NCBI GenBank assembly: GCA_024405215.1
Contig: JAKSPB010000002.1
Span: 1 to 64,000 of the forward strand
Origin: Lentisphaeria bacterium
GTDB lineage: Bacteria > Verrucomicrobiota > Lentisphaeria > Oligosphaerales > Oligosphaeraceae
Reading direction: 5' to 3'
Length of the DNA stretch: 64,000 bases
Shown: positions 1 through 64,000 of the stretch, in pieces
Numbering within the stretch: position 1 is the first letter of the stretch
Layout of the letters: each line of letters starts with the position of its first letter
Notes under the pieces: generated by a model
What the model saw: the letters and a program-made list of their open reading frames with translations, nothing else
Database searches by the model: none
What the model was told of the DNA's origin: nothing
Program-made: the position numbers and the translations under genes

Positions 1-117
1 CCCGTCGGACCCGTCGGACTTGTCGGACCCGTCGGACCCGTCGGACCCGTCGGACTTGTCGGACCCGTCGGACCCGTCGGACCCGTCGGACCCGTCGGAC
101 CCGTCGGACCCGTCGGA
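1..117. repeat. 9-bp tandem array, 13 units
   Basis: Thirteen back-to-back 9-bp units. Eleven read CCCGTCGGA and units 3 and 7 read CTTGTCGGA. The array starts at the window edge, so it may continue upstream. Its last base directly abuts the stop codon of the Dabb gene on the minus strand. Any translation (SDP repeats on the plus strand) is a by-product of the 9-bp period. A degenerate relative lies at 37086-37130 in the opposite orientation. Confidence 0.95.
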
Positions 118-414
118 TCAGAAGTCCAGGCAGAGACGTGTCTGGGTGAAGGGGCGCACCTTGGTGTTGGCCACGGTCACGTGGGCGGGGTGGACGGCGT
201 AGACCTTCAGGCATTCTTCGTTTTCGAAGGTGCAGTCCAGCATGAGGTCGGCGTTGGAACTGGGAAGGGATTCTGTCTGGACATGGATGGAGAGCAACCC
301 GGGGATGATTCCCTGGAGGCCTTCCAGTCCTTCTTTGATTCCAGCTTTGATGGCGGCCTTTTCCGCGTCGGAGTAGCCGTCCTTGAGTTTCCAGAGAATG
401 ATGTGCTTGACCAT
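118..414 (-). CDS. Dabb (stress-responsive A/B barrel) domain protein
   Basis: 98-aa single-domain protein. The N-terminal strand [10 protein letters not shown] (residues 4-13) and the later stretch [20 protein letters not shown] followed by HPAH (about 55-80) are the signature of the Dabb family, small dimeric ferredoxin-like barrels of about 95-110 residues found as stand-alone proteins in bacteria and plants. The biochemical role of most bacterial members is unknown. There is no signal peptide, so it is probably cytosolic. It starts 3 bases after the stop of the sugar-kinase gene upstream on the same strand, so the two are surely cotranscribed and it may serve the same sugar pathway (inference). 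Its stop codon touches the 9-bp repeat array. Confidence 0.85.
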
Positions 415-417
415 GGT

Positions 418-1560
418 TTACTTCCGGTATTTGCTGGCGCAACCTTGAACAATGGAGTTCATGGCGTCCATTTTGACAACCATGTCTTTTGCCAGGGCGA
501 TCTGGCATTTGGCGCGAATCAGGTTGTGCCGCGGGATTCGCGTCTTGAAGTATTTGTCGCCGTTGATGTAGTCGTCCAGGAAGCGCGTGGCCAGTTCGCA
601 GGCCAGCGCGAAGCAGGAGAGTCCCAGGGTGTCGATTTCGTTTTGCGTGAGCGTCTTTGCCGTCTGGCTGAGGAAGCCGTCGGCGAAGGCCCAGTAGGTG
701 TTCAGGTCCACGCCGGTTCGCTCCAGGTCCTGGCTGTCTTCCTCGGTGAAGTTCGCGGCGAAGCGGATGGCGTCTCCGAAGTCGTGTCCCACCAGGCCGG
801 GCATGACGGTGTCCAGGTCGACGACGACTAGCGCCTGGTGGGTCTCGGCGTCAAAGAGGACGTTGTTGATCTTGGTGTCGTTATGGGTGACGCGCAGGGG
901 CAACTCGCCTTGCAGCAGGAGATCCGTGAGGCGGCAGGCCTGCTCCTTGACGGAAAGCAGGTAGTCGATTTCCGGACGGACGGAGGCGACGCGTCCGCAG
1001 GGGTCCACGGAGATGTCCGCCTCGAATTGCGCATAGCGCTTGCGGGTATTGTGGAAATCCGGAATTGTGTAGTAGAGCTTTGAGGGATCGAAGTCCGCGA
1101 GGGCCATCTGGAAGTCACCAAAGGCCTCGCCTGCGTTGTGGACGATGTTCAGGTCGTTGCAGCTGTTGAAGGTGACCGAGGGGACGTAGTTGATGATACG
1201 CCACATGTTGTCGCCGTCTTGCAGGTAGGTCTTCCGTTCCCCCGTGACTTCCGTGTGATGGAAATGGAGGTTGATGCCATTCGGACGCTTGGCGCGGACG
1301 AACTCCGTCACGGCGTCAATATTTCCCATGACCTTGATGGGTTCGCGGAAGGCGAAGGTGTTGATTTTCTGGGCGAGGTAGGGCTTGATATGGGCCAGCC
1401 CGGTGCCATCGTCCATGATGTAGTTGATCTTGTAGGTCTCGTTGACATTTCCCATGCAGATTTCCTCATAGGAAAAGAAAAGGCCTGGCAAACGGAACGC
1501 CTGGCCTATCTGCTGAAGTTTTCGGACGAGATCCTGGTTGATTTGATTGGTGTTGGTCAT
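418..1560 (-). CDS. APH-fold sugar kinase, N-acetylhexosamine 1-kinase (NahK)-like
   Basis: 380-aa protein of the aminoglycoside-phosphotransferase fold. The catalytic loop reads RVTHNDTKINNVLFD (about residues 222-236), with the metal-binding VDLDTVMPG about 15 residues later and DFGDAIRF after it. AFGDFQ, the late RFLDDY..GD.YF.T..P.HNL.R block and the overall length match bifidobacterial NahK, which phosphorylates GlcNAc or GalNAc at C1 when mucin- or milk-type disaccharides are salvaged. The exact substrate cannot be read from sequence. It is first in a two-gene minus-strand unit with the Dabb gene. A kinase of this type fits with the fucosidase and secreted hydrolases elsewhere in the window. 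Confidence 0.8.
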   Translation of the reverse strand: MTNTNQINQDLVRKLQQIGQAFRLPGLFFSYEEICMGNVNETYKINYIMDDGTGLAHIKPYLAQKINTFAFREPIKVMGNIDAVTEFVRAKRPNGINLHFHHTEVTGERKTYLQDGDNMWRIINYVPSVTFNSCNDLNIVHNAGEAFGDFQMALADFDPSKLYYTIPDFHNTRKRYAQFEADISVDPCGRVASVRPEIDYLLSVKEQACRLTDLLLQGELPLRVTHNDTKINNVLFDAETHQALVVVDLDTVMPGLVGHDFGDAIRFAANFTEEDSQDLERTGVDLNTYWAFADGFLSQTAKTLTQNEIDTLGLSCFALACELATRFLDDYINGDKYFKTRIPRHNLIRAKCQIALAKDMVVKMDAMNSIVQGCASKYRK

Positions 1561-1647
1561 GTCGTGATTCCGAAATCTGTTCTCCCAAAGATATCCGTTC
1601 TTAATTTAACCACTCAAAAAGACTTGGTAGGGAAAAGAAGGAACTGA

Positions 1648-1663
1648 GGCTTTTGCAAAAGCC
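1648..1663. repeat. Perfect palindrome GGCTTTTGCAAAAGCC
   Basis: A 16-bp perfect inverted repeat in intergenic DNA. Related imperfect palindromes with the same TTTGCAA core occur at 13636-13661, 16043-16064 and 16513-16534, always between genes. This suggests a dispersed REP-like element or a protein-binding site. Confidence 0.6.
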
Positions 1664-1871
1664 GTTTGGGGAGACTCCCGTTCTTTCTGGACGGTTCCTC
1701 CCAGGCCTGTCCTCTGCTGCTCCGGCGAAGGATAATGCTTTGCGTCGTAGTGGTTTGCCGCCTTGGTGCATTGGGGGCGAGGCGCCACGGAATCCCGGCA
1801 AAGGGAAAACTGCCTTCAAATGGACTCTGCAACGGCAACGGGGCTTCTTGTAAAAAAAAATCTTGTTTTCC

Positions 1872-1900
1872 TTGCAAAAGAAAACTTGTTGTGTTATATT
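1872..1900 (+). promoter_or_regulatory. Candidate sigma70-type promoter
   Basis: TTGCAA (1872-1877) and TATATT (1895-1900) are separated by 17 bases, upstream of the 80-aa protein gene. Predicted transcription would begin near 1907 and give a leader of roughly 95 nucleotides containing the hairpin at 1937-1969. Promoter rules for this phylum are poorly known, so this is only a fit to the general consensus. Confidence 0.4.
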
Positions 1901-1936
1901 AGGGGCACTTGTTAAGAGTTTAATGTGTGAACGTTT

Positions 1937-1969
1937 GTGATTTCCCTCGAGGGATTTCACTTTTTTTTT
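1937..1969 (+). terminator. Terminator-like hairpin in the leader
   Basis: GTGATTTCCC and GGGATTTCAC pair around a TCGA loop as two 4-bp helices split by a 2x2 internal loop, followed directly by nine T residues (1961-1969). It sits between the candidate promoter and the start codon of the 80-aa gene, an attenuator-like position. It could instead end a transcript arriving from upstream. Confidence 0.45.
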
Positions 1970-1996
1970 CTCTTCTCCCTCTACATTTAAGGAAAC

Positions 1997-2239
1997 ATGA
2001 CAATGACTGAAAAAAAGGAAATCTTCGCCGACGGCATGGGACAGATCCACTTTGCCGGCAATATGGTCCGCTTCGACTTCGTTACCCTCCAGCCCGGTGA
2101 AAACGGCGCGGCGCCTACTCCGGAAAGCAACGTGCGTGTCATCATGCCTCCCCAGGGCTTCCTCGCCGCTTTCAATTCCATGCAGCAGCTCATCGACAAG
2201 CTCGTCGAGGCAGGCGTCCTCCAGAAGAACGAGAAGTAG
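1997..2239 (+). CDS. Conserved-looking small protein, 80 aa, unknown function
   Basis: I do not recognise a family with certainty. The order of elements (a short FDFVTLQPG strand region, then RVIMPPQGFLAAFNSMQQLIDKL and a helix to the C-terminus) recalls small DUF3467-like proteins, but this is a loose resemblance. It is probably cytosolic, with no signal peptide or membrane segment. The ATG at 1997 is 3 bases from an AAGGA (1989-1993); the in-frame ATG at 2003 has a better 9-base spacing and is the likelier true start, giving 78 aa. It is preceded by a promoter candidate and a terminator-like hairpin, and followed after 18 bases by a doubtful ORF. Confidence 0.7.
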   Translation: MTMTEKKEIFADGMGQIHFAGNMVRFDFVTLQPGENGAAPTPESNVRVIMPPQGFLAAFNSMQQLIDKLVEAGVLQKNEK

Positions 2240-2257
2240 TTTTCGATAGCCGTCCCC

Positions 2258-2647
2258 GTGAATTTCATCACACTCACAATTCAGAATGACTGGCAGACTC
2301 CCGCAATGGCGGGATTCACGCTTTGCCAGTCGACGGAGCAGACCTTCAGTTCCCTGTGCGACTGCCTGATCAGCGGCGCAGAGGAGATGATTCGGTCTGT
2401 TCCCATTGGCGTGTGGTGGAATTCCTGTGCCGAAATCGGAATCATCGGAAGTCTGACAGAGGCGAACTACAGATTCAGAGAAGAATGTTCCGCACTCTTC
2501 GAGAATCTGGTCGTCACTGTTCGTGCGGCTTGGAACTGGCTCTTCGAACGGTTCACTAAAACTGCCCGAAAGGTAGTGTACAATGTTCGCGAGAACATTC
2601 TGACTGCACGGACTGTTCTGCAGACTACACGGCGAATGAGGATATAG
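2258..2647 (+). CDS. Hypothetical protein, 129 aa (doubtful)
   Basis: Open frame from a GTG 18 bases after the stop of the preceding gene. G/C-ending codons are common, as in neighbouring real genes, and the protein has a mixed hydrophobic/aromatic composition with a Trp pair in a weakly hydrophobic stretch (about residues 45-65) and a basic, Arg-rich C-terminus. No family is recognised and there is no clear ribosome-binding site. An antisense frame (2467-3012) overlaps it but runs into the start of the giant gene. It could be a real second gene of a small operon or a chance frame. Confidence 0.35.
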   Translation: MNFITLTIQNDWQTPAMAGFTLCQSTEQTFSSLCDCLISGAEEMIRSVPIGVWWNSCAEIGIIGSLTEANYRFREECSALFENLVVTVRAAWNWLFERFTKTARKVVYNVRENILTARTVLQTTRRMRI

Positions 2648-2685
2648 GAACTTCTCTTCATGAACGCCCATTCCACATCATACAC

Positions 2686-2740
2686 ACACGAAAAGGCTTC
2701 GGAGGCGATGGTGACATCTGCCGCGGGAGCCTTTTCGTGT
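2686..2740 (+). promoter_or_regulatory. Long-stem hairpin upstream of the giant gene
   Basis: A 13-bp perfect inverted repeat, ACACGAAAAGGCT (2686-2698) and AGCCTTTTCGTGT (2728-2740), encloses a 29-base loop. It lies about 70 bases before the ATG of the 3067-aa gene. No long T-run follows, so it may be a weak terminator for the upstream small genes or an RNA structure in the leader of the giant gene. Confidence 0.55.
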
Positions 2741-2808
2741 TTGCATAATGGGAATGAATTGCATTGAATGACAACCCTAACGTCAAATCTTTGACAAGGA
2801 ACTAGGAA

Positions 2809-5800
2809 ATGGCTACTTACGATGTTACAGTTGGAAGCGGGCAAACAGTCTACGGTCAGAAAGACAGTAGTAACCGCGATATGCGTTCGTATCTGGTCCA
2901 AAGTGGTGGAACGCTGGATGTGCAATGCAAGGCCTGGAAACCTAACAAGACGATCACAATTGAACCAGGCGGACGTCTCATTAAAGATGGAGCTTTTGAA
3001 ACTTGGACCCATATTCAGTCCACGGTCACCATTGGGACAGACGGAAGTGAAACCAGATCAAAGCTTAGTCAGAGTTCTTCTGCTTATCCGTGGTCAATTT
3101 CCACACTTTACAATGGCAAATTGTATGCCTACAGCACCGATATCTGGCTGGGGGACATGGGAGCAGTCGGTACAGTCAATCTCAAGGATTGCACCGTGAA
3201 ATTGGATGGTATCCTTGCCACGGGGGTGAATAGCTTCTATAAACAGACATTCACAAACACCACGGTGACAGTCAAGGGACATGCCATTCGGAAAGAGGCA
3301 ACGTATTTCAGCGCGGAAGGAACCATTCTTGGATTGACATTGGATAATTCCACCATCACCGTTGATGACGGTGATGCGGACACGGTGGCCGAAAAGGTCG
3401 TCTTTAAGACCACCACCATGAAGAACAACTCGTCCGTTACGGTTGAATCCGGCACTTATGTGGAAGTTGCATCTGGCAATACAGTAACAATGGATGCAAC
3501 CAGCAAACTGAACGTCGGAACCCTGACCAACAAGGGCAAGCTGTCTCTGGTGGCAGGCGATGCAAGCACCGCTTCTGTCAATCTCACAGGCTATGCAGGC
3601 ACTGGTACCATCACCGTTGACATGAAGAATGCAACGGAAGCGATGTACCTTCTGATCGACAGCACTGGTGCCTCAATGACTCTCGCTGACTACGGCACTC
3701 TGACATTTACCAACAACACCAATGGCTATCATGGACTGGTCATCAACAACGACCTCTATGCGGCGAACATTAATCCGGACATGTCTGTCATCGCCGTCAA
3801 CGCTGCCTGGACCGACAAGACTGTCGGCGAGGCCATCGCCATTGGCGACAAGACCTACTATTTCGGCGTCAATGCGTTCGACCAGATGGCCAAGTTTATT
3901 CCGTCTCTGGAAGGCGGAACAATCATCGCCTACGGCAACGGCAAGGTCGCCGCTACCGAAACCACAGCTGGCGAAGGCATTGAAATCAATAATTCCGGAA
4001 CATACAGCATCTCCGGTGAAGAATGGAGCGATCTGGGTTATCTGCAGCTCAATTCCGAAAAGGCCGTGCTTGATGAACGCATCGTTGTCAATATCGACGA
4101 TTCCAATCTGGTGGCCAACAAGGTCCAGGCCCGCCGTGACGCAGACTACTACATCACCAACTCCCACCTTGATTTCAACAACAACACGCCTTCCCGCGGC
4201 TATACCTGCATCTACGCGAACTCCACGCTGAACCTGACCAATTCCGTCTACGGATATAATGCCTACGTCGGTAACAGCGCCGACATTGTTGCCGGACGCG
4301 CCGGCATTGATGCAACCAAGATTGGTCCCATGGACAACAAGGCGAAGAGCGCCATGCAGATTTGCGGCAAGCTGATTGCCGACAACTCCACCCTCCTGAC
4401 CGTGACAGGCGATGATACCATCGGCTTCGGTGTTCTGGACAAGGGCTATGTGGAACTCAAAGATTCAGTGCTGTATGCAGGCGCCATCGCCGTTGGTCTC
4501 GCACAGAGCGATGCAAAGAAGAAGAGCCAGGACACGGGCGTGGATGTTGCCACGATGGTTCTGGACAACTCCGTGCTGATTCGCCAGCATGCCGACAACT
4601 TCAAACTGGACATCGGATATTCCAGTGGCGTCAATGGCAAGCTGATCGTCAAGAACGACAGTCTGGTTGACCGCGCCGATGCGCCGATGAAGATTGCCGC
4701 CGGCAGCGAACTGGAAGTCAGTGGCTCCACGGTCAAAGTTTCCGCGCTGAACAACGCTGGCACCATCACCATCGACGCCACAAGCCAGATTATCGCAACC
4801 TCCTTCAGTGGCGCCAACGGGACCATCACCGTCGACATGACTGGTGCTTCCGGTGATCTCGTCAAGCTCTTTGACGTCACCGGCACAGGCGATTCCACCT
4901 TCGGCAGCTACAGCCTTGCCGCCGGCAAGGCTAACGGCTATGCGCTTCTTGCCATGGACAACGATCTCTACGCTATCAAGGCCGATCTTTCTAATCTTGT
5001 TGTCAATGCAGAATGGAGCGGAACTGTTGCAGGCACGACCATCACTGTTGATACTGTTGACTACATTTACGGCGTCAATGCGTTCGACAACATGGCAGGC
5101 GCTGCTAAGGCAGCCTTGACTGCCGGTGAATCCAATATCAAGGTCATGGGCAACGCCCCGATCGTTGCGGGCAGTGCCTTCGGCGACCAAGATGTTACCA
5201 TCACAGGCAACGCCACATTCAAGTGGAATCCATGGATGTACATCGGCCGTGACGCTTCACAGGCTTTTACCACGCCAGACGCGACGGTTACCTTCGACGG
5301 CGCGACCATTGCGCGTGATCCTGCCAATGGCGACCAGAGCATCCACGTCTCCGGTGCCAAGAAGAACTCCACTTCCACCGGCAACGGCACTCTGAACATC
5401 GTCAATGGCAGCGACATCACTACCGAACACATCGTCGACAGAAATGTCATCAATCTCACAGACAGTAAGTTGACTGTGACAAACTACATCAACGTCCATG
5501 GCCGTGATGCAAGTGAATCTGTCAGTGGCGAAGATGACACCGCATATCTGAATGTTGAGAACTCCACCCTCAAGATCACTGGCCAGCCGTTGGAAATCGG
5601 ACAGGAAGGAAAGGGAATCGTCAATCTGACCGACTCCACGCTTGAGACCAATAGCATCTATGCGATGGCCAAGGGCACTCTCAATGTCACCGACTCTACG
5701 GTGAGTGTGAGCGGCGCGTTTACCAACAAGGGCAACTTCACGTTCAACTATGGCAGCACAATCTCCGTAGGTTCCTTCAATGGCGCCGATGGTACCATCA

Positions 5801-8800
5801 CCGTGGATATGACCGGCGCAGATCCAGATAATGCTTTCCAAATCAAGCTGGTGGATGTCACTGGCACTGGTGCATCGGATTTCGGTAACTACAGCATGGC
5901 TTCTGGAAAGGACAACGGCTACTCGCTGGTGGTTATTGACAATGACCTCTGCGCCATGGCAGCCGACACCTCCGTCCTTGTTGTCAATGCCGCCTATAGC
6001 GACAAGACCAATGGCGAGCCCATCATTCTTGGCAACAGAGTCTACTACTACGGTGTCAACGCCTTCTCCAACATGGCTGACGCAGCAAAGGCCGCAAAGA
6101 CTGGTGCTGACACCGAGATCCAGATCAAGGGCACAGACCCCATTGTTTCTGGCAGCGCCTTCGGCGACCAGAACATCACCATCAAGGGCAATGGCACATT
6201 CCAGTGGCAGGGCTGGATGTTCATCGGCCGCGACGCTTCTCAGGCAGTCTCCACAAAGGACGCAACGGTTACCTTCGACGGCGCAACCATCGCACGCGCC
6301 GCTTCTTCTGGCGACCAGAGCATCCACGTCTCCGGACAGGAAGGCGACGGCTCCTCCAAGGGCAATGGCACCCTGAACATCACCAACGGCAGCGATATCG
6401 CCACCGACTGGATCGTCAATAAGAACATCATCAACATCGACAAGGGCAGCAAGCTCACCACGAATTTCTTTGGCATCGCCGGTCGTCCCGCTTCCGAAAC
6501 TCCCACCGGCGAAGATGCCACTGCAATTCTCAACGTTGATGCCGCCACCGTGAACGTGGGCAATAATGCCTTCGGCCTCAAGCTCGGCAACGAGGGCAAC
6601 GGCATCGTCAATCTGACCAACGGCGCAGTACTCAACGCCACCAGCATCCTCAACGAAGCAAAGGGCACCATCAATGTGGATGGCTCCACACTGACCGCAA
6701 CTGGCACAGTGACAAACGCAGGCACCATCACCATCGATGCCACCAGCGTCTTCTCCGCCGCCGCCTTCAGCGGCGCCAACGGCACCATCACCGTGGACAT
6801 GACCGATGCAACAGACAGCACCATCATGCTGGTGAATGTCACCGGCACTGGCAACTCCAATTTCGGTGACTACTCATTCGTCACTGGAAAGGACAATGGC
6901 TACACTCTGGTGGTCATTGACAATGACCTCTATGCCTCCACTGCCAATATCTCACGTCTGGTTGTTGACGCGGCATGGAGCACAAAGAACATTGGCGAAA
7001 AGGTTTACACCGACACCACAACAGGAGAGGAGTTCTTCTATGGCGTCAATGCCTTCGACAAGTTCTTCAGCGCAGTCCAGATGGCGGCGGATAGAACTGA
7101 GGTCAAGCGCATCACAGTTCTCAGCAACATCACCGAGACCATCGCGAACGACTACGAGATCGGTCAGGATCTTGTCATTGACACTGTGGCTGACGGCAAT
7201 GTGGTCATCGATGCGAATAGCAACGATACCTGGGCAATGATGAGCGTCAAAAGCGCAAGCGGCTCGATCACCATCGAGAAGGGTGTCGAAATCAAGAATG
7301 TCAGACAGTGGATTGTCGGATACTACGAAGCAGACAATGCGGCGCATACACTGAACATCAACGGCAAGCTGACCATGGGCCAGATGGCTCTCTGGAGCGC
7401 CAATTCCAAGGCTGCAGGCACCGTGAACATCAATTCGGACGCCGATGTCTATATGGCTATGGGCGACGGTGTGGTTGACTTCCGCGACAATGCCGCAGTC
7501 AACGTGACTGGCACACTTGCCGATACAAAGGATGAGACTCTCGCTTCAGCAAAGAAGCAGCTGCATGGCGGTTATATCCAGATTCGTCCACAGGCTGGTG
7601 TGGAGAACTCCTTCAACCTGAAGGATACCTACGTTGGCGATGTTGCATGGATGAGAGAGAACACCAATGGTGCAACTGGCAAGTTCACCATGAACATGGA
7701 CAACTCCGCGCTGTCTCTTGGAAGCATCAATCTGTCCAGCGTCAACGCAACCCTGAATGTGGAGAACGGCAGCCGCCTGCTGACTGCCAACGAGGCAGCT
7801 CTCGGCTCCAGTGCCTCCATCAATCTTGAGGACTCCGAGTTCAAGGCCGGCACACTCACTAACAATGGTGCTGTGAATGTCTACGGCGAAAGCAAGCTGA
7901 ACATTGCGGCGGCCACAGGCAATGCCATCGCTCTGCAGGATGGTGCAACGCTGGCCGATTCCAACATGGGTGGTGCAGTCAGCGCCTACGGTGCAGCCAC
8001 CATTACGGCCAGCACCATCACAGGAGCTGTTAATGTTGGCTACAACGGCTACGACACTGCAGCCGACACACTGACCTTCGTTGGTGAAAACAAGACTGGT
8101 GCCCTCTATGTTGGACGCGATGCAGAAAGCGATCTCGTGGATACGCTGAACTTCGCGGCTGATTCAGAGACGACCACCTCTGGCAACCTCTACATTCGCC
8201 ATACCGGCAACGTCAACGTGGCCAGCGGAGCCAAGGCTAACGTATTCGGCTATCTGCTGAACTACGGTACGGTCAACGTGACCGACGCCGAACTCACTGT
8301 GGTTCCTCGCACCGACGGCGCCTCCGAACTGGTGGTCACCGGCCGTCCCAACAAGAAAGCCAACGGGGGTGCCAAGATGACGGTGGATGGCTCCACTGTC
8401 ACCGCGGGCATCCTCTCCGTTGGCCAAACTACCGGCGGACATATCGGCACCGAGAATGACGACAGCGGCAGCGGCGAAGTCACCCTGAAGAACGGCTCTG
8501 TGATGAACCTGACCGGCAACAATGGCGTGGCACTCTTCATCCAGGAGCGCTTCGATGGTATGGAAGCCGTCAAGATGGACATTGACGCCTCCACGGTCAA
8601 TGCCACAGGCTCCGCCGCAATCGGTGCCAATTCGGAGTTGAATGTATCCAATGGTGCAAAGATGACAGTCACCGGCGCGCTGACCAACGCAGGTACCATC
8701 ACCATTGACACAGAGTCCGACTTCAAGGTTACTGGCCTTACCACCAATTCCGGAACCATCGTCATTGATGCAGCCAACTTCGCTGGTGGCACAAAGAAAG

Positions 8801-11800
8801 TCGTTGATTTCAACGGTTTTGCAACAGGCGAAGGACTTACAGATTATGCGGTGGTAGACAATCTGGCCGATGGCATCAGTGTTCGCTGGGAAGATGATGG
8901 TGACGTCATCCTTTCCGATGCGCAGAGGACGGTCTACAAAGTCAATCATGAATGGGCGACTGCTGGTTACTCCTTCGGCGATGCTATTGAAGGCGAAGAC
9001 GGATTTGTCTTCGGTGTCAACGCATTTGCCGATGTGGATGACGCCTTCCTCGATGAAATGTACTACAACTACTATTACGAGGATGGTCTGACCAAAGTCA
9101 TCATTGATGCCGCAGATGGTTACCAGTACGGCAACGGAACGACCAGCACCTGGTTCTGGTTCTACAACGACATCACCATTGAAACAGTCAACGGCATGGC
9201 CGATCTGACTCAGATTAAAGGCTCCGTCAATTACTTCCAGCCCTGCGGCGAAACGTTTGTTCTGGAGGGTGACGGAATCAAAACCAATAGCAATCAGTGG
9301 ACATGGCCAGAAAACATTACGGTCAATGCCGATGTTCAAACCGGCTACACGGTTCTCTGTACAGACATGACCGTCAAGGCTGGAGTGACGTATGTTGCTG
9401 CTTCCTGGATTGGCGCATACGAAACCGCAGACGTGTTCGGTGCTATGACCGTCGGCGCAACACTGAGTGTTGGAACAGCAGACGCCTCCATCTATGGCTC
9501 AAGCCAGACGACTGCAATCTACACGCTGAGTGGTTCTTCTGCCAGCTTGAATGCGAACAGCGTTCTTGTGAATACGGTCAACGCCCTCGACTGGACGACA
9601 GATGAAAACGAGATGCGCGTCGTTGATGGCGCAACTGCAACCGTTACCAATACACTGACCAACAAGGGCATTGTCAAGATTGACGATGCTACACTGGCAG
9701 CCAAGGCCATCACCAACGCTGGCACCATCCAGCTGGATGGCGCGGCGGTTCTGACGGCTGCCAACGGCATCGCGAACAATGGAAAGGTGACCATCGGTTC
9801 CGCCGATGCTGCCTTCAGCGGAGCGCTGAACGCCACCATCACGGGCAATGGCACTGTCCAGGTGAAGAATGCCGACATGACAATCGGCTCCACCAACAGC
9901 ATCGCAGCCAAGAATGTGGCTGTTGGCGGAATGACCGAGACGGAACTGGGCGACAACACGCCAGGCGCCAAGGTCACCGTGAACGCTGACGGCAGCTTCA
10001 TCGGTTCCGGCGAACTGTGGGTCGGTTCCGAAAACGACAACCGCCAGACTGCCGAAACCCACGACCACTCCTACATCCTGGAAGTCAATGGCGGCCGCAT
10101 CCATGGCGGCAACCAGTTCACCGTCCGCAACGATGGCTATCTCTACGCCTACAACGGCGCGACCGTCACCGGCGGCGCCGCTCCCATCCGCGGCGATGTG
10201 CTCCTGAGCGGCGAAGGCACGTTGATGAGCTTCAGCAACTCCGCCAACATCTACGGCGAAGCCATGGGCGCTGGCGAAAACAATGGTGTCTCCACTGTTC
10301 TTGTCCAGAATGGTGCATCCTTTGTCGTCAATGGTCCAGTCTCACTCGGCAAGGCCGGTGTTGACACCCGCCAGGGCAATCTCGTCCTTGACAATGGTTC
10401 TGCTACCGTCGGAAGTCTGTTGCTCAACACCTCTGGCATCGTCACTCTGAAGAACGGCGGTGCGCTGACCGTCAGTGGCGCTCTCACCAACGACGGCGCC
10501 ATCAACGTTGGCAGCGACGCCTCCATCACCGTTGGCAGCATGGTCTCCACTGGCTCCGTCAATCTGGCCAGCGGTGCTCTGCTCACCTTCGACGGCGCTC
10601 TCAACAACACGGGCGCCATCAACGTCGACATGACTGGCCTCACGGGCTTCGAATACAAGGTCATCGACTTCGTCGACGACAACGCCGACGCATCCACGCT
10701 GGGCACTCTTGAAGCCACCAACGACTACAAACTGGAAGTCCGCGACGGCGACCTCTTCGCCGTCAAGGACATCAATACCGATCTGGTCTACGTCAACACC
10801 GCATGGAACGGCACGGCAGCCAACACACTGGTCTACACCGACGAAGAGCCCAACGGCTACTTCGGCCAGAACGCCTTCGCAGCCATCGCCGACGCTACTG
10901 CCCTCACTCCCGAAAAGATGGTCGTCCTCGGCGGTAGCTACAGTTCCAAGACGCAGTACATGAACGGCGTGGATACGACCATTGAGAATGGTATATTCGC
11001 TAACACTCACGGTGGTCAGTTGTTGAAGGCGGACAAATACAAGACTCAGTTCGTCGAGGCTGATACCAACCTTACCATAGAAAATGGCACATTCACCATT
11101 CTCTCCGGTGCAGACCGCTTCAGCGGTGGTCTGGTTGGACGCGTTGGCGATGCAAATCTGACCATTGACGGCGGTAAATTTAATGCCGTTGTCTGTGGAG
11201 GTATTTATGTCACCAGTTCGACAACAGCTGTTGACCATGCGGTTCTAGAAGGTGATGTGAATCTGACCATCAATGGTGGAATCTTCACAAAGGATGTGTA
11301 TGGTGGTAACGTTGCAGCCAATACTAGCATTGCCAACCGTGCAAATCTGGCTGGCAACGTCAATCTGACCATTGATGCTTCACAAAATGCTATCTCCTTC
11401 GCAGGAGATGTCGTGGTCGGTTCCTATGGCGATGGCCATATTGATGGTGATGTTACTGTTACCGTTAAGGGATTGGGAAGCAATCTCAGCTTCACAAATA
11501 AGCTGATCGGCGCCAATGGATCTACCACATACAAGACAGATTCCAGCACGAAGATTCGCACGTTTATGACAACCATCTCTGGTAGCCGTAATCTGGCCTT
11601 CAATGGCTTCACAGGTGACTTCAAGGCTGACCCCGGCGCATTCCAGAACATCAGTTTCACAGGCGAAAGCGATGTCAACTTCACCAAGTCTACTCTGAAC
11701 ATGGCAGACGCAACCAGCTGGAATTTCGAGTTCGGCAGCAGTGCCTCCAATATCGCCATCAACAACTTCAAGGGCGATACCCTCTCCTTCGACTTGGCCG

Positions 11801-12012
11801 ATTGGGAAGAGGACACGGACTCCTGGGATGTCGTCTCCGGAAAGGCTTCAAGCTTCACCGGATGGGATGATTCTAGCACGAAGGTCTATCTGGATGGCAC
11901 TCTGGCAAGCTGGAACAGCGACATATCCGGCTGGGCCACCGCCGACTTCAAGTTGACTCTGGAGGACGACAATTCCAACAAGAAGCTCACCATCGCCGCT
12001 CTTAACGCATAA
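2809..12012 (+). CDS. Giant beta-strand repeat protein, adhesin/AIDA-like, 3067 aa
   Basis: The protein is almost entirely short beta-rich repeats full of N, T, G and V, with recurrent phrases such as GTITVDMT, NLTDSTL, TLNIVNGSDI and LTNAGTITID, typical of right-handed beta-helix surface proteins (AIDA/pectin-lyase-like). Six copies of an F/YGxNAF motif (near nt 3860, 5070, 6050, 7040, 9015 and 10865) mark larger modules. Three of these, beginning SF(S/N)GA(N/D)GTITVDMT at about residues 665, 989 and 1319, recur every 325-330 residues. The start is set by AAGGA (2796-2800) 8 bases before the ATG. The N-terminus (ATYDVTVGSGQTVYG) has no Sec signal and the C-terminus has no autotransporter barrel, so export would need another route, for example type I secretion (inference). 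A strong terminator follows. Confidence 0.85.
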   Translation: MATYDVTVGSGQTVYGQKDSSNRDMRSYLVQSGGTLDVQCKAWKPNKTITIEPGGRLIKDGAFETWTHIQSTVTIGTDGSETRSKLSQSSSAYPWSISTLYNGKLYAYSTDIWLGDMGAVGTVNLKDCTVKLDGILATGVNSFYKQTFTNTTVTVKGHAIRKEATYFSAEGTILGLTLDNSTITVDDGDADTVAEKVVFKTTTMKNNSSVTVESGTYVEVASGNTVTMDATSKLNVGTLTNKGKLSLVAGDASTASVNLTGYAGTGTITVDMKNATEAMYLLIDSTGASMTLADYGTLTFTNNTNGYHGLVINNDLYAANINPDMSVIAVNAAWTDKTVGEAIAIGDKTYYFGVNAFDQMAKFIPSLEGGTIIAYGNGKVAATETTAGEGIEINNSGTYSISGEEWSDLGYLQLNSEKAVLDERIVVNIDDSNLVANKVQARRDADYYITNSHLDFNNNTPSRGYTCIYANSTLNLTNSVYGYNAYVGNSADIVAGRAGIDATKIGPMDNKAKSAMQICGKLIADNSTLLTVTGDDTIGFGVLDKGYVELKDSVLYAGAIAVGLAQSDAKKKSQDTGVDVATMVLDNSVLIRQHADNFKLDIGYSSGVNGKLIVKNDSLVDRADAPMKIAAGSELEVSGSTVKVSALNNAGTITIDATSQIIATSFSGANGTITVDMTGASGDLVKLFDVTGTGDSTFGSYSLAAGKANGYALLAMDNDLYAIKADLSNLVVNAEWSGTVAGTTITVDTVDYIYGVNAFDNMAGAAKAALTAGESNIKVMGNAPIVAGSAFGDQDVTITGNATFKWNPWMYIGRDASQAFTTPDATVTFDGATIARDPANGDQSIHVSGAKKNSTSTGNGTLNIVNGSDITTEHIVDRNVINLTDSKLTVTNYINVHGRDASESVSGEDDTAYLNVENSTLKITGQPLEIGQEGKGIVNLTDSTLETNSIYAMAKGTLNVTDSTVSVSGAFTNKGNFTFNYGSTISVGSFNGADGTITVDMTGADPDNAFQIKLVDVTGTGASDFGNYSMASGKDNGYSLVVIDNDLCAMAADTSVLVVNAAYSDKTNGEPIILGNRVYYYGVNAFSNMADAAKAAKTGADTEIQIKGTDPIVSGSAFGDQNITIKGNGTFQWQGWMFIGRDASQAVSTKDATVTFDGATIARAASSGDQSIHVSGQEGDGSSKGNGTLNITNGSDIATDWIVNKNIINIDKGSKLTTNFFGIAGRPASETPTGEDATAILNVDAATVNVGNNAFGLKLGNEGNGIVNLTNGAVLNATSILNEAKGTINVDGSTLTATGTVTNAGTITIDATSVFSAAAFSGANGTITVDMTDATDSTIMLVNVTGTGNSNFGDYSFVTGKDNGYTLVVIDNDLYASTANISRLVVDAAWSTKNIGEKVYTDTTTGEEFFYGVNAFDKFFSAVQMAADRTEVKRITVLSNITETIANDYEIGQDLVIDTVADGNVVIDANSNDTWAMMSVKSASGSITIEKGVEIKNVRQWIVGYYEADNAAHTLNINGKLTMGQMALWSANSKAAGTVNINSDADVYMAMGDGVVDFRDNAAVNVTGTLADTKDETLASAKKQLHGGYIQIRPQAGVENSFNLKDTYVGDVAWMRENTNGATGKFTMNMDNSALSLGSINLSSVNATLNVENGSRLLTANEAALGSSASINLEDSEFKAGTLTNNGAVNVYGESKLNIAAATGNAIALQDGATLADSNMGGAVSAYGAATITASTITGAVNVGYNGYDTAADTLTFVGENKTGALYVGRDAESDLVDTLNFAADSETTTSGNLYIRHTGNVNVASGAKANVFGYLLNYGTVNVTDAELTVVPRTDGASELVVTGRPNKKANGGAKMTVDGSTVTAGILSVGQTTGGHIGTENDDSGSGEVTLKNGSVMNLTGNNGVALFIQERFDGMEAVKMDIDASTVNATGSAAIGANSELNVSNGAKMTVTGALTNAGTITIDTESDFKVTGLTTNSGTIVIDAANFAGGTKKVVDFNGFATGEGLTDYAVVDNLADGISVRWEDDGDVILSDAQRTVYKVNHEWATAGYSFGDAIEGEDGFVFGVNAFADVDDAFLDEMYYNYYYEDGLTKVIIDAADGYQYGNGTTSTWFWFYNDITIETVNGMADLTQIKGSVNYFQPCGETFVLEGDGIKTNSNQWTWPENITVNADVQTGYTVLCTDMTVKAGVTYVAASWIGAYETADVFGAMTVGATLSVGTADASIYGSSQTTAIYTLSGSSASLNANSVLVNTVNALDWTTDENEMRVVDGATATVTNTLTNKGIVKIDDATLAAKAITNAGTIQLDGAAVLTAANGIANNGKVTIGSADAAFSGALNATITGNGTVQVKNADMTIGSTNSIAAKNVAVGGMTETELGDNTPGAKVTVNADGSFIGSGELWVGSENDNRQTAETHDHSYILEVNGGRIHGGNQFTVRNDGYLYAYNGATVTGGAAPIRGDVLLSGEGTLMSFSNSANIYGEAMGAGENNGVSTVLVQNGASFVVNGPVSLGKAGVDTRQGNLVLDNGSATVGSLLLNTSGIVTLKNGGALTVSGALTNDGAINVGSDASITVGSMVSTGSVNLASGALLTFDGALNNTGAINVDMTGLTGFEYKVIDFVDDNADASTLGTLEATNDYKLEVRDGDLFAVKDINTDLVYVNTAWNGTAANTLVYTDEEPNGYFGQNAFAAIADATALTPEKMVVLGGSYSSKTQYMNGVDTTIENGIFANTHGGQLLKADKYKTQFVEADTNLTIENGTFTILSGADRFSGGLVGRVGDANLTIDGGKFNAVVCGGIYVTSSTTAVDHAVLEGDVNLTINGGIFTKDVYGGNVAANTSIANRANLAGNVNLTIDASQNAISFAGDVVVGSYGDGHIDGDVTVTVKGLGSNLSFTNKLIGANGSTTYKTDSSTKIRTFMTTISGSRNLAFNGFTGDFKADPGAFQNISFTGESDVNFTKSTLNMADATSWNFEFGSSASNIAINNFKGDTLSFDLADWEEDTDSWDVVSGKASSFTGWDDSSTKVYLDGTLASWNSDISGWATADFKLTLEDDNSNKKLTIAALNA
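4801..7060 (+). repeat. About 1-kb in-gene tandem modules of the giant gene
   Basis: Three successive modules begin near 4801, 5774 and 6763. The first two are very similar along their length: each has the GTITVDMTG opening, SNFGxYS-type middle, GYxLVVIDNDL, VVNAxxS, YGVNAF, IVxGSAFGDQ, WMxIGRDASQA and ATVTFDGATIAR. The third diverges after YGVNAF. The pattern indicates internal tandem duplication, with older, more diverged copies on both sides. Confidence 0.75.
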
Positions 12013-12020
12013 ACCAAATA

Positions 12021-12067
12021 ACAATCTGAGGCATGTCTGGGGCATGCTTCAGATTGTCAGTTTTTTC
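12021..12067 (+). terminator. Rho-independent terminator after the giant gene
   Basis: ACAATCTGAGGCATG pairs with CATGCTTCAGATTGT (15 bp, one G-T wobble) and is followed after CAG by six T residues. It lies 9 bases after the stop of the 3067-aa gene and separates it from the peptide cassette. Confidence 0.85.
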
Positions 12068-12133
12068 TCTAATACGCTGTGTGCCAAACGATGGAAGATA
12101 CAGCGGAATCATAAAACCTAGAAAATACCAAAC

Positions 12134-12271
12134 ATGGAAGACAAAAAAGACATGATGTACGAGGTTCCTTCATTGGAGGAGTTGAAGTTGGTGAATCTAG
12201 TCAAAGGAGCTGAAGGGGAACCATTTAAGTCCTCTGAAGATAATAATGAGGAGGATGAAGAAGCGGACTAA
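12134..12271 (+). CDS. 45-aa acidic peptide with YxxPxL motif, candidate RiPP precursor
   Basis: A short frame from ATG 12134 encodes 45 residues. The lysine-rich start is followed by Y9-E-V-P12-S-L14 and the stretch EELKLVNLVKGAEGEPF; the end is strongly acidic, with a Ser pair (S33, S34) just before it and no Cys or Thr. Y-x-x-P-x-L is the leader motif that PqqD-like recognition proteins bind in lasso-peptide precursors (established knowledge), and a PqqD-like gene lies two genes downstream. The HPr-kinase-like gene starts within about 6-15 bases, so the three are probably one transcript beginning after the terminator at 12021-12067. There is no good ribosome-binding site. No mature core can be assigned. 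It could be a substrate of the adjacent kinase (inference). Confidence 0.6.
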   Translation: MEDKKDMMYEVPSLEELKLVNLVKGAEGEPFKSSEDNNEEDEEAD

Positions 12272-12276
12272 ATTAT

Positions 12277-13173
12277 TTGGGTGCCTTGCCTTATTTTCTG
12301 ACAATCCCCCTGTATGGTTATGGTAGTATAACTATACAGTTTTGCCACAACACAATTTCTTCCCAAACATTGAGTCGTTTTGTCCAATTGTTGGGAAGAG
12401 ATTGTAATGTGGTTGGTTCTGACGGTATCTTTCAACCTAATCTTATTTATTCTCGGTTAGAGGCAGATAGGGATGAAACCTTTAATCGTGTTGTATCTAA
12501 ATTCTCTACACTCTATTATTCAGTTAAATTTCGTTTTTTTTTGAAGGTCCTTAGGGAGTGCATGGATAAGCCTCCACAAGAATGCGTATCCTTTTATCGG
12601 CGAACCTTGACTTTATCTTTTTTCTCCGCCATCCTTCGTGGTTCAAAGCTGGCGGTGGTTCATGGGGCGTTGTTGGAGATGCCGGATGGGCGCGGCGTGC
12701 TACTTCATGCGGAAAGTAACGTTGGAAAGAGCACCACGTGCCGCAGATGGGAGGCCGCTGGCGGCAAATATACATCGGACGACATGATCCTTCTGGAATA
12801 CGATACGCCAGATGGAATCATTGCGCATCCGTTGCCCACGTGGAGTCGTTGCGCGCAATCTCTTGAAGGGCTGTGCTATCCAGTGGAGAAGTGCATTCCT
12901 CTGGCAGGCGTTATGGTTTTGAGCCGTGCCGCTGGCGACGAACCCGAGGCGATTCGTTCCATCCCTTATCCGGAATACCTCTGTCAGGTCTATCAGTCCT
13001 GCATCTATTTCCATCGTCTCTGGATCAAAGAAAACTTTCCTGAAGCAGAACAGAAGGCGCTCATCGCGAACAACCAGGCCTGTGCGCGGAAGTTGTGCAG
13101 TTTGTTTCCGCCGAGGGCGTTGATGGCGCGGTTGGACGGCGACTTGCGGGAGACGCTGAAGGAGTTCCTATGA
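12277..13173 (+). CDS. HPr kinase-like P-loop protein (ScmC-like)
   Basis: 298 aa if the TTG at 12277 is used; another in-frame TTG is at 12286 and no clear ribosome-binding site decides. The second half carries a Walker A motif AESNVGKS (A145-S152) followed by TT, and SDD (D168-D169) about 17 residues later, the arrangement of HPr serine kinase/phosphorylase-like domains. Such proteins occur in RiPP loci: lasso-peptide tailoring kinases phosphorylate a precursor Ser, and ScmC of the SynChlorMet cassette is HprK-related (established knowledge). The N-terminal 130 residues are unlike classic HprK. The gene ends in an ATGA overlap with the PqqD-like gene. The first ~370 bases are clearly AT-rich compared with the rest. 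A role in phosphorylating the 45-aa peptide is inference. Confidence 0.75.
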   Translation: MGALPYFLTIPLYGYGSITIQFCHNTISSQTLSRFVQLLGRDCNVVGSDGIFQPNLIYSRLEADRDETFNRVVSKFSTLYYSVKFRFFLKVLRECMDKPPQECVSFYRRTLTLSFFSAILRGSKLAVVHGALLEMPDGRGVLLHAESNVGKSTTCRRWEAAGGKYTSDDMILLEYDTPDGIIAHPLPTWSRCAQSLEGLCYPVEKCIPLAGVMVLSRAAGDEPEAIRSIPYPEYLCQVYQSCIYFHRLWIKENFPEAEQKALIANNQACARKLCSLFPPRALMARLDGDLRETLKEFL

Positions 13174-13433
13174 TCCAGAGCAATCCTTTCATATTGTTTG
13201 AAGAGACGGAGGAGGATGGGCCGTTTCTCTGCAATCCGGAGACCAATCGCGTTTTGAAGCTGAATGGCATCGGCGCGCTGATCTGGAAGCAGCTGGAAGA
13301 CGGCGCGGATTCTGCGGAGGCGATTGCCATAAAGCTCTCCACGGTCTTTCCGTCAGTCCCTCAAGAGCGTCTGTTGCATGACACGCAGGCTTTTCTGGCC
13401 ATGCTGCAAGCATACGGGCTGCTGGCTTCATAG
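13170..13433 (+). CDS. PqqD-like peptide-recognition (RRE) protein
   Basis: 87 aa, the usual size for stand-alone PqqD-like proteins. The core NPETNRVLKLNGIGALIW (about residues 22-39) followed by an acidic helix, a hydrophobic helix and a C-terminal GLL is the standard PqqD winged-helix pattern. These domains bind leader peptides and present them to modifying enzymes. The ATG overlaps the kinase stop (ATGA) and AAGGAG lies 5 bases upstream, inside the kinase gene, so translation is probably coupled. In this window no radical SAM enzyme, cyclase, protease or exporter accompanies it. The only nearby small peptide is the 45-aa YxxPxL protein. Confidence 0.85.
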   Translation: MIQSNPFILFEETEEDGPFLCNPETNRVLKLNGIGALIWKQLEDGADSAEAIAIKLSTVFPSVPQERLLHDTQAFLAMLQAYGLLAS

Positions 13434-13449
13434 GGAAATTACATACTTG

Positions 13450-13556
13450 AGTTGCCTGCGCGTTCTGATGAGGTGTTTTTTCCGAGGCTTGCGCTTCGGG
13501 CGCGGGACAAGGCCATATCGTCAAGCAATAACGGAAACTTAGGTATATAATTCCCC
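13450..13556 (+). repeat. Dispersed repeat copy A
   Basis: Direct repeat of 13669-13776, about three quarters identical by eye. The best conserved parts are TTTCCGA.GCTTGCGC, CGGGCGC, CAAGC and ACGG.AAC.TAGG.ATA. It follows the stop of the PqqD-like gene by about 16 bases. Confidence 0.6.
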
Positions 13557-13635
13557 CTCGTAGCCCCTCCGGACGAGTCGGGCGGACAAGGGCAAATGTC
13601 GTGGACGTTTCGCGCAGTAGGGGATTTTATGCTTG

Positions 13636-13661
13636 CATGGGCCTTTTGCAAGAGGCTCATG
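13636..13661. repeat. Imperfect palindrome, TTTGCAA family
   Basis: CATGGGCCT and AGGCTCATG pair (9 bp, one G-T) around TTTGCAAG. It is related to the palindromes at 1648, 16043 and 16513. Confidence 0.5.
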
Positions 13662-13668
13662 TCCACGA

Positions 13669-13776
13669 AGTCGACTGCGTGTCCAGACGCGGCATTCTTT
13701 CCGATGCTTGCGCCCCGGGCGCAGGACGAAGTCCGTGCCGCCAAGCCATGACGGCAACCTAGGGATACCGTTTCCC
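13669..13776 (+). repeat. Dispersed repeat copy B
   Basis: Second copy of the 105-bp repeat, in the same orientation as copy A and about 220 bases downstream. In this copy the GC-rich middle CGCCCCGGGCGC forms a local inverted repeat, consistent with a structured intergenic element. Confidence 0.6.
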
Positions 13777-13930
13777 GAAATGGGAACGGTAGAGGCAGTT
13801 CCAAGAGTCCATTTGAACGTCTTTCTCCTGATTTGTCGGACAGAAATGGACACTTCTGCCAAAAAAATTCAAAAAAGGGATTATGTTACATATTGATTAC
13901 ATTGGATTTTGATTTTTTTTGTTGGATGAC

Positions 13931-16033
13931 ATGGGCACTGAAGAGCGCTATTATCTAGGAATAGACATCGGCTCCACCACCTTCAAGGCGGTGGTGATTA
14001 CCGAAGACGGCAAGATTCTGCACAAGACCTACCAGCGTACCAAGCCGGTGGAGTCTGGCACCATCGCCTGTTCCGGGCATTGTTCTGCCTGCGGACGCTG
14101 CAACATGGGCGCCATCAAGAGAACGGTGCAGGATTTTCTCTCCCATGCCAATTTGAAGGAAGAGCAGATCACCTGCACGGTCGTGACCGGCAGCCAGATC
14201 GTGGAGGATACGAAGCGCTTCATCCACTTCGACTATCAGGTGAGCGAGGTCTCCGCCCACGTGGCTGGCGCGAAGTTCTGCAATCCCGAAGTGGATGCGA
14301 TCATTGATTGCGGCGGCCAGGACAGCAAGTGCATGATCTACGATGAGAAGATGGGGATGTGGATCTCCATGATGTCCGGCGTTTGCGCGGCGGGAACCGG
14401 CAGCTATCTGGACAATGTGGCGGCCAAGTTGAACATTCCCGTCGAGGAGATTGCCGACAAGGTCAACTACAGCGCGGAAATCGAGTTCAGTTCCGTGTGC
14501 GCCGTGCTTTCCGCCACCTCCATCAACAAATTCAAGAACCGCATCCCTGTCAGCGATCTGCTGGCCGGCGCCTGCCGTGCGCAGGCGCGCGCCATTTTGA
14601 ATGGCGTGGGGCAGCTCCTGCTGCACCATCCCGGACGCAAGATCCAGTTCCAGGGCGGCGTGGCTTCCAATGGCGCTGTCGCCCATTATCTTCGCGAAAT
14701 CACGGGCAGCGAAGTCATCATTCCGGAGAACAGCAACGTGATGGGCGCCCTTGGCGCAGCGGTTTTGGCACGTCAATACAAAAACCTGAATGGCCAGCTG
14801 GACACGGAGAAGATCGCCTACGAACCTACGCCGCAGCGTTCTGCGCAGATGCGCGTGGCCAGCACCAAGCGCTCGTTCTTCAGCCATGACAAGAGCAAGC
14901 CGCTTGTTTGGCGCAACCTCTTCTATCCCACGGAAATTCTCAATGCCTTCAAGACCCGCATCCTGACGCTTGAGACCTTCGCCGCGCTCTTCGGGCGCAG
15001 CGAGAAGCGCGTCAAGGCCGCGCTGGATGTCGCGGCGCGCAAGGGCTTCGACCAGCAGACCTGCTCTTTCCTGCGCGTGCTGGAGGGAATGAAGCTGGAG
15101 AAGCCGGCATTCGCGGTTTCCACCAGCCAGCCCTGCCAGCAGGGCGAGCGCATTTTCGCCGACCTGGCGGATACGTATGGCTTCGAGGAGGACTACTACT
15201 CCTTGCAGACGCCTCTTACGAACGTGGAAGACAACGGCCTGGCTGTCGAGCAGATTGCCGAGGGGCTTGACCGCTCCATCCACATGATGGAGAAGAGCCT
15301 GGGGCGCAAGATGGATCCGGGGCAGCTCCAGGAGGCCTGCGAGCTCTCCAACAAAGCTGCGGACTACTCCCGCAAGTGCAATGAGTTGCGCTGGACTTCC
15401 CCGCCGTTGATCCGCGGTGCGCAGGCCGTCTATAATTCCGTGATTTTCAGTCAGTTGTGGGGGACGCAGGAACTGGTTGACATCCAGAAGGCGTATTACG
15501 AGGAGCTCCAGATGAAGAAGGAGTGGGCCGAGAAACGCTACAAGCTGGAGGATACCCATCGTCTGCTTTGGCTACACCTGCCGCCTTTTTATAACTCCCA
15601 GTACCTGGACCTTATGGAGAACACCTGCAACGCCCCCATCGTTTTCGAGGAGACGAACTACGTTGGCTGGGAGCCGCTGAATCCGCTGGATCCCCTGCGC
15701 TCTCTCGCCAAGAAGATGCTCTCTTCCGGCTTCCTGGATCCCAAGCTTCGTGTTTCCTATGTCACCAAGCTTGCGAAGATCGCGAAGTTCACGGGATGCG
15801 TTCTTTATACCCATGGCTTTGGACGCTGCAGCATGGCGGACCGCCCGTTCACCAAGCGTCTGCGCGAGGGGCTGGAGAAGATCGGCCTGCCGCTTCTGAC
15901 GCTGGAAGGCGACTGCATGGACGCTTCCATCGACCCGTGTTCCACCGCCACGAAGATAGCTTCCTTCGTGGAATCCCTCAACCTGAAGAAATACGGCAAT
16001 CTCTTCGGACGCCTGAAGCCTGTCTTTGCCTAG
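13931..16033 (+). CDS. 2-hydroxyacyl-CoA dehydratase activase fused to dehydratase D-type subunit
   Basis: 700 aa from the ATG at 13931; a TTG at 13919 would add 4 residues. Residues 1 to about 275 are a BcrAD/BadFG ATPase: GIDIGSTTFKAVV phosphate loop, DCGGQDSK, and two cysteines in GVCAAGTGSYLD and SSVCAVLSA that in relatives hold a [4Fe-4S] cluster at the dimer interface. From about residue 375 to the end it matches the HGD-D family of 2-hydroxyglutaryl-CoA dehydratase subunits, with cysteines in QQTCSF, GFGRCSMADRP and LEGDCMDASIDP that could ligate a second cluster. Classical systems use a separate activator and two dehydratase subunits; here activator and one subunit form one chain, and no partner is adjacent. 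Substrate unknown. Such enzymes are oxygen-sensitive, implying an anaerobe. Confidence 0.85.
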   Translation: MGTEERYYLGIDIGSTTFKAVVITEDGKILHKTYQRTKPVESGTIACSGHCSACGRCNMGAIKRTVQDFLSHANLKEEQITCTVVTGSQIVEDTKRFIHFDYQVSEVSAHVAGAKFCNPEVDAIIDCGGQDSKCMIYDEKMGMWISMMSGVCAAGTGSYLDNVAAKLNIPVEEIADKVNYSAEIEFSSVCAVLSATSINKFKNRIPVSDLLAGACRAQARAILNGVGQLLLHHPGRKIQFQGGVASNGAVAHYLREITGSEVIIPENSNVMGALGAAVLARQYKNLNGQLDTEKIAYEPTPQRSAQMRVASTKRSFFSHDKSKPLVWRNLFYPTEILNAFKTRILTLETFAALFGRSEKRVKAALDVAARKGFDQQTCSFLRVLEGMKLEKPAFAVSTSQPCQQGERIFADLADTYGFEEDYYSLQTPLTNVEDNGLAVEQIAEGLDRSIHMMEKSLGRKMDPGQLQEACELSNKAADYSRKCNELRWTSPPLIRGAQAVYNSVIFSQLWGTQELVDIQKAYYEELQMKKEWAEKRYKLEDTHRLLWLHLPPFYNSQYLDLMENTCNAPIVFEETNYVGWEPLNPLDPLRSLAKKMLSSGFLDPKLRVSYVTKLAKIAKFTGCVLYTHGFGRCSMADRPFTKRLREGLEKIGLPLLTLEGDCMDASIDPCSTATKIASFVESLNLKKYGNLFGRLKPVFA

Positions 16034-16042
16034 GATTGTCTT

Positions 16043-16064
16043 GAGGGATTTTTGCAAAAGCCTC
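16043..16064. repeat. Imperfect palindrome, TTTGCAA family
   Basis: GAGG..TTTTTGCAAAA.CCTC, directly after the activase stop and immediately before its terminator. It belongs to the family at 1648, 13636 and 16513. Confidence 0.5.
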
Positions 16065-16072
16065 TTGGAAAA

Positions 16073-16115
16073 AGCCAGATTGATGCGTCTCTGCCGTCAT
16101 CAGTCTGGCTTTTTT
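16073..16115 (+). terminator. Rho-independent terminator of the activase gene
   Basis: AGCCAGATTGATG pairs with CATCAGTCTGGCT (12 of 13 positions) and is followed by a run of T residues (16110-16115). Confidence 0.85.
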
Positions 16116-16230
16116 GTGGTAATGTGCGAAATCTCGTGATGATGTCGGAAAGGGTGGACTGGGATAGGAACGCAACCGGAGTGCAGGAATCGTTTTCTGC
16201 GAGACGAGACATCAACTGGAAATGCAGGAT

Positions 16231-16328
16231 CCTGTCACGACCCCACCCCGCGCCACCCCCCCAATCTCGTCAGCCGCAACGGGTACGAGCCTACCACCTG
16301 TCGCGGCCCCACCCCGCGCCCCCCACCC
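16231..16328 (+). repeat. C-rich direct repeat pair
   Basis: CCTGTCACGACCCCACCCCG (16231-16250) recurs as CCTGTCGCGGCCCCACCCCG (16297-16316), and similarity continues for about 12 more bases in each. The spacing is 66 bases. It is intergenic, upstream of the fucosidase gene. Confidence 0.65.
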
Positions 16329-16512
16329 GACCACCCTTGAAGGTAAATGGTTCATTGGAAACAACAAGGCGTTTTTCTGGCTCTCCCTCGAAAATCAACA
16401 ATAATGAACAAAAGTTATAAGCGGCTATGATTTTCCTGACACGAGTCCCAACGATGCGGCAGAAAATCGGCGGCGAGAATCTCTGCACAGGCACACATCG
16501 CAGGATTTCGCA

Positions 16513-16534
16513 CGAGCCTTATGCAAAAGGCTCG
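16513..16534. repeat. Palindrome, TTTGCAA-family relative
   Basis: CGAGCCTT and AAGGCTCG pair (8 bp) around ATGCAA. It lies about 30 bases before the start codon of the fucosidase gene. Confidence 0.5.
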
Positions 16535-16564
16535 CACATTACATTTTTGTTCGTGGTGTGTCCT

Positions 16565-18937
16565 ATGCGTAGTTGCTTCCTTTTCCTTTTTCTGACTACC
16601 CTTGTCTTCGCGCAAATTTCCCATCCTATGAAACCATACATCCTGCACTATTTTTCACCCGCACCGGAAAGCCATCCCCGTACGCGTCCTGAAGTGATTG
16701 TGAAGGAGGACGGTACGCTGGATCTGGTCAACGGATTCCGCAATCCGGAACCTGGCTGGGAGAAGTGGTCCTTGCCTCTTGGCTGCGGATGGTTCGGGGC
16801 GAAAATCTTCGGCGGCGTTCCCATGGAGCGCATCCAGATCACGGAAAACTCCTTGGGGAATCCCTATCCCGAAGGACTGACGAATTTCTGCGAATTCTTT
16901 CTGGAGTTCCCGCAAAAGAGCGTGCAGGACTATCAGCGTTCCTTGTGTCTCAACGATGCCATTGCCACGGTGGATTATGAGGCGGATGGCGTGTTGTTCC
17001 ATCGGGAGTTCTTCACTTCCTATCCGGACCGGGTCGGTGTGCTGCGTCTGACGGCATCTCGCCCCAACGCGCTTTCCTGCCGCCTGTTCGCGCAGATCCC
17101 CTTCTGCAAGGACTTCGGTTCCACGCCAGGCGACGGGCGCGGCAAGCAAGGGAAAGTGAGCTATTTGCCGGAAAAGATCCTCATGGCGGGAAAGATGGAT
17201 TACTATGACATCGCCTATGAGGGACAGCTCCGCTGGCAAATGTCGGACGGTCAGGTCGCTGTGACGGAAAATGGCGTCCAATTTACGGATGCCACCAGCA
17301 TCACCATCTATTTCGCCTGCGGAACCAATTATCAAATGGAGTCCCGGGTTTTCCTGGAGGGCGATCCGAAGAAGAAGCTGATGCCTTATCCGCATCCTCA
17401 TGATTCCGTGGAAAAGATTCTGGCGGAGGCGATGTCGCGCGGATATGGGGAACTCCGGACACGCCATCTTGATGACTACCAGCGGCTGTTCAATACGGCG
17501 GAAGTGGATTTCGGGGGGCTCTATGAGAACGGGGTTCCTACGGACGCGCGGCTTGCCGCGCACCAGGCAGGGCGGCCTTCGCGCTATCTGGAGGAGCTCT
17601 ACTTCCAGTATGGCCGCTATCTGCTGATCTGCTCCTCGCGCAAGGGGACTCTTCCCTGCAATCTGCAGGGAATCTGGAATGTCTATGACCAGAGTCCCTG
17701 GTCCACGGGATACTGGCACAACATCAATGTCCAGATGAACTACTGGCCGGTCTTCAGCGCGAATCTTGCGCCGCTTTTTGAATCCTATATGGATTACCAT
17801 CTGGCCTATCTTCCCCAGGCGCAAAAGAATGCCCGCCGGGCGCTGATGTCGCTCCAGCCGGAAAAAACTTTCAAGGATTGCGGATGGATCATCGGCACTG
17901 GTGGCTGGCCATATACCGTGGAGGGCTTCAGTTTCGGCGGGCATTCCGGGCCGGGAACTGGCGGTTTGACGGCGAAACTCTTCTGGGAATACTACGACTT
18001 CACAAGAGATCCCGAAGTCTTGCGAAAAGTCTATCCTTCCCTGCGGGGAATGTCTGTCTTCCTGAACCATTGCCTGAAGAATGTGGAAGGGAAATGGCTT
18101 GTCACACCTTCCGCATCGCCGGAGCAGATGGATTACACGGTGACGCTGGATCCGCCCCTCAGGGGCTGGCAGAACCATCCGTACATCCAGACCCAGGGCT
18201 GTGCCTTCGATCAGCAGATGACCTATGAGGTCTTCCTGGATACTCTGAAAGCGGCTTTGATTCTCGGGCTTCCAGAGGACGAACTCCTGCGCGAGTTGCG
18301 GGAGAGGCTGCCGTTGCTGGATCCCGTGCTGGTCGGAGAGTCCGGACAAGTCAAGGAGTATCGCGAGGAGAAGGCATACGGCGATCTTGGGGAATATCAT
18401 CACCGGCATTTGTCGCAGCTGATGGCCCTGATGCCGGGAACGCTCATCACGGAAAAGACGCCGGAATGGATGGCGGCCGCCAGAGTCTCCCTGACAGAGC
18501 GTGGCGACGAGTCCACAGGCTGGGCCATGGCGCATCGCCTTAACGCCTGGGCGCGCTTGCAGGACGGCGCCCATGCCTACCGGATTCTCACGTGCCTGCT
18601 TTCCAAGGGGACTTTGCCCAACTTATGGGATACGCATCCACCCTTCCAGATTGATGGAAATCTGGGAGGGACGGCCGGCATTGCGGAGATGCTTCTCCAA
18701 TCCCATGCCGGAAACATCCATCTGCTTCCTGCTTTGCCGGAAGAATGGAAGGACGGGGCTTTCCGGGGGCTGCGCGCCAGGGGCGGCTTCACGCTGGACG
18801 CTTCTTGGAAGGATGGGGTCCTGACGAGCCTGGGCATCCAGGCAGATGCGGAGGGAACGGTGGAACTCGTGGGCCCCGGCCTTCCGGAGGGCTGCAAGGT
18901 GACACTTCGGGCAGGCGAACGCCACAAGATCCTATAG
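16565..18937 (+). CDS. Glycoside hydrolase family 95 (alpha-L-fucosidase-type), secreted
   Basis: 790 aa from the ATG at 16565, chosen because it opens with a signal peptide ([17 protein letters not shown]); the frame is open 46 codons upstream but through repeat DNA. Length and layout fit GH95: N-terminal beta domain with [15 protein letters not shown] and ITENSL, then an (alpha/alpha)6 barrel. The known GH95 catalytic trio has counterparts: Asn residues in NVQMNYWP (about residue 390), Glu in PSASPEQ, and Asp in [13 protein letters not shown]95 enzymes invert and release terminal alpha-1,2-L-fucose (some act on L-galactose) from host or plant glycans. It stands alone between terminators, so it is probably transcribed by itself. 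Exact specificity is inferred from family only. Confidence 0.9.
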
Positions 18938-18984
18938 TAGTCTGTAACATCTAGAACTTTATCATACTCTGTTCTTTTTTAGCC

Positions 18985-19028
18985 TTTTTCCCGGTCTGTT
19001 GACGATGCGCGGTCGCAGACCGGAAAAA
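18985..19028. terminator. Bidirectional terminator between convergent genes
   Basis: TTTTTCCCGGTCTG and CAGACCGGAAAAA pair around a 15-base loop, giving T-runs on both strands between the fucosidase (plus) and the C_GCAxxG_C_C gene (minus). A second GC-rich stem, CGCGGCG/CGCCGCG at 19090-19113, lies on the minus-gene side. Confidence 0.75.
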
Positions 19029-19163
19029 CACCTCAGAAGTGTCTGTTGCCTGAATAACTTTTAGATGCTACAGACGACTAGAGCGGAGCCGCGGCGATGA
19101 TGGGAGCGCCGCGCACCCTCTTTCTCCCTGACGTGCTACGGCGGAGCCGGCAGGCCCGGCGGA

Positions 19164-19619
19164 TTAGAGTGCTTCGGCCAGAATACCGGCGGCCAGGGCG
19201 ACCATTTCAGCGCAGGGGCGCTTGCGATAGAATGCAGGATTGCGCGGAGTGGAGACGGGGGCGTCAGGGCCAGCGGGTAGGCCAAGCAGCTCCCGGCAGA
19301 TGAGGGAACCGGTTTCCGTCTTGAATTTCGCTGCCAGTTCCTGCAGGAAGGCATATTGTGCGTCTTTCGCCGACTTGTCCGTCAAGGACGCGCTTCCCTT
19401 GAGCAGATCGGCTGCCAGGAACATCCCCGACACGGCGCCGCAGATTTCGCGCATCCGCGCCATGCCACCGCCGAATCCGGAGGCGAGCTTCAGCAACGTG
19501 TCCATGTCCAGCCCGCATTCTTCCTGGAAAGCTCCCAGGACGGCCTGGGAACAATTTGCGCCGGAAAGAAAGAGTTCGCGGGCTTTCTGCTGTTTTGCGC
19601 TGACGAAATCTGCGTCCAT
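19164..19619 (-). CDS. C_GCAxxG_C_C family probable redox protein
   Basis: 151 aa. The family's spaced cysteines are present: NCSQAVLGAF near residue 23, EECGLD, EICGAVSGM about residue 59 (the GCAxxG-like element), LICRELLG about residue 107 and RPCAEMV about residue 135. Members are small helical proteins thought to bind a cofactor or act in thiol redox; no reaction is established. No signal peptide. It starts 12 bases after the stop of the ABC ATPase gene and is probably the last cistron of that operon. Why it accompanies an amino-acid importer is unknown; a link to cysteine or cystine uptake would be speculation. Confidence 0.8.
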   Translation of the reverse strand: MDADFVSAKQQKARELFLSGANCSQAVLGAFQEECGLDMDTLLKLASGFGGGMARMREICGAVSGMFLAADLLKGSASLTDKSAKDAQYAFLQELAAKFKTETGSLICRELLGLPAGPDAPVSTPRNPAFYRKRPCAEMVALAAGILAEAL

Positions 19620-19631
19620 GTCGAATCGTGA

Positions 19632-20372
19632 CTATTTCAGGACTTTGGAAAGGAAGTCCTTGAGACGAGGATGCCCGGGATTGTCGAAGAATGCCTCTGG
19701 GGCATTTTCTTCGACCAGGAGGCCGCCGTCCATGAAGCAGACGCGCGTCCCGACTTCCCTGGCGAAGCCCATTTCATGGGTGACCACCACCATGGTCATG
19801 CCGGCTTTGGCCAGGGCTTTCATCAGGTTCAGGACCTCGCCGACCATTTCAGGATCCAGGGCGGATGTCGGCTCGTCAAAGAGCATCACCTGCGGATTCA
19901 TGGCCAAGGAGCGTACGATGGCTACGCGCTGCTTCTGGCCGCCGGAGAGCTGCTGCGGATAGGCTTTCGCCTTGTCCGCCAGGCCGACGCGTTCCAGAAG
20001 TTCCATGGCCTTTGCCTCCGCCTCCTTTTTCTTCAGCCCTCGCACAAGTTGCGGCGCGAGGGTGATGTTTCCCAGGATGGAGAGGTGGGGGAAGAGGTTG
20101 AAATGCTGGAAGACCATGCCCATTTCAGAACGGACGTGGTTCTTTTCCCGCTCGGATGCGTGGACGATGTCCTGTCCGTTGAACCAGATGGTTCCTTCCG
20201 TTGGCGTTTCCAGCAGGTTCAGACAACGAAGGAAGGTGGATTTTCCTCCGCCGGAGGGACCGATGACCACCACCACCTCGCCTTCGCAGACATTGGTGGA
20301 GACGCCTTTCAACACCTGAAGCGGTCCAAAAGATTTTTTCAGGTTCTCGATTTTCAGCAGTTCTTTGCCCAT
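19632..20372 (-). CDS. Polar amino-acid ABC transporter, ATP-binding protein (GlnQ/HisP type)
   Basis: 246 aa, normal for this family. Walker [10 protein letters not shown] (residues 38-46), Q-loop Q89, signature LSGGQ (142-146), Walker B VMLFDEP (162-168), and the D-loop SALD and switch His (VTHEMGF) are all intact. It energises import of polar amino acids across the inner membrane with the permease encoded 13 bases upstream and the binding lipoprotein before that. The specific amino acid cannot be told from the ATPase. Confidence 0.95.
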
Positions 20373-20385
20373 GCGCTTGTCCTCC

Positions 20386-21096
20386 CTACGAATTGTTCTG
20401 CACCACGTCGGCGCCCGTGTTGCGCAGATAGCGCTCCAGCTTGCCCAGCAGCCAGGTGAAGAACATCACCAGAATCAGGTAGATGGCGGCTACGGTCAGG
20501 TAGGGGACATAGACGGAGTAGGTTTGGGAACGGATGATGTCTCCGCCCTTGGCCAGGTCGATGAGGGCAATGTATCCCACGATGGAGGTGTCCTTCATCA
20601 AGACGATGAATTCGTTTCCTAGCGCGGGAAGGACATTCCGGACGGCCTGGGGAAGGATGATGCGGAACATGGTCTTCCAGTAGCCCATGCCCAGGGCTCG
20701 TCCAGCTTCCATCTGGCCGGGATCGATGGAGCAAATGCCTGCACGGATGATCTCGGCCTGGTACGCGCCGGAGTTGATTCCAAAGGCCAGAACCGCCACG
20801 ATCACCTTGGAGTCGATGGATTTCAAGATGATGTAGTAGGTGATCAGCAGTTGCACCACCATAGGGGTGCCGCGGATTACCGTGAGATATATCTTGGCCA
20901 GGGCGTTGAGTACGGGGAAGCGCCCGTACTTGTCATGGGAGGAACGGATGACGGCCACGAAGAAGCCGATGACAATGCCGATGAGGATGGCCTGGATCGC
21001 GACCTGCAGGGTCACGCCAAGGCCATCGAACAGATATTGCCAGCGGTTGTTCTTGATGAAGCAAAGGCGGCAGTCATCCAGGAAGGTCTGCCACAT
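20386..21096 (-). CDS. Polar amino-acid ABC transporter, permease (HisM/GlnP family)
   Basis: 236 aa with several hydrophobic membrane segments; the first spans about residues 22-48 ([21 protein letters not shown]). The [18 protein letters not shown] segment and the EAA-type loop [23 protein letters not shown] followed by [23 protein letters not shown] are characteristic of the HEQRo (His/Glu/Gln/Arg/opine) permease family. Only one permease is encoded, so it would act as a homodimer. Its ATG lies one base after the stop of the binding-protein gene (TAA-A-ATG), so translation is probably coupled. Confidence 0.93.
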
Positions 21097-21097
21097 T

Positions 21098-21862
21098 TTA
21101 ATCCTTCAGAGCGTCGGCTTCTGCGGTGTAATCAGCGACCCACTGGGCCAGCTTGCCGTTGGCCTGGAGTTCGGCGATGGTCTCGTCAATCAACTTCAGC
21201 AGCTCTGGCTGGCCCTTCTTGATGGCCACGGCGTAGCTTTCGGAGGTGATGAAGTCGGAAAGGGCCAGGTTCTCAACGCCCTTCACGCAGTTCTTGGCGG
21301 GGTCGATGTCGGCGATGACCAAATCGCAACGACCGGCCTGCAATGCGGCGACGGCTTCGGCGGGGGAGCGATAGCGGTCGGGTTCCTGACCCAGCTGCTC
21401 CACGACGTAGGTGTCGCTGGTGGTGCCGCCCTGGACGGCGACTTTCTTGCCCTTGCAATCTTCACCCTTGGTGAAGGGGGCGTCTTTCTTGTAGACGATG
21501 ACAATGCCGGTGGTCACGTAGGGGATGGAGAAGTCCACGTTCTTCTTGCGGTCTTCCGTGACCGTGATGCCGGCTGCGCCGATGTCGGCCTTGCCGGAGA
21601 TGACGGCGGGGATGACGGAGTCGAAGTCAACGGTTTCGGCCTTGAAGGGACGGCCCAGCTTTTCGGCGATGGCCTTGCTGATTTCAACGTCGATGCCGAC
21701 GATTTCCTGTCCGCGCAGGAACTCATAGGGCGGGAAGGTGGCTTCGGTGATCATGCGGAAGGGCTTGGCGTTGGCGTTGTCGTCACCGTTCTTCTTGGTG
21801 CAGCTGGTCAGGAAGCCACAGCAGATGACTGCGGCGATGCAGAGGGAGAGGAAATTTTTCAT
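21098..21862 (-). CDS. Amino-acid ABC transporter substrate-binding lipoprotein (SBP family 3)
   Basis: 254 aa from the ATG at 21862, chosen because it begins a lipoprotein signal, MKNFLSLCIAAVICCGFLTSC, with lipobox LTSC. An ATG 3 codons earlier (21871) is possible; the longer frame reaching 22024 runs through hairpin DNA and is unlikely. Family-3 hallmarks follow: ATFPPYEFL near the mature start, then VGIDVEISKAIAEKLG, DFDSVIPAVISGKADIGAAG and FSIPYV. The mature protein would be anchored in the periplasm and deliver an amino acid to the downstream permease. Specificity is not readable; general polar amino acids are most likely. First gene of the ABC operon. Confidence 0.93.
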   Translation of the reverse strand: MKNFLSLCIAAVICCGFLTSCTKKNGDDNANAKPFRMITEATFPPYEFLRGQEIVGIDVEISKAIAEKLGRPFKAETVDFDSVIPAVISGKADIGAAGITVTEDRKKNVDFSIPYVTTGIVIVYKKDAPFTKGEDCKGKKVAVQGGTTSDTYVVEQLGQEPDRYRSPAEAVAALQAGRCDLVIADIDPAKNCVKGVENLALSDFITSESYAVAIKKGQPELLKLIDETIAELQANGKLAQWVADYTAEADALKD

Positions 21863-21978
21863 GGCTTGCATTGGGTAGAAAAAAAGAAGAAAAACAAGAA
21901 AAATCTGATGTACTGTAATATGCTCCGTCCTTTTCGCACAAATAAAGAGAAAAGAATCTCCCGGACATGCTTGGGATT

Positions 21979-22075
21979 GTTCCGGGGGAACGCGCGGGCG
22001 GCGCCCCGCGCCCGGAACAGGCATCCCGTCGTAGAGGGGTTGGTTTTCGCTTCTGTCTCCGGGGCGTCCCGGAGA
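21979..22075 (-). terminator. Pair of GC-rich hairpins between the hydrolase and ABC operons
   Basis: Reading on the minus strand after the hydrolase stop: a 7-8-bp stem TCTCCGGG/CCCGGAGA with a 4-base loop (22056-22075), then a longer structure in which GTTCCGGG (21979-21986) pairs with CCCGGAAC (22011-22018) and inner GCGCGGG pairs with CCCGCGC. T-runs are poor, so intrinsic termination is uncertain. They separate the two transcription units. Confidence 0.5.
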
Positions 22076-22094
22076 ATAAGTGCGCCAAGGGGAA

Positions 22095-24824
22095 TTACTC
22101 TATTCGGAAGAGGTATGTGGTATGGGCCTCTGCGTCCACGGCGAATTCCATGGCATCTTCCGCGAGGATTCGTTCTTCGGGCAGGAGCTGGATGACGCGG
22201 CTGCGGCGTGGCAGTGCCAGAAGCCGTGAGCCGGCCTCGTTGACGTGGAGGGTCAGGAAGCTCTTGTTCGCGTAGATGACCGCGCTTTCGTCGTCGCAGT
22301 AGCAGTGGACGCCGGCTTCGCGGAAGATTTCCTTGTAGTCTTCGGTGGTGAGGGCGGGAATCGTCGCCAGGTAGCTCCAGCCGCCTGCGGGATTCTTCTT
22401 CCTGCCGAAGACGACGTGCTTTTCATTCCAGCCAAGGGGCTCGGCTTCCTTGTCGTTCTCCAGGGAGAACAGTGGCGCGAGGGCCGGGCCGCTGGCCATG
22501 CCGTGGGGATTGCCTTGGGCGTCCCGGAAGGTCAGCGGGGCGGGCCGGGGAAATGCCGTCAAATCGAAACCTGTCAGAAGCTGGGCGGCAACGGTGCTGA
22601 CGCCTTCCTTTGCGTCCATGAAGCCAGCCTTTTCCAGCCAGACGACGGTCTTTCCCCGTTCCCGGAGGCGCTTTGCCATGGCGATTCGTTCCGGGGTGCT
22701 TTCCAGGGCATTGAAGAAGATGTAGACCTTGTAGTCCTTCAGGCCGGGGTTTTCCACGTCGCACAGGCTGATGGTGTCGAAGGGCACGCCTGTGTGGGAG
22801 AGCGTGGCGCGGCTCTGGTGGATGTAGGCCAGGGTGGGCGGTTCCTTGATGTCTGGGGCCTGGTAGTAGACGGAGTCATGGTCGCCGACGATCACGACTT
22901 CCGCCGCGCTGCCCTTGTCCACCGGGGTTTCCCAGATGGCTCGGAGCTTTTGGAGAAAATCGCGGACAAGCGGATGGGTATACCATCCTTCGCCGAAATC
23001 GAAATACCAGAAGCCGATGTTGACACAGAGCGCCTGGCAGAAATCGCGGGCCATGAGCTGGACGGTGTCTTCCGGACTAGCGCTGAAGCAGTGGTTGGTG
23101 CCGTAGGGGACGTCATGGGTGCGCGTGTCGGCTTCCATGATGTTCATTTTTCCGTGCAGGCGGTAGGAGCCCGTGAGGCCGCGGGAGAACTGTGCCTGGC
23201 CGAAATCGCGGAAGGCGTGTCCGTAGGGTGGCGGCTGGCAGTTGAAGTCCACGTCATCGGAGTTGAGCATCCGTTCCAGCTGGAGCTGCCATCCGCAGGC
23301 GGGATAGAACATTCCGAAGAAGTATCCGTAGTAATTTCCGACGAGGCAGCGTCTTCCGCAGGCTTCCTTGATGACGTGGTTCATTTCCAGGAGGAAATCG
23401 CCGACGGCGTCAATGACGCAGCGGACGGAGTCTATGGCCTGTGCGTCCTTGACGGCGTCCCAGTAGTTTCCGGCGGAGGTCGTGGTTCGCTGGGCGAAGT
23501 CCGCCAGCTTTGCGGTTTCCAGGGTGACGTCATTGCGTCTCCATGCCTTTTGCAGCGCTTCGTCGGTGCCATAGCGTTCCTTCAGGAACTCCGTGAAATG
23601 GCGTTGCATGGGGGCGGAGACGTCGGGCGCGGTGCCGTTCATGCCCCAGTGGTGCCACTCCAGATAGACGCCGTTGTCGTTGCGGTAGGCGAAGACGCGC
23701 TTTCCCCAAGGCTGGGCTTCCACATGGCTGACAAGCGCCCTGAGGAAATCCGCGAGTTCGCTCTTGTAGAGCTCACTGGCGAAGGAGGGCGCCAGATGGT
23801 GTCCGATCACCTGTTCCTTCGTCATGTCGCTGCCTTCGGGGTTGAGGTAGACGACGCACTCTTCGGGGTGGGCCTTCATCCACCAGTCGGGCAGGCGGGT
23901 GCAGGCGATCTCGAAGACGAGGCGGGCTTCCGGGTCGTGGAGGAAGGTCGCCGGCGCCCAGGCGTCCAGGAGCTCGAAGTTATAGTTTTTCGGACCGCGC
24001 CAGAGCTGTTTCAGGGAGATGCCCATCACGTAGAGATGCAGGTCGGCGTCACGGAAATTGGCCATGCTGTCCACGAATTTGCCGTAGTTGTAGTTCTGAT
24101 AGTGGTGGACACTGTAGAAAATCGGCGGGAAGAGCTTTTCCCCGATTTTGAACATGGGGACTCCTTGGTCGTAGGTGACCTGGGAAACGGGATAGGTCTC
24201 CTTGTCCAGCACCTCGGAGACATACTGCCGGTAGCGCGCCTCCTTTTCGGCTTTCTCCGCCTGAATGGCTTTTCGTTCCGCCTCGCAGTAGATGGGGGCC
24301 AGCGCAAAGTTGGGGGCGAAGGGCAGGACCTCCAGGTCTCCGTGGGAGAGAGGCGCGACGACCTCGGTTGCGTTCTGCGATGATGTCTTGGCGGTCTTCC
24401 AGGTCGTGTCGGAGAAGATCTCCTCCATGGTGCCGTTCGCATAGCGCAGGACGATGCGGCAGATGATTCCGCCCTTTGCCGCGCCGTTGACGTCCTGGAA
24501 CTCGACCCGGTGGCTTCCGGGAGGCAGCAGGGCGGCCGCGTCATAATGGTTGGCGGGCAGAAGCCCTCCCTGGGGAATGAGGTCGGTTTGGGAGCGGGGG
24601 ATGGCCTTTCCGTCAATGATAAGGGCGCCGTTGTCGTCCAGCTGGTAGAAGATATCGGCCTTTTGCAGGCCGTCCTTGACGGAAATGTCTGTCCAGAAGA
24701 AGCGCGGGACATTCAGGCCCTTTTCGTCCGGTTCAGGATAGTGGAGCCACTGGGCGCGGGGGAAATCCTGCCCGAGGAGATGGATTGCCAGGGAAAGAAT
24801 GGCTAGAAAGAGAAATTTACGCAT
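22095..24824 (-). CDS. Secreted glycoside hydrolase, GH-A/GH42-like, paralog 1
   Basis: 909 aa from the ATG at 24824, which begins a signal peptide (MRKFLFLAILSLAIHLLGQ). An N-terminal jelly-roll-like region (about 20-190: FPRAQWLHYPEP, DGKAIPRSQ, GSHRVEFQDV) resembles carbohydrate-binding domains. The middle (about 240-620) looks like a (beta/alpha)8 hydrolase. NGVYLEWHHWG carries a Glu where clan GH-A has its acid/base, though preceded by Leu rather than the usual Asn. MNIMEADTRTH carries a Glu suited to the nucleophile, and WYFDFGEGWY follows. The C-terminal half has a Rossmann-like A4-type region (VVIVGDHDSVYYQ to VWLEKAGF). This is GH42-like in layout, but family and substrate are uncertain. 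It lies 103 bases downstream of a full-length paralog. Confidence 0.75.
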   Translation of the reverse strand: MRKFLFLAILSLAIHLLGQDFPRAQWLHYPEPDEKGLNVPRFFWTDISVKDGLQKADIFYQLDDNGALIIDGKAIPRSQTDLIPQGGLLPANHYDAAALLPPGSHRVEFQDVNGAAKGGIICRIVLRYANGTMEEIFSDTTWKTAKTSSQNATEVVAPLSHGDLEVLPFAPNFALAPIYCEAERKAIQAEKAEKEARYRQYVSEVLDKETYPVSQVTYDQGVPMFKIGEKLFPPIFYSVHHYQNYNYGKFVDSMANFRDADLHLYVMGISLKQLWRGPKNYNFELLDAWAPATFLHDPEARLVFEIACTRLPDWWMKAHPEECVVYLNPEGSDMTKEQVIGHHLAPSFASELYKSELADFLRALVSHVEAQPWGKRVFAYRNDNGVYLEWHHWGMNGTAPDVSAPMQRHFTEFLKERYGTDEALQKAWRRNDVTLETAKLADFAQRTTTSAGNYWDAVKDAQAIDSVRCVIDAVGDFLLEMNHVIKEACGRRCLVGNYYGYFFGMFYPACGWQLQLERMLNSDDVDFNCQPPPYGHAFRDFGQAQFSRGLTGSYRLHGKMNIMEADTRTHDVPYGTNHCFSASPEDTVQLMARDFCQALCVNIGFWYFDFGEGWYTHPLVRDFLQKLRAIWETPVDKGSAAEVVIVGDHDSVYYQAPDIKEPPTLAYIHQSRATLSHTGVPFDTISLCDVENPGLKDYKVYIFFNALESTPERIAMAKRLRERGKTVVWLEKAGFMDAKEGVSTVAAQLLTGFDLTAFPRPAPLTFRDAQGNPHGMASGPALAPLFSLENDKEAEPLGWNEKHVVFGRKKNPAGGWSYLATIPALTTEDYKEIFREAGVHCYCDDESAVIYANKSFLTLHVNEAGSRLLALPRRSRVIQLLPEERILAEDAMEFAVDAEAHTTYLFRIE

Positions 24825-24927
24825 GGAAGTCAACGTGCAGGAAGAAAAGTTAGGGACCGGTTCCCGATCTATTCTCCGATTCAACAAAAAAAGGATGGTT
24901 GCAATTGCCTCGTGTCTTGAAAGACGG

Positions 24928-27543
24928 CTATTCCAGCTTCAGCAAATAGGTGGTCTCCGCCTCGGCGTCCAGGACGTACTCGACGGTGTCTTCGGCGAGA
25001 ATCCTGTATTCCGGCAGAAGCTGCACGAGTCGACTGGCGCGCGGCAGATGAAGAAGCCTCGGTCCTGGCTTGCCGGCATGCACGGTCAGGTGGGTCTTGT
25101 TGGCGTAGATCGGCGTCTCGCCGTCTTCGCAGTAGAGATGTACGCCTGCCTTGTAGAAAATCTCCTGGAACTCCTGGACGGTGGGTTCGGCATGGAAGGC
25201 GATGTAGGTGTCTCCGCCTTGGGGATTGGCCTGATGGGTGATGGCGCCGGATTGCTGGAGGATCTTTTCCGCGGGAACGCCAGTCAAGGCGGCGGTGGAT
25301 TCCAGGCTGGCGCCTTTCTGTTCGTCCAGATAGCCGGGACGATCCAGCCAGACGAGCGTCTTTCCTGCCTGGCGCAGGCGCCGGGCCAGTGCGGTGCGTT
25401 CGGCGTTGTTCAAGCCGGCATTGAGGAAGACATAGACCCGGTAGTCGGGAAGGGCGGGATTTTCCACGTCCGCGAAGGGGATGGTGTCGTATGCGGCGCC
25501 CGCTTTCGCCAGGGTGGTGCGGACATGGTCGACATGGACGGTGGTGCTGGGGAAGGGGACGTCCGGCGTCTGGTAGCAGATGGAGTCCATGTCGCCGACA
25601 AGGACTACCTGCGCCGCGCTGCCGTTGTCGGTTTCCTGGTTCCAGATTTCCGGCAGTTTCTTCAAGTATTCGCCGATTTCCGGAGAGGGGTACCAGCCGG
25701 ATCCGAAGTCGAAATACCAGAAGCCGAAGCCGCCGCATAGAGCCTGGGAGAAATCGCGGGCCATTGCCTGCACGCTCTGGCGTGGGGTCTTGACGAAGCA
25801 GTTGTTCTTGTAGCCGTATTCCGCTTCGTGGGTGCGTGTGTCCGCCTCCATGATGTAAAGCTTGTCGTGCAGGCGGTATGCGGAGGTTAGCCCGCGGGCG
25901 AATTGCGCTTCGCCCAGTCCGCGGTTCCACTCTCCGTAGGGTGGCGGCTGGCTGTTGAAATCCACATCCGGGGAGCGCAGGACCTTGTCCAGGAGCGGAT
26001 GCCAGCCGATGGCGGGGAAGTTCATGCCGAAGAAGTATCCGTAGAAATTCCCGACCAGGCAACGGCGGTTGCAGGCCTCCTTGATGACGTGGTCGCCGCG
26101 CAGCATGAAGTCCGCCACGGTTTCCGTGACGCACTTGACGGAGTCCATTGCCTGGATGTCCTTGACGGGGTCCCACCAGGGATAGGCACTGGGGGTCGTG
26201 CGCTGTTCGTAGGAGGCCATCGGGGCGGTCTCCAGGGTGACGCCGGGATCGCGCCAGGCGGCCTGCAAAGCCTCGTCCGTGCCGTATTTCCGCGCCAGGT
26301 ACTGGTGGAAACGATTCAGCATGGGCTTGGAGTTGTCGGGGACGAAAGTGCACATCCCGTAGTAATGCCATTCCATGAAGACGCCCATGTCGAAGCGGTA
26401 GCCGAAGACGCGTCGTCCCCAGGGCTGGGCCTCCACGTAATCCACCACGGTTTTCAGGAAGTCGCAGACCTCCTGCTGGTAGAGTTCGCTGGCTGCGGAG
26501 GGAGCCACGAATTTCGCGTGGTATTCGTCCCAATAGCTGACTTCGCCGTCGGGCGCCTCGTATCCGATCAATTCTTCGGGATGGCTATCGCACCACCAGC
26601 GTGGCGGCATGCGGCAGTCGATGTTGAAGATGAGCTGTGCCTGCGGGTCCACGTTGAAGGCCTCGGGCGGCCACTCCTTCAGGCGTTCCAGGTTGTATTT
26701 TCCTGGGCCCAGCCAGAGCTCACGCATCTCGCAGCCCATGACGAAGAGATGGAAACCCGCGTCCCGGAAATTTTCCAGGCTCTTGACGTATTTTTCATTG
26801 TCGAAGTTCTGGAAATGGTGGGCGGAGTAGATGATGGCGGGGTGGATTGTTTCGCCGATTTGAATCATGGGGCGCCCGTCCTGGTAGATGATCGAGGCGG
26901 TTGGCTTCTCTTCCTGGGCCAGTTTGGCCAGGAGCTTTTGATTCTCCGCAGCTTTCGCCTCGGCTTTCGCCTTGCGGAGCATGGCTTCCTCCCGGCAGAA
27001 GAAGGGCGTGGTGTCCAGTGCCGCCCAGGTGCCGTCCAGCAGGTCGCCATGGATTGCCGGCTGGCACGCCTCCGCTTCGCCGCCGGCCAGGGAGGGGGCC
27101 TTCGCGGAGCGCCAGGTCTCGTTGGAGAGGAACTCCGACTGCGTGCCGTCGGCGGTAGTCAGCAGGATGCGGGCCAGGATGCCGCCGACGCCGCCAAGAT
27201 TGGTGCACTTGAACTCGATGCGGTGCCTCCCCGGCGTCAATTGCTTTGCGGCGTCATAGTAGTTTGCGCGTAGCTTGTATGGGTGGGGGACGCTGGATGT
27301 CCCGGAAATCGCCTTGCCGTCAATCAGCAGCTCGCCTTCGTCGTCCAGATGGAAAAAGATCTCCATCTGGGACAAGTCGGCCGGGATATCCACGTCCAGC
27401 CAGAAATAGCGCGGCGCTTTCATCCCTTCCGCGTCCGGCTCGGGATAGTGGAGCCACTGCGCCCGTGGAAAAGCCTGGGCGTTGACAAGGAAAAGGGAAA
27501 GCAATGCGGCGAAAATGGTAAACTTTTTTTGATGGCTGGACAT
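24928..27543 (-). CDS. Secreted glycoside hydrolase, GH-A/GH42-like, paralog 2
   Basis: 871 aa from the ATG at 27543, chosen for its signal peptide (SSHQKKFTIFAALLSLFLVNAQA); the 48 codons upstream run through a terminator. It is collinear with paralog 1: FPRAQWLHYPEPD at the mature N-terminus, Glu in FDMGVFMEWHYYGM, CNRRCLVGNFYGYFFGM, SQPPPYGEW, YIMEADTRTH with the candidate nucleophile, WYFDFGSGWYPS, and VVLVGDMDSICYQ in the C-terminal A4-like part. Both paralogs therefore keep the same candidate catalytic residues and both lack the Asn before the acid/base Glu. A tandem duplication with divergent specificities is likely (inference). It follows the pseudopilin gene but is separated from it by a terminator. 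Confidence 0.75.
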   Translation of the reverse strand: MSSHQKKFTIFAALLSLFLVNAQAFPRAQWLHYPEPDAEGMKAPRYFWLDVDIPADLSQMEIFFHLDDEGELLIDGKAISGTSSVPHPYKLRANYYDAAKQLTPGRHRIEFKCTNLGGVGGILARILLTTADGTQSEFLSNETWRSAKAPSLAGGEAEACQPAIHGDLLDGTWAALDTTPFFCREEAMLRKAKAEAKAAENQKLLAKLAQEEKPTASIIYQDGRPMIQIGETIHPAIIYSAHHFQNFDNEKYVKSLENFRDAGFHLFVMGCEMRELWLGPGKYNLERLKEWPPEAFNVDPQAQLIFNIDCRMPPRWWCDSHPEELIGYEAPDGEVSYWDEYHAKFVAPSAASELYQQEVCDFLKTVVDYVEAQPWGRRVFGYRFDMGVFMEWHYYGMCTFVPDNSKPMLNRFHQYLARKYGTDEALQAAWRDPGVTLETAPMASYEQRTTPSAYPWWDPVKDIQAMDSVKCVTETVADFMLRGDHVIKEACNRRCLVGNFYGYFFGMNFPAIGWHPLLDKVLRSPDVDFNSQPPPYGEWNRGLGEAQFARGLTSAYRLHDKLYIMEADTRTHEAEYGYKNNCFVKTPRQSVQAMARDFSQALCGGFGFWYFDFGSGWYPSPEIGEYLKKLPEIWNQETDNGSAAQVVLVGDMDSICYQTPDVPFPSTTVHVDHVRTTLAKAGAAYDTIPFADVENPALPDYRVYVFLNAGLNNAERTALARRLRQAGKTLVWLDRPGYLDEQKGASLESTAALTGVPAEKILQQSGAITHQANPQGGDTYIAFHAEPTVQEFQEIFYKAGVHLYCEDGETPIYANKTHLTVHAGKPGPRLLHLPRASRLVQLLPEYRILAEDTVEYVLDAEAETTYLLKLE

Positions 27544-27611
27544 TGGCTTTACGATAGAGCTGGTGAAAGCGGTATTTTTTGTAATATAATGATGAAATGT
27601 ATCTTGGAAAT

Positions 27612-27658
27612 AAAAAGAGGCTGTTGCAAGGCATTCAGGTTTTGCAGCAGCCTCTTTA
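27612..27658 (-). terminator. Rho-independent terminator of the pseudopilin gene
   Basis: On the minus strand AAAGAGGCTGCTGCAA pairs with TTGCAACAGCCTCTTT (one mismatch), with the T-run provided by CTCTTTTTATTT. It separates the pseudopilin gene from the hydrolase genes. Confidence 0.85.
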
Positions 27659-27699
27659 TGCTTTGATTGGTCCGTCAGGGATTGCAATTGTCCCGGGGA

Positions 27700-28503
27700 T
27701 CAGTTCAGCGTCGCGTAGTCAGGAGTCGCGTACTGGACGAGAGTGCCGTTGTTGTTGATGTAGGTTGTGGCGCATTTGCCGCCCTTGGAGAAGACGTCGG
27801 CTGCGGTCTGGGGAGTTTCAGAGGCCGCGTGTCCGTCCCAGTATCCCAGGTTGATGCGGTTCTCGTGGCGCGCCGCGGCGTGTTCGTTGGCGCCGGAGGA
27901 ACCTGCCTGCATTCGGTAGGATTCGATGGGGAAGCCGTCGAAGCCGGCGGCGACGTTGGGCTGTCCGGCCTTCCAGCAGGAGTCGGCGAGCAGGAAGATG
28001 CGGGATGCGGCCAGCTTGGAGCTGTCATAGCGGAAGATGAAATCGCCGTCGCCGGAGATGGAACTGCAGTCTTCCAGGGCGAGGTAGGCGCGCGGGTAGG
28101 TGGGGTGGCACATCGGGACGCCGTAGCAGTAGTTGTGGTTGCCTTGGCAGAAGCGGGCGGTCGGGCAGGAGAGCTGCTTGTCGTCAATGTAATTCAGGCG
28201 GAACTTGGCCTTCTTGCTTTCCGTGGCCCAGCCGACAAAGGTGGCGCTGTTGCCGATGATGGCCTTGTAGCCCAGGAACGCCGTGGTGTTGTTCTGCTGG
28301 TAGGAGCCGGCGGTCATCACGTAGCCGTCGTAATCGCCGGAATAGAGGACGAAGGCAAGCGTCGCCTGTTTCACATTGTTGACGCAGGAGATGCTTCGTG
28401 CCTTGGCGCGTGCCTTGGACAATGCGGGGAGCAGCATGCTGGCCAGGATGGCGATGATTGCGATCACGACCAAGAGTTCGATCAAGGTGAATGTTCTTTT
28501 CAT
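27700..28503 (-). CDS. Type II pseudopilin with H-X9-DG domain
   Basis: 267 aa. The N-terminus [20 protein letters not shown] is a classic prepilin leader: peptidase cleavage before Phe5, then Leu-Ile-Glu with Glu at mature position 5, then a hydrophobic helix. Near the C-terminus [15 protein letters not shown] contains the H-X9-DG signature. Proteins of this combination are enormously expanded in Lentisphaerota, Planctomycetota and Verrucomicrobiota; their role is unclear, with a secretion-apparatus or surface function proposed. Cysteines in the middle (about 6) could form disulfides. It has its own terminator, so its placement next to the hydrolases may be functional or incidental. Confidence 0.93.
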
Positions 28504-28535
28504 GATGTCGCTATGGGGTGGATTTCTTGGGGAAC

Positions 28536-28568
28536 AAAAAAGGCACGTCTCTGTAAGAAACGTGCCAC
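28536..28568 (-). terminator. Rho-independent terminator of rpoZ
   Basis: On the minus strand GGCACGT and ACGTGCC pair around TTCTTACAGAG and are followed by six T residues. It starts about 9 bases after the rpoZ stop. Confidence 0.85.
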
Positions 28569-28574
28569 GAAAAC

Positions 28575-28865
28575 TTATTCGTTGACGGATGCGATTTCGG
28601 TGTTGTCTCGCTCGGCCTGCTCGATGGCGTGGTAGTCGCCTTTTTCAATGAGGATCTTTCCGGCCGCGACTTCGCGGAGAGCAAGGTCCAGCAAAGGAGT
28701 GTCGTCGCCGGGAGTCAGGGGGATCAGGCGTCGGTAGCCTTTGGCGAGCTGCGCGGCGCGCTTGGAAACGCCGGTGATGAAAAGCCGCAGGTCGAAGGCC
28801 TCTCCGCGCTGGGCGCAGAGTTCCTTGGTCTTCAGAACGGCAAGACGCAGATATTCTTCGTTCAT
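28575..28865 (-). CDS. rpoZ: DNA-directed RNA polymerase omega subunit
   Basis: 96 aa from the ATG at 28865. The conserved omega core is present: [21 protein letters not shown] (about residues 30-50), then [15 protein letters not shown] (about 64-78), matching the RARQL..G and ALREIA..KI blocks by which omega clamps the beta-prime subunit. The N-terminal part ([17 protein letters not shown]) is somewhat longer and differently worded than proteobacterial omega. It is monocistronic with its own terminator and divergent from the malic enzyme gene. Confidence 0.85.
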
Positions 28866-29145
28866 GTTTTGTGTCTCTTCTGAATGGGAATGGAATGAAA
28901 ATGTTATTTTGCTTAATATAGTCCTTGGAAAATTCCTTGCAAAAAAATTCTTTGATGTCCTGGTGACGAGTCGGCCCGCGATCGGAAACCGGGATTTCGT
29001 TGGGGGATTTGCCCACAATTTTCATTTCCGATGAATAATGCCGGGAACGCCGATTATAGTAACCTAATATACAATCGTAGACCGCATTTGGGGAAAGGGT
29101 ATTCCGCAGGTGCGAGATCATTTTTCTCTACAATCGAGGTTTTTT

Positions 29146-30468
29146 ATGGATCTGAACACGGAAGCTCTGGCGTATCACAGCACGCCTGTCGCCGGCAAGT
29201 TGCATGTCATTCCCTCCAAGCCTTGCGCCACGCAGCATGACCTGGCGCTGGCGTATACTCCCGGCGTGGCGAAGCCCTGCCTGGAAATCAAGGACCATCC
29301 GGTGGATGTTTTCCGCTACACGGGCAAGGGGAACACTGTCGCCGTGGTTTCCGACGGCACTGCCGTGCTGGGGCTTGGCAACATCGGCCCCGAGGCCGGC
29401 CTCCCCGTGATGGAAGGCAAGTGCGTTCTCTTCAAGCGTTTTGCGGGGATCGACGCCATGCCGTTGTGTCTCACCAAGGTCTTCGGCGCGGACGGCAAGA
29501 CCGACGCGAAGAAGCTCATCGATGCCGTGGAGACGCTGGAGCCCACTTTCGGCGGCATCAATCTGGAGGACATCGCCGCCCCTGCCTGCTTCGAAGTGGA
29601 GACTACGCTGAAGAAGCGCATGGGCATTCCTGTCTTCCATGACGACCAGCACGGCACCGCCATCATCTCCCTGGCTGCCTTGCTGAACGCCGCCAAGCTG
29701 ACGGGCAAGAAGCTTTCCGAAATGAAGGTCGTGGGCAATGGCGCAGGCGCAGCCGGTCTTTCCTGCCTGGAGTTCTACATCACCGCCGGCGTGCTTCGTG
29801 AGAACGTGGTGGTCTGCGACTCCAAGGGCGTGGTCACCGCGGCCACCGCCTCCAATTCCGCAAAGCGCGCGCTGGCCACCAGCCGCACGGATGTCCACTC
29901 CCTGGCGGATGCCATGAAGGGCGCCGATGTCTTCCTGGGATGCTCCGTGGCCAACTGCGTGACCGAGGAGATGGTCCGTTCCATGGCTTCCGGCGCAGTG
30001 GTCTTCGCCATGGCGAATCCCACGCCGGAAATCATGCCCGACCTGGCCAAGAAGGCCGGCGCGGCCGTGGTTGGTACTGGGCGCACGGACTTCCCGAATC
30101 AGATCAACAACGTCCTGGGCTTCCCTGGCATTTTCCGCGGCGCCTTGGATGTCCGTGCCACGGACATCACGCAGAACATGCAGCTGGCTGCCTCGTACGC
30201 GCTGGCGGAAATCGCCCAGCTTCCTGTCGAGGGCGAGATCCGGGAGATTCTGACCGCCGCCTATCCCGAGGACGCGGCAGCCGGCGTCTTCGACGGCAAG
30301 AATCCGCTGAAGGAGAGCTACGTGATTCCGAAGCCCTTCGATCCGCGCGTGGTGCCTCACGTGGCACGATTCGTGGCCGAGGCTGCCATGAAGGACGGCG
30401 TGGCGAAGCTGACCATTGACGATTTGGATGGCTACGAGGCGGAGGTCGCCCGCCGCATCCGTGGATAG
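29146..30468 (+). CDS. maeB: NAD(P)-dependent malic enzyme, short form
   Basis: 440 aa from the ATG at 29146, which has GAGGT 5 bases upstream; a frame start at 29110 lacks support. The protein begins directly with the malic N-domain: [16 protein letters not shown] contains the catalytic Tyr region, [17 protein letters not shown] follows, then [18 protein letters not shown] and [11 protein letters not shown], which contain the metal-binding Glu/Asp residues and the catalytic Lys context. The NAD(P)-binding Rossmann [11 protein letters not shown] is in the second half. The short length shows it lacks the phosphotransacetylase tail of long MaeB. It converts malate to pyruvate and CO2 with reduction of NAD(P); cofactor preference is not determined here. 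Confidence 0.92.
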
Positions 30469-30519
30469 AGTGTTTTTTTGCAATGGGTTTGCCCCCTGGA
30501 AATCAAGGAAAACAGAACC

Positions 30520-31767
30520 ATGATTGACATCAAAATTCTTCGTGAGAATCCCGAACTGGTGAAGGCCAATTGCGCCAAGCGCCATTATGATGTGGACATT
30601 GAAGAGATCCGTGCTCTGGACCAGCAGTATCTGAAGCTCATCCGCGAGACCGAAGAACTGCGTGCCGAGCGCAATCGCCTTTCCAAGGAGTGCCAGACCA
30701 ATCCCGCCGCCCGCGAGCAGGTCAAGGCGATGAAGGGGGAACTGGCCGAGAAGGAGAAGCTTCAGGAAGAGGTGAAGGCCAAGGTGGACGAGAAGCTGAC
30801 TTGGCTTCCCAACTTCCAGGCCCCCGATACTCCCGACGGCGAGACCGATGCCGACAACGTGGAAGTCAAGGTGGTTGGCAACAAGCCCGTTTTCGACTTC
30901 CAGGCCCGCGACCATCAGGCCATCGGCGAGATTCTGGGCATCATTGACACCCAGCGCGGAGCCAAGGTCGCCCAGAGCGGTTTCTACTATTGGGTGGGCA
31001 AGGGCGCCATGCTGACCCAGGCCATGTACTTCTGGGCCCAGAAGGAGCTGGTCAAGCGCGGCTTCACCATGATGATGTCCCCCTGCGCCGCCAAGGCCCG
31101 CACCCTTTTCGGCACTGGCTATCTGCCCTTCTTCAAGGATCAGATCTATCCCATCGGCGGCGAGGACCTCTGCCTTATCGGCACCGCCGAGCAGACGCTG
31201 GTCGGCTTCCATGCGGATGAGATCATGGATGGCGCGAATCTCCCGGAAAGAGTCACCGCATACACTCCCTGCTTCCGTACCGAGGCCGGTTCCTATGGCA
31301 AGGAGGCCCGCGGCATCTTCCGTGTCCACCAGTTCCACAAGGTCGAGCAGATCATCTTCTGCCGTCCCGAGGATTCTCCCAAGTGCCACGAAGAGGCTCT
31401 TGCCAACGAAGAGTATCTGCTGCAGCAGCTGGGCATTCCCTATCACGTGGTGAATGTCTGCATCGGCGATCTGGGCGCACCCGCCTATAAGAAGTACGAC
31501 TGCGAGGCATGGTTCCCTGGCTACAACGGCTACCGCGAAGTCACCAGCAACTCCAACCTGACCGACTTCCAGAGCCGCCGCCTGAACATCCGCTACAAGG
31601 ATGCCGAGGGCAACAAGGGCTTCGTCCACACCATCAGCGCCACTGGTCTGACCGACCGCGTGGTCTGCGCCATGCTGGAGAACTTCCAGCGCGAGGACGG
31701 TTCCGTCGTGGTTCCCGAGGTGCTGCGTCCCTTCACTGGCTTCGATGTCATTGAACCCGCCAAATAG
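30520..31767 (+). CDS. serS: Seryl-tRNA synthetase
   Basis: 415 aa from the ATG at 30520 (MIDIKILRENPELVKANCAKR), the normal N-terminus, with AAGGA 10 bases upstream. A long N-terminal antiparallel coiled coil (about 30-105) binds the long variable arm of tRNA-Ser. The class II core carries TAEQTLVGFHADEI, motif 2 FRTEAGSYGKEARGIFRVHQF and motif 3 near the C-terminus. Motif 3 here reads HTISATGLTDRVVCAMLEN rather than the common HTLNGSGLAVGR form, so a seryl-adenylate-contacting segment is slightly unusual but the catalytic Arg is kept. It starts 51 bases after the malic enzyme stop and is probably cotranscribed with it; a strong terminator follows. Confidence 0.95.
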   Translation: MIDIKILRENPELVKANCAKRHYDVDIEEIRALDQQYLKLIRETEELRAERNRLSKECQTNPAAREQVKAMKGELAEKEKLQEEVKAKVDEKLTWLPNFQAPDTPDGETDADNVEVKVVGNKPVFDFQARDHQAIGEILGIIDTQRGAKVAQSGFYYWVGKGAMLTQAMYFWAQKELVKRGFTMMMSPCAAKARTLFGTGYLPFFKDQIYPIGGEDLCLIGTAEQTLVGFHADEIMDGANLPERVTAYTPCFRTEAGSYGKEARGIFRVHQFHKVEQIIFCRPEDSPKCHEEALANEEYLLQQLGIPYHVVNVCIGDLGAPAYKKYDCEAWFPGYNGYREVTSNSNLTDFQSRRLNIRYKDAEGNKGFVHTISATGLTDRVVCAMLENFQREDGSVVVPEVLRPFTGFDVIEPAK

Positions 31768-31792
31768 CCTGAAGACAACCTGATCGGCAAGG

Positions 31793-31841
31793 CAACGCAA
31801 CAGACGCGGGGGAGTCCCTCCCGCGTGTGTTGCGTTTTTTT
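31793..31841 (+). terminator. Rho-independent terminator after serS
   Basis: AACGCAACAGACGCGGG pairs with CCCGCGTGTGTTGCGTT (nearly perfect) and is followed by a T-run (31834-31841). It lies just before the YkgJ-family gene. Confidence 0.9.
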
Positions 31842-31849
31842 CTACCTGC

Positions 31850-32998
31850 ATGATGCTTCGTTTTGCGACCCAACGCTATTCCTGCCGGCAGTGCGGACGG
31901 TGCTGCCGCCGGTTCCTGGTGCCCGTCTCTCGCCTGGAAATCGAGGCGATTTCCAAACTCCCCTGGGAAAAGTGCGGCGACCAGCGGGCGCGATGCTATG
32001 ATGTGCTGGGGGGCGCATCTTATCTGAAGAAGAATCCTCAAACGGGGGAATGCGCGTTCCTGGAAAATGGGACGCAATGCCGGATGCACGCGGCTTTCGG
32101 GGGAAAGTGCAAGACCATCTCCTGTCGGGCGTATCCTTTCGAGTTCATGCGGACCTTCGATGACGAAATTACCTGCGCGGTGCGCTTCGACTGCCCGGCT
32201 GTTCAGCAAAACGCAGGAGAAAAGCTCATTGCCTATCGTGGCGACGTGGAGGAACTCCTGACGGATCCGCTCATGCCGTCTTTGGCCGCGCCGGTGAATC
32301 CGCTGCGGATGGACGGCCTGACGCGACAAGCGCTGGAGGCCATCTCGGATTTTCTGAAGGAATCGTTGTTGGCAACGGAGGTGCCGGTTCCTGCCTTGGC
32401 GCTGATGGCTGGACGATTGCAGAAGCTGGGCTGCACTTTCCTCAATGACCTGGAGACGTTAAGGACGGTCCTGCCCTCCATGCGGGAGAAGGCGGCGAAG
32501 GAGGCTGCGGGAATCTTTGAGATTGGTCGGACTTGGCCGGAACGCACGCAATTGCGACGCACCATGCTGGAATGCCTGAAACTGGATCGGCAACTGCCGG
32601 ATTTCTCCCTGGGGTTCCGGATCCGTCAGATGGCACTGGCCGCCGGAATTCTCTGCGGAGGAGGAAATCCCCGGAAGTTCGGGCCGGAACAGCCGTCGGT
32701 TGCCATTCGGCGCGCGAAACTCTTTGACAACGCTTTCTGGAAATGCGAGGCGGATGCCTGGACGACTTACCGGCGGTGCTTGGCCGTGCGCCTGGAGAGC
32801 CGGCAGTTCTTTGCTTCGGCATATTATCAGAAAGGGTTCTTTGAGGGGCTTCAGGCGTTGTTCAATACTTGGAAGCCAGCGATTCTCCTGGCACGGCTCC
32901 ACGCCGCGGAAACGCATCCTGAAGGCATCTGCCGTGAAGATGTGGACTACGCCACGGGATTGCTGGACCACTGCCACGGACGGAGGGTGAAGCTGTGA
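31850..32998 (+). CDS. YkgJ/FliB-type cysteine-cluster protein, 382 aa
   Basis: The N-terminal 125 residues form the domain: CRQCGRCCRRF (about 12-22) gives the CxxCxxCC motif, followed by CAFL, CRMH, CKTISCRAYPF and FDCP, the usual eight-cysteine pattern of the YkgJ family, thought to chelate zinc or an iron-sulfur cluster. The remaining about 250 residues are helical with no recognised domain. Function is unknown across the family. Either ATG (31850 or 31853) could be the start. The gene ends in GTGA, overlapping the ispD start, and opens a four-gene plus-strand operon. Confidence 0.8.
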   Translation: MMLRFATQRYSCRQCGRCCRRFLVPVSRLEIEAISKLPWEKCGDQRARCYDVLGGASYLKKNPQTGECAFLENGTQCRMHAAFGGKCKTISCRAYPFEFMRTFDDEITCAVRFDCPAVQQNAGEKLIAYRGDVEELLTDPLMPSLAAPVNPLRMDGLTRQALEAISDFLKESLLATEVPVPALALMAGRLQKLGCTFLNDLETLRTVLPSMREKAAKEAAGIFEIGRTWPERTQLRRTMLECLKLDRQLPDFSLGFRIRQMALAAGILCGGGNPRKFGPEQPSVAIRRAKLFDNAFWKCEADAWTTYRRCLAVRLESRQFFASAYYQKGFFEGLQALFNTWKPAILLARLHAAETHPEGICREDVDYATGLLDHCHGRRVKL

Positions 32999-33654
32999 GC
33001 GCTCCTATGGACATTGCGGTGCTGGTGGCGGCAGGCGGTTCCGGAACGCGCTTCGGGGGAAATAAGCTCCTGGCGCAATTCCAGGGCGATGTAGTCATAA
33101 CGACCTGCCTGCGGAATTTGAACGGTCCGGGCGTGAAATTCGTGGTGGCGACGAAAACGCCGGAGCTCCTTGCGAAATTCCTTCCGGAGGGCGTGGAGGT
33201 CCTATGGGCGCCCGGCGGGGACTCGCGGACTGCCTCCGTCGGAAATGCGCTGGCGGAATTGCAAAAGTCTGGACCGCTGCCGCCCTTCATCGCGGTGCAT
33301 GACGCCGCGCGACCGCGGGCGACATACGCGCTGTTGCAGCAATGCCGGGAGAGACTTCTGGCGGAAAATGCAGACGGCGTCGTCGCGGCTCATCGCGTGA
33401 CGGATACCATCCACCAGGCCGATGAAACGGGCTGCATCCAGGCAACGCCGCAACGCTCGTTGCTGTGGGCGGCGGAGACGCCGCAGCTTTTCCGGTCGCA
33501 GATTCTCTGTGAGGCCTACCAGGCGTGGAAGAAGGAGGCATTGCCGCCTTCCGATGACGCGGCGCTGGTGCGCGGCGTTTTTCCCCAGAGCCGGATTCTC
33601 ATGTTGGAAAATTCCCAGAACAACCTTAAAATCACCTATCGCCATGACCTTTGA
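32995..33654 (+). CDS. ispD: 2-C-methyl-D-erythritol 4-phosphate cytidylyltransferase
   Basis: 219 aa from a GTG that overlaps the upstream stop (GTGA). The nucleotide-binding loop AAGGSGTRFGGNK (residues 12-24), VHDAARP (101-107), RVTDTI, the WAAETPQLF segment and PSDDAAL, and the C-terminal NNLKIT give the complete IspD pattern. It makes CDP-methylerythritol from CTP and MEP in the non-mevalonate isoprenoid pathway. A common Thr before the late Asp (TDDA) is Ser here. IspF, often adjacent, is not in the window. It overlaps the MFS gene by 11 bases. Confidence 0.93.
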   Translation: MSAPMDIAVLVAAGGSGTRFGGNKLLAQFQGDVVITTCLRNLNGPGVKFVVATKTPELLAKFLPEGVEVLWAPGGDSRTASVGNALAELQKSGPLPPFIAVHDAARPRATYALLQQCRERLLAENADGVVAAHRVTDTIHQADETGCIQATPQRSLLWAAETPQLFRSQILCEAYQAWKKEALPPSDDAALVRGVFPQSRILMLENSQNNLKITYRHDL

Positions 33655-34882
33655 GACAGTAAAACGCGCCGTTGCGTCAAAAAAGGGTTTCTACGCCTTC
33701 CTGGCGACGCTTTTCCTGGGCGCCTTCAATGACAATGTGTCAAAGTTGCTGGTCATCTGCTTTGGCACAGCCATGCTGGGTACGTCGTCCGCCGGCGCAT
33801 CGGCTTATCTTTCCCTGGCTGCCGCGTGCTTTATCTTGCCTTATCTGCTCTTCTCTACGGTCGCCGGCTATCTGGCAGACCGTTTCCGCAAGAAGACCGT
33901 GATGGTCTGGACGAAGGTGGCGGAGATTCTGATCATGCTCATGGGAGTGGCGCTTGCCATGAAAGGAATCGTCTTTGGGCTGATTCTGGTGCTCTTCTGC
34001 ATGGGGGCGCAGAGCGCCTTTTTCTCTCCTGCCAAATACGGCTTCCTGCCGGAGACCCACGAACCGGCACAGCTTCCTGCCGCCAATGGCGCCACTCAGC
34101 TGTGGACTTTCCTGGCCATCATCTTCGGTGGATGGGCGGGCGGCGCGCTGGCGGGCTTCTGCGGAACGGAAAAAGTCGCATGGGGATTTGTCTTCTGTGT
34201 GGCAATTGCCATTCTGGGAACGCTGGCCAGCTTCTGGATCACGCCTACGCTTCGGCAGACTGCTGATTTGAAATTCCAGGTGCGGGATCCCATTCGTCCC
34301 CATTGGCGGACTTTCCGGGAAATCGCGCACGACCGTGTGTTGCTGACGGCCTTTATGGGGAATACGCTTTTCTGGTTCCTGGGGACCATCGCGCAGTTGG
34401 TGCTTGTTCTGCTGGCGAAGGAAACTTTGAATGGTTCAGACGCGTTGGTGGGCAGGCTCCAGGCCGTCCTGGGGTTGGGCATCGGCGTGGGGTGCGTGGT
34501 GGCTGGAAAGATGGGACATGGGAAAATCCCCTATCGGTTGACCATTCCCGGCGGTGCGGCCATGGGCATTGCGCTGTTGTTGCTGGGAGTGGCGGGCAGA
34601 TCGCAGTTCTGCGCCATGTCGCTGCTGTTTCTGACGGGGTTCAGCGGAGGGTTGTTCCAGCTGCCGTTGACGACGGCAATTCAGCAGCGTTCCCCTGAAA
34701 ATGCCCGTGGGCGCTACCTTGCCGCCGGCAATGCGCTGGACTGCATTTCCATGTTGTGCGGGAGCATCCTGCTGTGGCTTCTCCGGACAATCCACATCGG
34801 CCCCCGGGGAATTCTGGCGGTCATGGGCGTGATTCTGCTGGCCGCCATCCTTCCCTTGTATAAGAATCTCCCGCAGGAGTAA
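33644..34882 (+). CDS. MFS transporter, LplT/Aas-type
   Basis: 412 aa from the ATG at 33644; the frame is open upstream only because it shadows ispD. About 11-12 hydrophobic segments are visible. The first, FYAFLATLFLGAFNDNVSKL, has the LGAFNDN phrase typical of the LplT and Aas-associated MFS group, and GYLADRFRKKTVMVWTKVAEI is the MFS loop 2-3 motif. Relatives move lysophospholipids across the inner membrane. In this operon no acyltransferase domain follows, so lysophospholipid flipping is possible but unproven. Overlaps ispD by 11 bases and is followed after 4 bases by the phosphotransferase gene. Confidence 0.8.
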   Translation: MTFETVKRAVASKKGFYAFLATLFLGAFNDNVSKLLVICFGTAMLGTSSAGASAYLSLAAACFILPYLLFSTVAGYLADRFRKKTVMVWTKVAEILIMLMGVALAMKGIVFGLILVLFCMGAQSAFFSPAKYGFLPETHEPAQLPAANGATQLWTFLAIIFGGWAGGALAGFCGTEKVAWGFVFCVAIAILGTLASFWITPTLRQTADLKFQVRDPIRPHWRTFREIAHDRVLLTAFMGNTLFWFLGTIAQLVLVLLAKETLNGSDALVGRLQAVLGLGIGVGCVVAGKMGHGKIPYRLTIPGGAAMGIALLLLGVAGRSQFCAMSLLFLTGFSGGLFQLPLTTAIQQRSPENARGRYLAAGNALDCISMLCGSILLWLLRTIHIGPRGILAVMGVILLAAILPLYKNLPQE

Positions 34883-34886
34883 AACG

Positions 34887-35840
34887 ATGGAGTCTTTGTT
34901 GGAACGTCTTCCCGCCATTTTCGCCAAATGGGGTTTTGAACTGAAATGCTGCCATCCGGAACTGTCGATTGCCGGCAGTCCGGAACGGGCGTTGAAACGG
35001 GAAATCCTCGAGGATTCCCATGGGGAGCTTTTCGTGCTGGAACAGCTTCCGCTGGCAAATCGCGAGATCCGGGAAGCACAGGCACGTTGCCAGCGTTTTC
35101 TGGTGGAGCAGGGCATGGAGGGCGTCTCTCCGTGGCTTTCCCCGGTGCCTGGAAGTTTTGGCGTGGAATGCGAGGGATTTTTTTGGCAGTTGCGACATTG
35201 GAGCAAAGGCGTTGCTTTGCCTCGGGAGACGTATGCCCTGGAGGCCTGGCGCGGCGAGGCCACGGCGCAGTTCCTCTTGAATTTGCGGAAGTGTTCCGAT
35301 TCGGAGGCGATGCCGGGAAGGGGCGGACGTGTCTTTACGCTGATGCACTACATCGGGCATCTGATGACCCATTTCCAGCGACAGCTTTCTGCATTGGTCA
35401 CCGACATGAAACCCATGGTGGCGGAATTGCGGGAATATCATGATTACGAGCGCACGGCCCAGGGAAGATTTTGCCACGGCGATCTCCATCCCGGAAATAT
35501 CATCTGGGGAGAGCGGAAAATTCAGACTGTCATTGACTGGGAGTTCTGCGGACCGAAGCCTGCCGCATACGACTTGGCAAATTTGCTGGGCTGCCTGGGG
35601 ATGGACGATCCAGCCTTCTTGACAGGGCCATACGCCATGACCTGCATCCAGGCTTTGCGAAAGGGGGCTTTCCTGACGGAGGAGGAATGGCATTTTCTGC
35701 CGGATCAGATCGCCGCGCTTCGGTTCGGATGGATGCGGGAATGGGTGGCGCGCAAGGACAAGCCCATGATTAGCCAGGAACTGGATTTCATTTGGCTGAT
35801 CCTCGATAACCGTGAACTTCTTCGGCAGAAGTGGAGGTAG
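34887..35840 (+). CDS. APH-fold phosphotransferase, unknown substrate
   Basis: 317 aa. The Brenner-type catalytic loop CHGDLHPGNIIW (about residues 197-208) and the metal site VIDWEFCGPKPAAYDLANLLG (about 216-236) identify the aminoglycoside phosphotransferase/choline kinase fold with catalytic Asp and metal Asp intact. The N-terminal lobe is diverged and the substrate cannot be told; such kinases act on sugars, choline, homoserine or antibiotics. It starts 4 bases after the MFS stop, last gene of the ykgJ-ispD-MFS operon, and converges with epmA. It is not closely similar to the NahK-like kinase at 418-1560. Confidence 0.82.
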   Translation: MESLLERLPAIFAKWGFELKCCHPELSIAGSPERALKREILEDSHGELFVLEQLPLANREIREAQARCQRFLVEQGMEGVSPWLSPVPGSFGVECEGFFWQLRHWSKGVALPRETYALEAWRGEATAQFLLNLRKCSDSEAMPGRGGRVFTLMHYIGHLMTHFQRQLSALVTDMKPMVAELREYHDYERTAQGRFCHGDLHPGNIIWGERKIQTVIDWEFCGPKPAAYDLANLLGCLGMDDPAFLTGPYAMTCIQALRKGAFLTEEEWHFLPDQIAALRFGWMREWVARKDKPMISQELDFIWLILDNRELLRQKWR

Positions 35841-35861
35841 GGGCTTGGAACGCCTGGAATC

Positions 35862-36818
35862 CTAGAACGCCTTTACCTCCGCGATGTCGTCGGCATTGGC
35901 CAGCACCATGGCCAGGCGGTCCAGGCCGATGGCGGTTCCCGCGCAGAGGGGGAAGCCATTCCACATGGCGTTCATGAATGGCTGGTCCATGGGATATACG
36001 GGGCGGTTGTCTGCGGCGCGCAGGTCTGCCGTGGCCAGGAAGCGTCGCTCCTGTTCGGGGGGGTCCGCCAGTTCCGTGCAGGCATTGCCGATTTCCAGGC
36101 CGGCCACATAGAGCTCCCAGCGCGCGACGAAGCCTGGCTTGCCGTGAAGGGCGGCGGAAAGGCCACTGCATTCCATGGGATATTCTGTCAGGAATAACGG
36201 TGCGCCGTTGCCCAGGTGGGGTTCCACTTCCGTGCAGAGGACCAACTCGAATTTCCCCTCGTCAATGGCTTGTCTCAGGGAGATGCTTGCGTAGCGCCCG
36301 AAAGCCTCGCTGACTGTCAGGCGCGGCCATTCGCCAGAGAAGTCGATGCTCTGTCCGCGGAAGGGGATTGTCTTCTGTCCGGGGTTGGTGGCTTCCAAAG
36401 CCGCTGCCACCATTCCCTGCGCATCCGCCATCAGGTCCGTCCAACTGCCTTGCAGACGGTACCATTCCAGCATGGTGAACTCTTCGCGATGGTGGTCGCC
36501 GGATTCGCCGAAACGAAAACAAGGACCGATTTCAAAAATGCGCGGATAGCCTGCGGCAAGCAGGCGCTTGAGGTGGAGTTCAGGACTGGTGCGAAGCCAC
36601 ATCCCCTTGCCCGACTCTACTGCGTCGATATAATCTTCCAGGGCAGGCGCCGGCAGACGGACCGGTGATTCCACTTCCAAAAAGTCTTCCCTGGCGAACC
36701 ATTGCCGCAACGCGGACATCATGGCGGCGCGCTTGCGGAGATTGCCTTGGAGGTTTTGCAGGCGTTTTGCGTCTTGCTTTGCGGCATCCAGGTCACGGTC
36801 AAAGGACAGGGTTGGCAT
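35862..36818 (-). CDS. epmA: EF-P lysine ligase-like protein (EpmA/GenX/PoxA)
   Basis: 318 aa from the ATG at 36818; the frame extends upstream only into the tRNA terminator. It is a class II lysyl-tRNA-synthetase catalytic core without the N-terminal anticodon-binding domain: motif 1 FLEVESPVRL, motif 2 FRFGESGDHHREEFTMLEWY, motif 3 GTAIGLDRLAMVLANADDI, and the size of EpmA (about 325 aa). EpmA attaches beta-lysine to elongation factor P to help translate polyproline. Neither efp nor epmB is in this window. It is encoded just downstream of a tRNA-Lys on the same strand, but separated by a terminator. Confidence 0.85.
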   Translation of the reverse strand: MPTLSFDRDLDAAKQDAKRLQNLQGNLRKRAAMMSALRQWFAREDFLEVESPVRLPAPALEDYIDAVESGKGMWLRTSPELHLKRLLAAGYPRIFEIGPCFRFGESGDHHREEFTMLEWYRLQGSWTDLMADAQGMVAAALEATNPGQKTIPFRGQSIDFSGEWPRLTVSEAFGRYASISLRQAIDEGKFELVLCTEVEPHLGNGAPLFLTEYPMECSGLSAALHGKPGFVARWELYVAGLEIGNACTELADPPEQERRFLATADLRAADNRPVYPMDQPFMNAMWNGFPLCAGTAIGLDRLAMVLANADDIAEVKAF

Positions 36819-36880
36819 AATCTTCGAGGAAATTGCAGAATCACTGGGCTGGGGCAATCCCCAAAGTCCCTTCGGAAAAC

Positions 36881-36910
36881 AAAAAAGCCGTTGCAGTACT
36901 TGCAACGGCC
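36881..36910 (-). terminator. Rho-independent terminator after tRNA-Lys
   Basis: On the minus strand GGCCGTTGCA and TGCAACGGC pair around AGTAC and are followed by six T residues. It lies a few bases after the encoded CCA of the tRNA. Confidence 0.9.
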
Positions 36911-36915
36911 TGAAA

Positions 36916-36991
<76 letters not shown>

Positions 36992-37085
36992 TTGATTTTC
37001 GGAACGGCCCTAAAGATAATGCGCTTTTCGGGAATTGCAAGCGCGCTGGCTCTTTTTTTTGAAATATTCTGTGTTTTTTTGCCGG

Positions 37086-37130
37086 ATCCGTCCGATCCGT
37101 CCGCCAGTTCCGACCCGTCCGCCAAGTCCG
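37086..37130. repeat. Degenerate 9-bp tandem array, 5 units
   Basis: Five 9-bp units ending in TCCG: ATCCGTCCG twice, then CCAGTTCCG, ACCCGTCCG and CCAAGTCCG. Read on the minus strand the units become GTCGGACNN-like, the same theme as the array at 1-117 but in the opposite orientation. It sits between tRNA-Lys and the recombinase gene. Confidence 0.75.
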
Positions 37131-37154
37131 ACAAAAAGGGATATCTTATCCACC

Positions 37155-38069
37155 ATGCGTGAATCCTCCCTGCCACATCTTGTTGAGTTTCTGGAATACC
37201 TCGCCTTGGAGCGCGGACTTTCCCGGAAGACTTTGTCCGCCTACCGGAACGATCTGAATCTTTTCGGCGAATTCCTGAAGAAGGCGGAAATCTCGGATGT
37301 TTCCGCCATAACCCGTGAACACATCCGTGAATTTCTGCAGGAGGAGCAGGGGAGGGGGATGGCGGAGAAATCCCTGGCGCGGGAGCTGGTCTCCGTCAAG
37401 GCGTTCTTCCGCTATCTTGCTGTGGCGCATTTGCGGGACGACGACATCGCGGAAGTGATGACGTCGCCCAAGTTGCCTGCGGTCGTTCCGGAGTGTCTCT
37501 CGGTGGAGGAGGTCACGGCATTGCTGGCTGCCTACGACAACCCTCCGGAAGAGAAACTCCGTCCTCGCTATCTGCGGAACCGCGCCGCGCTGGCCGTTCT
37601 CTATGCGACAGGGATTCGTGTCTCGGAACTTTGTGACTTGCGCGTGGCGGGCATTGATTTCCAGAACGGGCTCATGCGGGTACGGGGAAAGGGCGACAAG
37701 GAGCGCATGGTGCCTTTCGATCTTCATGCCGCCGAGGCCATGCAGGACTATCTTCGCGACGGCAGGCCTGCGCTGGATCTATCGGGACGAGCTCCCTATC
37801 TTATGTTGAATCTCCATGGCGAACGCATGGACCGCCGCTTGATGTGGCAGGTGGTGGAAGAGGCGGGAAAGGCGGTCGGCATCACACGGTCGATTCATCC
37901 GCATCTGCTCCGCCATTCCTTCGCAACGCACCTTCTGGCCAACGGCGCGGATCTCCGGGCCATCCAGGAATTGCTCGGCCATGCCAGCATCGATACTACG
38001 CAGGTCTATCTGACGGCGGATACCTCGAGAATTGCACAGACTTTTCGGAAATTCCATCCCAGGGCCTAA
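37155..38069 (+). CDS. xerD: Tyrosine recombinase XerC/XerD
   Basis: 304 aa from the ATG at 37155; earlier in-frame starts run through the 9-bp array and tRNA flank. The N-terminal SAM-like DNA-binding domain has FLEYLALERGLSRKTLSAYRNDL. The catalytic domain retains all residues: Arg155 in TGIRVSEL, Lys in the GKGDKER hairpin, His250-x-x-Arg253 in HPHLLRHSFATH, His276 in ELLGHASI and the nucleophile Tyr285 in TTQVYL. It should resolve chromosome dimers at dif; an integrase of a mobile element is less likely because length and sequence fit the housekeeping Xer group. XerC versus XerD cannot be settled without phylogeny. Confidence 0.88.
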   Translation: MRESSLPHLVEFLEYLALERGLSRKTLSAYRNDLNLFGEFLKKAEISDVSAITREHIREFLQEEQGRGMAEKSLARELVSVKAFFRYLAVAHLRDDDIAEVMTSPKLPAVVPECLSVEEVTALLAAYDNPPEEKLRPRYLRNRAALAVLYATGIRVSELCDLRVAGIDFQNGLMRVRGKGDKERMVPFDLHAAEAMQDYLRDGRPALDLSGRAPYLMLNLHGERMDRRLMWQVVEEAGKAVGITRSIHPHLLRHSFATHLLANGADLRAIQELLGHASIDTTQVYLTADTSRIAQTFRKFHPRA

Positions 38070-38373
38070 GAGGACAATGGAAAAGGGAGGGGAGTTCAAA
38101 ATCTTTGGAAAAAATGTTCCCAGAGGTTTTTTTTGTGTGCCGTTGTGGGTAAATACGGTTTTTTTTTTCATTATGAATTAGCAAATTCGGGAAAATGGGT
38201 TATTGTGTAAGATTGCATTCTTGGACTCTTTTCGGGCGTACCGTGTCTGCATGGCATGGCGCCTTGCCTTTGCGCATTCCCTGGAAAAAAGTCCGACATA
38301 CGTTTTTGGATTATCATAAGTAATTCTGTTAGTAATAATTGTGTTAAAACTCAAAACACTGGGAGTACCGAAG
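38070..38373. other. AT-rich intergenic region before the giant protease gene
   Basis: 304 bases with no gene. Near the recombinase end is a weak terminator (38140-38168). The remainder is AT-rich and likely carries the promoter of the 16.7-kb gene, but I could not fix -35/-10 boxes. GGGAG at 38360-38364 serves as ribosome-binding site for the ATG at 38374. Confidence 0.5.
38140..38168 (+). terminator. Weak terminator after xerD
   Basis: GCCGT and ACGG(T) form a short stem around a ~11-base loop, followed by a run of ten T residues (38159-38168). The stem is short but the T-run is strong. Confidence 0.4.
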
Positions 38374-41300
38374 ATGCTGAAACGAATCGTGCGTCTTAGT
38401 CTCATGGCATTCGCGCTGGTGATCGGCGTGAATCTCTCTGGTGCCTCTGTCGATCAGGACACCGCCCGGCTCTTTGCCGAAAACTGGCTTTCCGCCGGTT
38501 CCAACCCCATCGTCGCCGATGGAATCGCCCGCGAGGCAGCCGCCACGGTGGCGGTCGCCAATGGCGGGACCGTCCTGGCCTACGGCGTGAACTTCGCCCC
38601 CAAGGGTTTCGTCGTCGTGGCCGCCGATGACCGCATCGCTCCCGTCGTCTCCTACAGCGCCGACGGCGAGTTCCAGGATGACGCAGCCAGCCCCATGCAC
38701 GCCCTGCTGGTGGCCGACCTCTCCAACCGCCTGGCTGTCGCCGAGGCCGAAGCCCCCGCTTCCGCCATCCGCGCAGCCGCCGATCTTCCCGAATACTACC
38801 AGGGAAATCTGGCGCAGTGGAACCAGTACCTTAATAAAGGGACTCGTGCGCAAGGCACATACGCCTTGAACGACGTCCGCGTCCCCTCCCTGGTCAAGAC
38901 CCAGTGGAGTCAGAACAGCGCAGGCAGCATTCCCGTCTATTACAACTACTACTGCCCCACCAAGACGACAACGGGCTTTGCCATCGTTCCCGGCGATGCC
39001 AACAACGCCGTCACCGGCTGCTCCGTGACTGCCGTCGCGCAGATCCTCCGCTATTATGAGTGGCCCCAGGACCGTATCGGCCAGCAATACGGCAAAGTTA
39101 CCATCGGCTATGAGACGACTGGGCCGTATGCCCGACGCAGCGTCACCTATTATCTGCGTGGCGGCGATGACAACGGCGGCGCCTACGAGTGGGACAAGAT
39201 GCTCTACACTCCCGGACTTCCCAGCACGGATCCCAACTATCAGGAAACCACTGACGAAAACATCAAGGCGACTGCCCGACTGATGGCTGACGTGGGTATT
39301 CTAAATCACGTGACCTATTTCCAAGACGACAAGGGACAGACCAGCGGAAACGCATCTCCCTCCGACCTCATGAACAAGCTGCACTACCTGAATGTGGCCG
39401 GCGGCGATTCCAACGGGCTGCTTGGCGTTCTGGCAGACTTGGATGCCCATCGTCCCTTCTATGTTTCCATTTCCTGCCCGATTCCCGACAGCGACGGACA
39501 CGCCATTGTCGGTGACGGCTACGGCTATATGGACGGTCGTCTCTATGTCCACCTGAATCTGGGCTGGGGCTATGCCAATGGCGGCAACAACAACGCCTGG
39601 TACAATACCGACGAGCATTTCAACACCGGCGACAGCCTCTGGAGTTCCAGTGTCAGCTGGACAGGCGCCCACAACTTCTACCGCCAGTATCTGCAGAAGA
39701 ACGAAAGCAAGGGCGGTCGTATCATCTCCGGTCGTGTGACCGATGCCAACGGCCAGCCCGTCTATGGCGTGAAAGCCTCCATCCGCAAGAAGGGCGCGAG
39801 CGAAACCTTCCTGACCATGCTTGCTTGGGATGATCCCGTCGAGTGCACGGAATACGAGGCGTTCAAAGGCGTGAAGGTCGATGCCCATGCGCAGATCGAC
39901 GCAGCCGCCCAGAGTGTTGCTGGCGGCCTGGCTTCTGCCGAAAACGGCTCCGTCCTCGGCTTCGGCCCTGGATTCTACCGCAACTGCACGGATGCCCAGG
40001 GTATTTGGGCCATTGACAAGGTCGCAGCCGGCGACTATGAAATCGTCCTGGAGAAGGACGGCTATGTTTTCCTCGGCGTCACGGATGTCACCGTTAAGAG
40101 CAACGCCAACCAGTGGGGTCTGAATTTCATCGCGGTTCCCGAGGCCATCGGCGCCCTGGAGTTCGACAGCTGGTGGATCGAGGATGGCAAGGCCTATCTG
40201 AAGTTCAACCGCGCGGTCGGCGCAGTCAAGGCTGATCTTTCCAAGATCACGATCGGCGGTGTGGCGCTTACTTCTGCCAACGCCGCCATTTCCGCCAACA
40301 GCGACACCATCGTCATCGACTTGAGTGACCTTAGCGTTTCCGGCAATCTGGCCATTGCCCCTGGATTCCTCTATTACGATATGAACGGCGGTTACGCAAC
40401 CGAAAAGACCAACCGCCAAGGCAATGTCCTGATCGCGCCTGTCGTCGATGGCGAGGCCGAGGGTTCTTCCGTTGCCAGCAAGGTGGTCGCAATCACCCGT
40501 GACGGTGATTTCGAGACTACCGACAGCGTCCTCTCCTGGACGGTCGGCGGTGATTTCTCCGGCCTGAAGGCTTCCGATTTCCAGGTGACGGTTTTCGACA
40601 GCTACAAGGGGTCCGAGGGAAGCTTCGAGGCCGTTGCCGGCGCCACTCTTCCCAAGGCCGTGATTGGCGACTGGGATGCCAGCAATGGCAAGCTGACCGT
40701 AAATGTTGGCGAGGGCGTGGGTTTCGTCCGCGTGGACTACATCCCTGCCGATCTGGCTGCCGACGCGGCTTTCGTTGCCGGCGAAGTCTATCGCGTGAAC
40801 AACCAGGCTCCTCGCCTGCTGACTGCCGAAATCAAGACGAACAACGATTATGAGGACAACGGCTATGTGGTCCTGACCTTCAACAAGCCCGTCGGCGGAA
40901 AGGCCGGCGCCGCTCCCAGCGCGAATGACTTCTATGTCCTGCTGAACCGCAACGGCGGCACCGCTTCCAAGGTGCGTGTCTTGGCCATCACGGACGCTGC
41001 GGGCGAGGTCCTGGACGGTCCTGCCAGCGTCTTCCGCGTCTATCTGGATGTGGAGTCCATCGCCGACGACGTCTACGCGCCTTCCGGTGTCGAGACCATC
41101 GAAATCAAGCCCTACGCCAATTCCCTCTTCGATGCAAATGGCAATGCCGTCGCAGAAGGCTGCACCAGCGGCGAACTCCCCCTGCTGGACTTCATGGGCT
41201 TCTACATCGCCAACGGCAGTATCGCTCCGGACAATGGCTCCTTGACGATCCGCTTCTCCCGCCGTGTCCTCGGAAACGACGACACCATCTGGGATTTCGG

Positions 41301-44300
41301 CATGCTTGGAAATCTCGTCAATCTGAAACTGGATTCCGAGAAGGACGGTTCCCTCTACCAGTCCACCTCCATCACCACGGATAATGTCGAGGCCTACGTC
41401 TACTACGACAATGGCGACATTGAGATGTTGTCCCTGAATGGCGGCACCGATGAAAGTCCCACGATCCGCCATCGCATCGACACTTCCTTCGTCATGCTGG
41501 ACTTCCTCGCCAAGGGGAATGCCTCTGTCAACAAGACTCTGCTGGATCCCGTCTATCAGCAGCTGGTGAATGACCGTCTGCCGCAGAAAGTTTATGTCTT
41601 CTTCTACGACATCTACGACGAAGAGGGTGCAGCCCTTGGTGACGACAATTCCATCGGCTATGTCGAGCTGAACAGCCAGTTCACTCCCGGCTACCAGACG
41701 CTGGTTCCTCCCATGTTCACCAACGCGAAGGGCGCATATACCTTCTGTGTTGCCGACCGCGGAAACAGCCAGGCAGGCACTGACGGCTACTGGGTTTCCG
41801 TCGCAGCGACGGATAAAGATCCCATGGTCACGATCAAGGACAATTTGACGATCGTCGACGGCACGATTGATCCTGATCTGGAAGCCGGTGTCGCAATCGG
41901 CGACGATATGGACGAGGGTCTGGAATACTACGGCATCTACTACCGCGACCTGGATGGCGACGGCCGTATCGACGCCGTTGACCTGAACTTCCACAATCCC
42001 TATGTCGAAACTCCTGGCGGCTCCGGTCGTCCTGCGGAACTGGTCGTCGGAAGCCAGGCGCTTTCCTCCTTCCATGTCTATGTCCAGAAGGAACTGAATG
42101 ACTGGAAGGGCGACAAGACCGGAATGGATTTCCCCAATGCTCCCGAAAAAGAGTACGATTGGGAAACCTTGCCGCAGTGGGATGAATATCCGCTTGTTGG
42201 CGGTAAAGACCATGCAATTCGCGCAATGGTCGACCACGGTTTCAGGAAAGACTGGACGGTTGTTCCTGTCACTGGCGCATCCGTCGTCGCTCAGAACGTG
42301 AATCTGGCCGACGTGTCCGTCACCGGCTACACGGGCATGGTTTCCACCCTGCGCCTCACCCTTGACCAGAGCGCCGTCCTGCCTCGCACCGACGGCGACC
42401 GCGCATTGCTGGTGGCCTATGCCGCTCCATACGCCTACGGTTCCTCCAGTACTTACAACGGCATTCACAATTCCGGTGTCAACGCCACGCCGCTCAAGGC
42501 AGACGACAAGGGAAACAACCCCGGCATGACGGAGGCAAGAATTGCCAGGGACTTCTCTGCCGACGATGAAAAGGCCGGAATCTACTGGATCCGCCCTGCC
42601 GACGAGGCGAGAGACGGCAAGGGAAGGCTGGATTCCATCTGGGTCTGCGATTCCTTCGGTCCTGTCATGGCATGGGACGGCGCCGCGCCTGTCCCCGTCA
42701 GCGCAGTCGCCTGGCGCGCCACTCCGTTCGTGAAATACGGCGAAACTGCCTCCGCCGACGGTTCCCTGGATACCTACGAGTATCTTGATGTGGTCTTCTC
42801 CGAACCCATCGCCTTCGCTTCCGACTTCGCCCTGTCCGGCGCCGGCGCCGTGACTGCCAATGGTTCCCGCGGCGCTTCCCTGCTGGATGACTACACGGTC
42901 CGCTTCCAGCTCTTCACCGAGTCTTCCGCCGCCGCCACCCAGACTTCCTCCGGCGACCAGAGCCAGGGCGCTTCCACGCTGGGCAAGAAGGGGACCGACT
43001 TCTCCTTCTACGGTGCCCTGTATCCTGTTTCCAGCGCTGTGGAACATGCGACGAGACCCGACGCCCAGGAAAACGTGAACTACTCTGAGAAGATGCACTT
43101 CACGGCCAATGCCACCGGTGTCTCCCCGATCCTGTCCAGCTACGCGGTTGCCGGCAATGGCAGCATTCCTGTTCTGAAGATCGTCAATCGTACGGCCAGC
43201 ATCACCACCCAGGGTGGTACAACCTTCTCCACCACTGCCACTGGCACGGTTGCGCTGCTTTCCAATGGCGGCGGATTCAAGATGGGCGATGCCACCGCCG
43301 TCTTCGGCGATACTTGCACGGTTGCCGCAGCCGCCAACAGCGTTCCCGGCGCCAGCTTCTATGCCGGTCTTGCCAACCTCAACGTGGTCAACACCACGAT
43401 CAGGAATGTCGCCGGCGGCGTAACCAGAGAAGACAGCGTCGGTATCCTGGGCTACGACAACAATCTCAAGGCTCCGGCTCCCAATGCCGCGGTGCCCTCC
43501 GCCAATGCCACGGATACGACTCCTGCAAACATGGTCATGAGCGGCCCGATCTTCAACTATGTGAAGGCCTTTGCCGCCGCACAGGGCGATTATACGAACC
43601 ACATCAACAGCAATTCCGCTGTCAAGGCCGTTGACATCAAGATGAACTTCCCCGCCGGCTATAAGCTGACTGCCGTGAAGGTCCGCCTGGTGGATACTTC
43701 CCTGGGATGCTTCGATCCCATGAGCGCACTGGCGCCTCTGGCCGATGACGGTGCGAAGAGCGGTGTCTATCTGGAGCAGAACGGCAAGGCCCTCATGGTT
43801 TCCGCCGACGGCCTTGGCTGGAGCGACTGGCAGCGCAATGAGGCTGGCATGCTCTATCGCGAGACCACTCTGAAGCCTCTGGCTGGCGTCTCCACCGACG
43901 CAGCCATCTCCGTTTGCGTGAGAACAAGTTCCAGCTTCAGTCTGGGCGCCTCCTTCTTCGTGGAGATCCCGGATGACGGCATCACCTTTGGCACCTATTC
44001 CACTGTGGATGCCCTGGCAAATGCCTGGGGCACCGCCGACGGCACCCAGGGCTCCGCTTTCACCAGCGGAATGTTCCGCGATACGAACCACGACCTGCAG
44101 TGGGCGTATGGCGAAGGCATTGCCTACGCCGATGACATCAGCAGCTACCGCGCTCCCATCTGGGATGCCGCAGGCGTGGCGGATGTGTATTCCTTCTGCA
44201 CCAGCCGTTACCTGCTGATGGAGAATGGCATCAATACCCGCAATGTCTACTACGCGAAGAAGGGTGGCAATCTCAATCCGGATTCCAAGCAGCAGGTTGG

Positions 44301-47300
44301 CTACATCCGCACCTGGGGCAATGCCTACACCTCTTCCACCGGAAACGATCTGAACTACAACGTGGACTACGAACCCGGCGATGACCTCTGGTATGATATC
44401 GGCGGCACCCTCGGCGTCTACGATGCCGGCATCGACCTGCCCATCACCGGTCGCGCCGACAAGTTCCCGCTGCCTTACGCCGCCCAGCAGGCCGGCGCCC
44501 GCTCCGCGCAGTTCCGCGCCGCCGCCGCCGCCGTCGCCAAGAACGTCACGGATGGAAACATCTCCGCTCCTTCCGGCGAGCCCGTCGCAATTGTCGGCCT
44601 GAAGATGGAAGACGCCAGCCGCGGCTTCGGCCCGCGCTATGTCTTCAGCGGTTCCCTGCTGGTCGAGGCGATCTCCAAGAGCCTCGCTTCCGGCAGCTAC
44701 ACTTTGACTTACGTGGCTGACGAGCAGACCCTCTCCTTCGCCGATGGCGCGGCAGTCGCCGTGCCCGCGGAAATCGGCGAACGCGCCATCCTGCTGGCCA
44801 ATGACAATGATGCCTTCGTCGTGGTTCGCCGCATGGCCGACATCTACGATGCCGATGAAGACAACGACATTCAGGAAATCGTGGATATGCCTGCCGCTGA
44901 TGCCGCAGTCGATATCACGGTTGCCACCGAGACGGGCCGCGACATCCAGCAGCCCCAGGCCATCACCGGTGTCCGCGTCATCTCCGTTGGCGCTGGCGCG
45001 GCTTTGGGCAAGGGCACTCTGACCCGCACGGGCACCAAACTTTCCTGGAATGGCGGCGCTGCGGTTGACGTGGCCGAAGGCGGCCTCTTCAGCCTGGTTG
45101 CCGGCAAACAGGACGACTACATCATGGTCCAGGTCTCCGTCATCGGCGGAGCTGCTTCCGAGGAGCTGATGGTTTACAGCGCCGAGGTTCCGGAAATCAC
45201 TCCGTTCCGCAACATCACGGGCCTGGAGATTGTCGCCATGGGTGACATGCTCTCCCAGGGATGGTATACCTTCTCCTACGACGGCACCGGCTCTCTGAGC
45301 TTCGGCAATGGCGGTTCCACCGCGGTGCCCGCCGCCCAGGGCGATTTGGCCATCGTCTATGGCGATGGTGAATCCGCCGGCTACTCCCGTAACTTCGTCG
45401 TGGTCCGCCGCACGGCGGGGGTTCTGCCCACCGCAGCAGTGACCGACCGGCTCTTCGTGAACCAGACCGCCCTCTACAAGGCGGTTGTCACTCTGCAGAA
45501 TGTCTCCGGCGTCACGCCCAGCCACTTCGCGGCTCTTACCAACGATGAAGAAAGCGGCATCTCCCTCTGGTGGGATGCCGATGCTTCCGGCGCCTTCTCC
45601 ACCGGCGACATGTTCGTGCCGCTCCTGGAGACTCCTGTCCTGGAAGGTTCCGGCGACTCCTGGACTTGCACCATGACGCCCGATCCCGCGTTCCTGACGG
45701 CCTGGCTTGCCAGCCCCACGGATTCCAATGCGGACAGCAGCAACTTCTTCGTCTGCGTCAAGGCTACCTCCGACATGTCCTTCGGCGACCAGTTCAAGGT
45801 CAAAGCCGTCTTCTATGACGCCACCGAGAACGAGTACGACTACCACAAGTTCAATGGCAGCGACGGCGTGAGCTTCGCGCAGATCACCAGTGCTGTCGTC
45901 ACCTGCACCAGCGTCACCAACACCATCTTCGCTTCCACCACGGTTTCCAACCAGAATGTGGATGCCGATCAGTTGGTTCCTCTGACCTCCATCGCGCACT
46001 GGGGCGAGGCCAGCGGCTCCAGCATGCCTTGGGTCACCAAGGTGTCCTTCGACCTGGTTGGCAAGGCGAACTTCAATCCTGCCACCGCCCTGGCCCCCAT
46101 GGATGGCGCTCCCGCCACCCGCGGCCTGATGCTCTACAAGGATGCCAACGGAAATGGCAGCTGGGATGCTGCCGACACTGTGGTCAATTGCGTGGTCCAG
46201 AGCGAGCAGAAGGGCGATGTCTTCCATTACACCTTCCTGCTGGCCGACGAGTCCTGCAAGGTTCCCAATGCAGTGGACACCAAACCCAGTCTCTTCTTCG
46301 TGATCCACACCAACGAGGATCTGCCCTTCGGCGTCCAGTTCTATGGTCACATGGATGCGGACTACATCACCTACAACACTGGTGTCGGCTCCGGCGCCAG
46401 CGACATCAACACCGATGTCCTGACCAGCACGCTCAACACCGACTACATGGAAGTCGGCACGGCGGAGCCCTTCTCCACCAATGGCGGCCTGGTTGTCAAT
46501 GCCGTGGGCAAGAATGTCAGCGGCTATCAGTCCGTGAAGCTGACCAATAGCCTGAATGGCGCCTACACGCTGAGCTGGAATGGCAATTCCGTCACCATCA
46601 CCGACCTGAAGCATACCACCACGGTCACTCTGGGAAGCGGTGACAATTCCATCACTGTCACCTTCGATCCTGTCCGCTTCTTCAGCGAAGACGTCCTGGT
46701 CTACAGCATTGCCGGCCAGCCTGTCGATGCCGACGGCGGCGAAGTGGTTGCCCTGGGCAGCAAGCTGGTCAAACTGACTGCCGGCAGTGGCTGCTTCTAC
46801 ACTGATGTCGATGGCGATGGCAAGTTCACCCTGGGCACCGACACCGTCAACAGCGGCAGCGCCGAGTTCGCCCTGGCCGACAACCTCTCCTTCTACGACG
46901 CCAATGAAAATGGCATTTGGGATGAGAGCGAGCCCATCTTCTTCGATACGGATTGCGCTTACACGCTGCCCTGGATGGATGCGGTGCTGGATACCGATTC
47001 CATCATCAGCGAAGGTCCTGGCTGCCAGGCTGTCGAACTGGATGCCGACAAGGCCCTGGATCCTGTGGCGGCAGAGCAGTCTCCTGCCGAAGGCGACGAG
47101 ACCGTCTCCGGTCGCACCTACCTCTACTACGTGGATGCCGACGCCGATGAAAATCGCAACTACGATCCTCTCAACGACGTGATCATCGCCCGCACGGGCA
47201 ACGGCGAGCCCATGACCGCGCTGGTTCTGGTCGATACCGACCGCGTTGTCCTGAATCCCGCCTTTGAGGAAGGCAGCTTCGATGTTGCCGGCAAGGCGGG

Positions 47301-50300
47301 CGCTGCCCTGCGCGCCTTCGCCGCCGGCGACTATGTGAAGATGAACTTCACGGAGTCCACTGAGGGCGTCTATGGCCTGAACAAGAGCCTTGTCATCTCC
47401 GCCAATGCCGACAACGCCTGGAAGGATGTCGACATGACCTGGGAATTCCTGGCCAAGCCCGGACGCGCCATCCGCCGCTTCACTCCCGAATCCACCAGCG
47501 CCGACTTCCAGACTCCCGAAAGCGCCCTGAGCGCCATCATCGGACTGGACTTCGCCAACAGCGGCGCAAAGGACGTTTACCTCAACTCCGTGAAGGTCCG
47601 CTTCTCCAGCGTCTCCAACTTCGCACAGGAGGACCTCAACGGCCTGGCCAAGGATTCCACCAGCGGCGTCCAGCTCTGGAAGGATGCGGACGGCAATGGC
47701 GTCTTCGATCCCTACGTGGATACCTTCATGCCTCTGACCAGCAAGCCGGTCTGGAGCCAGAACGATGGCAAGTACGTCGTGACGCTCTCTCCCGCCAGCA
47801 ACAACTTCGTGGCCACTCCCGAAGTGGACGGCGTCAGCGACTTCTTCGTGGTCGTCCTGCCTTCCGTCACGGCCAACAATGCGCAGTTGACCAATGACGG
47901 CGACAAGTTCACGGCGACTGTTCTCAGCAGCGACGTGGTGGTCAGCAAGACCGCCCGCCAGACTGCCGATCTGGTCACGGGCACCATCGTCATCGACTCC
48001 AAGCCTCCGCAGGTCGTGGAAATCGCTTCCGAATCCGAAAGCGGCCTGCTGGTCTCCAAGCTGACCCTGAAGTTCGACGAGCAGATGAAGCGTCTTGCCT
48101 CCAGCGACCTCTCCGTCTGGAATGTCAAGGACTCCTTCACTGGCAACGAGTATGCCGTGACTGGATTCGAGCTCTCCTCCAATGCGAAGGAAGCGGTTCT
48201 GACGCTGGCTGTCGCCGAGGGCCTGACCGAGGGCGACTACTCCACCGCGCCTGTGGTTGTCTCTGCCAACTTCACGCTGGAGAGCGCCTTGGTCGACTGG
48301 GCCGGCAATCCCGCCGAGATCAAGGACTTCCTGGCGATCGACGGCGCAGCGCCGGTGATCGTCTCCGCCGCTCTCTACGACTTGGAGAATGCCGCGCACA
48401 GCCTGATCGCCGACGCCATGGTGGATACCATGGTCCTGAAGTTCTCCGAACCGGTTCTGGATGCCACCTTCGGTTCCAGCGCCTGGACGATCGCGGGAAT
48501 GCCCATGAGCCTCCAGGATCCCGGTCTCAGCATTGGCGGCATCACAGATGCCCTGAACGACAGTTACCTGGTCTTCAAGGTCGCTGCCGACAAGATTCTG
48601 CCCGAGGATGTCTCCGGAGCCGACTTCGCATTCGGCGGTGTGCAGACGCTGTCCGATGCAGCCAAGAATCCCATGAAGGTCACCAGCGACTTCCAGATCT
48701 TGGATGCCATCAAGCCTGTTCTGCTGCTTGCGGAGCAGAAGAATGGCAAGCTGGTCCAGGAAGAGGATCTGACTTACACGTTGCCTGCCGGAACCGTCCT
48801 TGAATTGACTTTCGCCAAGAATGTCCAGGGCAATGAGGATGACATCAGCGGCATCACTCTCGTGGGCGGCGGAAAGAACGTGTCTCTGACCGACAACGAG
48901 GATCTGGACGCTGCCTTCAATGGCAAGTTCCTCTCCTTCACTCTGGTGAATGACATCACGGGCTTTGATTCCGCAGAAGGATGGTATGTCACCGTCGCCG
49001 CCGAGAATGCCGGTGTGACCGACAAGAACGGCAACGGCATGGCCGCCACCGCTCCTGAAGGCGTGCCGATGTACATCTACACCAGCCCCGTGCTGGTCGC
49101 TCCTGTGCAGAATGCCCTGTATTCCTTCAAGGATGCCGAACCTGTCCTCGTTCCTCAGGTCGCGCTGAACTTCATGGCCGTCAACGCCACGGGCTGGACC
49201 GTCGAGGTCTTTGCCATGGACGAAACGGGCGCCGCCACCGGCGACGCGCTGGCCTCCATCAGCGGCACTCTGGCTGACATTGCCACCATCGACGACGATC
49301 CCGCCGACAACGTGACCCTGGATGGCTGGTATGACGCAAGCATGTTTGGCTATGTCTTCCAGGCGACTTTGACCGCCGAGCGCGGAGACGAGGTCCTGAC
49401 GGCTGGCTTCTATGCCTTCAACACCGCCAATGTCTTTGTTCCCGCCGAGCAGGCCGTCGCCATCGAGCGCACCGGCGCCGTCAGCAGCCATATCTACCAG
49501 TATGACTCCGAGGATGGCAGCCAGCACTTCTTCCTGGTCGATGGCGCCTACACCAGCGGCAAGGTCACGGTTGACGAAAGCAAGTTCGCCGAGTTCCTGG
49601 GCAAGGCTCCCGCCCCGACATACGGCCGCAAGGTCGCGTTGAGCGCGGCGGATGCCGAGGGAACTGAAAAGTTCTCCTTCGACAGCGACACCGAGCTGGT
49701 CCTTGATTGGACCGATGCCGAACAGGCGGCGAAGCTGGCGGCAACCGACAAGATCCGCGGCTACGTGGCATACACTGCCACTGATTCCGAGGGCAACGAA
49801 GTTGTGCTTGCCACCGCCGAGTCCTTCACCTACACTCTCGACGAGAATTTCGACGACGCGGCAGCGAAGCTGGAGCTCACCGATGGCGCCTACACAGCGC
49901 TGGAAGCGCCCATTGTCTGGAACGATCCCGCCACGCTCTACGCTCTCTTCACCAAGGCTGACATGGCCGCCTATCAGTGGCGCGTCCTGCCCGCCAACGG
50001 CACGGAGAACCAGCCTTGGGAGAAGGCTGGCGACATGGTGGAAGGCCGGACCCGTTTCGGCTGGACGATGCTGGACGGCAACAAGATCCTGGTTGCCGGC
50101 GGCTACAACGGCCAGCTCAATGGCCTGGATACTGCCGAGATCTACGATGCCGCGACCGAGGCATGGAGCGCGACCGGCAAGCTGAACAACGCCGCATACG
50201 ATGTGGCCCTGGTCGCCTTGGAAGACGGCACTGCCGTCAGCCTGGGTGGACAGAATGCCGAAGGCAAGCTGGATTCCATCGAGCTCTTCAAGGACGACGA

Positions 50301-53300
50301 ATGGACTATGGCTGGAAACCTGGTCGAGAAGAAGGCCATGGCTTCTGCCATCGTCAATGGCCAGAACATCTACGTGATCGGCGGCTATGCCGGCGGTCCC
50401 ACCTACTACGACACCATTGAAGTCGTCACCGTCAAGGATGGCGTTGCGATCAGCGAACTTTCCGCTGCGAAGCTGTCTGCTCCTCGCGGCAGCGCCAGCC
50501 TCTTCTTCCAGGCGGATCGTCTGGTCGTGGTCGGCGGCAAGAACGCCTCCGGCGCAGTTGCCGGCAGCGATGCCATCGCCATGGATGCCGAGGGCAAGCT
50601 TGGTGCCGTCACGGCTCTGAGTGGCCTGAAGGCTCTCACTGGCGCCTGCTACGTCCAGGACGAGAATGGCACCATCTGGGCCATCGGCGGCAAGAACAGT
50701 ACTGCCACCTACTTCCTGACCAGCGATGCGACGGAATGGCAGGTCGGTCCCGAACTGCTGACCGCCCATGAGAATGGCGCCGCCATCTGCCTGAACGACG
50801 TCCTCCTGGTTGCCGGCGGCGCTGCCACCGGCACCACCGAGACTCTGGCTTACGCTGAAGCCGGCGCTCTCTGGACGGCCAACAGCGACCTGGCCTCCGC
50901 TGCCGACGGAAACCGCAAGCTCTTCGCCCTGGCCGACTTCAACGGCTCTGCCTTCGCCTTTGGCGGACAGCTTGGCGCCGCCTACACCACCGTCAGCGAA
51001 AAGCGTCTGGCCGGCTGGAGCAAGTGGATTGCCTCGGATGACTCCATCTGGGAGAACAAGCTTGTCTTCGATGGCCTGAGCATGAAGGAAGGCGAGGCAT
51101 ACCAGTTGCAGGTTCGCACCAAGAATGCCGCCGAAGAGGTCTCCAAGATCTTCTCCACGCTTGAGTTCACCATCGGCAACTCCACCGAGGATGCTCCTGT
51201 GGCAACTCTCAAGGCCTTCATTGACGGCGAGGAAGTGGGAAGCGGCGTTGCAACCCTCGTCGACGAGATCGAGTTCCAGTTCTCCGGTGATGAAAACACC
51301 GCCAACTTCAGATACGTCCTGGACGGCGAGGCCTTCAATACCACGGAAACTGTCCTGACCAAGAGCGCGCTTGCCGCCGGCGGGCATGCCTTGGAACTCT
51401 ACGGCGTCAGCGCTACTGGTGTCGTGCAGCAGGTCCCCGCGACCTTCGAGTGGACGGTGTCTGCTGCCGCAATCACCATCGGCAGCGATGATGTGGTGGA
51501 CAACGCCACGGTTCTGAGCGACGACCTGTTCTTCCATGTGAATGCCGAAGGCTGGACCCTCTATCGCTACGCGCTGGACAGCGCGGTCATGCCTGAGACC
51601 GAGGGCGTCGACATCGCCACCGCGATCGAACTGGATGGCCTGGCGCTGGGCGAGCACACGCTGAAGGCCTGGGTCAAGAACGGCTCCATCGACTGGGATG
51701 AAGCGAACACTGCTGAAATCTCCTTCAAGGTTGTCGCTTTGGCAATTGATCCTGTTTCCACCGTGGATGTCACCACCAGCCGCACCTTCACTCTGACGGA
51801 GATGGGTGGCGAAGTCGCCAAGTTCCAGTGGATCCTGGACGATGCGGAAGCCGTGGTGGTTGATCCCGCCACCGCCACGCTGACTCTGGACGACCTGGCA
51901 ACCGGCGCCCATACGCTGACGGTCGCCGCCCTGGATGGCGCTGGCAATGCCCAGACCACTCCAGCCGTGGCTTCCATCGTGGTGAGCGGCAGCGAAGGCG
52001 ACGTCCGTCTGCTGGCCAAGCTGACTGCCAATGCGACTGCCGTCGACTACAACAGCGAAGATGTTCTCACCTTCACGCTCACCTTCACGGATGACGATAA
52101 CAACGCCATCGCCGTGGCCGAGATGCCGACCGCTGATCAATTTAGCGTTGCCAACGGCACTGTCACCAAGGTGACTTACAGCGACAACACCAAGTGCGAC
52201 ATCGAGGTCGAGCTCCAGCCCGTCGTGGACGGCGAGACCGAGATCGTGAGCCTGCAGTTGCCTGCCGGTGTCGTCCGCGAGACCACCTACGGCCATAAGA
52301 ACCTCGCCAGCGAGGAAGTCAGCGTCCTGGTCTACGCCAACGGAGACAAGGCACTGGTTGACTTCAGCGTGAAGTTCTTCCGCGATGCCGAGTGCTCCAG
52401 CGAAATCACCGAGGTCGAGCTGATGGACAACTTCTACGCCCAGATCTCCGTGAACAGCATGGTTGCCGTCACCGGCGCCGACTTCATCCTGACCTACGAC
52501 AATGCCAAGTTCGCCATGGCGGCCGAGGAACTGGATCCTGCCAAACAGGTCCAGGCCCCCTACAACGCCGTCGGCGAGGACGAGGAAGGCAAGGAGAAGT
52601 GCATGGCCAATGGCGAAATCCTGGACGAGGGCAGCATCCGCCTCGGCGGTGCGGTTCTGGACAATGCGCAGGCCAAGGACGGCGAGTTCGTCCTGGCGGT
52701 CGTGGAGTTCAAGGCCATCGCCACTGGCGAGGCTTCCGAGGAAGACTTCGTCCTCTCCGCCGGTGTCAACACCATCGGTCTGGTCGGCCGTCTGCCTCTT
52801 GACAACGATGACAAGGCGATTGCCTACGAGAGCGGCGCACTGGCCGTCACGGAAGAGGTCGCCGACCTGACCATCGCCGTGGCGCCCGCCGCCATCAAGG
52901 AAGGCGAGACCGCCACTCTGACCGCCACGCTGAGCATCCCGAGCGCAACTGACCTGACTGTCACGGTCACCGCCGATGTGGCTGACGTGGAAAGCCAGAA
53001 CCTGTTCATCGCCGCTGGCGAGACCACGGCTTCCGTCCAGGTGAGCATCGCTGACGACAAGGCCCTGACCGGCGACTTCACCGTGAAGTTCACCGTGGAG
53101 TCCGTCGAGGCCGCCGACAAGACCTACGCTGCTCCTGCCGCAGGCGCCACCGCCGAGCTGGCCGTGACCGACGTGGCCGTCGAGGGCATCTCCTTCGCCC
53201 TGGTCAACGGAGACGGTGAGGAAATCACCTCCGTCAAGGAAGGCGAGCAGTTCTTCGTCCAGGCCATCCTGGCCGACGGAACCGTCGCCGATGGCGAGCT

Positions 53301-53928
53301 GGTCTTCTCCTTCACCCTGGACGGCACTGCCGAAGCCGGTGTGGACTATACCTACGCCAACAACTTCGTCATCGCCGCTGGCGAGAACGAGGGCATCGAG
53401 GCCTTCACGACCTACGCCGACGGAATCGTCTCCGGCACAGCGAAGACCATCGAAGTCACCGTCAACGCCTTGAGCATCGACGGCATTGCCATCGATTCCT
53501 TCGCCGGTTCCGGCACGTTGACGATGACGGTCGCGGAGGGCGATGTCCTGAAGGCCGACCTGAACGGCGACGGCGTCATCGACAGCAAGGACATCATGGT
53601 CTTCCTCTACTACTACGAGACGGAAGACGACGGCAGCGAAGCCTGGGCCGCCTGCGACTTCAACCAGGACGGCATCCTGGACAGCAAGGATGTCATGCTG
53701 CTGCTCTACTACTACGAGTCCGGCGATACCCTGCGTGGTGCCGCCACCCGCGGTGAATTGCCCGCCATCAACTTCTGGCTGGAGACCGAGAATGGTTCCA
53801 CCTACTTGAAGGTTGGCGAAGAAGCCAAGGTCCTCTTCCAGGTGGAGTGCGACTATGGCTTCAGCGGCGCTGGAGCCGATCTCCAGTGGGATCCCGAACT
53901 CCTCGAAATCGTCCGCCCCTTTCGATGA
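38374..53928 (+). CDS. Giant secreted C10 (streptopain-type) protease, multidomain; reads into a frameshift
   Basis: 5184 aa to the premature TGA; about 5576 aa if the frameshift at 53917 is bridged to 55105. The start at ATG 38374 begins a signal peptide (MLKRIVRLSLMAFALVIGVNLSG), with GGGAG 9 bases upstream. Residues 25-150 resemble the C10 propeptide (GFVVVAADDRIAPVVSYS). Catalytic Cys216 lies in VTGCSVTAVAQILRYYEWP and His376 in DGHAIVGDGYGY, followed by LNLGWGY. Then come a carboxypeptidase-regulatory-like domain (about 447-590), long runs of Ig-like 'emerging edge' domains with Asp-rich calcium loops, kelch-like repeats (about 3885-4215), a cohesin-like domain (about 4663-4827), two Calx-beta-like domains (about 4830-5056), a type I dockerin (about 5060-5117; DLNGDGVIDSKD and DFNQDGILDSKD) and the start of a second cohesin-like domain. 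An extracellular protease or scaffold (inference). Confidence 0.85.
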   Translation: MLKRIVRLSLMAFALVIGVNLSGASVDQDTARLFAENWLSAGSNPIVADGIAREAAATVAVANGGTVLAYGVNFAPKGFVVVAADDRIAPVVSYSADGEFQDDAASPMHALLVADLSNRLAVAEAEAPASAIRAAADLPEYYQGNLAQWNQYLNKGTRAQGTYALNDVRVPSLVKTQWSQNSAGSIPVYYNYYCPTKTTTGFAIVPGDANNAVTGCSVTAVAQILRYYEWPQDRIGQQYGKVTIGYETTGPYARRSVTYYLRGGDDNGGAYEWDKMLYTPGLPSTDPNYQETTDENIKATARLMADVGILNHVTYFQDDKGQTSGNASPSDLMNKLHYLNVAGGDSNGLLGVLADLDAHRPFYVSISCPIPDSDGHAIVGDGYGYMDGRLYVHLNLGWGYANGGNNNAWYNTDEHFNTGDSLWSSSVSWTGAHNFYRQYLQKNESKGGRIISGRVTDANGQPVYGVKASIRKKGASETFLTMLAWDDPVECTEYEAFKGVKVDAHAQIDAAAQSVAGGLASAENGSVLGFGPGFYRNCTDAQGIWAIDKVAAGDYEIVLEKDGYVFLGVTDVTVKSNANQWGLNFIAVPEAIGALEFDSWWIEDGKAYLKFNRAVGAVKADLSKITIGGVALTSANAAISANSDTIVIDLSDLSVSGNLAIAPGFLYYDMNGGYATEKTNRQGNVLIAPVVDGEAEGSSVASKVVAITRDGDFETTDSVLSWTVGGDFSGLKASDFQVTVFDSYKGSEGSFEAVAGATLPKAVIGDWDASNGKLTVNVGEGVGFVRVDYIPADLAADAAFVAGEVYRVNNQAPRLLTAEIKTNNDYEDNGYVVLTFNKPVGGKAGAAPSANDFYVLLNRNGGTASKVRVLAITDAAGEVLDGPASVFRVYLDVESIADDVYAPSGVETIEIKPYANSLFDANGNAVAEGCTSGELPLLDFMGFYIANGSIAPDNGSLTIRFSRRVLGNDDTIWDFGMLGNLVNLKLDSEKDGSLYQSTSITTDNVEAYVYYDNGDIEMLSLNGGTDESPTIRHRIDTSFVMLDFLAKGNASVNKTLLDPVYQQLVNDRLPQKVYVFFYDIYDEEGAALGDDNSIGYVELNSQFTPGYQTLVPPMFTNAKGAYTFCVADRGNSQAGTDGYWVSVAATDKDPMVTIKDNLTIVDGTIDPDLEAGVAIGDDMDEGLEYYGIYYRDLDGDGRIDAVDLNFHNPYVETPGGSGRPAELVVGSQALSSFHVYVQKELNDWKGDKTGMDFPNAPEKEYDWETLPQWDEYPLVGGKDHAIRAMVDHGFRKDWTVVPVTGASVVAQNVNLADVSVTGYTGMVSTLRLTLDQSAVLPRTDGDRALLVAYAAPYAYGSSSTYNGIHNSGVNATPLKADDKGNNPGMTEARIARDFSADDEKAGIYWIRPADEARDGKGRLDSIWVCDSFGPVMAWDGAAPVPVSAVAWRATPFVKYGETASADGSLDTYEYLDVVFSEPIAFASDFALSGAGAVTANGSRGASLLDDYTVRFQLFTESSAAATQTSSGDQSQGASTLGKKGTDFSFYGALYPVSSAVEHATRPDAQENVNYSEKMHFTANATGVSPILSSYAVAGNGSIPVLKIVNRTASITTQGGTTFSTTATGTVALLSNGGGFKMGDATAVFGDTCTVAAAANSVPGASFYAGLANLNVVNTTIRNVAGGVTREDSVGILGYDNNLKAPAPNAAVPSANATDTTPANMVMSGPIFNYVKAFAAAQGDYTNHINSNSAVKAVDIKMNFPAGYKLTAVKVRLVDTSLGCFDPMSALAPLADDGAKSGVYLEQNGKALMVSADGLGWSDWQRNEAGMLYRETTLKPLAGVSTDAAISVCVRTSSSFSLGASFFVEIPDDGITFGTYSTVDALANAWGTADGTQGSAFTSGMFRDTNHDLQWAYGEGIAYADDISSYRAPIWDAAGVADVYSFCTSRYLLMENGINTRNVYYAKKGGNLNPDSKQQVGYIRTWGNAYTSSTGNDLNYNVDYEPGDDLWYDIGGTLGVYDAGIDLPITGRADKFPLPYAAQQAGARSAQFRAAAAAVAKNVTDGNISAPSGEPVAIVGLKMEDASRGFGPRYVFSGSLLVEAISKSLASGSYTLTYVADEQTLSFADGAAVAVPAEIGERAILLANDNDAFVVVRRMADIYDADEDNDIQEIVDMPAADAAVDITVATETGRDIQQPQAITGVRVISVGAGAALGKGTLTRTGTKLSWNGGAAVDVAEGGLFSLVAGKQDDYIMVQVSVIGGAASEELMVYSAEVPEITPFRNITGLEIVAMGDMLSQGWYTFSYDGTGSLSFGNGGSTAVPAAQGDLAIVYGDGESAGYSRNFVVVRRTAGVLPTAAVTDRLFVNQTALYKAVVTLQNVSGVTPSHFAALTNDEESGISLWWDADASGAFSTGDMFVPLLETPVLEGSGDSWTCTMTPDPAFLTAWLASPTDSNADSSNFFVCVKATSDMSFGDQFKVKAVFYDATENEYDYHKFNGSDGVSFAQITSAVVTCTSVTNTIFASTTVSNQNVDADQLVPLTSIAHWGEASGSSMPWVTKVSFDLVGKANFNPATALAPMDGAPATRGLMLYKDANGNGSWDAADTVVNCVVQSEQKGDVFHYTFLLADESCKVPNAVDTKPSLFFVIHTNEDLPFGVQFYGHMDADYITYNTGVGSGASDINTDVLTSTLNTDYMEVGTAEPFSTNGGLVVNAVGKNVSGYQSVKLTNSLNGAYTLSWNGNSVTITDLKHTTTVTLGSGDNSITVTFDPVRFFSEDVLVYSIAGQPVDADGGEVVALGSKLVKLTAGSGCFYTDVDGDGKFTLGTDTVNSGSAEFALADNLSFYDANENGIWDESEPIFFDTDCAYTLPWMDAVLDTDSIISEGPGCQAVELDADKALDPVAAEQSPAEGDETVSGRTYLYYVDADADENRNYDPLNDVIIARTGNGEPMTALVLVDTDRVVLNPAFEEGSFDVAGKAGAALRAFAAGDYVKMNFTESTEGVYGLNKSLVISANADNAWKDVDMTWEFLAKPGRAIRRFTPESTSADFQTPESALSAIIGLDFANSGAKDVYLNSVKVRFSSVSNFAQEDLNGLAKDSTSGVQLWKDADGNGVFDPYVDTFMPLTSKPVWSQNDGKYVVTLSPASNNFVATPEVDGVSDFFVVVLPSVTANNAQLTNDGDKFTATVLSSDVVVSKTARQTADLVTGTIVIDSKPPQVVEIASESESGLLVSKLTLKFDEQMKRLASSDLSVWNVKDSFTGNEYAVTGFELSSNAKEAVLTLAVAEGLTEGDYSTAPVVVSANFTLESALVDWAGNPAEIKDFLAIDGAAPVIVSAALYDLENAAHSLIADAMVDTMVLKFSEPVLDATFGSSAWTIAGMPMSLQDPGLSIGGITDALNDSYLVFKVAADKILPEDVSGADFAFGGVQTLSDAAKNPMKVTSDFQILDAIKPVLLLAEQKNGKLVQEEDLTYTLPAGTVLELTFAKNVQGNEDDISGITLVGGGKNVSLTDNEDLDAAFNGKFLSFTLVNDITGFDSAEGWYVTVAAENAGVTDKNGNGMAATAPEGVPMYIYTSPVLVAPVQNALYSFKDAEPVLVPQVALNFMAVNATGWTVEVFAMDETGAATGDALASISGTLADIATIDDDPADNVTLDGWYDASMFGYVFQATLTAERGDEVLTAGFYAFNTANVFVPAEQAVAIERTGAVSSHIYQYDSEDGSQHFFLVDGAYTSGKVTVDESKFAEFLGKAPAPTYGRKVALSAADAEGTEKFSFDSDTELVLDWTDAEQAAKLAATDKIRGYVAYTATDSEGNEVVLATAESFTYTLDENFDDAAAKLELTDGAYTALEAPIVWNDPATLYALFTKADMAAYQWRVLPANGTENQPWEKAGDMVEGRTRFGWTMLDGNKILVAGGYNGQLNGLDTAEIYDAATEAWSATGKLNNAAYDVALVALEDGTAVSLGGQNAEGKLDSIELFKDDEWTMAGNLVEKKAMASAIVNGQNIYVIGGYAGGPTYYDTIEVVTVKDGVAISELSAAKLSAPRGSASLFFQADRLVVVGGKNASGAVAGSDAIAMDAEGKLGAVTALSGLKALTGACYVQDENGTIWAIGGKNSTATYFLTSDATEWQVGPELLTAHENGAAICLNDVLLVAGGAATGTTETLAYAEAGALWTANSDLASAADGNRKLFALADFNGSAFAFGGQLGAAYTTVSEKRLAGWSKWIASDDSIWENKLVFDGLSMKEGEAYQLQVRTKNAAEEVSKIFSTLEFTIGNSTEDAPVATLKAFIDGEEVGSGVATLVDEIEFQFSGDENTANFRYVLDGEAFNTTETVLTKSALAAGGHALELYGVSATGVVQQVPATFEWTVSAAAITIGSDDVVDNATVLSDDLFFHVNAEGWTLYRYALDSAVMPETEGVDIATAIELDGLALGEHTLKAWVKNGSIDWDEANTAEISFKVVALAIDPVSTVDVTTSRTFTLTEMGGEVAKFQWILDDAEAVVVDPATATLTLDDLATGAHTLTVAALDGAGNAQTTPAVASIVVSGSEGDVRLLAKLTANATAVDYNSEDVLTFTLTFTDDDNNAIAVAEMPTADQFSVANGTVTKVTYSDNTKCDIEVELQPVVDGETEIVSLQLPAGVVRETTYGHKNLASEEVSVLVYANGDKALVDFSVKFFRDAECSSEITEVELMDNFYAQISVNSMVAVTGADFILTYDNAKFAMAAEELDPAKQVQAPYNAVGEDEEGKEKCMANGEILDEGSIRLGGAVLDNAQAKDGEFVLAVVEFKAIATGEASEEDFVLSAGVNTIGLVGRLPLDNDDKAIAYESGALAVTEEVADLTIAVAPAAIKEGETATLTATLSIPSATDLTVTVTADVADVESQNLFIAAGETTASVQVSIADDKALTGDFTVKFTVESVEAADKTYAAPAAGATAELAVTDVAVEGISFALVNGDGEEITSVKEGEQFFVQAILADGTVADGELVFSFTLDGTAEAGVDYTYANNFVIAAGENEGIEAFTTYADGIVSGTAKTIEVTVNALSIDGIAIDSFAGSGTLTMTVAEGDVLKADLNGDGVIDSKDIMVFLYYYETEDDGSEAWAACDFNQDGILDSKDVMLLLYYYESGDTLRGAATRGELPAINFWLETENGSTYLKVGEEAKVLFQVECDYGFSGAGADLQWDPELLEIVRPFR

Positions 53929-55105
53929 GGACGGCAAGTTCGACAAGGACGCTGCCATCGCCCCCCAGGTCTGGGGACTGATTCGCGAGGGCACGCTCCT
54001 TGGCGAAGGAGGCCGGCTGAATGATTTTTCGGGTATGACACTTGCGCGGACCCCTGCCGGAAAGGTCTTGGTTGGTTCTTTTACCATCAAGGCCTTGAAG
54101 GAGGGCGAAGCACGAATCAAGCTTTCCGATTGCCACGCGACCGCCTATCCGCTCATCGTGGGAAATGGCGGGATCCCGGACACGGCCATCGCTGTGTCGC
54201 AGGATCTGGTTTTGCACATCGCCCAGGAGGAGCCACCTGTCGCCAATGGCTTCCAGTTGGACATCAACGCCAGCTGGAAGGCCACGCGTGCGGTTTCCTC
54301 CGTTGCGATTTCCCTTGGCGAGAAGGAAGGCGCCTCCGATGCCTACGCAGCGGAAGACGGAGATACGAAATGGGCTCCCGGAGTCCTTCCGTATTCCTTC
54401 TACGTTGAAAATGGCTCCGACACCCTTGTCCGGGATTTCCGGGCTTTGCATCAAGGCGAAGTAATCTGGGATGTCCAGTACACTTCTTCCGATGCTTCCC
54501 GGCAGTTGATCCTGGATTGGGATGCCTCGCAAATCGCTGATTACGATTTGACCTTGGTTGACGGCAAGGAAGCCGTTGACATGAAGCAGGTGTCCCAGTA
54601 CACGCTTTCGGGGGCTTCGGCACACTTCCAGGTCATTGCTTCCGAGACGAAACACGAGTTCCAGAAGACCTTCCAGCTGGAGGCCGGATGGAATCTGATT
54701 GGTGCGCTCTTTGATTTTGACGCCGTAGCCTTGCAGGCCCTGAAAGGCGAGGATGGCACGCTCTACGTGCATGATTTCGCCGATGATTCTTTCTGCATCT
54801 TCCAGGACGACAGCCTGAAGGCCGGGAATGGCCTTTGGGTCTATCGGCGGCAAGCGGAGACCGTGACGGTAAAGGGAAAGCCCTCCCTTGCGAAAGGGGT
54901 GGAGCTCCAGGCCGGATGGAATCTGGTCACGCCGTTGATGGAAACTGCTGACGAAGCAATGGTTCTTCCGCAAAGCGCACAGGTCTGGCTCTGGACAGCC
55001 GACGGCTATCGGTGGATTGACGAAGACAAGGATCTGGAAGCCGGTGTCGGCTACTGGTTCTATGTCGAAGAAGCCGCGACCATCTGGACAACAGACGCAA
55101 ACTAG
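53813..55105 (+). CDS. C-terminal continuation of the giant C10 protease in the +1 frame
   Basis: This frame opens out of phase inside the giant gene. From about 53917 it carries the missing rest of the second cohesin-like domain: upstream ...DLQWDPELLEIV joins PFDEDGKFDKD and, later, GKVLVGSFTIKALKEGEARIKL. The upstream portion (53813 to about 53916) is only a shadow, so this is not a separate gene. Removing one C from CGCCCCTTT (53910-53918) gives VRPFDEDG and makes 38374-55105 one frame of 5577 codons. The end holds two related segments, LEAGWNLIGALF...GLWVYRR and LQAGWNLVTPLM...GYWFYVEE, a C-terminal module probably involved in surface retention or folding (inference). Residues through the end are intact, suggesting either a recent lesion, a sequencing error or programmed slippage. 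Confidence 0.8.
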   Translation: MAKKPRSSSRWSATMASAALEPISSGIPNSSKSSAPFDEDGKFDKDAAIAPQVWGLIREGTLLGEGGRLNDFSGMTLARTPAGKVLVGSFTIKALKEGEARIKLSDCHATAYPLIVGNGGIPDTAIAVSQDLVLHIAQEEPPVANGFQLDINASWKATRAVSSVAISLGEKEGASDAYAAEDGDTKWAPGVLPYSFYVENGSDTLVRDFRALHQGEVIWDVQYTSSDASRQLILDWDASQIADYDLTLVDGKEAVDMKQVSQYTLSGASAHFQVIASETKHEFQKTFQLEAGWNLIGALFDFDAVALQALKGEDGTLYVHDFADDSFCIFQDDSLKAGNGLWVYRRQAETVTVKGKPSLAKGVELQAGWNLVTPLMETADEAMVLPQSAQVWLWTADGYRWIDEDKDLEAGVGYWFYVEEAATIWTTDAN

Positions 55106-55447
55106 CAAAGCAAAAATGCGCCGGACTCCTTTTTTTTCACGAGTCCGGCGCAAATCTTGATTTTTCCCCGCACGAGTGTTTTTTTAGGAAAATCTTGGCT
55201 TTTTTTGATTTTTTTTTTGAGAAAAGGGCATTTTGCGCCGATTGATTGCAAAAAATGCGCTAAATTCTCAAAAATTGGAAACACAGGTGGCTTGTGCCAA
55301 CCTATTTCTTGGCGGCGATGGAGGCTCGCAGGGATGTGCAGTCTTGGCACGTTCCTTGCTTGAGAATCTCGCCGAACGACTTTGGAATTGAATTCGTCTC
55401 ATCATAACAAAACAAAGTAATTCACAATGTTGAAGGAGCTGTTGCTT
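55106..55447. other. AT-rich intergenic region between the two giant genes
   Basis: 342 bases without a gene. It starts with a strong hairpin (55117-55152), continues with a very T-rich stretch (about 55153-55265), and ends with an AAGGAG ribosome-binding site at 55433-55438. The promoter of the LamG gene is probably here but no clear boxes stand out. Confidence 0.5.
55117..55152 (+). terminator. Strong hairpin terminator after the giant protease gene
   Basis: TGCGCCGGACTC and GAGTCCGGCGCA form a perfect 12-bp stem around a T-rich loop. The downstream T-tract is interrupted (AAATCTTGATTTTT), so efficiency is uncertain, but its place 11 bases after the stop fits a terminator. Confidence 0.75.
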
Positions 55448-58400
55448 ATGAATCGTACCATGAAGCGGTCATCTCTGGCGCTGCTTTGGGCCTTGCTGGG
55501 AGCCATTCTGCTCTCCAGTCCCATCTATGCCGCCCCCATTACGGATTGGGATGACGATGGTGTCACTGATGCCAAGGAAGGGGAGCAGGCCACGAATCCC
55601 TACTATCCGATGGAAAGTCTGAAATTCGCGCCGCGCGCCCTGGTGCTTGGCGCCATCGCGGAAAACGGCGTCTCCGTTCCCGTCACCAGCGGCATTGTCA
55701 GCAACAACGATGTCTTCACGGTTGAGTTCTGGGTCAAGCCCTACACGGATGACAGTGGCGATGCCGGAAAGGTCTTCGCCAACGGCACGGACGGATGCCT
55801 TTACAACTACAACAATGGCGAGCTGGAAATCCGCTTGGTGAAGAATGCAGGCGATGATTCCTGCGTGAATCTCGCCGTCTGGCAGAACGGCGCCGAGATG
55901 TATGCCTCTTCCAAACTGATCGGCACGGCTCCCGACAGCGACAAGTGGACCCACGTGGCCCTGGAGGGCGACGGCGCCGGAAACTATTCCCTCTATGTCG
56001 ATGAGATGACCGCTCCCGAAGGAACCTGGTTCTGCGGAGAGGCGGCCAGCGCCGGCGGCTCCCTGGTCATCGGAAAGGGAATTGCCCTGGGGTTCCTAGA
56101 TGAATTCCGTTATTTCACCAGCCAGCGGACGACTGAGCAGTTGGTCAAGAACACAACCATGATGTGCACCAAGTCCGAGGATCTTGATTTGGGGCTCTAC
56201 TATCGCTTCGATGACGGTGGAATCACTGTTGAAGATTTTGCTCATCTTCCCGATTTCGAAACTCTTGCTGCTTCTTATGATGATGACGCCCAGAGTGCCG
56301 TCATGTCTGCCTTCCGTTATCGCCTGGTCATGCCCGACTTCGCGGATGTCAATGGCGACGGCCATGCCGACTGGGTTACCACGCAGGCTTGCGCCATGGC
56401 GGATGCCCTGGCAAGCGACGACGGCGATGGCGATGGTATCGCCAATGACGCGGCCTTCGAGACCTTTAACAACTTCTATGACTATGCCATTGTTCGCAAC
56501 AATGGCTCCAATGTTCTGGAAACCAAGAATGTCGAAGGCGAGGACAAGTTTTTTGCCAATGGCGCTTTCAGCGCAGCCTGGTCTGCGGATGCCCTGTTTG
56601 TGAAGGCCGGTTCCACCGAACAGCTCTCCACCATTCCCCAGGGGGGTGATCTGGCGGTCACGAAGAAGATCCTGGCCAAAGGCCTTGCGACTGCTGAAAC
56701 CAACTACTGGAATGGCCTGGACGACGACTGCGACGGCATCGTGGACGACTGCGCGGTTGCCCTGGATATTGCCATGAATCCCTCCGAATACATCGTCGTT
56801 GAAGAGGATTCCGACAAGGACGGCATCGCGGATGCCTGGGAAATGAAGTGGTTCGGCAACCTGACCACCGCCAATGCCAATACCGACTATGATTCTGATG
56901 GTGTCACTGACTATCAGGAATTCAAGATGGACTACAATCCCAAGGCCGAAGTCTCCGCCGTGCGTTCCTTCTGGACCGATGTCGACGGTGAATACGCCCA
57001 TGTGACGCAGAATGCCGACGACACTTTCTTCGCGTTTGGCACGACCGATGATATCACCGACAAGATTGATGATCTGGCCTGGGCCCTGACCGCTCTCGAC
57101 GGCGATGTGGACTTCGACGGCGACTATCTCGGCAATGCGCTGGAGAATGATTTCTTCGGAACCAATCCCCTTGCCTTCGATACCGACAGCGACGGGCTGG
57201 ACGACTGGGCGGAGTGCATGATGGGCACCGATCCCGCCGATGCCAGCGATCCCTGGCAGAACCGTGGCCTGGACCTGGTGCTGAAGAAGCACGACGTGAG
57301 CGTCCTCAGCTACGATGAGGAAAACAATGCCGTTACGACGGTCACCGCAACGGTCGCTCCCCGCGTTTCTCCCTACGCCGTGGTCGAGGATTTCAATGGC
57401 ATGATCAAGGACCTGTCTGCATGGTCTGCTGAAATGTGGATCAAGTTGGATGCGGAATCCGGTCTGACAGGAACGCTGTTGCAGAAGACTGCCGACAAGG
57501 CTACCCTCAAGGGTGACTTCTGGATGGGCCTGAAGGATGGCAAGCTCTCCCTGACCATTAACGACAATCTCTCCAAGAAGAAGCAAGTCACCTTCACCAT
57601 GGACGAGGCCATCGACGCCGATGTGTGGACCCATGTGGCCGTGACTGTTCAGAAGACCGCCACCAACAAGTATACCGTGAAGATGGTGACTTTCGCGGAT
57701 GGCGAAGAAAAAGCACAGGAGTTCGCCGGCAATACCGGCATCATCAATCCCAGCAGCCAGGATGGCGATCTGGTCATCGGCGATCTTCCCATCGCCTCCA
57801 GCCGCCTTTCCATGGTCGTCGATGAACTGCGCGTCTGGAACAAGGTCCTGACCAGAGGGGAAATCCGTCAGAACCGCGACATCTTCCTTTCCGAGCTTAC
57901 TGCCAATCTGGCGGCTTACTTCCAGTTCAATTACCTGAATGCCGCTGGCGACGGCTTTGCCGCCGTGACCTACAAGACCCGTAGCGACATCACCGGCGAA
58001 CTGATGGACGCCCTTGAGGAATACAGCAGCGCCCAGGAGCGTTATGACGCAGCCTGGAATGCCTATCCCAAGAAGGAAGACGGCTCCCTGGATACGGAGA
58101 AGGCCACCGACGACCAGAAGAACGCCCTTGCCAGTGCCGAGTCATATCTGAACTATGCCCAAAATCGCTATACAAACGCTTATGTTGCCTACTATATGGA
58201 GATGACCACCGAGGGCATGATCGCCCTGCTGAAGGACGAGGCGATCCTCTCCATCACCAATTCCGATGACTATCAGAATGGCGACAGCGATAGCGACGGC
58301 ATTGCCGACTGGTGGGAATACACATACTTTGGCGACCTGGCCAGCGCTGATGCCTCAAGCGACAACGATGGCGATTTGCTCTCCGACTACTACGAGTATC

Positions 58401-61400
58401 TGCTCCGGGAAGAGGGTGCCGATCCTACCGATCCCTATTCCCTGACTGGAGATGGAGCCACCCTGGATGGCGATGTGGATTCCGATGGCGATGGACTGGC
58501 CAATGCAGAGGAAATGTCTTACAGCACCGATCCTCTGAATGTGGATACCGATGACGATGGCATCTCTGACAAGATCGAGGTCGTCTTCTGCTCCAATCCC
58601 ACCCATCCCATGTCTATCGTGGTGACCAAGGCTGACGGCAAACCCCTCACCGATGTCGCCTGGGAAGACATCAAGGACACCGACCTGACACTCTATCGCG
58701 CTACCGAAGCTCCCAACCGCTCTTTGGATCTGGGCGCTCTGGACGCTGACCTGGTTCTTCCCGATGCCAACCGCTTCGCGGTGGGTGTTCAGCAGAAGGA
58801 ATACAAGTATGTGATTGCCGGCGACTTCACTCTGGAACTGTGGCTGAAGGGCGAGACTGGCGCTGAAAGCGGTGTCATCTTCGAGACCAAGGCAGCCGAT
58901 ACCGGCTGGGGCTGGCGTCTGCTTCTGGAGAACGGCGTCCCCAAAGGTGAAATCTTCGATCCATACGGCAAGGTCATCGCTCTGGTGGGCGGCATTGGCG
59001 CCACTCCCGCTCTTGAAGCCGGCGCCTGGACTTATCTGGCCCTGAACTGGAGCACCGATGCAAAGACCTTGAACCTCTATCGTGACAAGGTCGCCATGAT
59101 CGGTTCCCTGCCTGTCACCTATAGCGTCGACTTCGGTTCCGAATCCGAATACGCCACCATCTTCAAGACCGCCGGCGTTTCCATCGACGAGTTCCGCTTC
59201 TGGAACGAGACACGCACTGCCGAACAGATCGAGTACTGGGCCGAGAGAATCATCCCCAGCCCGCTCAAAATCATCATCAGCTATGACTACCAGACTCTTG
59301 ATGACGGTAGCGTCGCGGAAAGCCGCTACATGACCCGCGAATACAAGTTGAAGGCCAACTACCGTTTCGATGACGGCGGAAAGAGCGTGGAGGATTTCGC
59401 CCACTTCCGCGAAGACGGCTATGCCCTCACCGTGGCCGATGGTTCCATCTTCGACTTTGAGGACGGCGCAAAGGTCATGACCGGAGTCGATGACGTTGAT
59501 GGCGACGGCGTTCCTGAATGGTGGACCAATACCTGGGGTTTGAACGCCTTCCCGAATGGCACGGAAAACCTGCCCTTCGTTGGCTGGGCGGAAGTCCCCG
59601 GACATCAGCTTCCCTATAATTTGTTCCTCAACGGTGATTCCGATTGGCAGGAAATGCTTGTCTGGAATGACGAGCACAAGGCCATTGAGGCGCTCTACGG
59701 CTACCAGTTCGGTGTGGCCTACACCAGCCTGGGCGGTTCCATGAACTACACTTCCCATTGGAACAATGGATTCCTCAGGGGCACTACGGCCACTCTTTGG
59801 GGCCATGACAGCGAAGTCGGCGGCAGACCCGAAGGCGCCTACATCTCTGACAACCAGGTTCTGGGCGTGGACATGGCATACGTGACCATGCACAAGTACA
59901 TCAACCTGAACAACACGCCTTCCGAGGCATACCTGGATGTGGAGACCGCCCTTGGCGCCTCCATCACGGGCGTCATCATCAACCAGCATACCCTGGAAAG
60001 CTGGGCCAGCGACGTGAATGTCGCGGAATACCTGCATCAGGGACGCAACCAGGTGGTCATCGTCTGGAGCCGCTCTGTCTTCGACACGGCGAAATACAAG
60101 ATCCCGAATGGGGAAGGCACGGTTGACTACAGCCGCGACTTGTATGAGGGTTCCGTGGATGCCAGCCTGATGGTTGACGGCAATTTGGTCATCGCCAAAG
60201 GCCACTACTTCCCCTACGATCCTCGTGCCGTGTGGTATTATCGCGCCACCACCAAGGACTATAGCCATAAGTCCATGGTTGCCGGCCGGGGCAACCGCAT
60301 GACGGATTCCAATGGGTATATCCTGAACTCGAACATCGTCGATACCAACCTGGATCCCTACGCCTATCAGTTCGGCGCCCTGGCGGACAAGGACAACGAT
60401 GGCCTGGACTTCTACAGCGAGTACCTCATCGGCTCCAACCCCTCCAGCAAGGACTCCGACAACAACGGTATCTTCGATGGCAAGGAAGACTACGACAACG
60501 ATGGCATCATCAATGACATTGAAATCAACTCCGCCTTTATCGATCCCCTGTCCATGGATACCGACAATGACGGTATTGCCGATGCCAGCGAACGCGCCAG
60601 CGCCAGCGATCCTGCGGATTGGAACAGCCCCGTGAGCTATCGCTTCCTGCAGACCGACGGCACCGACGGCAACTACCTCCAGATGCCTTTGCAGAGCCGT
60701 TTCGCCCTCTCCAACTTCACGATCGAGGCCATGGTCTATGCCAAGGATCCTTCCCAGGGGGGAATCATCCTGCAGCGTGTTGTCGGCACGGTTGATGAAG
60801 CTAACCCCGTCCTCAATTACGAGCTGGGCCTGAATGCCGATGGCAAGCCCTACATGGCATTCACCGACAAGGAAGGCAACAAGGCCAACCGCACTCTGAC
60901 GGCCCCCAATGCCATCGAGCCTGAGACCTGGACTCATCTGGCAATGGTCTTCGACGAGAACACCAACCTGATGACCCTCTACGTGGATGGTGTCCAGGCC
61001 GCCACGGGTCTGGCCGCCGGCCAGCCGGTCACTACCGGCCCCGCATTGGTCTACACCCGTGCCGGCGTGGACTTCGAGGGCGGCATCGACGAGCTGCGCT
61101 TCTGGAAGGATGTTCGCACTGCCGCCGAAATCCAGGCCAACATGGACCTGACACTGGCTGGCAACGAAGACAACCTGGTTGCCTACTACCGCTTCGATGA
61201 CGCCAATATGGAGAAACGCGTGGAGATCGCCAAGGCCGTCACCGGCCGCGATGACCTGGACGATGCCGCCATCCGCGCCGACATCAGCATCTACAGCAAG
61301 TACCTGAACTGCGCTGACAGTGTTCTGACCAATGCCTGCGACTGGCGCAGCAACTGGTCCAACGCCGCTGTCTTGGCGGGAACCGCCACTGTCGTGGAAG

Positions 61401-64000
61401 ATCCCAACCACTCCAACTCCTTCAAGGTCGGCGTCTACGCCTACTCCTACGGCACCGAAGAAGGCGACGAGGATCCCGGCGTGGCATACGTCGCGCCCAT
61501 GGGCAGTGAACTGGCCAGCGACATCCTGCAGGCGGTCATCCTGACCTATCCAGCCAGCGCCTCCACGGAGAATCTCTCCTACAAGTACTTCTGGGTGAAG
61601 AGTGATGCCGCCGGCTATGGCGTTGACGATCTGAACTACGCCTCCGATGCGCTCTACAATGCATCCACCGGCTCCGTGCTGCCCAACAGCGACATCCTCG
61701 GCCACAGCAGTGAACTGTCCCTGGACGATGCCGATGTGAAGATTGGCGACTATGTCCAGCTGGTTGTCGCCGCTGTCAATGCGGACGGCCTGACCAGCGT
61801 CCTGAGCACATCCAATGTTCTCGAACTGAAGGAAGCCACTTCCGAGAAGTGCATCCCGAAGGCCCTGATCCTGGTTTCCCCGACTGCTGACCAGACTGGT
61901 CTGGCCGCCGGCGCCGCGCTGAATGTCCAGGTCAAGAACGCCAACGACTTCGCAGGCGTGGTTCACGTGGCCTGGTATCGCAACCTGGTCCTGGCCAAGA
62001 CTTCCACGCAGAACATCGCCGCCAAGGGTTCTGCCACTTTGAGCATGAACGACACCAGCAAGGTGGTCAATGGCGATGTCTGGTCCTTCAAGGCCTGGTT
62101 CGTCCGCGAGGAATCCGGCGCCCGTTCCAAGACCATCGCTCCTGCCGCCGAGGCGGACGATCCCACTGACGAGTGGATCTTCATGCAGATTGGCAAGGGC
62201 TACGACGAGGACATCGCAGGCACTGGCAGCAAGGTCTTCGGCAAGCCCGACAAGCCCGTTTCCGTGAAGTTGACTCCTGTTGATCCCGACCCGCAGTCTG
62301 TCCTGGTTGTCAAGGCGGAAGGATCTCGTTGCAGCTATCCCTACAACTACTACTACCAGTGGTACTACAAGGCGAACACCTCTGCGACCTATGTCCTGGC
62401 TTCCGGCCAGACGCTTCCTGTCTGGCAACCGGCCGTCTCGGACATCGCCAACGATATGGGGCTCACGGCGGATGGTTTCATGACCTATGTCCTGGATCCC
62501 GGCGACCAGCTTTACTGCTCCGTCAACGCCATGAACATCTATGGCGAGGTTTCCAAGAACACGGTCTCCAATGTCGTTGTCATCAATAACGATTCAGCCG
62601 CCGGTTCCTACTACGAGAACGACGACGACTGGAAGCACGCCCGTCCCATCTACTCCAAGACCACTTGGTTTGACAATGCGGATCCGAACATCCAGGCCCA
62701 CCTGTTTGAGGATGCCCGTGATGTCGACTGGGTGTGGTTCGTGGTTCCCGCCAGCACTGACAAACGGAAGATGCTGGTCAGTTTCGAGACCAACAGTGGA
62801 GTGATGTACAACCATAACTCCTTCGTTGATGACATGGCGTATACCGCTCCCAATACTGCTTTGACCCTCTATCGCCTCAGCGACGATGGAAAGAAGTTGA
62901 ATCAGGTCCTTGCTGTCCGTGATTTCGTCTCCGACGATGATTCCCTGGAAGGCACTGGTTTTGCCCGCTTCGAGAAGAAGGCTCTTGATCCTGGCATCTA
63001 CTACCTGCAGGTTTGGGAAGAGTACCAGACGGTTTACAGCGAGCCGCCTGCCTACTACATGCACCTCTACATGGAGCGCGAGCCCTGGAGTGGCGAAGGC
63101 ATCACCTGGAATTACGACGATCAGCGGGAAGGAGCGTTTGCTCTGGAACTTACTCCCGGCAATCCCGGCGCTTCCGACGAGCTGGTTGCCAAGTTGAACA
63201 TTACCGCCTCCGATTCCGATGACAACAAGATCACGGATTACCGTTACCTGTGGTATCGCAACGGGGTCATCGTTCCCCTGAATGGTGTTCCCAGCCTGCA
63301 GAGCTACCAGACCGACTTGTTCATCCTGAACCAGGCGATCCGCGACTACAACACCATCCCGTCCGACATGACCAAGGAAGGCGATGTGTGGCAGTGCGTG
63401 GTGTATCCTTACTCCTCCACGTATGGTTACGGCGCTCCCGTCGTTTCCAATATCGTGGTCATCGGTTCCTCCACCTGGAGCATGGAACTGACCACTCGGA
63501 AGTCCTTCAAGAGCGGCGCGGAAGTGCTGGCTGGCGATGAGACGGTTGTCCTTGGCTGGGAAGAGATGGCCACTTTCGGCTATGACGCCAGCTATGATTC
63601 CGCAGCTCCCAGCTTGAGCATCCCGGCCGGCGACGGCACCTATGTCCGCCAGGCCATGGATCATGGCGCGACCTATTCCCTGGGTCTGAGCAATGATTAT
63701 CCCTACCTGGTCAAGGATGTCCGTCCTTACGGAAAGACCTCCAGCTGGTTCATTGTGGCCGAGCTTGGCAATCCCACCAGCGATACCATCAATGAGTTCG
63801 CCCTGAGCTGGGATGCCATCTCCCTGCCGGTTTCCACGGCCAGCGGCATCTCCATCACCCAGATGCGCAAGCGTACGGACGGCTACTTCGAGGCTGTCAT
63901 CGGCTCCACGGTCGAGATGCAGCCTGGCGTTGCCGGAGAGATCGTCCTCAGCGGCGATCAGCTGAACAACTTGCAACAGGATGAGAATGGCCAGAAGTTC
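55448..64000 (+). CDS. Giant secreted LamG/thrombospondin-3 repeat protein (partial, runs off the window)
   Basis: 2851 codons without a stop to the window edge. The ATG at 55448 has AAGGAG 9 bases upstream and begins a signal peptide (MNRTMKRSSLALLWALLGAI, then PIYA cleavage); an in-frame ATG at 55427 precedes the ribosome-binding site. Four LamG-like jelly rolls are visible, near residues 85-235, 638-805, 1115-1265 and 1748-1901, with recurrent EFWVKP or LELWLKG, WTHVAL, LYVD and IDELRFW. Between them are calcium-binding thrombospondin-3 loops such as DWDDDGVTDAKEG at the mature N-terminus, DSDGDGLANAEE and DTDNDGIADASE. Later come Ig-like and PPC-like segments (about 2390-2555). A cell-surface or glycan-binding role is likely. 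It is transcribed in the same direction as the giant protease, after a terminator. Confidence 0.88.
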   Translation, partial: MNRTMKRSSLALLWALLGAILLSSPIYAAPITDWDDDGVTDAKEGEQATNPYYPMESLKFAPRALVLGAIAENGVSVPVTSGIVSNNDVFTVEFWVKPYTDDSGDAGKVFANGTDGCLYNYNNGELEIRLVKNAGDDSCVNLAVWQNGAEMYASSKLIGTAPDSDKWTHVALEGDGAGNYSLYVDEMTAPEGTWFCGEAASAGGSLVIGKGIALGFLDEFRYFTSQRTTEQLVKNTTMMCTKSEDLDLGLYYRFDDGGITVEDFAHLPDFETLAASYDDDAQSAVMSAFRYRLVMPDFADVNGDGHADWVTTQACAMADALASDDGDGDGIANDAAFETFNNFYDYAIVRNNGSNVLETKNVEGEDKFFANGAFSAAWSADALFVKAGSTEQLSTIPQGGDLAVTKKILAKGLATAETNYWNGLDDDCDGIVDDCAVALDIAMNPSEYIVVEEDSDKDGIADAWEMKWFGNLTTANANTDYDSDGVTDYQEFKMDYNPKAEVSAVRSFWTDVDGEYAHVTQNADDTFFAFGTTDDITDKIDDLAWALTALDGDVDFDGDYLGNALENDFFGTNPLAFDTDSDGLDDWAECMMGTDPADASDPWQNRGLDLVLKKHDVSVLSYDEENNAVTTVTATVAPRVSPYAVVEDFNGMIKDLSAWSAEMWIKLDAESGLTGTLLQKTADKATLKGDFWMGLKDGKLSLTINDNLSKKKQVTFTMDEAIDADVWTHVAVTVQKTATNKYTVKMVTFADGEEKAQEFAGNTGIINPSSQDGDLVIGDLPIASSRLSMVVDELRVWNKVLTRGEIRQNRDIFLSELTANLAAYFQFNYLNAAGDGFAAVTYKTRSDITGELMDALEEYSSAQERYDAAWNAYPKKEDGSLDTEKATDDQKNALASAESYLNYAQNRYTNAYVAYYMEMTTEGMIALLKDEAILSITNSDDYQNGDSDSDGIADWWEYTYFGDLASADASSDNDGDLLSDYYEYLLREEGADPTDPYSLTGDGATLDGDVDSDGDGLANAEEMSYSTDPLNVDTDDDGISDKIEVVFCSNPTHPMSIVVTKADGKPLTDVAWEDIKDTDLTLYRATEAPNRSLDLGALDADLVLPDANRFAVGVQQKEYKYVIAGDFTLELWLKGETGAESGVIFETKAADTGWGWRLLLENGVPKGEIFDPYGKVIALVGGIGATPALEAGAWTYLALNWSTDAKTLNLYRDKVAMIGSLPVTYSVDFGSESEYATIFKTAGVSIDEFRFWNETRTAEQIEYWAERIIPSPLKIIISYDYQTLDDGSVAESRYMTREYKLKANYRFDDGGKSVEDFAHFREDGYALTVADGSIFDFEDGAKVMTGVDDVDGDGVPEWWTNTWGLNAFPNGTENLPFVGWAEVPGHQLPYNLFLNGDSDWQEMLVWNDEHKAIEALYGYQFGVAYTSLGGSMNYTSHWNNGFLRGTTATLWGHDSEVGGRPEGAYISDNQVLGVDMAYVTMHKYINLNNTPSEAYLDVETALGASITGVIINQHTLESWASDVNVAEYLHQGRNQVVIVWSRSVFDTAKYKIPNGEGTVDYSRDLYEGSVDASLMVDGNLVIAKGHYFPYDPRAVWYYRATTKDYSHKSMVAGRGNRMTDSNGYILNSNIVDTNLDPYAYQFGALADKDNDGLDFYSEYLIGSNPSSKDSDNNGIFDGKEDYDNDGIINDIEINSAFIDPLSMDTDNDGIADASERASASDPADWNSPVSYRFLQTDGTDGNYLQMPLQSRFALSNFTIEAMVYAKDPSQGGIILQRVVGTVDEANPVLNYELGLNADGKPYMAFTDKEGNKANRTLTAPNAIEPETWTHLAMVFDENTNLMTLYVDGVQAATGLAAGQPVTTGPALVYTRAGVDFEGGIDELRFWKDVRTAAEIQANMDLTLAGNEDNLVAYYRFDDANMEKRVEIAKAVTGRDDLDDAAIRADISIYSKYLNCADSVLTNACDWRSNWSNAAVLAGTATVVEDPNHSNSFKVGVYAYSYGTEEGDEDPGVAYVAPMGSELASDILQAVILTYPASASTENLSYKYFWVKSDAAGYGVDDLNYASDALYNASTGSVLPNSDILGHSSELSLDDADVKIGDYVQLVVAAVNADGLTSVLSTSNVLELKEATSEKCIPKALILVSPTADQTGLAAGAALNVQVKNANDFAGVVHVAWYRNLVLAKTSTQNIAAKGSATLSMNDTSKVVNGDVWSFKAWFVREESGARSKTIAPAAEADDPTDEWIFMQIGKGYDEDIAGTGSKVFGKPDKPVSVKLTPVDPDPQSVLVVKAEGSRCSYPYNYYYQWYYKANTSATYVLASGQTLPVWQPAVSDIANDMGLTADGFMTYVLDPGDQLYCSVNAMNIYGEVSKNTVSNVVVINNDSAAGSYYENDDDWKHARPIYSKTTWFDNADPNIQAHLFEDARDVDWVWFVVPASTDKRKMLVSFETNSGVMYNHNSFVDDMAYTAPNTALTLYRLSDDGKKLNQVLAVRDFVSDDDSLEGTGFARFEKKALDPGIYYLQVWEEYQTVYSEPPAYYMHLYMEREPWSGEGITWNYDDQREGAFALELTPGNPGASDELVAKLNITASDSDDNKITDYRYLWYRNGVIVPLNGVPSLQSYQTDLFILNQAIRDYNTIPSDMTKEGDVWQCVVYPYSSTYGYGAPVVSNIVVIGSSTWSMELTTRKSFKSGAEVLAGDETVVLGWEEMATFGYDASYDSAAPSLSIPAGDGTYVRQAMDHGATYSLGLSNDYPYLVKDVRPYGKTSSWFIVAELGNPTSDTINEFALSWDAISLPVSTASGISITQMRKRTDGYFEAVIGSTVEMQPGVAGEIVLSGDQLNNLQQDENGQKF

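Follow-up and report, generated by a model that had tools for sequence, protein, structure and literature searches.

In this study, we revisited a small gene cassette in a stretch of 64,000 nucleotides from a Lentisphaeria bacterium (contig JAKSPB010000002.1; the window), which a sequence-only reading had described as a minimal, orphan, RiPP-like set of three genes. The features on which the discussion turns are all on the forward strand:

2809 to 12012, + strand: giant repeat protein, 3067 aa (ORF list, C-terminal domain alignment)
11680 to 12009, + strand: C-terminal domain of the giant, 110 aa, predicted all-beta (alignment; model pLDDT 89.3)
12021 to 12057, + strand: terminator-like stem-loop, a stem of 17 pairs with a T tail, in the gap between giant and peptide genes
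12134 to 12271, + strand: precursor-like peptide, 45 aa, MEDKKDMMYEVPSLEELKLVNLVK-GAEGEPFKSSEDNNEEDEEAD (ORF list, alignment, peptide profile)
12277 to 13173, + strand: putative peptide kinase of predicted HprK fold, 298 aa, with H129, GKST at 150-153, D168 and D169 (domain models, alignment, predicted structure, tree)
13170 to 13433, + strand: PqqD-like RiPP recognition element (RRE), 87 aa, with N32 and D71 (domain models, alignment)

The peptide, kinase and PqqD genes lie head to tail (ORF list, 12134-13433); the kinase gene begins with a TTG codon 5 nt past the peptide stop, and the PqqD start (13170) overlaps the kinase stop in an ATGA. The trio is confirmed where it had been placed, the PqqD-like protein scoring over the cut-off of Pfam PF05402 and the kinase giving a fold match. 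Its supposed setting, between a terminator and a repeat region, holds on one side only: the terminator-like stem is present at 12021-12057, but a repeat search over 13400-14000 returned zero repeat families. A search of Rfam with the interval 11900-14000 gave zero matches. The same reading had overlooked the giant gene at 2809-12012, which is part of the same recurring unit, as well as an exporter, a secretion system and a PqqD-peptidase fusion encoded elsewhere in the genome.

The closest named model for the kinase is TIGR04249 (ScmC), with an E value of 1.4e-17 and 64 bits against a cut-off of 125, and Hpr_kinase_C matches it weakly. According to its predicted structure (pLDDT 86.9) the protein has the HprK kinase fold, the first structural matches being HPr kinase/phosphatase and PEPCK. 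His129, the P-loop GKxT, Arg157, Asp168-Asp169 and a PTxS motif are invariant across 25 relatives, and these invariants include the His, the P-loop Lys and the paired Asp required by the lasso-peptide kinase BsfK, which targets Ser3 of the core and works far faster with a PqqD-like protein (PMC10368454). The kinase tree places the window protein in a clade with support of 100/96 that has 19 members, 15 of them labelled as lying beside a giant and/or a peptide gene, and the protein is not a metabolic HprK. Its closest relatives sit in other families rather than in its own, so that the sequences hint at horizontal transfer. A second ScmC-like kinase is encoded on contig C42 of the same genome (L035:7296-8285), with no adjoining PqqD or peptide gene; at locus L060 (contig C22 of genome G091) the kinase is a fragment, and the PqqD, peptidase-like and NTP transferase genes are kept. 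The PqqD-like protein of the window matches PF05402 with an E value of 4.4e-14 and reaches 33.8 of the 100 bits needed against the ScmD model. Its N32 is Asn in 46 of 50 aligned proteins and its D71 is Asp in 36 of 50.

The window peptide carries YEVPSL, a YxxPxL leader motif, at residues 9-14; its predicted core starts at G25, with S33 and S34 as the only core Ser residues. A profile built from other genomes' peptides only recovers it at E 3e-6 among the 819 window ORFs, with a runner-up at 1.8, and it is therefore a match beyond chance. Tyr9 and Pro12 are invariant in all 12 peptides aligned, which share the consensus YExPxxxEL...VxG. Among 40 compiled peptides, which were chosen for Y..P, Glu follows the Tyr in 27, Leu/Ile/Val stands at +5 in 34 and Glu/Asp at +7 in 33; similarity is lost beyond a Gly near Tyr+16, where most of the sequences are acidic. 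The peptide frame is kept beside kinase/PqqD pairs in relatives. The window peptide has Glu at core position 3, where only about 29% of cores have Ser/Thr; a strict core-Ser3 rule was rejected, as it fails across the compiled cores. At the loci that have a SPASM radical SAM gene in between those for peptide and kinase (L053, L056 and L057, three loci only and all from one genome), the cores have two or three Cys in 3/3 cases, compared with at least two Cys at 0/21 peptide and kinase loci without a radical SAM gene (p 5e-4). Core Cys content thus tracks enzyme content, which supports the view that the peptides are substrates, and the gene arrangement at the three loci suggests a thioether-type variant. 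Cores with two or three Cys were also seen in giant-linked peptides at L185 and L188.

The giant protein encoded upstream has no visible Sec signal at its N-terminus and ends in ...IAALNA, most of its relatives ending in LA. Its C-terminal domain, which is common to the peptide-paired giants and occurs in 31 of the 198 genomes of the class, is proposed to be a type I secretion signal or a cap; a PDB fold search with this domain found nothing significant (the best match, to pertactin, was weak at E 0.2), and a Pfam search of the giants found zero domains. An ORF with a YxxP motif lies within 260 nt 3' of 31 of 41 distinct giants, a set that includes those whose loci built the domain profile, the figure for other genes being 19 of 309 (p 8e-23), and usually follows the giant stop after 15-50 nt. 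Fifteen of the 31 peptide-followed giants have no kinase within the stretch read; the peptide gene accompanies the giant gene even without a nearby kinase. At the level of whole genomes, and with phylogeny ignored, the kinase is present in 30 of 31 giant-bearing genomes and 27 of 167 others (p 1e-18), and a type I secretion system (T1SS) in 30 of 31 and 76 of 167, respectively (p 2e-8). The genome of the window has further giant-peptide pairs, one on contig C9 and two on C55, and a related peptide twice on C2. The copies on C55, of a giant with its peptide (L171:5725-8004 and 8467-10746), and those on C2, of a surface protein with its peptide (L172:6904-7206 and 12290-12592), are in both cases tandem and near-identical, and reflect either recent duplication or an assembly artefact. 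At L092:2-6419 a peptide gene is flanked by two giant genes, followed by kinase and PqqD genes.

To place the cassette in its wider context, about 85 stretches around kinases and giants were compared, mostly in draft metagenome-assembled genomes (MAGs) in which several contigs end near the loci, with ORFs called by simple rules. The kinase family was found in 57 of 198 Lentisphaeria genomes, where it recurs with giant genes, and the cassette can no longer be called an orphan. A four-row kinase alignment recovered nine loci from contigs, seven of them in Lentisphaeria/Victivallaceae MAGs; a single-protein search of genome contigs gave no matches. Typically a giant repeat protein gene comes first, then the genes for the YExPxL peptide, kinase and PqqD; in relatives these often lead on to genes for a Ser/His signal peptidase, an NTP_transf_5 protein and an ABC exporter of MsbA size, and some loci add a large ABC protein and HlyD. 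The S26 signal-peptidase-like proteins keep GxSM and HR...GDNN. Nor is the cassette minimal, since it goes with the upstream giant gene and with trans-acting parts on contig C43 of its own genome, namely an MsbA-size ABC protein, an HlyB/HlyD-type pair, a second PqqD and a PqqD-signal peptidase fusion with intact Ser/His motifs (YSM and VVHR...GDNN). The single NTP_transf_5 match in this genome lies within a sugar-nucleotide cluster on contig C70 and is not of the cassette type. The large ABC proteins have a degenerate C39-like domain in which the catalytic Cys is missing, as in HlyB, which makes them resemble type I systems for protein secretion; the idea of a C39 exporter that cuts the leader was rejected on the same ground. 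The giants resemble type I secreted giant adhesins of the HlyB/HlyD type in having no Sec signal, a conserved C-terminal domain and, in the same genome, an ABC protein with degenerate C39 domain plus HlyD, but differ from them in that a gene for a peptide with an RRE-type leader lies directly 3' of the giant gene.

In May 2026, Linear Polyphosphorylated Peptides (LPP) were described in Bacillota with the lpp cluster of Paenibacillus alginolyticus (PMC13381572). This cluster encodes a YxxP precursor, the RRE LppB, the HprK-like kinase LppK, the signal-peptidase-like LppS, the NTP transferase LppN and the MsbA-like LppD, and no cyclase; LppK puts phosphates on core Ser3, and Asp70 and Asn33 of LppB hold Tyr-16 and Pro-13 of the leader (PMC13381572). 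The Lentisphaerota loci share the YxxP leader, the discrete PqqD/RRE, the HprK-like kinase, a Ser/His (archaeal-type) signal peptidase and, in the neighbourhoods read, the lack of a recognised cyclase. The peptidase gene adjoins PqqD in relatives and lies outside the window, on C43, in the genome studied here; many relatives also have the NTP transferase and the MsbA-like exporter, of which this genome has the MsbA-size ABC only, on C43. Matched by position, N32 and D71 of PqqD correspond to N33 and D70 of LppB, and the Tyr precedes the core start of LppA by 16 residues, the same distance that separates it from the conserved Gly here. The LPP family, with the same enzyme set and neither cyclase nor radical SAM enzyme, partly anticipates the claim that a system of this kind would be new. 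That the trio is RiPP-like, with peptide phosphorylation as its likely main modification, is supported.

Gene content, gene order, co-occurrence, catalytic motifs and the fold of the kinase being established, we consider it fairly likely that the cassette is an LPP-type linear phosphopeptide pathway whose precursor genes are linked to giant exported proteins and whose leader departs from the LPP consensus. The PqqD-like protein would bind the YEVPSL leader via its conserved Asn and Asp and present the peptide to the kinase, which would phosphorylate a Ser of the acidic core (S33 or S34 in the window peptide). The Ser/His signal-peptidase-like enzyme that is fused to a second PqqD on C43 may then remove the leader by a cut near G25, after which the product would leave through the MsbA-like exporter of that contig. 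The peptide gene would be the partner of the upstream giant, itself exported, we suggest, by the HlyB/HlyD-type system on C43; one enzyme set would serve several giant-peptide pairs per genome, and peptide and giant may act together at the cell surface. Several differences speak against this reading. The LPP leader motif YxxPxVLxHQxIxFETxxS is missing, only YxxPx[LIV] being shared with the Lentisphaerota consensus YExPx[LI]x[ED][LI]; there is no fixed core Ser3, the residue phosphorylated in LppA and BsfA, its place being taken by Glu in the window peptide; the genome has no cassette-type NTP_transf_5; and a terminator-like stem splits giant from peptide. Furthermore, LPP are held by their authors to be limited to Bacillota (PMC13381572). 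Besides phylum and leader, what most sets the Lentisphaerota loci apart from LPP is that the peptide genes lie behind giant secreted-protein genes; they are also scattered over the genome, T1SS genes are linked and some loci have a radical SAM gene.

It is less likely, though it deserves some weight, that the peptide is a guide, whose YxxPxL motif recruits PqqD and kinase to the giant so that the giant is phosphorylated or escorted to the secretion system. This would agree with a peptide gene that is linked to the giant gene and not to that of the kinase, with the co-occurrence of giant and kinase by genome and with a core position 3 that is often not Ser. However, the cores are highly divergent and their number of Cys goes with the presence of the radical SAM gene, as a substrate of modifying enzymes should show, and many loci have a leader-peptidase-like gene.

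A SynChlorMet (ScmC/ScmD) cassette stripped of its radical SAM genes seems very improbable. ScmC and ScmD are the best NCBIfam matches and the nearest named models for kinase and PqqD, and two-radical-SAM cassettes do occur in the class (L119, L120, L123), but both matches are below cut-off, no ScmE/F radical SAM pair adjoins the trio, and the kinases of the two-radical-SAM type lie elsewhere in the tree, separated from the window clade by supported branches. The SynChlorMet-like cassettes at L119, L120, L123 and L058 carry two radical SAM genes together with an HprK-like kinase, a PqqD and an ABC exporter. We give slightly less credit still to a radical SAM maturation enzyme supplied in trans, for which the SPASM gene between peptide and kinase in some relatives (L053, L056, L057) might argue: the window core is free of Cys, compared with two or three at those loci, no radical SAM gene adjoins the window trio, and none of the cassette type was found in the genome, a SPASM search giving one weak match in an unrelated cluster. 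Least credible is a lasso-peptide tailoring module with cyclase and B2 protease encoded elsewhere, since B2 (PF13471) is absent from 20/20 cassette-bearing genomes, no cyclase was recognised on reading the neighbourhoods (as distinct from a cyclase-family search) and the acidic cores are presumably linear, even though HprK kinase, PqqD, NTP transferase and YxxPxL leader are all lasso tailoring parts (PMC8498205, PMC10368454), the phosphorylated lasso peptides paeninodin, pseudomycoidin and Bsf sharing the kinase invariants, the PqqD-like B1 and the NTP transferase, and Bsf also the leader motif.

On the preferred reading, the trio probably makes a phosphorylated peptide and travels with giant secreted-protein genes in gut bacteria of the Lentisphaerota, so that a peptide class described only recently reaches a new phylum and acquires a partner. 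The pathway would thus occur beyond Bacillota and in natural variants, with kinase only or with kinase plus radical SAM enzyme and Cys-rich cores. LPP clusters are often near capsule genes, and no adhesins or surface proteins are mentioned in the text of that report (PMC13381572). A literature search for links between RiPP or PqqD systems and type I secretion or giant adhesins, with subscription papers mostly outside its reach, found none describing such a pairing. More tentatively, and with the odds somewhat against it, we propose that every giant secreted surface protein of this kind has a RiPP-type phosphopeptide of its own as a dedicated functional partner, that one shared enzyme set makes all of these peptides, and that the peptide serves to cap, anchor or release its giant once the latter has been secreted. 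We know of no earlier RiPP that serves a large exported protein, and if true this pairing would be the first known to us. With precursor genes directly behind giant genes and the kinase in nearly all giant-bearing genomes, the purpose of phosphorylated RiPPs becomes testable on one protein pair.

In the interval 38341-55105 the window contains a second giant ORF, of 5195 aa and with a signal-like N-terminus; a downstream ORF in another frame (53813-55105) overlaps it and seems to be its continuation, as if by a frameshift. Lastly, related operons at L043, L045 and L096 encode a short peptide that ends in Ser (YEAPEMTELSA...S), this C-terminal Ser being a possible target by analogy with paeninodin, and an RTX-like giant was seen at the L043 and L045 operons.
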